Shown piece by piece: positions 1 to 18,019 of a stretch of 18,019 nt of DNA. The translations under genes and the position numbers were made by a program. Source of the DNA: Candidatus Iainarchaeum sp. (lineage in GTDB: Archaea; Iainarchaeota; Iainarchaeia; JAGGVJ01); contig JAGGVJ010000036.1 of the NCBI GenBank assembly GCA_021158055.1, forward strand, positions 1-18,019, read 5' to 3'. Numbering within the stretch: position 1 is the first letter of the stretch; the number at the start of each line of letters is the position of its first letter. The notes beneath the pieces are model-generated. The model saw only the letters and a list, made by a program, of their open reading frames with translations, ran no database searches and was not told the DNA's origin.

Positions 1-25
1 AATTCAATTATGTCTTGTAATCTTA

Positions 26-34
26 TTTTAAATA
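26..34 (+). promoter_or_regulatory. Possible TATA box for the helicase-nuclease gene
   Basis: TTTTAAATA lies about 65-73 bases before the ATG at 99 and would start a transcript near 56, giving a leader of about 40 bases. That fits the Shine-Dalgarno-like GAGG at 87-90, which needs a leader. A second AT-rich stretch at 52-66 could serve instead with a much shorter leader. Assigned by eye only. Confidence 0.35.
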
Positions 35-98
35 CTTTTAATACATTCAGAATATATGCATAAAAACAGTATTTTTGCAAGTAAAAGAGGCCTTCTAA

Positions 99-2813
99 AT
101 GACAATCTCCAAAGAAAAACAACAAATAATCAAAACCTCAGGTAACGTCCTGATAACAGCCAACCCGGGAACCGGTAAAACGTACCTTTTAGCCGCCAAA
201 TACATCTCTTTAATAAAAAAAGATAATTTAAACCCGGAAGACATCTTGTGCCTGACTTTCACAATCAAGGCAAAGCAGGAGATGGAAGAGCGGATCATTG
301 CGTTTCTTGAGGAAGAGGGATTAAACATTAATATTTCAAAGATGAATATCCACACTTTCCATTCGTTTGCCTTGGATAATATTGAGGCAGAGGAAGTGTC
401 GTCAAGCAATTTGTTGCGGTACGTTGTTTTTGATTATATTCGCGAGCACGAGCTTTTGAATTACTCTGATGACTATTTGCTTGAGACCATTGTCCCGTCA
501 ATTGAAAACCACATCAGTTACCTGAAAAACTTCGGGATCCTCCCGCAGGATATTGAGAAGGGCAAGGTGGTGCCTTTCCTGAAGGAAATGAAGAGTTATT
601 CGGTTGACGACCTGATTTTGTTTCTTGACGCGTTCATCGCGATCTACAACCAGTACGAGTCTTCGAAAAAACAAGGGACTTGCGATTACGCGGACATGCT
701 CTTGCAGTTTTTGGACCAGAAAAACAATGAAAAAACAATTTCAAAAAACGAAAAACCCTCTAAACAATTCAAGTACGTGCTGATCGACGAGTTGCAGGAC
801 GTGAACAGGATTGAAGCGGAAATCGCGCTGAAAGTCGCCGAGAACTTCTTCGCGGTAGGGGACAAGAAGCAGGCTATTTTTGGGTTTCAAGGAGGGTCTA
901 TTAAGAACTTTGATCTGTTTTCAGACGCGACAAAGTTCGTGCTGTCCGAAAACAGGCGGTCTACCCAGAATATCCTTGATTTCGCAAAGACAGATTACAT
1001 TAACAGAACACAAGACGAAACGCAAAAACAAGACGTGAAAGAATTAAGGAATTCAGACAACACAAAAGGGGAGAAAGTCACAGTCATTGAGTCAGTGAAA
1101 AAAGAAGTCCCTCAATTGCTTGCAGAGTTATGCAGGGCACACATTGATGAAAGCAAAGAAAAAAGCAAAGAAGAAAACAAGACAAAAAATAAAAAAATTG
1201 CAGTCATCGCACGGACCAACACGCAAGTGGCAAGCTTTTCCAGGTATTTGTCAAGCCAGGGAATAGAGCATTCCTCGACTTCAGTGCAGAGCTCAAGGGA
1301 CGCGCGAAAACATCTGCTTGTGTACCTTAAAGGAATTTTAAGCAATGACATCGAGGACGTAAAAGCTTGCATGTTCACTCCTTTTTTCCCTTCAGGCATC
1401 CGGACGGCTTTTGAGCTGGCCAAAGAATATGAATTGTCGCTTGAAAAAGTGTTTGAGGTTTGCCCTGAGTTCAAAAAAACTCGGGAATCGATCAAGACAG
1501 TGAACGACATTGACCTGCTGTTCAAGAACACCTTGCTTCCGGTTGCGTCCACTTGCGGGAAAGGGTATTTTCTGGCCATTGTCCAGTTGCAGAACCTGCT
1601 TGTTGAAGCGATGGACGCGGTTGATTCAAAACAGCTGATGGATGTCTTTTCTTACATCAATTCAGCAGACCAGACATTGGACGAGACCGCGGTGGAAAAA
1701 GACATCGTGATTACAACCGTGCACAAGTCAAAGGGAAGGGAATACGACCACGCGATTTATGTCCCGAGCAAGACCAGGAATAAGCAGGATTTTGTGAAGG
1801 AAATAGTTCACGCTGTGCTGTGCTCAAAGGGAATCGACGCGTCAATCGAGCTTGAAGAAGAAACCCTGCGGATTGATTTTGTCGCGTATACGCGGGCGAG
1901 AAAAAAGCTTGTGATAATAGCTGAAAACGCACACGAATACCTCAATGATTTCAGCGAGGTGAAAACAGTTGAAGCAACTGAAGAATCAGCGCAGTCAACA
2001 GAAGAAAGGCTAAGACGCGCGTATTCTTTGTTCTTACAGGGAAACGCAACGGATGCAGGTAAATTGCTTCACGTTGAATCCGACTGGCTCAATCCGTTTG
2101 TTGAGGATTATTTCACCGCGTTAAAGCATGTCTCTTTCAGCGGTCTGCCAAAAGAGAACCATTCGTATGAGTACCTTAAAAATCAGGTTCTTCACATCAG
2201 GAGTTATTCAAAAGAAATGGATTTTGGGAACAAGGTCCACAAATGGGCGGAAGACATACTTGACGGCAAGGAAGTGACTGACCAGCACCCGACGGTTGAG
2301 AACATCAAAAAAATTCACAGCAGTATTTTAAGCAGCGGGTTTAAGGTTGAAAGCGTGGAGGATTCGTTCAGGGTAAGACTTTCAGATTTAACCGGTGAAA
2401 AAACAAGTTTGCTGTTCAAGGGAAAAATAGATGCAGTATACAAGAAAGAAGACAAATACTTGATCGTTGACTGGAAGTCAAGCAAAAAAGCAGATAGTGC
2501 GAGTGAATACAGACAGCAGCTTGAAATCTACAAAAGGATGTTTGCGCTGAAAAACAATGTCCCGCTTGAGAATATCAGCGTGGCGATCGGGTTTGTGGCG
2601 CTTCGAAACACAATCAACGACGGCGAAATAAATGGCTTTTTTGACGACAAGCAGCCGGCAAAATCTTCATTTAATACAGTGAAAAAAAGAATCGACAGGT
2701 TTTTGGAATGGCAGCAGGAACCAGGGGTTTTCCTTGAAGAATTGTTCAGCAAGCCGCAGGAAGAGCATTTGTGGCAAGCGTTAAAGGAAGAGTTTGAGCT
2801 TGGTTCTGAATGA
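99..2813 (+). CDS. UvrD/AddA-like superfamily 1 helicase fused to a RecB-family nuclease
   Basis: This 904-residue protein should unwind and cut DNA ends in recombinational repair, in the manner of AddA, RecB or PcrA-nuclease fusions. The helicase motifs appear in order: Q-motif KEKQQIIK near residue 5, Walker A PGTGKT at 23-28, motif Ia (LTFTIKAKQEM), IHTFHSFAL, motif II DELQD near 230, motif III GDKKQAIFGFQGG near 254, ENRRS near 283, motif V TVHKSKGREYD near 540 and motif VI VAYTRARKK near 595. A C-terminal PD-(D/E)XK nuclease follows: a histidine in VHKWAE near 712, GKIDAV near 775, VDWKSSKK near 789 and QQLEIY near 804. The nuclease residues look intact. GAGG at 87-90 supports the ATG. 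No AddB, RecC or Cas4 partner is adjacent, so it may work alone. Family assignment is firm; the exact pathway is inferred. Confidence 0.95.
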   Translation: MTISKEKQQIIKTSGNVLITANPGTGKTYLLAAKYISLIKKDNLNPEDILCLTFTIKAKQEMEERIIAFLEEEGLNINISKMNIHTFHSFALDNIEAEEVSSSNLLRYVVFDYIREHELLNYSDDYLLETIVPSIENHISYLKNFGILPQDIEKGKVVPFLKEMKSYSVDDLILFLDAFIAIYNQYESSKKQGTCDYADMLLQFLDQKNNEKTISKNEKPSKQFKYVLIDELQDVNRIEAEIALKVAENFFAVGDKKQAIFGFQGGSIKNFDLFSDATKFVLSENRRSTQNILDFAKTDYINRTQDETQKQDVKELRNSDNTKGEKVTVIESVKKEVPQLLAELCRAHIDESKEKSKEENKTKNKKIAVIARTNTQVASFSRYLSSQGIEHSSTSVQSSRDARKHLLVYLKGILSNDIEDVKACMFTPFFPSGIRTAFELAKEYELSLEKVFEVCPEFKKTRESIKTVNDIDLLFKNTLLPVASTCGKGYFLAIVQLQNLLVEAMDAVDSKQLMDVFSYINSADQTLDETAVEKDIVITTVHKSKGREYDHAIYVPSKTRNKQDFVKEIVHAVLCSKGIDASIELEEETLRIDFVAYTRARKKLVIIAENAHEYLNDFSEVKTVEATEESAQSTEERLRRAYSLFLQGNATDAGKLLHVESDWLNPFVEDYFTALKHVSFSGLPKENHSYEYLKNQVLHIRSYSKEMDFGNKVHKWAEDILDGKEVTDQHPTVENIKKIHSSILSSGFKVESVEDSFRVRLSDLTGEKTSLLFKGKIDAVYKKEDKYLIVDWKSSKKADSASEYRQQLEIYKRMFALKNNVPLENISVAIGFVALRNTINDGEINGFFDDKQPAKSSFNTVKKRIDRFLEWQQEPGVFLEELFSKPQEEHLWQALKEEFELGSE

Positions 2814-2830
2814 TGTTTTTTTGTTTTAGT
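2814..2830 (+). terminator. T-rich tract after the helicase-nuclease gene
   Basis: A T-rich run (eight consecutive T inside 2814-2830) begins directly after the TGA stop on the coding strand, as expected for archaeal oligo-T termination. No hairpin precedes it. Confidence 0.4.
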
Positions 2831-2849
2831 GTTAGTGTTATTATTATTA

Positions 2850-3413
2850 TTATTTAAAGACTTCTTTCACTAAAGCATCAAATATCCTATAGAGTCTTGT
2901 GCCTGATAATTTATTGGTCATTTCGTCTCTTATTGAAGTGTAATACCATTCAATCTCGTCTTTTGGTGCATTGAATTCACTCCATACGTCAGTGCCGTTG
3001 ATCAGGTCTTCTTTAATTGATGAAAGGTTGGCGTGTTTATCAGCTAAAAATATTAAAAGTTGTTCTTCAGTGCCGTTTTTTATGTTTTGAATGGAGTGGG
3101 TTTTTCGTTGTTTCCAGGAAGCTTTTTGTTCTGCATCACTTGCATCGGGTGTGTTTCCGGGTTCAGTGCAAAAACGCACTAACTCTAAAACATCGGGTCC
3201 AAAATCATTCAACAGGTCTGTTTCTGAATAAGCGGTGTCTTCAAGCGTGTCGTGAAGTATGCCTGCGACAATTACTGTTTCATTTTTTGTTTCATACATT
3301 AAGTATTTTGCAACATCCAGGATGTGCACAAAATAAGGGCAATCGGTTATTTTTCTGGCCTGGCCTTTATGTGCTTCATACGCAGTTGACAGTGCTTTTT
3401 CAATTATGTCCAT
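2850..3413 (-). CDS. HD-domain phosphohydrolase, MESH1/SpoT-hydrolase-like
   Basis: The 187-residue protein matches the small stand-alone (p)ppGpp hydrolase (MESH1) group of HD enzymes. Visible elements are AHKGQARK (15-22), PYFVH with H30, the HD pair H54-D55 inside ILHDTLEDT (E58 and D59 match the hydrolytic ED of the family), and the distal aspartate and asparagine in LADKHANL (D125, N129). Length is close to metazoan MESH1 (about 180). Known members cleave the 3'-pyrophosphate of ppGpp or the 2'-phosphate of NADPH; which applies here cannot be read from the sequence. No synthetase domain is fused. It begins five bases after the stop of a 40-codon ORF (3419-3541), so the two are probably co-transcribed. 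The stop region is a run of five in-frame TAA codons. Confidence 0.88.
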   Translation of the reverse strand: MDIIEKALSTAYEAHKGQARKITDCPYFVHILDVAKYLMYETKNETVIVAGILHDTLEDTAYSETDLLNDFGPDVLELVRFCTEPGNTPDASDAEQKASWKQRKTHSIQNIKNGTEEQLLIFLADKHANLSSIKEDLINGTDVWSEFNAPKDEIEWYYTSIRDEMTNKLSGTRLYRIFDALVKEVFK

Positions 3414-3418
3414 ATTGC

Positions 3419-3541
3419 TTATTTGTGTTTTAAAATTAATAAATCTGCCCTATTTTTTGATAAGGAATCGAGATCATGCATTTTACGGGATTTAAGTTCT
3501 TGAAGCAGGTCTTTGCTGACTTGAATTGATGTTGCATTCAT
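3419..3541 (-). CDS. 40-residue antitoxin-like small ORF, possibly truncated
   Basis: An ATG at 3541 opens 40 codons ending in TAA. The first 23 residues (TSIQVSKDLLQELKSRKMHD and following) resemble the N-terminal strand and helix of short archaeal VapB-type ribbon-helix-helix antitoxins. The usual continuation with a SYEEVIxxLIE-type helix is missing; instead the frame runs through LSKNRADLLILKHK and stops. It could be a decayed antitoxin, a frameshifted one, or a genuine micro-protein. No toxin is beside it; the nearest PIN protein is 13 kb away. The five-base spacing to the HD gene suggests co-transcription. Family resemblance is from memory and covers few residues. Confidence 0.45.
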   Translation of the reverse strand: MNATSIQVSKDLLQELKSRKMHDLDSLSKNRADLLILKHK

Positions 3542-3580
3542 GGCAAGTATGTAAGTTTTTATCGTGCGTAAATATTTCAG

Positions 3581-4207
3581 TTACATAAAATAAACTGTTT
3601 TTGATATTAATTTCCCTTCCAGCAGATTATTTTTTACTTCGTATTTGCGCCCGAATTTTTCAAGCTCTGTCAAGTCAAAGTTTACGGGTATTCTTAAGAT
3701 GACTTTTGAAAAATGCTTAAATGCAAGTTTCAGTATGTCTTGTCCGTTTGGCGAAAAATTTTCAAGCTTGAAACTTTGAAGAGCAGCGTAGTCCGGACCG
3801 CCCCAAGGCGGGTCTAAAAATATGGCTTCTGCAGATATTTTTGGCGCTTCTTTAAAAAAATCCCCGTGAATGAATTCAATTTTGTCCTGTACCTGATATA
3901 TTTCGGAATTGTTTTTCGCCATTTTCAGCCGGTTTTCATCAATTTCAATCAGATAAACTTTTTTGCAATATCTGGCAAATGCAATTGAATTGCCCCCAAC
4001 ACAGCCAAAAGCGTCAACAATCGTATCGCAGTTAATTAATTTTGCCTGTTTTAAAGCCACTTTTTCAGGGGTAACGGAAAATAACGCGGTTTTATCAATT
4101 TGGATTCCCTTGTCAAACTTTGAAAAATAAAGATATCGTTTATCTCAGTATCTCTGCAATTCTTTGCCGTATGGGCATTTATTTTTATCAGCGTTAGAAT
4201 TTGCCAT
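3581..4207 (-). pseudogene. TGS1-like RNA cap guanine-N2 methyltransferase, interrupted by an in-frame UGA
   Basis: From ATG 4207 to TAA 3581 the frame encodes a 208-codon trimethylguanosine-synthase-type SAM methyltransferase with one in-frame TGA at codon 21 (4145-4147). The family signature runs straight across it: RY*DKRYLYFSKFDKG, then LFSVTPEK, then motif I DAFGCVGGNSIAFA, the acidic IEIDENRLKMAKNN, DKIEFIHGDF and the catalytic DPPWGGPDY. In human and yeast TGS1 the interrupted position is Trp (KYW), so TGG to TGA is the simplest change. Trp elsewhere is TGG, including in DPPWGG of this same frame. Translation could restart at GTG 4060, leaving 159 residues, but without the SVTPEK segment that helps bind substrate. 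Motif I reads F-G-C-V-G-G where human TGS1 has F-C-G-V-G-G. Archaeal homologues are of unknown RNA substrate. The break may be real decay, recoding or a sequence error. Confidence 0.85.
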
Positions 4208-4298
4208 TTAATTTTCTTGTTTATTTTTGTATTGAATTTTGACTTGAAAAACTTTTTTGTGCCTGATAAAATTGCGCTCATTTTAACCTGTCCATCTT

Positions 4299-4889
4299 TC
4301 AATCTTTGATGGTTTCTTTTTTTCTCGACTCAAGTTCCTCGCGTGCCATCTTTTTAGCGGTTTTTGAATAAAAATAATCCGCGTGTTCAATTTTTGAGTT
4401 CAACTGGCCATAACGGGCTTCAGGCGAAATATTGCTTCTGGTCACGTCTGCTTTAAAACCGACACTGGAAAAGCACCATAATTTATCGGCATCCCGGACC
4501 AGGCCATCTTCTTTTGAAATGAACCCTTTCCTGGTGTCATGTTCTGAAATTATTTCCAGGATATCCCTGACTGAATCAATGGGGTAATGCACTTTATTCA
4601 GGATCTCTCCCGCAAGTTTTACGCCTTTTTCCTGGTGCTCGTATCTCACAGCCAGTATTTCTTCAGCTGTTGCGCCTTTTTTAAAGATGATAAATCTTTT
4701 TTCACGGGGCATCTGGCTCCAGCCGACATCATGCAGGATTATTGCTGGTATGATGATATTTTCATTTCCCTTTTCCACTTTCATTAATTTTTTTACGTAG
4801 CTGAGCAGAATTTCAATGTGCCCTTTATCATTGCGCTTATTCTGGTAGGGTAAAGCGAGATCAAAAATTTTTTCAAATATTTCTTTCAT
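4299..4889 (-). CDS. HD-domain phosphohydrolase (second, distinct from the MESH1-like one)
   Basis: A 196-residue metal-dependent phosphohydrolase. The ligands are recognisable: H24 (KGHIEILLSYV), the H53-D54 pair in ILHDVGW, H85 (YEHQEKGVKLA), H117 (SEHDTRKG) and D133 or D135 (VRDADKL). The extra histidines are typical of HD proteins of the YedJ-like group, which act on nucleotides or phosphorylated small molecules; the substrate is not known. ATG 4889 is chosen because an AT-rich TATA-like stretch lies near 4908-4918. The TGA stop lies 91 bases before the methyltransferase start, so the cluster may be transcribed together. Confidence 0.85.
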   Translation of the reverse strand: MKEIFEKIFDLALPYQNKRNDKGHIEILLSYVKKLMKVEKGNENIIIPAIILHDVGWSQMPREKRFIIFKKGATAEEILAVRYEHQEKGVKLAGEILNKVHYPIDSVRDILEIISEHDTRKGFISKEDGLVRDADKLWCFSSVGFKADVTRSNISPEARYGQLNSKIEHADYFYSKTAKKMAREELESRKKETIKD

Positions 4890-5031
4890 GCATCATCTAA
4901 AGAGTTTACAAATACTTAATGCATTAGTTTTTATTTCGTTTAATGGCGGAAATATGCACTGAAAGACATCAGTCATTGTCTAAGCAATAAACCCGGTTTT
5001 CGCAGGGTGTTCGCCCGGCCGTTTTACATTG

Positions 5032-5382
5032 TTACATCCTGCTATTTTCCCTGATGCTGTTGATGATCCCTGTGATATCCCCGCTTGCTTTCCAGAACGT
5101 TACGGAAACCTCATCAAAGGGGTTGGCGTGGATGTGAAATTTATGCGGGGGAATGTCAATTGATTCGCCTTCATTTAAAACGACTTCTTTGACTGCTTCA
5201 TTTTCTTCAAATAGTTTCATGACACATTTTCCCGTAAGTTGAAACAATGATTTGGGAACAGGCCGGTTGTGTTTTGATAATTCTTGTTTAGGATCCAGTT
5301 CCAATGTTCCGACACTTAACTTTTCATCAGAAAAAGCAATCATGATACTGCCTTGCGCTATATTGTATTTTTCGAATTCCAT
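5032..5382 (-). CDS. Cupin-fold protein
   Basis: A 116-residue single-domain cupin. The order of strands and the proline- and glycine-rich turns are typical: LELDPKQELSKHNRP as a degenerate first motif, QLTGKCVMKLFE, then LNEGESIDIPPHKFHIHAN as the second motif. The first motif has one histidine instead of H-x-H and lacks the usual glutamate spacing, so metal binding is uncertain. The later histidines in HKFHIH could still hold a metal. Substrate unknown: cupins of this size include sugar isomerases, dioxygenases and small-molecule binding proteins. It is divergent from the NUDIX gene, and 10-bp repeats overlap its promoter, suggesting a controlled gene. Confidence 0.8.
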   Translation of the reverse strand: MEFEKYNIAQGSIMIAFSDEKLSVGTLELDPKQELSKHNRPVPKSLFQLTGKCVMKLFEENEAVKEVVLNEGESIDIPPHKFHIHANPFDEVSVTFWKASGDITGIINSIRENSRM

Positions 5383-5390
5383 GATATCAC

Positions 5391-5420
5391 TTGATATGAT
5401 TTGATGTGATTTGATTTAAA
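5391..5420. repeat. Three phased 10-bp repeats, TTGATRTGAT-like
   Basis: TTGATATGAT, TTGATGTGAT and TTGATTTAAA follow each other with a period of exactly 10 bases, preceded by the related ATGATATCAC that overlaps the cupin start. One repeat per helical turn places all copies on one DNA face, over the predicted transcription start and TATA box of the cupin gene. An operator is a reasonable guess. Confidence 0.55.
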
Positions 5421-5422
5421 TA
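5413..5422 (-). promoter_or_regulatory. TATA box of the cupin gene
   Basis: Read on the minus strand this is TATTTAAATC, a good archaeal TATA box about 35 bases before ATG 5382, predicting a leader of only about 9 bases. Confidence 0.55.
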
Positions 5423-5435
5423 GTTTTGTCAGACA

Positions 5436-5452
5436 GTTGGTGGGCGACCAAC
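5436..5452. promoter_or_regulatory. Perfect 6-bp inverted repeat in the divergent promoter region
   Basis: GTTGGT and ACCAAC flank a 5-base spacer (GGGCG), placed between the cupin and NUDIX promoters. It could be a regulator site for either gene. A similar GGTTGGTGG run precedes argF but is not an inverted repeat. Confidence 0.4.
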
Positions 5453-5499
5453 CAAATGCAGTTTCAAAGAAATCGCGGGGTTTGCGGATGGTACCAAAA

Positions 5500-5509
5500 T
5501 ATTTTTATA
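5500..5509 (+). promoter_or_regulatory. TATA box of the NUDIX gene
   Basis: TATTTTTATA is centred about 27 bases before ATG 5532, so the transcript would begin at or next to the start codon (leaderless). Confidence 0.55.
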
Positions 5510-5531
5510 ACAAGCGAATCAAACGATTATC

Positions 5532-5981
5532 ATGACTGAAAAAATCAAGGTTATCTGTGCTAATTTAATAGAAGATAACGGCAAAATACTTCTTGTAAGG
5601 GAAACAAAAGAAATAGCAAGAGACAAGTACAACTTTCCGGCCGGAAGGCTTGAGGGAAACGAAAGCATAGTTGAAGGGGCTGTCAGGGAAGCAAAAGAAG
5701 AAACAGGGCTGGACGTCAGACCCGTGCGAATCATCGGGATTTACCAGAAACCAGATTCAAAACAAGAAAATAATGTAACAATAATAGTCTTTAGATCAGA
5801 AATAGTGTCGGGAAAAATAACCGCGTCAGAAGAACACCCTGAAGTAAAGTTTTTTTCGCGCGATGAAATCAGCGGGTTAAACAAAAAAGGGTCGCTTAGA
5901 AGTTCGTATATAACCAAGGCAATGCAGGACTCTGACAACAAGCAGGCTGTCGACCTTTCTTTCCTAAAAATACTGGAGTGA
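5532..5981 (+). CDS. NUDIX hydrolase
   Basis: A 149-residue NUDIX pyrophosphohydrolase. The NUDIX box is complete at residues 38-60: G38, E44 and R52-E53-x3-E57 followed by T-G-L, with the metal-binding REAKEE core. The fold is canonical, beginning with VICANLIEDNGKILLVRE and ending with a strand containing EVKFFSRDEI. Substrate cannot be told; the family cleaves nucleoside diphosphates linked to another group (ADP-ribose, modified NTPs, NDP-sugars). The leaderless promoter supports ATG 5532. It converges with nadM, only 43 bases apart, and both act on nucleotides, but they are on opposite strands and are not co-transcribed. Confidence 0.92.
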   Translation: MTEKIKVICANLIEDNGKILLVRETKEIARDKYNFPAGRLEGNESIVEGAVREAKEETGLDVRPVRIIGIYQKPDSKQENNVTIIVFRSEIVSGKITASEEHPEVKFFSRDEISGLNKKGSLRSSYITKAMQDSDNKQAVDLSFLKILE

Positions 5982-6024
5982 AAATACCACTGCAAAGAGC
6001 CGTTTGCTGCAAAATTTTAGCATT

Positions 6025-6510
6025 TTATCTGTCTTCGATGAACTGCGCGATTTTTTCAGGCACAAGATGTTTCCACTCAATGTTTTCTTTGATGTTCTGC
6101 CTTATTTTTGTGGAGCTGATCCCGTCAAAGATTTCAATGTCCTGCACTTTGTATCCTTTTGACAAAAAAAGCGCCTTTACAAAAGCGTTTCCTGTGAAAA
6201 CCACCTCAAAGTCAGGGCATGCGCGCTCAATGCTTTCCATCCATTCGCCGTGGCTTTGGCAGTCTTTGATTGGGACAATAAAGTATCTGTTTCCGGGTAT
6301 TTTTGCATCTTCAAGCGCGGCTTCAATCATTTCAGTCCTTTGCTTTGCGCTGAAAGGGTTTTTGGAAGTGTTTTCATCCTGAGCGCTCCCGATTATAATA
6401 ACCAGTTTTTCACACGCTTCAAGGATCCTTTCAACTGCCTTCAGGTGGCCGTTGTGAAACGGCTGGAATCTTCCTATAAAAAGCCCTGTTTTTGGTTCTT
6501 CTTTTTCCAT
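6025..6510 (-). CDS. nadM: Nicotinamide-nucleotide adenylyltransferase, archaeal NadM type
   Basis: This transfers AMP from ATP to nicotinamide mononucleotide to form NAD+, the last step of NAD biosynthesis and salvage. Seen in the sequence: the nucleotidyltransferase motif GRFQPFHNGH near the N-terminus, IIIGSAQDENTSKNPFSAKQR, and the C-terminal ISSTKIR corresponding to the ISxTxxR signature. At 161 residues it has the length of archaeal NadM and no fused NUDIX domain. I chose ATG 6510 because an AT-rich GATTAAAAG lies about 27 bases upstream (leaderless); a GTG at 6519 would add three residues. It follows argF on the same strand after 89 bases and may also be read from that transcript. Confidence 0.92.
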   Translation of the reverse strand: MEKEEPKTGLFIGRFQPFHNGHLKAVERILEACEKLVIIIGSAQDENTSKNPFSAKQRTEMIEAALEDAKIPGNRYFIVPIKDCQSHGEWMESIERACPDFEVVFTGNAFVKALFLSKGYKVQDIEIFDGISSTKIRQNIKENIEWKHLVPEKIAQFIEDR

Positions 6511-6599
6511 CAAAGACACAAACCTGTTAGTTTCTTTTAATCTTTTTCTTTTGCAGCCTGCTCGATTTTGCCGTCTGTTTCACAGTCTTTTGCCACTTT

Positions 6600-7517
6600 T
6601 CATTTCAGGCATTCCAGCATGATTGCTTTTTGCATGTGGAGCCGGTTTTCTGCCTGGTCAAAAACAACGCTGTGCCTGCCGTCAATAATCTCGGCAGTCT
6701 GCTCAAAACCGCGCATTGCAGGAAGGCAGTTCATGAAGATGAAGTCCGGCTTTGCGCCCTTGACTATCTCGGAATTCACCTGGAACCCCAAAAACTTCTG
6801 CACACGCTTTTCCTTTTCGCTTTCCGGGATGTGATAGCTCATCCAGCTGTCGGCGTAAACAATGTCAGCGTCTTTGATTGCTTCTTTTGCGTCCTGGGTG
6901 ACTGTTATTTTTGCTTCTGAAACCTGTGCAATGGCATTTGCCTTGTCAACGATTTCCTGTTTCGGTGACAACTCGGACGGACAGCCCACAGAAACATCTA
7001 TTCCCATGTGAGCGCACCCGATGATCAGCGAGTGGGTCACGTTGTTGAACCCGTCTCCCAAAAAGCACAGCTTCAACTTGTCAAAGCGTCCTTTCTTTTC
7101 CTTGATTGTCAAAAGGTCAGACAGGATCTGCACGGGGTGAAAGTCGTTTGTCAGGCCGTTTATCACGGGAACCGACGCGTTTTGTGCCATTTCAACCAGG
7201 TCATTGTGTTCGAAAAGACGCGCCATGATTATGTCAACGTACCGCGAGCTCACTTTTGCGGTGTCTGCCACGGTTTCCTTGCTTTTGAAAGGGCTTGACT
7301 GGCTGTCTATCACAAGCGTGTTTCCGCCCATGGACTGCATTCCCACGTCAAAGGAAATTTTTGTCCGCAAAGACGGTTTTTCAAAAAGCATCATCAGTGT
7401 TTTTCCCGTCAACGCGCCCGAGTACACCTGCGGGTTTTTTTTGATGTCGCCTGCAAGCTCGACAAGATGCAGTATTTCTGTTTTGTCCAGATCAAACAAA
7501 GAGAGTATCGATTTCAT
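6600..7517 (-). CDS. argF: Ornithine carbamoyltransferase-like transcarbamylase with altered signature motifs
   Basis: A 305-residue ATCase/OTCase-family protein that would make citrulline from ornithine and carbamoyl phosphate. Carbamoyl-phosphate motif: EKPSLRTK (46-53, normally STRTR). HPVQ at 127-130 replaces HPCQ. LGDGFNNV (153-160) has one extra residue compared with GDGNNV. The amino-acid loop is DSWMSYH (223-229) where most OTCases have DxWxSMG. NCLPAMRG (263-270) replaces HCLP. The aspartate and serine of DxWxS, the catalytic cysteine (C264) and the C-terminal arginine (R292) are kept, so ornithine remains the best substrate guess. The gene lies just after argG in the direction of transcription, with its own TATA box, which supports an arginine or citrulline role. 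Putrescine or another amine as substrate is an alternative. Confidence 0.85.
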   Translation of the reverse strand: MKSILSLFDLDKTEILHLVELAGDIKKNPQVYSGALTGKTLMMLFEKPSLRTKISFDVGMQSMGGNTLVIDSQSSPFKSKETVADTAKVSSRYVDIIMARLFEHNDLVEMAQNASVPVINGLTNDFHPVQILSDLLTIKEKKGRFDKLKLCFLGDGFNNVTHSLIIGCAHMGIDVSVGCPSELSPKQEIVDKANAIAQVSEAKITVTQDAKEAIKDADIVYADSWMSYHIPESEKEKRVQKFLGFQVNSEIVKGAKPDFIFMNCLPAMRGFEQTAEIIDGRHSVVFDQAENRLHMQKAIMLECLK

Positions 7518-7523
7518 TTCATG

Positions 7524-7549
7524 CCACCAACCAACTGTTTAAATAAAAG
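7524..7549 (-). promoter_or_regulatory. argF promoter: TATA box plus Shine-Dalgarno-like GGTGG
   Basis: On the minus strand CTTTTATTTAAAC (complement of 7537-7549) is centred about 26 bases before ATG 7517, predicting a leaderless transcript. GGTGG (complement of 7524-7528) also sits six bases before the ATG and could act as a ribosome site if argG transcripts read through. argF can thus be expressed both alone and with argG. Confidence 0.5.
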
Positions 7550-7625
7550 GTACTTGTTTGTAGTTAACAAAGTTTCCCTAATGTTTAGTTTTTGCCGATT
7601 ATTTATTTCTTTGCAATTCAAGTTT

Positions 7626-8843
7626 TCATTTCCTGAGTGTAAGGCGCAGTGCATTGAGTTTGATGAATCCTTTTGCATCTTTGGGGTCATAGTCGCCAAG
7701 ATCATCCATGCTTGCAAGGTCCCAGCTGTAAATATTGCTTTGGGATTCCCTGGCGGTCACGAACGCGTTTCCTTTGTAAAGGCTCATCGTCACTTTTCCG
7801 TCGACGTTTTCCTGGCTCTTGTTTACCGCAGCCATCAAAAAGTCCATTTCAGGGCTGAACCAAAACCCGTTGTAGATAAGTTCGGCGATTTTCGGCATGA
7901 GCATGTCTTTCAAGTGAGTCACTTCCCTGTCAAGCACGAGCCCTTCAAGGTCGCTGTGCGCTTTCCAGAGAATTGTTCCGGCAGGGGTCTCGTACACACC
8001 GCGCGATTTCATTCCCACGAAACGGTTTTCAACCAGGTCCATCCTTCCGATCCCGTTGGCTGAGCCAAGCTCGTTCAGATACTGGAAAAGCTCAAGACCG
8101 CCGGTTACGGTGTTTTCCAAGCCGCCGCCTTTGCTTAAGTCTGTGACTTTGACCGGAATCCCGCTTTTGAACTCGATCTCTATTTTTGTTTCAGTGTCAG
8201 GAGCGTTTTTCGGGGAAACAGTTTTTTTGAACATGCTTTCCTGCGCTTCAAACGCAGGGTCTTCAAGCTGCCCTGCCTCGTAGCTTATGTGCATTAAGTT
8301 GTCGTCCATGCTGTAAGGCTTTTCAAACGTTGATTCGATCGGGATTCCTTTTTCCTTTGCATAGTTTATGAGGTCGCTTCTTCCTTTGAACTTGTCAGTG
8401 AATTCGGAGTCTTTCCACGGGCTGATTATCTCAACTTCAGGCATCAGTTGCATGTAGACCATTTCAAACCTTACCTGGTCGTTTCCTTTTCCTGTCGCGC
8501 CGTGGGCGACGATGTTTGTCCCTTCAAGTTTTGCGATTTCAATCTGCTTTTTTGCAATCAGGGGTCTTGCAAAAGAAGTCCCGAGCAGGTATTTTCCTTC
8601 GTATACTGCGTTTGACTTTAACCCCTCGAAAATGTATTTTTCAACAAAATCTTTTTTCAGGTCCTCGACATAAACCTTGCATGCGCCGATTTCCAATGCC
8701 TTTGCCTTTGCTTTTTCAAAGTCGTCTTCCTGCCCGACATCGCCGATGAAGCAGATTACTTCGTATCCCTTGTCAATCAGCCATTTCAGAATCGCTGAAG
8801 TGTCAAGTCCTCCGCTGTAGGCCAGCACCACTTTTTCACCCAT
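7626..8843 (-). CDS. argG: Argininosuccinate synthase
   Basis: This joins citrulline and aspartate with ATP to make argininosuccinate. The 405-residue length is normal for the family. The N-terminal PP-loop YSGGLDTS (9-16) binds ATP. Further conserved blocks are [13 protein letters not shown] (citrulline and aspartate site), the [18 protein letters not shown] segment, and [21 protein letters not shown] strong ribosome site precedes ATG 8843. The gene is followed after 108 bases by argF on the same strand and is divergent from the ACT-domain gene, across a region with a 17-bp tandem repeat. argH is not in the window, so arginine synthesis would need it elsewhere. Confidence 0.97.
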
Positions 8844-8849
8844 TGATGT

Positions 8850-8856
8850 CCACCTC
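8850..8856 (-). promoter_or_regulatory. Shine-Dalgarno of argG
   Basis: GAGGTGG on the minus strand lies six bases before ATG 8843. It fixes the start and shows that argG has a transcribed leader, unlike many leaderless genes nearby. Confidence 0.7.
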
Positions 8857-8911
8857 TTGTTTTTGTTTTAAGTTTTTAGTTTGATAGACACTTAATTGCC
8901 TGAAGAGTAGT

Positions 8912-8945
8912 TATAAACACAGTGGCTGTATAAACATAGTGACTG
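8912..8945. repeat. Tandem 17-bp direct repeat, each with a TATA-like core, between argG and the ACT gene
   Basis: TATAAACACAGTGGCTG (8912-8928) and TATAAACATAGTGACTG (8929-8945) match at 15 of 17 positions with no gap. On the minus strand the first copy gives TTTATA about 70 bases before the argG start, a suitable TATA position for its roughly 45-base leader. The repeat may be a promoter, an operator, or both. Confidence 0.6.
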
Positions 8946-9033
8946 AAACAAAAAACAAAACCGAGAATTGTTCTATTTGAAACATCTACATCAATTGTCG
9001 GGTTATTTGTCATTAAATCCGGGTTCCAGTTAA

Positions 9034-9041
9034 GTTTATTT
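9034..9041 (+). promoter_or_regulatory. TATA-like box of the ACT-domain gene
   Basis: GTTTATTT is centred about 27 bases before ATG 9065, consistent with a leaderless transcript. The match is moderate. Confidence 0.4.
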
Positions 9042-9064
9042 GTATCAATGCCCATAATTGGTTC

Positions 9065-9694
9065 ATGGTCACTACAAGCGAACTCACGGAAAAATTCATC
9101 AACGAGCACGTTTCTGTCAAGGACTGCCTGAAAAAAGGCCTTTTAAACTATTCGGCTTTGTCGCGCTTGATTGCAGGCGAGCTTGACATTGAAAAGGAAA
9201 CATCAAAAGAAGCGATTTTGGTCGCGGCAAGGCGGTACAAAGACAAGATGAAAACCAGGCCGCTTGAAGATTCTGTTTTCAGGCTTTTTGAGGAAAGCGA
9301 CATAGAGATAAAGAACAGGGTTTATGTCTACACGCTTGAAAAAAGCATTTATCCGGACGCGCTGATTGACCTTGAAAAACAGGTAAAAAACGACAAGTGC
9401 ATGGTTTTTTCAATTGAGGGAACAAAGACGATCACGGTGATGATCCAGAAAAGATACAGGGATCTGGTTGAGAAGTCGTTTAAGGGATCCATACTCAACA
9501 TAAAAAAAGAATTGTCGCTTGTGACCATCACCAGTCCGGGAATAGAACAGACAAGGGGTGCATTAAGTTACCTTACCGGGCTTTTTTTCGAAAACGGGAT
9601 AAACATACTTGAGTTCATGAGCTGTTATGACGACACGCTCATAGTGATCGATTCAAAAGACGTTGAAAAAGCGATGAAGTTCTTGAATTTTTAG
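9065..9694 (+). CDS. ACT-domain protein, predicted regulator of amino-acid metabolism
   Basis: A 209-residue protein of an archaeal family described as ACT-containing predicted regulators (COG2150-like). The N-terminal 65 residues (SVKDCLKKGLLNYSALSRLIAG) are helical and may form a helix-turn-helix-like unit. The middle (about 80-150) has a beta-rich stretch, VYVYTLEKS and CMVFSIEGTKTITVMI. The C-terminal ACT domain (about 155-209) has the pattern SPGIEQTRGALSYLTGLFFE, then GINILEFMSCYDDTLIVI, as in aspartokinase regulatory domains, which bind amino acids. Divergence from argG suggests arginine or aspartate sensing; this is inference. A transcription-factor role or post-translational control of an enzyme are both possible. 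Confidence 0.78.
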   Translation: MVTTSELTEKFINEHVSVKDCLKKGLLNYSALSRLIAGELDIEKETSKEAILVAARRYKDKMKTRPLEDSVFRLFEESDIEIKNRVYVYTLEKSIYPDALIDLEKQVKNDKCMVFSIEGTKTITVMIQKRYRDLVEKSFKGSILNIKKELSLVTITSPGIEQTRGALSYLTGLFFENGINILEFMSCYDDTLIVIDSKDVEKAMKFLNF

Positions 9695-9702
9695 GTTCCG
9701 GC

Positions 9703-9748
9703 TTTTAATCTTTGTTTTTGCTTTTATTTTTTACCTTTAACTTTTACT
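9703..9748 (+). terminator. T-rich region after the ACT-domain gene
   Basis: Several T-runs of 4-6 bases (for example within 9714-9732) follow the TAG at 9692-9694 in a short gap between convergent genes. This is consistent with archaeal oligo-T termination of the plus-strand transcript. Confidence 0.45.
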
Positions 9749-9749
9749 T

Positions 9750-10613
9750 TTATGCAAGATCTATAGTCGGCATTTTATATTCTTCTATAAAATGGACTCC
9801 GATGATATTTGCAATCTCAGGTATTTTAGATGCATCAATCAGGGTTCTGATATTTGCGGTTGTCGTGGTCGTACCGCCAAGAGCGTTTATTTTATCAGCT
9901 ATATCTGTCTTGTCTTCACCGCTGAAAACCAAGACAGTTAAAAGTATATTTCCTGTCCTGTCCAGTGAATCTATCAGATCAGGCTGCATTTTGTACGCCG
10001 GCTGATATATTCCCACCCATTTGACGCTATCCAGGTTCTGGACATTATTCTTTGCAGTTTCACTCATCTTTACAATAAATGCATGTTCCGGGATATAGCC
10101 GTGCATTGTTCCGCCCAGAGAGATGATGTCGTTTTTGTCTTTGTCGTATACCGAGCCTTTGAACTGGACAATATAATACCCGTCGGCTTCAGGAGAATAA
10201 GAGGGAACGCAAAGATTTTTTGGTATGTGGATCCCAATGTGATCCGAATCAATTTCGGAAGAGGAAAATGCTGTAAGTGCCACTAACTTTATCGTTTTGG
10301 GAATTTTGATAATACAATTTTCGTTCGTTTTTTCTCCGTTTGCGTATGCTTTTGATTCTAAATTTGGTTCAGCGTGCTTTATTCTTTCGTCTTGTTTAAG
10401 TTTGCAGATCCATTCAAATTCCAGACCCTCAGGCACTTCTACGTGAACACAGTTGCAAAGGTCCCAATATTTTTTCACGTTCAAGTCGTATTCACTCATC
10501 ACATCTCTGATCTCTTTCTCTGGAAATTTTTCATCAAAACTTACGATTATGCTGCCGGGAAGATAGCTATAATTTTTTGACTTTAATTCATCAATGCATT
10601 GTTTGACATTCAC
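9750..10613 (-). CDS. Subtilase-prodomain-like protein without a catalytic domain (downstream part of a UGA-split ORF)
   Basis: The 287 residues from GTG 10613 resemble the N-terminal propeptide region of secreted S8 (subtilisin-like) peptidases. Residues 18-84 (YLPGSIIVSFDEKFPEKEIR to RIKHAEPNL) match fervidolysin-type prodomains. Later segments, YYIVQFKGSVYDKDK, LGGTMHGYIPEHAFIVKM, VKWVGIYQPAYKMQP and GVHFIEEYKMPT, resemble the longer prodomain that usually ends just before the catalytic Asp-His-Ser domain. Here the protein stops at that boundary; only 55 bases separate it from the ACT gene. The frame is continuous upstream through 11 codons (with CINNQC) into the TGA at 10647-10649 and the exported N-terminal part. 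Without readthrough it would lack a signal sequence. It could be a stand-alone protease inhibitor or a decayed protease. Confidence 0.72.
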   Translation of the reverse strand: MNVKQCIDELKSKNYSYLPGSIIVSFDEKFPEKEIRDVMSEYDLNVKKYWDLCNCVHVEVPEGLEFEWICKLKQDERIKHAEPNLESKAYANGEKTNENCIIKIPKTIKLVALTAFSSSEIDSDHIGIHIPKNLCVPSYSPEADGYYIVQFKGSVYDKDKNDIISLGGTMHGYIPEHAFIVKMSETAKNNVQNLDSVKWVGIYQPAYKMQPDLIDSLDRTGNILLTVLVFSGEDKTDIADKINALGGTTTTTANIRTLIDASKIPEIANIIGVHFIEEYKMPTIDLA

Positions 10614-10646
10614 TGCACTGCATTGGTTATTTATGCACGCAGAAGC

Positions 10647-10928
10647 TCAAATTTCAGTATTTAACGGACACGCTCTGCTGCAGGTACTGACTCGCTCTAA
10701 ATGCCGATGGTGTATGTTGACAGCTATATTCGGCGGTGAACAGCATTCTCCTCCGCTGATTAATATGCAATCGTCATTTCTTTCGCAATATTTTGAATCT
10801 TTATATTTTTCAGGTATCTGATTTGAAGAGGTATCGCTCCAAATCCAGGATCCTCCGATCAATATGATTACAATGACTAAAATTCCGGTCAGGATTTTTG
10901 TTTTTGAATTCATTTTGATCCTTCTCAT
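10647..10928 (-). CDS. Exported Cys-rich N-terminal part of the prodomain ORF, ends at in-frame UGA
   Basis: This 93-residue segment starts MRRIKMNSKTK, followed by a hydrophobic stretch (about 12-30, ILTGILVIVIILIGG), a signal anchor or signal peptide. After that comes a Cys-rich module: YCERNDDC, GGECCSPP, then CSRAC. The last expected cysteine pair, CINNQC, lies just beyond the TGA at 10647-10649, in the same frame as the 287-residue prodomain ORF. Such modules (C..DDC...CC...CVNNxC) are common in exported archaeal proteins, so the natural protein most likely spanned 10928-9750 (about 393 codons). If translation stops here, the Cys-rich module is incomplete. ATG 10928 fits a leaderless promoter; ATG 10913 is an alternative. 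Confidence 0.7.
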   Translation of the reverse strand: MRRIKMNSKTKILTGILVIVIILIGGSWIWSDTSSNQIPEKYKDSKYCERNDDCILISGGECCSPPNIAVNIHHRHLERVSTCSRACPLNTEI

Positions 10929-10945
10929 AATCTATTGATTACCTT

Positions 10946-10960
10946 GTTATTTATAAAAAG
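10946..10960 (-). promoter_or_regulatory. TATA box of the exported Cys-rich/prodomain gene
   Basis: On the minus strand CTTTTTATAAATAAC is centred about 25 bases before ATG 10928, predicting a leaderless transcript. The intact promoter argues that the gene is, or was recently, expressed despite the in-frame UGA. Confidence 0.55.
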
Positions 10961-11124
10961 TTTGGTGGTGGGTAATATTTCATTTAACACTTGGGATTAA
11001 GAAAAATTTGCGGAACGAAGTAGGCGGACTTACAATTTCCGATAATTTGTGTGATTAAAAGAAGTCTGATTAAAAGAACCCGCGCTTTTTGAGTTCCCTC
11101 CGCCGCCGAAAATTTAGTCCTGTT

Positions 11125-12117
11125 TTATTTCTTTTTTATCAGGAAATATCCCGCGAATAAGATACCTGCCGCACCCACCCATTGCACTGGAGACAAAATT
11201 TCCCCCAGCAGGATATAAGCAAATAGCGCTGAAAACAATGAACCTGAGAGGAAAAATGTAGTCGTAATAAACGGGCCGACTAATTTTATCGCCCTGTATT
11301 GGCAGATCACAGACAGGAAATATAAAATCGCAGTGAGTACAACATAAAACAGACCGCTGAATAATGCGTTTATGCTTTGATGACCCAAAATGAAAGGAAT
11401 AAACATTACTATTAATAATGCACTTAAACAAACCCTGAAGAAGATGACCATATCTGTTGATATACCGTCCATGATTTTCTTGGCGAAAACATTTTGAAAT
11501 GCCACAATCGAGGCAACAAATATTATCAGCAAGTCACCTAATTGAGGAATTGTCATAGCCCCGTCAGTTATCAATAAAAATGCCCCGATCAGCATCATGA
11601 ACATAAAAAATATCGAACTTTTGGGGTATTTTTCTTTTAATAAAATATAAGCAAGAGGCAATACAAACAAGGGGGTTAACCGGGTAAGGAATCCCGCGTT
11701 TACTGCTGTTGTAACATTTTGCCCCAGAAATAAGATTAAAATAGCTGAGGCGGAAACAACCCCGAGAATAACCAAATCCCTTAATTCATATCTTTTGATA
11801 GATTTCAACTTCTTTAACTGTGGCGAGAAGAAAATAAGTGAAATAAAAATGACTATGATGCTCCGTGAAAATGAAAAGGATAACGGGTCCAGACCAAAAT
11901 TTAAGCCCATTTTTTGAATGACTATCAGCAGACCATAAAACAGGGAAGTTCCGGTCAGATAAGCCAATGCGATTTTATTAATTTTTCCTATGTATAAACA
12001 ATTAAATCTATTTATTTTAAGCTTTCTTTTATCAAGCGGCATAAACACTGGTTTAGTGGCCCGGGTTGAAACAAAAGGCAGATTTTGCATATTTTTTTGC
12101 ATATTTAAAGACATATT
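11125..12117 (-). CDS. EamA/DMT-superfamily transporter
   Basis: An integral membrane protein with about ten hydrophobic segments in two repeated EamA halves, beginning at IALAYLTGTSLFYGLLIVI and ending FAGYFLIKKK. The loop after the fourth or fifth helix (TRLTPLFVLPLAYILLKEKYP) and its counterpart in the second half (GSLFSALFAYILLGEILSP) are hallmarks of drug/metabolite exporters. The substrate is unknown; family members move amino acids, nucleotide sugars or organic cations. Several ATG codons lie close together (12156, 12117, 12105, 12093, 12042). I chose 12117 because a longer form would overlap the start of the divergent DsbA-like gene; 12093 fits a leaderless start from the shared AT-rich box, and 12042 would keep all the membrane part. 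The start is therefore uncertain, the family is not. Confidence 0.9.
   Translation of the reverse strand, partial: NMSLNMQKNMQNLPFVSTRATKPVFMPLDKRKLKINRFNCLYIGKINKIALAYLTGTSLFYGLLIVIQKMGLNFGLDPLSFSFSRSIIVIFISLIFFSPQLKKLKSIKRYELRDLVILGVVSASAILILFLGQNVTTAVNAGFLTRLTPLFVLPLAYILLKEKYPKSSIFFMFMMLIGAFLLITDGAMTIPQLGDLLIIFVASIVAFQNVFAKKIMDGISTDMVIFFRVCLSALLIVMFIPFILGHQSINALFSGLFYVVLTAILYFLSVICQYRAIKLVGPFITTTFFLSGSLFSALFAYILLGEILSPVQWVGAAGILFAGYFLIKKK
12083..12106. repeat. Exact 12-bp tandem duplication near the EamA start
   Basis: TTTTGCATATTT occurs twice without a gap. It lies in the 5' end of the EamA reading frame (encoding NMQKNMQN if translated) and just upstream of the DsbA-like gene's TATA box. 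Confidence 0.6.
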
Positions 12118-12126
12118 TTTAAAATA
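12114..12126 (+). promoter_or_regulatory. TATA box of the DsbA-like gene, possibly bidirectional
   Basis: TATTTTTAAAATA is centred about 28 bases before ATG 12148, predicting a leaderless transcript. The box is nearly palindromic and also sits about 27 bases before an ATG of the divergent transporter (12093), so it might serve both directions. Confidence 0.55.
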
Positions 12127-12147
12127 ACATGCACTTATAGTTAATTT

Positions 12148-13428
12148 ATGGTGCATGCAAAAAAACAGAATTTTCTTTTCCTGATGTCAGCAGCGGTTTT
12201 TATTCTGGTCCTGTTTATTGCTTTTTTGATTTTTTCGCCCGAGACAGGCGGAAAACTGCGAGTGCCGCCGGACCAGGGGATTCAGGCAGAACTTTCATGC
12301 AGTTTTACTGACGACAAAATATTTTGCACCTGGGAAAAATGCACGCACGAAATAAGCTACGTTGTCGAAAACAATGGGAAAGCAAGCCTTGAACACGCTT
12401 CAATAAGGATCACCGCAGGGGGCAGAGAGCAAAGATTTGACCTGAAAAACATTTCTCCGGGAGAAAAAGCAGAGGGGCAGGTAACTGTTGACTCAAGCCC
12501 GGGCACAAACTATCTTTTTTATGACCTGAGCGCTTCAAACGCAAGCATAGCAGACTGCGACGGCATCATAAAAAGAACTTCGTGCCCGAATCTATGCCTT
12601 GGAAAAGGGCTCTGTTATTTGAACACGTGTTCGCAGGACACTGATTACATATGCAGTTACGAGTCCAGAAGCGATTGCTGCGGAAACGGGATCTGCGAAG
12701 AAGGGGAAACATATGCCTTGTGCGAAAGCGATTGCGAGCCCCCGGAATGCGGTGAATGCGAGACACTGGCAGGCGGCGTGTGCGTGACTGACTTTGAAAA
12801 ATGCCCTGAAAAAGAACCGCGAAAACTCACTGGTTTTGAAACACAGCTTGTGCGTTACGCCAGAGAAATCGGTCTGGACGCTGACAGGTTCAAGGCATGC
12901 ATGGAGTTTGACGAGAAAAAAGAAGTTGTTGAAGAACAGATTTACGACGGGTTTGAAAAATACTGGATAAACCACACCCCCACATTTGTCCTGGCAGGAA
13001 ACATCAAGGTAGTGGGCGACAGCACAACGCAAAAAATGGCAGACCTCATTAACCAGGTTTTAAATCAGGAAATTGACACAAAGTCGTTTAAGGCAACTGA
13101 AAGCTACATGGTGATGGCACAGCCAAGTGCTTTTGACCCGGACCAGGTTCAGATACAGGAATTTTTTGACTTCAAGTGCCCTTACTCAAAACAGGCGCAG
13201 TTCACAGTAAAAGAACTTGAGTCGTTGTTTGGCGAAAAAGTCAGGTTTGTGTTTAAGAACTTCCCGCTTGACACTGACTGCAACCAGTTCATTGAAAGGC
13301 AGAAGCACCCCGGCGCGTGTTCTGCGGCGTATGCAGCGGAATGCGCAAGAGACCAGGGAAAATTCAGGGAGTTCAAAGAAAAAGTTTTTGAAGAACAGGA
13401 AGATTCTTTTTCTTTTGTCGTAGAATAA
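12148..13428 (+). CDS. Exported Cys-rich DsbA-like protein with thioredoxin halves in permuted order
   Basis: A 426-residue protein. Residues 8-30 form a signal anchor; 45-140 look like a CARDB/beta-sandwich domain (IFCTWEKCTHEISYVVENNG to LFYDLSASN). Residues 146-219 are Cys-rich, with a CGNGICEEGETYALCESDC repeat common in exported proteins. Residues 228-308 match the C-terminal half of DsbA: LVRYAREIGLDADRFKAC and the cis-Pro segment NHTPTFVLAG (P278). Residues 333-420 match the N-terminal half: IQEFFDFKCPYS with C344 and S347, then VRFVFKNFPL, CSAAYAAECARDQGKFREFKEKVFEEQ. The normal order is the reverse, so this looks like a circular permutation. The active site is CPYS, not CPYC, suggesting monothiol or isomerase-like chemistry at the outer cell surface. 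A tandem-domain remnant is the alternative. The leaderless promoter supports ATG 12148. Confidence 0.85.
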   Translation: MVHAKKQNFLFLMSAAVFILVLFIAFLIFSPETGGKLRVPPDQGIQAELSCSFTDDKIFCTWEKCTHEISYVVENNGKASLEHASIRITAGGREQRFDLKNISPGEKAEGQVTVDSSPGTNYLFYDLSASNASIADCDGIIKRTSCPNLCLGKGLCYLNTCSQDTDYICSYESRSDCCGNGICEEGETYALCESDCEPPECGECETLAGGVCVTDFEKCPEKEPRKLTGFETQLVRYAREIGLDADRFKACMEFDEKKEVVEEQIYDGFEKYWINHTPTFVLAGNIKVVGDSTTQKMADLINQVLNQEIDTKSFKATESYMVMAQPSAFDPDQVQIQEFFDFKCPYSKQAQFTVKELESLFGEKVRFVFKNFPLDTDCNQFIERQKHPGACSAAYAAECARDQGKFREFKEKVFEEQEDSFSFVVE

Positions 13429-13451
13429 TGAAATTTTCCAGTAATTAATGA

Positions 13452-14468
13452 TTAGAAAACAGAATTCTTTTTTTTGTCGTTAAAAAAACCTGTTATGTTT
13501 TCAGCAGTGGTTTTTAAGATGCGCTCAATTGCTTCCGTGCTGTTGAATGCGTTGTGCGGCGTGATTATGACGTTTGGCTGGGACAAAAGAATGTGATTTC
13601 CCGCCAAAGTCACAAGTTTTGCGTAATCAAATTTTTTTGAAAGAATCTGGCTTTCTTCTTTAATAAGGTCTTCTTCTTCAAGCACATCAAGTCCGGCGCC
13701 GCCAAAAACCTTGTTTTGAAGCCCTTCAATCAACGCATTGGTTTCCACAAGCCCCCCGCGGGCAGTGTTTATCAAAACAGCCCCTTTTTTTACAAGGTCC
13801 AGGTTCTGCCTGTTGATCAAGTGGTGAGTGTGCTTGTTGTAAGGGGCATGAAGAGAGATTATGTCAGAACACGAGAGAAGCTTTTCAAAAGAAACGTATC
13901 TGAAACCCAGCTTTTTTTCAAGCGACGGGTCTTTTTTCACGTCAAAAGCAACCACGTTCATCTCAAACCCTTTTGCAATCCGGATCACGTGTTTTCCTAT
14001 TTTCCCGACACCGACCACTCCAAGGGTCTTTTTTGCCAAGTCAAACCCGCGCAAGTCGTCGATTGAAAAGTCTCCGCGGATTGTTTTTTCGTAAGCAAGG
14101 TGAATCTTTCTTGAAATATTCAGGATGAGTCCGAAAGTGTGTTCAGCAACAGTGTTTTCACCGTAAGAGGGCACGTTGCATACAGTTATGTCTCGTTTTT
14201 TGCATTCGTCGACTGCAATGTGGTCAAACCCTGTTGATCTTGTTGCAATCAGTTTCAATGCAGGCAGTTTTTCAAGCAGATCAGAATCAATTTTTGACGT
14301 GATAAAAACAGATACGCAGTCAAGGTCTTTTGCAAGTTCCGCGTTTTTGCCTGAAAGCTTTTCGCTGAAAAAACTAACCTGCGCCTTTGGCATTAATGCT
14401 TTAAGGAATTCTTTTTCTTCTTCATTTTCAATTTCAAAAAATCCTGTTTTCGGCTTTTGCATGTTCAT
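13452..14468 (-). CDS. D-2-hydroxyacid dehydrogenase (D-lactate dehydrogenase-like)
   Basis: A 338-residue NAD-dependent enzyme reducing 2-oxoacids to D-2-hydroxyacids. The N-terminal catalytic domain has KLIATRSTGFDHI (73-84) and the VPSYGENTVAEHTFGLIL helix. The Rossmann motif GVGKIG is near 153-158. The catalytic set is NTARGGLVE (Arg), GLDVLEEE (Glu) and TPHNAFNSTEAIE (His). The pattern is nearest to D-lactate dehydrogenase LdhA-type proteins, but glycerate, phosphoglycerate or glyoxylate reduction cannot be excluded. The start has two ATGs (14468 and 14462); no clear TATA box precedes them, and the upstream region is occupied by the 17-bp tandem repeat. It converges with the DsbA-like gene, 23 bases away. 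Confidence 0.92.
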   Translation of the reverse strand: MNMQKPKTGFFEIENEEEKEFLKALMPKAQVSFFSEKLSGKNAELAKDLDCVSVFITSKIDSDLLEKLPALKLIATRSTGFDHIAVDECKKRDITVCNVPSYGENTVAEHTFGLILNISRKIHLAYEKTIRGDFSIDDLRGFDLAKKTLGVVGVGKIGKHVIRIAKGFEMNVVAFDVKKDPSLEKKLGFRYVSFEKLLSCSDIISLHAPYNKHTHHLINRQNLDLVKKGAVLINTARGGLVETNALIEGLQNKVFGGAGLDVLEEEDLIKEESQILSKKFDYAKLVTLAGNHILLSQPNVIITPHNAFNSTEAIERILKTTAENITGFFNDKKKNSVF

Positions 14469-14503
14469 TTTAGATGCCTTGTTGCGTTGATGGGTTAATC
14501 GGC

Positions 14504-14588
14504 TTGTCCAGTTGTTCGGCTTGTTCAGTTGTTCGGCTTGTTCAGTTGTTCGGCTTGTTCAGTTGTTCGGCTTGTTCAGTTGATCGGC
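14504..14588. repeat. Five tandem 17-bp repeats (minisatellite)
   Basis: The unit TTGTTCAGTTGTTCGGC occurs five times head to tail; the three inner copies are identical and the outer two differ by one base each (C at position 5 in the first, A at position 12 in the last). The array lies 36 bases upstream of the dehydrogenase start. A 17-base period is not a multiple of three, so it is not a coding repeat. Confidence 0.9.
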
Positions 14589-14764
14589 TCAGTAGTTACT
14601 CCGGTCATCATAAGTCAGACTGGGACGGTTTCTTCATAGCCATATTAAATATGGTTTTTGTTGTTTTTAATCTGCTTGTTTTATGTTCTTTTGCCATTTA
14701 CTTTGCTTTTTTTGTATCTGTTGTCATTTGCATGCCCGGGTCTGAAAAAAGTCTGAAAAGATAT
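14589..14764. other. Non-coding gap with a palindrome and T-rich stretch
   Basis: Together with the repeat array this fills the 296-base gap between mtaD and the dehydrogenase. It contains a 15-base palindrome CCATATTAAATATGG (14640-14654) followed by a T-rich run to 14669, resembling a plus-strand hairpin-T terminator, though no plus-strand gene precedes it. On the minus strand GTCTGAAAA repeats (14741-14760) supply T-runs just after mtaD that could end its transcript. No convincing gene was found. Confidence 0.4.
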
Positions 14765-16024
14765 TCATTTTTTTAATTTCAAAAAAATTTCGTTTACTTT
14801 CCTCAAGATTTCTTTTTCCCCTTTGACTTTTCTTCCATGCATCAACACTCTGCCGTCGCAAATTACTGTGTCAACGCAGTCACCTGTTGCAGAATACACC
14901 AGGTTGGACACAAGGTTGTAATTCGGGTTCAGTTTTGTGTTGTTTAGGTCAACCAGCAGCAAGTCAGCCAATGTGCCTTCCTTTATTTTCCCGCAATTCA
15001 GCCCGAACGCTCTTGCGGCGTTCACGGTGGCCATGTCAAAGCATTCCTGCGCAGGCAGGACAACAGGGTTGCCGGCATTTGATTTCTGGAGCAGGGACGC
15101 GAATTTCATTTCTTCAAACATGTCAAGGCTGTTGTTTGAAGCGGAACTGTCTGTTCCGAGGCACACGTTCAACCCGGCTTTTTTCAGTTTTTCAAAAGGC
15201 AGCACGCCCGAGCCAAGCTTCATGTTGGACGCGGGGTTGTAAACTATTGTCACGCCGTGTTTTTTCAGTATCTTTATTTCGTTGTTGTCAAGCCAGATTC
15301 CGTGAGCCGCAATGACATTCAGGCCCGGGGCGAAAAACTCTATGCTTTCAAGGTACTCAACAGGCCTTTTTCCGGTTTTTTTCACGCAGTCATTTACTTC
15401 TTTTTCTGTTTCGCTTAAGTGAATGTGAACAGCCAGGTTGTTTTTTTCAGCGCAGTCTTTTATCCAGACAAGCCCTTCCCTTGACACCGTGTAGATTGAG
15501 TGCGGAGTCAGCACAGGGACTATCCTTGAATTGTTCAGTTTTTTTGCGTAATCAACGAATTTTTGCGCGGCGTCAATTTCTTTTTTTCTTTTGCTTTCAT
15601 CAGAAAAGTCAAGCATGGCGTGGCCGAGGAAAGCGCGCATCCCGGATTCTTTCACTGCCTGCGCAACCGCGTCCATTGAAAAGTACATGTCGTTGAAACA
15701 AGTGGTTCCGCTTTTTATCATTTCAAGGCAGGCGAATTTCGCACCCCAGTAAATGTCTTCCCTTGACAGTTTTGCTTCAACAGGCCATATTTTTTTGTTC
15801 AGCCACTCGTCCAAGACCATGTCGTCTGCAAAGCTCCTGAGCAGGTTCATTGCAGAATGAGTGTGCGCATTGATAAGGGAAGGAATTGCAGCTTTGCCTG
15901 AACCGTCTATTGCAATGTCTGCGTTTTTTTCAATGCTGCTGCCTATTTTTTCAATGCTGTTTCCTTTAATGAAAATGTCTTTGGTTTCATTGTCTAACAA
16001 GACGTTTTTTATTAAAATACCCAT
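14765..16024 (-). CDS. mtaD: MtaD-type amidohydrolase (SAH / 5'-methylthioadenosine / 5'-deoxyadenosine deaminase)
   Basis: A 419-residue zinc amidohydrolase that deaminates adenosine-derived by-products of SAM chemistry. Ligands visible: H54-x-H56 in INAHTHSAM, the HIHLSETEKEV segment near 198-208, AAHGIWL near 240, and D in GTDSSASNN near 291. The SFADDMVLDEWLNKKIWPVE block following the HxH motif is typical of the SAH/MTA deaminase group and separates it from atrazine-type hydrolases. Archaeal relatives prefer 5'-deoxyadenosine, SAH or MTA; the preference is not readable here. AAGGAG (complement of 16033-16038) eight bases before ATG 16024 fixes the start. It follows the GNAT gene on the same strand after 64 bases and may be the last gene of that operon. 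Confidence 0.92.
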   Translation of the reverse strand: MGILIKNVLLDNETKDIFIKGNSIEKIGSSIEKNADIAIDGSGKAAIPSLINAHTHSAMNLLRSFADDMVLDEWLNKKIWPVEAKLSREDIYWGAKFACLEMIKSGTTCFNDMYFSMDAVAQAVKESGMRAFLGHAMLDFSDESKRKKEIDAAQKFVDYAKKLNNSRIVPVLTPHSIYTVSREGLVWIKDCAEKNNLAVHIHLSETEKEVNDCVKKTGKRPVEYLESIEFFAPGLNVIAAHGIWLDNNEIKILKKHGVTIVYNPASNMKLGSGVLPFEKLKKAGLNVCLGTDSSASNNSLDMFEEMKFASLLQKSNAGNPVVLPAQECFDMATVNAARAFGLNCGKIKEGTLADLLLVDLNNTKLNPNYNLVSNLVYSATGDCVDTVICDGRVLMHGRKVKGEKEILRKVNEIFLKLKK

Positions 16025-16032
16025 ATGGGTTT

Positions 16033-16038
16033 CTCCTT
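16033..16038 (-). promoter_or_regulatory. Shine-Dalgarno of mtaD
   Basis: AAGGAG on the minus strand, eight bases before ATG 16024, decides the start and indicates translation from a leadered transcript. Confidence 0.65.
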
Positions 16039-16088
16039 TGTGTTGTCAGTATCAATATTTCAACAGGCATGACCAATCAATGATCAGA

Positions 16089-16544
16089 TCATTCAAGCAG
16101 CCTGAAAAGAAAAGATGACGGTCCCGGCTTGTTTGAACCTTCGCGCAGAAACCTGAACCCGAAGTTTTCATACAGCTTTACGGCTTTGACGTTGCTGTCA
16201 GCCACTTCAAGAATCACTTCCGTACATTGCTTTTCTTTGAAAAAATCCAGTGCTTTTTCAGTGAGTCGGAACCCAACCGAATGATTCCGGAATTCCGGCA
16301 CAACAACAAGCCCCACGATTATTGCCTTGTTTTCTGTGAGCTGAACGTCAATAAAACCCGCGAATTCATTGTTCAAAAACGCGCAAAACATGAAAACGTC
16401 TTTGTCATCGAAGCGTTTTTCAAATTCTTTGAGTGAATCGTCAACGTAAGGAAATTCTTTTTTCATCAGATTGTAAATAGCATCTAACTCGGTTTTTTCA
16501 GCAGGGCATATCCTGATTCCCAGCTGCCCTATTTGTCTGCTCAA
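16089..16544 (-). CDS. GNAT-family N-acetyltransferase
   Basis: A 151-residue acetyl-CoA-dependent acetyltransferase. The core is visible: FMFCAFLNNEFAGFIDVQL (strands), IVGLVVVPEFRNHSVGFRL, which is motif A with V-x-P-x-x-R and a slightly degenerate R-x-x-x-x-G turn, then LEVADSNVKAVKLYENFGF, a motif B typical of RimI-like enzymes. The substrate (protein N-terminus, aminoacyl group or small molecule) is unknown. TTG 16544 is preferred because GAGGTGA (complement of 16549-16555) lies four bases upstream, overlapping the stop codon of the PIN gene. That arrangement indicates translational coupling to it. Confidence 0.85.
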   Translation of the reverse strand: MSRQIGQLGIRICPAEKTELDAIYNLMKKEFPYVDDSLKEFEKRFDDKDVFMFCAFLNNEFAGFIDVQLTENKAIIVGLVVVPEFRNHSVGFRLTEKALDFFKEKQCTEVILEVADSNVKAVKLYENFGFRFLREGSNKPGPSSFLFRLLE

Positions 16545-16548
16545 GGGT

Positions 16549-16555
16549 TCACCTC
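16549..16555 (-). promoter_or_regulatory. Shine-Dalgarno of the GNAT gene inside the PIN gene's stop
   Basis: GAGGTGA on the minus strand includes the TGA stop of the upstream PIN-domain gene and sits four bases before TTG 16544. It decides the unusual TTG start. Confidence 0.6.
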
Positions 16556-17217
16556 AAAATCTTCAGGTACTCGCGGATTTCTTTTTCGCTTACTGAACAT
16601 CCGCCGAACTTGCACGCGTAAAGGCTTGCTTCAAACGCGTGTTTCGGGTGTGAAAACCGGCCTTCGAAAAGCTTGTTTTCATAGGCAAGCGCAACCATTT
16701 CGCTTGAACGGATTACTTTAACGTCTTTGACAATCGAGTTGAAGCGCTGTAACGCGTCTTTGTCTATTGACACGGTTTTTTTGTATTTGAACGACAGGTA
16801 ATCCTGCAGTGACTTCGGGTCTTCAATGAGCGCCCTTGTGGTCCGCTCATCAATCAGGAGAGCGGCGTTTTTTTTCAATGCAAACGCAAGGGCTTCTGAT
16901 TCACCGCGATGAATCAGGTTTATGTTTTTGTTTCTTATGCTCATTATTTTGTTTGCTGAATTTTCAAGCTTGATTGCTTCTTTTTCCATGTTTGAGCTGT
17001 CAATTGTCAAAAGCCCGTTTCTTATCGCGCGCTCTATTCTCATTGCCTTTAGCCTGAACCGCTTTGACTGCTTTGGGTTGTCAACTGTTTCAGAGCGGAC
17101 CGCTTTCAACAATATGTACTCGCCGTTGAGGTCTTCTTTGAGTTCTTCAAATATCCATGCGAAGCAGTTGTCAAAAAGGGTTATTATCGAGCTTGAATCG
17201 CAGATGAGGTCAGGCAT
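16549..17217 (-). CDS. PIN-like domain protein, VapC-type fold
   Basis: About 222 residues. The N-terminal LICDSSSIITLFDN provides the first PIN aspartate. HRGESEALAFALKKNAALLI supplies the central glutamate (GExEA pattern) and LIDERTTRAL the following aspartate with arginine, as in DUF3368-like PIN proteins. A C-terminal extension of about 80 residues (SIDKDALQRF onward) has no recognised motif. PIN proteins are Mg-dependent RNases, many of them toxins, but the operon setting with no antitoxin suggests an RNA-processing or housekeeping role. ATG 17217 is chosen because GGGGTGA (complement of 17223-17229) precedes it by five bases; a GTG at 17226 lies inside that ribosome site. Its first codons overlap the end of the upstream gene by eight bases. 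Confidence 0.72.
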   Translation of the reverse strand: MPDLICDSSSIITLFDNCFAWIFEELKEDLNGEYILLKAVRSETVDNPKQSKRFRLKAMRIERAIRNGLLTIDSSNMEKEAIKLENSANKIMSIRNKNINLIHRGESEALAFALKKNAALLIDERTTRALIEDPKSLQDYLSFKYKKTVSIDKDALQRFNSIVKDVKVIRSSEMVALAYENKLFEGRFSHPKHAFEASLYACKFGGCSVSEKEIREYLKILR

Positions 17218-17782
17218 TTTTTTCACCCCCGAAGATTGTTTTTGTGGTGCTGAAGCGTTGTTTTAAGTTCACTCCGCGAAAGTCCTTTTCTTCTCTTGGG
17301 GTTTCCCTTGTGGAGCCGATGTAAAGCATTACCTCGTCTTTTGGAGCCCCTGTAAGGTCAGCCGAGTCGGAAAGCGACCTTCCGAGCGAGTAAAGCCTTG
17401 AAGCCTGTTTTATCCTTGCCTTGTCCATCAAAAAAGTGGCGAAGTTTCCTGATTCCTTGTCCAGGACGTGAATTGCGAGTTCTGCCATGTGAAGCGATTC
17501 TGTAAATTTGTCGCCGTTGCCTTCATTTAAGGCCATGACCGCGGAAGAAAGAGTGTGAGTGATGTCTTTGTTGAACTCCCCCCATGTTTTTTGTTTTTTG
17601 AAATGGATTTTTGAAATAATTTTGCTTAAAGAATAGCACAGGAGAGAAACTTTAGCCAAGGTTTTGTCATGGTGGAGTGATGCTTCCTCAATCAAAGTGT
17701 TGCTGATGAAACGAAGCGCTTCAGGGTTTTTTGCAACCCACGCAGATTTTACTCTTTCCATTATCGCCGTAAATTTTACCAT
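17210..17782 (-). CDS. Uncharacterised helical protein
   Basis: I do not recognise this protein of about 190 residues. It is predicted to be largely alpha-helical and soluble: long amphipathic stretches around MERVKSAWVAKNPEALRF, TLAKVSLLCYSLSKIISKI, DITHTLSSAVMALNEGNG and FTESLHMAELAIHVLDKESG. A less ordered C-terminal tail follows (STRETPREEKDFRG to the end). No enzymatic motif or signal peptide is visible; the helical pattern suggests a TPR-like or four-helix adaptor. ATG 17782 is preferred over TTG 17794 because the TATA-like box at 17801-17811 would place the transcript start at the ATG. It is the first gene of a compact set with the PIN and GNAT genes, so a shared role is likely. Confidence 0.7.
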   Translation of the reverse strand: MVKFTAIMERVKSAWVAKNPEALRFISNTLIEEASLHHDKTLAKVSLLCYSLSKIISKIHFKKQKTWGEFNKDITHTLSSAVMALNEGNGDKFTESLHMAELAIHVLDKESGNFATFLMDKARIKQASRLYSLGRSLSDSADLTGAPKDEVMLYIGSTRETPREEKDFRGVNLKQRFSTTKTIFGGEKNA

Positions 17783-17800
17783 TTTACCAGTCAACTGTTT

Positions 17801-17811
17801 GTTTAATAAAC
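17801..17811 (-). promoter_or_regulatory. TATA box of the helical-protein/PIN/GNAT operon
   Basis: GTTTATTAAAC on the minus strand is centred about 24 bases before ATG 17782, consistent with a leaderless first gene. No other promoter is evident before the PIN and GNAT genes. Confidence 0.5.
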
Positions 17812-17852
17812 GCTGATTTGTTTAAAATAAGATTCTTCTTTCTTTTTTAATC

Positions 17853-17882
17853 TTTGCGTGAAAACAATTTTGCGTGAAAACA
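17853..17882. repeat. Short direct repeat, TTTGCGTGAAAACA twice
   Basis: Two identical 14-base copies (17853-17866 and 17869-17882) are separated by two bases, in the gap between the operon promoter and the edge gene. Function unknown. Confidence 0.6.
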
Positions 17883-17892
17883 GGTTACTGGT

Positions 17893-18019
17893 TTAAAACA
17901 CAAAAACCCTGGCGTTTTTCACTGCGCTTTCGACTAATTTTTTAGATTCAATGGCTTCCTTGCATTTTTCAAGGGTTTCCTTGCCTGCCCGGAGTTCAGG
18001 GTGCTTTGGAACAAAGTAA
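17893..18019 (-). CDS. Partial gene at the right edge (C-terminal 42 codons)
   Basis: An open frame enters from the right edge and ends at TAA 17893-17895. The last residues read YFVPKHPELRAGKETLEKC, then KEAIESKKLVESAVKNARVF, then VF. The composition and helical character look like real coding sequence, and codon use resembles the neighbours. I do not recognise the family; the start lies outside the window. Confidence 0.6.
   Translation of the reverse strand, partial: YFVPKHPELRAGKETLEKCKEAIESKKLVESAVKNARVFVF

Follow-up and report, generated by a model that had tools for sequence, protein, structure and literature searches.

A well-established laboratory approach to finding out which chain connections are needed for folding is to permute DsbA circularly at random. 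In E. coli DsbA the loop between LFEGVQ and DIRDVFINAGI contains the T99/Q100 junction, which we take to be equivalent in position to the natural cut described below. The engineered permutant DsbA(Q100T99) has been crystallised (PDB 1UN2; the corresponding paper is Manjasetty 2004, as cited in PMC2213659) and, according to the title of the entry, it keeps the global DsbA fold; permutation of DsbA is also the subject of Hennecke 1999, as cited in PMC3281007. Natural rearrangements have been described in neighbouring systems. The TRXL1 domain of UGGT is DsbA-like, but its helices have been shifted in front of the thioredoxin portion, giving the topology aaaa-bab-abba (PMC7687155, PMC8024514), FmdE represents a natural circular permutation in a thioredoxin-like fold, and in the same pathway as DsbA a natural circular permutation has been recognised for DsbB/VKOR, for which duplication and deletion have been proposed (PMC4555120). 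We found no earlier report of a natural DsbA permutant in the open-access literature, and as far as could be found the permuted DsbA order was known previously only from the laboratory.

Here we describe an open reading frame from Candidatus Iainarchaeum sp. (contig JAGGVJ010000036.1, positions 1 to 18,019; this stretch of 18,019 nucleotides is referred to below as the window) encoding a DsbA-type thioredoxin domain that we consider, with a probability of about 0.88, to have been circularly permuted in nature. The window protein resembles 1UN2 in the order of its halves and in the location of the cut within the same helical-insertion loop, but 1UN2 was made in the laboratory, whereas the natural permutants are equipped with an N-terminal anchor and a long linker, and the window protein itself carries CPYS. 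Its likeness to UGGT TRXL1 (Z 5.3 over 120 residues, VIA) is more limited in topology. All four helices of TRXL1 precede bab-abba, whereas the cut in the window protein falls inside the helical insertion, so that helices are found at both ends. The N-terminal domain of FmdE (PF02663) is not a DsbA, has a different cut and binds metal rather than containing CxxC. In the case of DsbB/VKOR it is the membrane partner that is permuted, whereas here it is DsbA.

Reversed order of the DsbA halves in the window protein

The gene is complete (12148..13428, + strand, as are all of its features given below) and consists of one open frame encoding 426 amino acids plus stop. Codon usage in both DsbA halves is like that of the neighbouring housekeeping genes (ORF score 0.121) and this resemblance collapses in the two shifted frames, from which we conclude that the ORF is a real coding frame. 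Direct reading of the sequence reveals a hydrophobic N-terminal segment (residues ~9-30, 12172..12237) that is a probable signal anchor, and export and membrane anchoring of the protein are probable. This is followed by a weak CARDB-like beta-sandwich region (residues 63-116, 12334..12495), which matches PF07705 with E values of 0.0026 to 0.0002 (Pfam), under the curated cut-off, and by a Cys-rich region containing 15 cysteines (residues 137-219, 12556..12804). The CGNGxCExGExxxxCxxDC-type motif of the latter is also present in many larger proteins of the window's class; beyond this motif, a search of 87 genomes from that class found no orthologues of the N-terminal region (residues 1-231). 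A DMT-family transporter gene (11125-12156, - strand) has an ORF start that overlaps the start of the permuted dsbA; its codon usage (GC3 0.38, score -0.062) is unlike that of its neighbours, and it possibly represents a recent acquisition or has been assigned a wrong start. The window also encodes an archaeal-type NMN adenylyltransferase.

The C-terminal half of DsbA is placed first (residues 228-308, 12829..13071) and contains Cys251 (12898..12900) and a TPT motif at residues 277-279 (12976..12984). This motif, which includes P278, aligns with TPA/TPT of homologues, and the cis-proline loop is therefore present. A linker of 24 residues with low pLDDT (309-332, 13072..13143) would join the old C terminus to the old N terminus. 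The N-terminal half is placed last (residues 333-420, 13144..13407) and contains the active-site motif C344-P-Y-S347 (13177..13188), which lacks the second cysteine of the CxxC dithiol, and Cys399 of AAECA (13342..13344), identified by sequence alignment. A tail of six residues (421-426) and the stop codon follow (13408..13428), so that the chain ends in the helical-insertion loop, where a cut separating the helix that ends LF(E)xQ from the helix LxxYAxxLGLD would have opened the new termini.

This order is evident in each of the profile and pairwise comparisons. The match to PF01323 (1.8e-12, 47.9 bits against a cut-off of 25.6) comprises two swapped stretches that reach both ends of the profile, with positions 124-190 at residues ~234-302 followed by positions 1-42 at residues 335-377, and PF13462 is matched by positions 101-164 first and 15-93 second. 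The phmmer alignment with PDB 3GYK is likewise swapped, residues 333-409 corresponding to chain 23-87 and residues 230-285 to chain 99-153. Profiles that we constructed from DsbAs of normal order in the window's archaeal class detect the C-half at residues 231-306 (E 3e-24) and then the N-half at residues 333-419 (E 2e-26). The two halves are complementary, amounting to exactly one domain with no overlap and no element missing, and the chain runs C-half before N-half rather than as the bab, helices, abba of a DsbA-type domain.

The reading frame, coordinates, residue numbers and motifs given by the sequence-only reading were correct (TPT 277-279, P278; CPYS 344-347, C344; 426 aa). Its proposal that the DsbA halves are reversed is borne out independently by Pfam and by the swapped 3GYK alignment, and the separate-half profile search that it suggested agrees; Pfam, the class profiles and the alignment also concur with its view that the joined halves recreate one DsbA. 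As it had stated, no missing half is encoded past the stop, since the gene ends at 13428 and an antisense dehydrogenase gene ends at 13452. Direct reading of the neighbouring sequence ruled out a missing DsbA half both upstream and downstream of the gene.

Permuted and tandem relatives

When an alignment of the N-half was scanned against 84,980 species genomes, seven bacterial loci appeared high in the list with a C-half, then an N-half and nothing after. These derive from Amesbacteria, Gottesmanbacteria, Levybacteria and other Microgenomates. Further searching enabled us to verify 80 distinct ORFs with the permuted order (79 besides the window protein), among which L170 is truncated at the end of its contig and another, L064/L143, is partial. 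The majority come from a single class of Patescibacteria comprising Microgenomates lineages, in which 68 of 373 genomes (~18% of those sampled) were verified by fetching and re-scoring after a permuted-profile search that gave many matches in one stretch over the full length. Ten more were obtained from a 379-genome sample of the Patescibacteria phylum, and two, including the window protein, are from Diapherotrites archaea. Only one permutant in addition to the window protein was found among the 87 genomes of its class (L168, family f9), which has the motif CPFC and the C-terminal end LFQTQDNWSNLS.

The examination of homologues for conservation of the order, as suggested by the sequence-only reading, thus gave a positive outcome, and almost nothing extends past the N-half in these 80 proteins: 0-9 residues follow the N-half match in 75 of them and 12-22 residues in the other five. 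The gap between the two half matches ranges from 23 to 74 residues, with a median of 43 (26 in the window protein). The active-site motif is CxxC in 79 cases (CPFC in 47, CPYC in 29 and three others), CPYS being found only in the window protein. When compared with six bacterial permutants, the window protein aligns over the whole domain with 32-39% identity and has the same end, and a joint permuted profile, in which it is itself a row, scores it at 251 bits over positions 2-205. The bacterial permutants that we read have a hydrophobic N-terminal segment directly before the C-half. A variation is observed in L175, L176, L211 and L212, which end ~20 residues later and have a correspondingly later start of the C-half, whereby the helix LxxYAxxLGL is C-terminal and not ahead of the C-half. 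This constitutes a second cut position, and the position of the cut has therefore moved at least once. No match was obtained when genome contigs were searched with the window protein alone, and no relatives were found in viral contigs or in plasmids; the window protein is divergent (end branch of 2.3 in a quick tree) and without a close orthologue.

The best relatives of the window protein within its own class are normal-order, single-domain DsbAs. The closest to its N-half is the Diapherotrites protein L002/L061 (50% identity over 82 residues), which has in common with it the insertion CN-x8-HPxAC; this likeness hints at an independent archaeal origin of the permutation but does not prove it. 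Motifs of the CxxS/T type also appear among normal-order relatives (CPYT in 6 and CPYS in 3).

Tandem DsbAs in which two domains give the arrangement NCNC are encoded both in the window's class (L003 and L040) and in other archaea (L068 and L240-L245). These DPANN proteins contain the same succession of C-half, linker and N-half, which aligns end to end with the window protein, in contrast to which both of their domains are complete; in L003 and L040 a single stretch running from the first C-half through the linker to the second N-half aligns with the window protein. In 371 genomes from the phylum to which L068, a Woesearchaeota record, belongs, where matches with E below 1e-38 were considered, all verified spanning matches were tandem and none was a permutant. 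The Diapherotrites tandem proteins (L003, 1041-2522, and L040) have lost their active-site cysteines (DPFS, GPFS, SPYV) and possess Cys-rich C-terminal tails, and their domains have apparently been reused as non-catalytic modules. The sequence-only reading had named two-domain homologues as one observation that would count against permutation. Such homologues do exist, but the C-N order is conserved in 79 other proteins, and the tandem class is better read as a route to the permutant than as a refutation of it. The most likely origin would be a tandem two-domain DsbA from which the first N-half and the last C-half were lost.

A quick tree of 144 de-permuted domains (162 columns, poor support) requires 12 changes of order in its best form, at least two of which are forced by the starred branches. 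In AU tests, a single clade of permutants was not rejected (p 0.233), and holding the window protein with the main bacterial clade improved the likelihood (p 0.752). We advance tentatively, and at clearly less than even odds, a scenario in which DsbA was permuted several times, in Patescibacteria and separately in Diapherotrites, at two or more nearby cuts, yielding a class of membrane-anchored oxidoreductases that carry their anchor on the helical cap and not on the thioredoxin core. In this scenario the window protein would be one of the archaeal cases, having since become a protein with a single thiol and a client-binding or isomerase-like role.

Predicted fold and alternative explanations

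The AF2 input comprised residues 222-426 together with an alignment in which permuted proteins were supplemented by rows for the individual halves. The resulting model is a single compact domain (pLDDT 88.3, pTM 0.85; weaker in the linker and tail) in which the elements follow the order HHH-EE-H and then E-H-E-HH. In a Foldseek search with this model, 1UN2 was the sole significant structure (E 4e-6; the next was at 0.07). Comparison with VIA gave a Z of 14.8 for 1UN2 (162 residues, rmsd 2.9), all others reaching no more than 5.3 and mostly matching in one half. Ordinary DsbA/Thioredoxin_4 proteins (PF01323, PF13462; e.g. 3GYK, BdbD and TsdA) share both halves, the cis-proline and the helical insertion with the window protein, but have the normal order and mostly superpose through one half, with Z up to 5.2 (VIA). 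Similarly, the permuted profile matches 1UN2 in one stretch (16-158 to 15-151), whereas ordinary DsbAs are matched in two stretches or in one half. The structure prediction called for by the sequence-only reading has thus produced one compact domain whose full-length match is to 1UN2 only, but a control behaves alike: the first C-half and second N-half cut out of the normal tandem DsbA L068 gave a pLDDT of 91.4, a pTM of 0.86 and a Z of 14.0 to 1UN2. Since this cut-out packs equally well, the AF2 model speaks for the feasibility of a closed fold only, and we do not take it as proof of packing in the window protein. The weight of the case for permutation consequently falls on the conserved order in 80 proteins. 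The circular-permutation reading is founded on the order in the sequence, the complementary halves, the recurrence of this order in 79 further proteins and the feasibility of the fold.

In a circular permutant the halves would pack into one DsbA fold with C344 beside cis-Pro278. C251 and C399 do not vary across the alignment of permuted proteins, and a disulfide between them would staple together the two segments that permutation has made terminal. In normal-order proteins both members of this helical cysteine pair are present in 136 cases and both absent in 3, with none having a single member, a co-occurrence that is partly selected, as the scan pattern required the N-half cysteine (loci L057-L136).

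It is conceivable that the C-N chain is real but that DsbA folds are completed between molecules, as in a domain-swapped dimer. With 26 residues between half matches, compared with a family median of 43, the linker of the window protein is among the shorter ones, and single-chain predictions do not distinguish a swap from closure; nevertheless AF2 closes the chain with confidence and 1UN2, which has the same cut, retains the global DsbA fold according to its entry title (Manjasetty 2004, as cited in PMC2213659). We consider such a swap to be improbable. The existence of two-domain homologues whose first C-half and second N-half match the window protein as one stretch is also what would be expected of an eroded tandem DsbA that has lost its outer halves, leaving two half-domains without a joint fold, as a product of decay or as structural filler, and the divergence of the window protein and its missing active-site cysteine fit with this. 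Complementary remaining pieces, however, arise in only ~9% of random double truncations in a simple simulation, nearly the same cut has been retained in 79 other proteins with intact CxxC, and both halves of the window protein have the codon usage of a normal gene, all of which makes erosion highly improbable. Finally, although the window is an 18 kb contig in a 45-contig genome, an assembly or annotation artefact in which repeated DsbA genes were collapsed or mis-joined is scarcely credible, given that collapse of an N-C-N-C repeat would give N-C and not C-N, that the gene is one continuous open frame of uniform codon usage, that the genome has no second ordinary DsbA copy for mis-joining and that the C-N order is seen in 79 other ORFs from other genomes.

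Redox context and implications

The presence of CxxC in 79 of the 80 proteins points to a family-wide role as oxidoreductases, and the permuted proteins are most likely extracytoplasmic, membrane-tethered thiol-disulfide oxidoreductases. The membrane tether would be attached to the helical cap rather than ahead of strand 1. The sequence-only reading had referred to the window protein as a permuted oxidoreductase. The first part of this description holds, as 80 ORFs share the same order, but the second is doubtful because the motif is CPYS and not CxxC. The window protein is a DsbA-fold relative, and the absence of its second cysteine speaks against the function of a standard oxidase. VKOR (PF07884) was not detected in the window genome (1.15 Mb, 95% complete, 45 contigs), whereas PF07884 matched in 11 of 18 other permutant-bearing genomes tested. 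On account of the CPYS motif and the lack of a detectable VKOR, we give roughly even odds to the view that this protein is a single-thiol exchanger or client-binding module (an isomerase, reductase or trap), which we find more likely than an oxidase.

No other ordinary DsbA was found among the PF01323 matches of the host genome. The remaining matches are a thioredoxin-membrane protein and a double thioredoxin-like protein of 613 residues (L032, 586-2427, - strand, on contig C6), which has CPHG and CPYG replacing CxxC in its two thioredoxin-like domains. Adjoining the second archaeal permutant is a gene for a small membrane protein (L168, 636-1172, - strand), which contains the motifs CASC and CPEC, has no Pfam or NCBIfam match and is a possible redox partner. 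In eight Patescibacteria loci (L057, L058, L059, L064, L150, L155, L156 and L158) a thioredoxin reductase-like gene is located directly upstream of the permuted dsbA, with a gap of -142 to 81 bases. The representative in L057 (1333-2310) scores above the cut-off for TIGR01292, and the arrangement suggests an operon of the two genes in one sub-lineage.

The reversed order recurs in 79 other proteins, mostly from the tiny Patescibacteria, which indicates that nature retains the permutation of DsbA. Profile searches that follow the N-to-C order report permuted DsbAs as two fragments, and these proteins are therefore easily mis-annotated or missed. The natural permutants are cut in the loop used for the engineered, crystallised permutant, and ~18% of the genomes sampled from one bacterial class encode them. 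Together with their unpermuted relatives, those with intact CxxC provide material for studying the effects of permutation on redox potential, and the same comparison could be extended to membrane geometry and to the choice of partner, be it VKOR or the thioredoxin reductase-linked operons.
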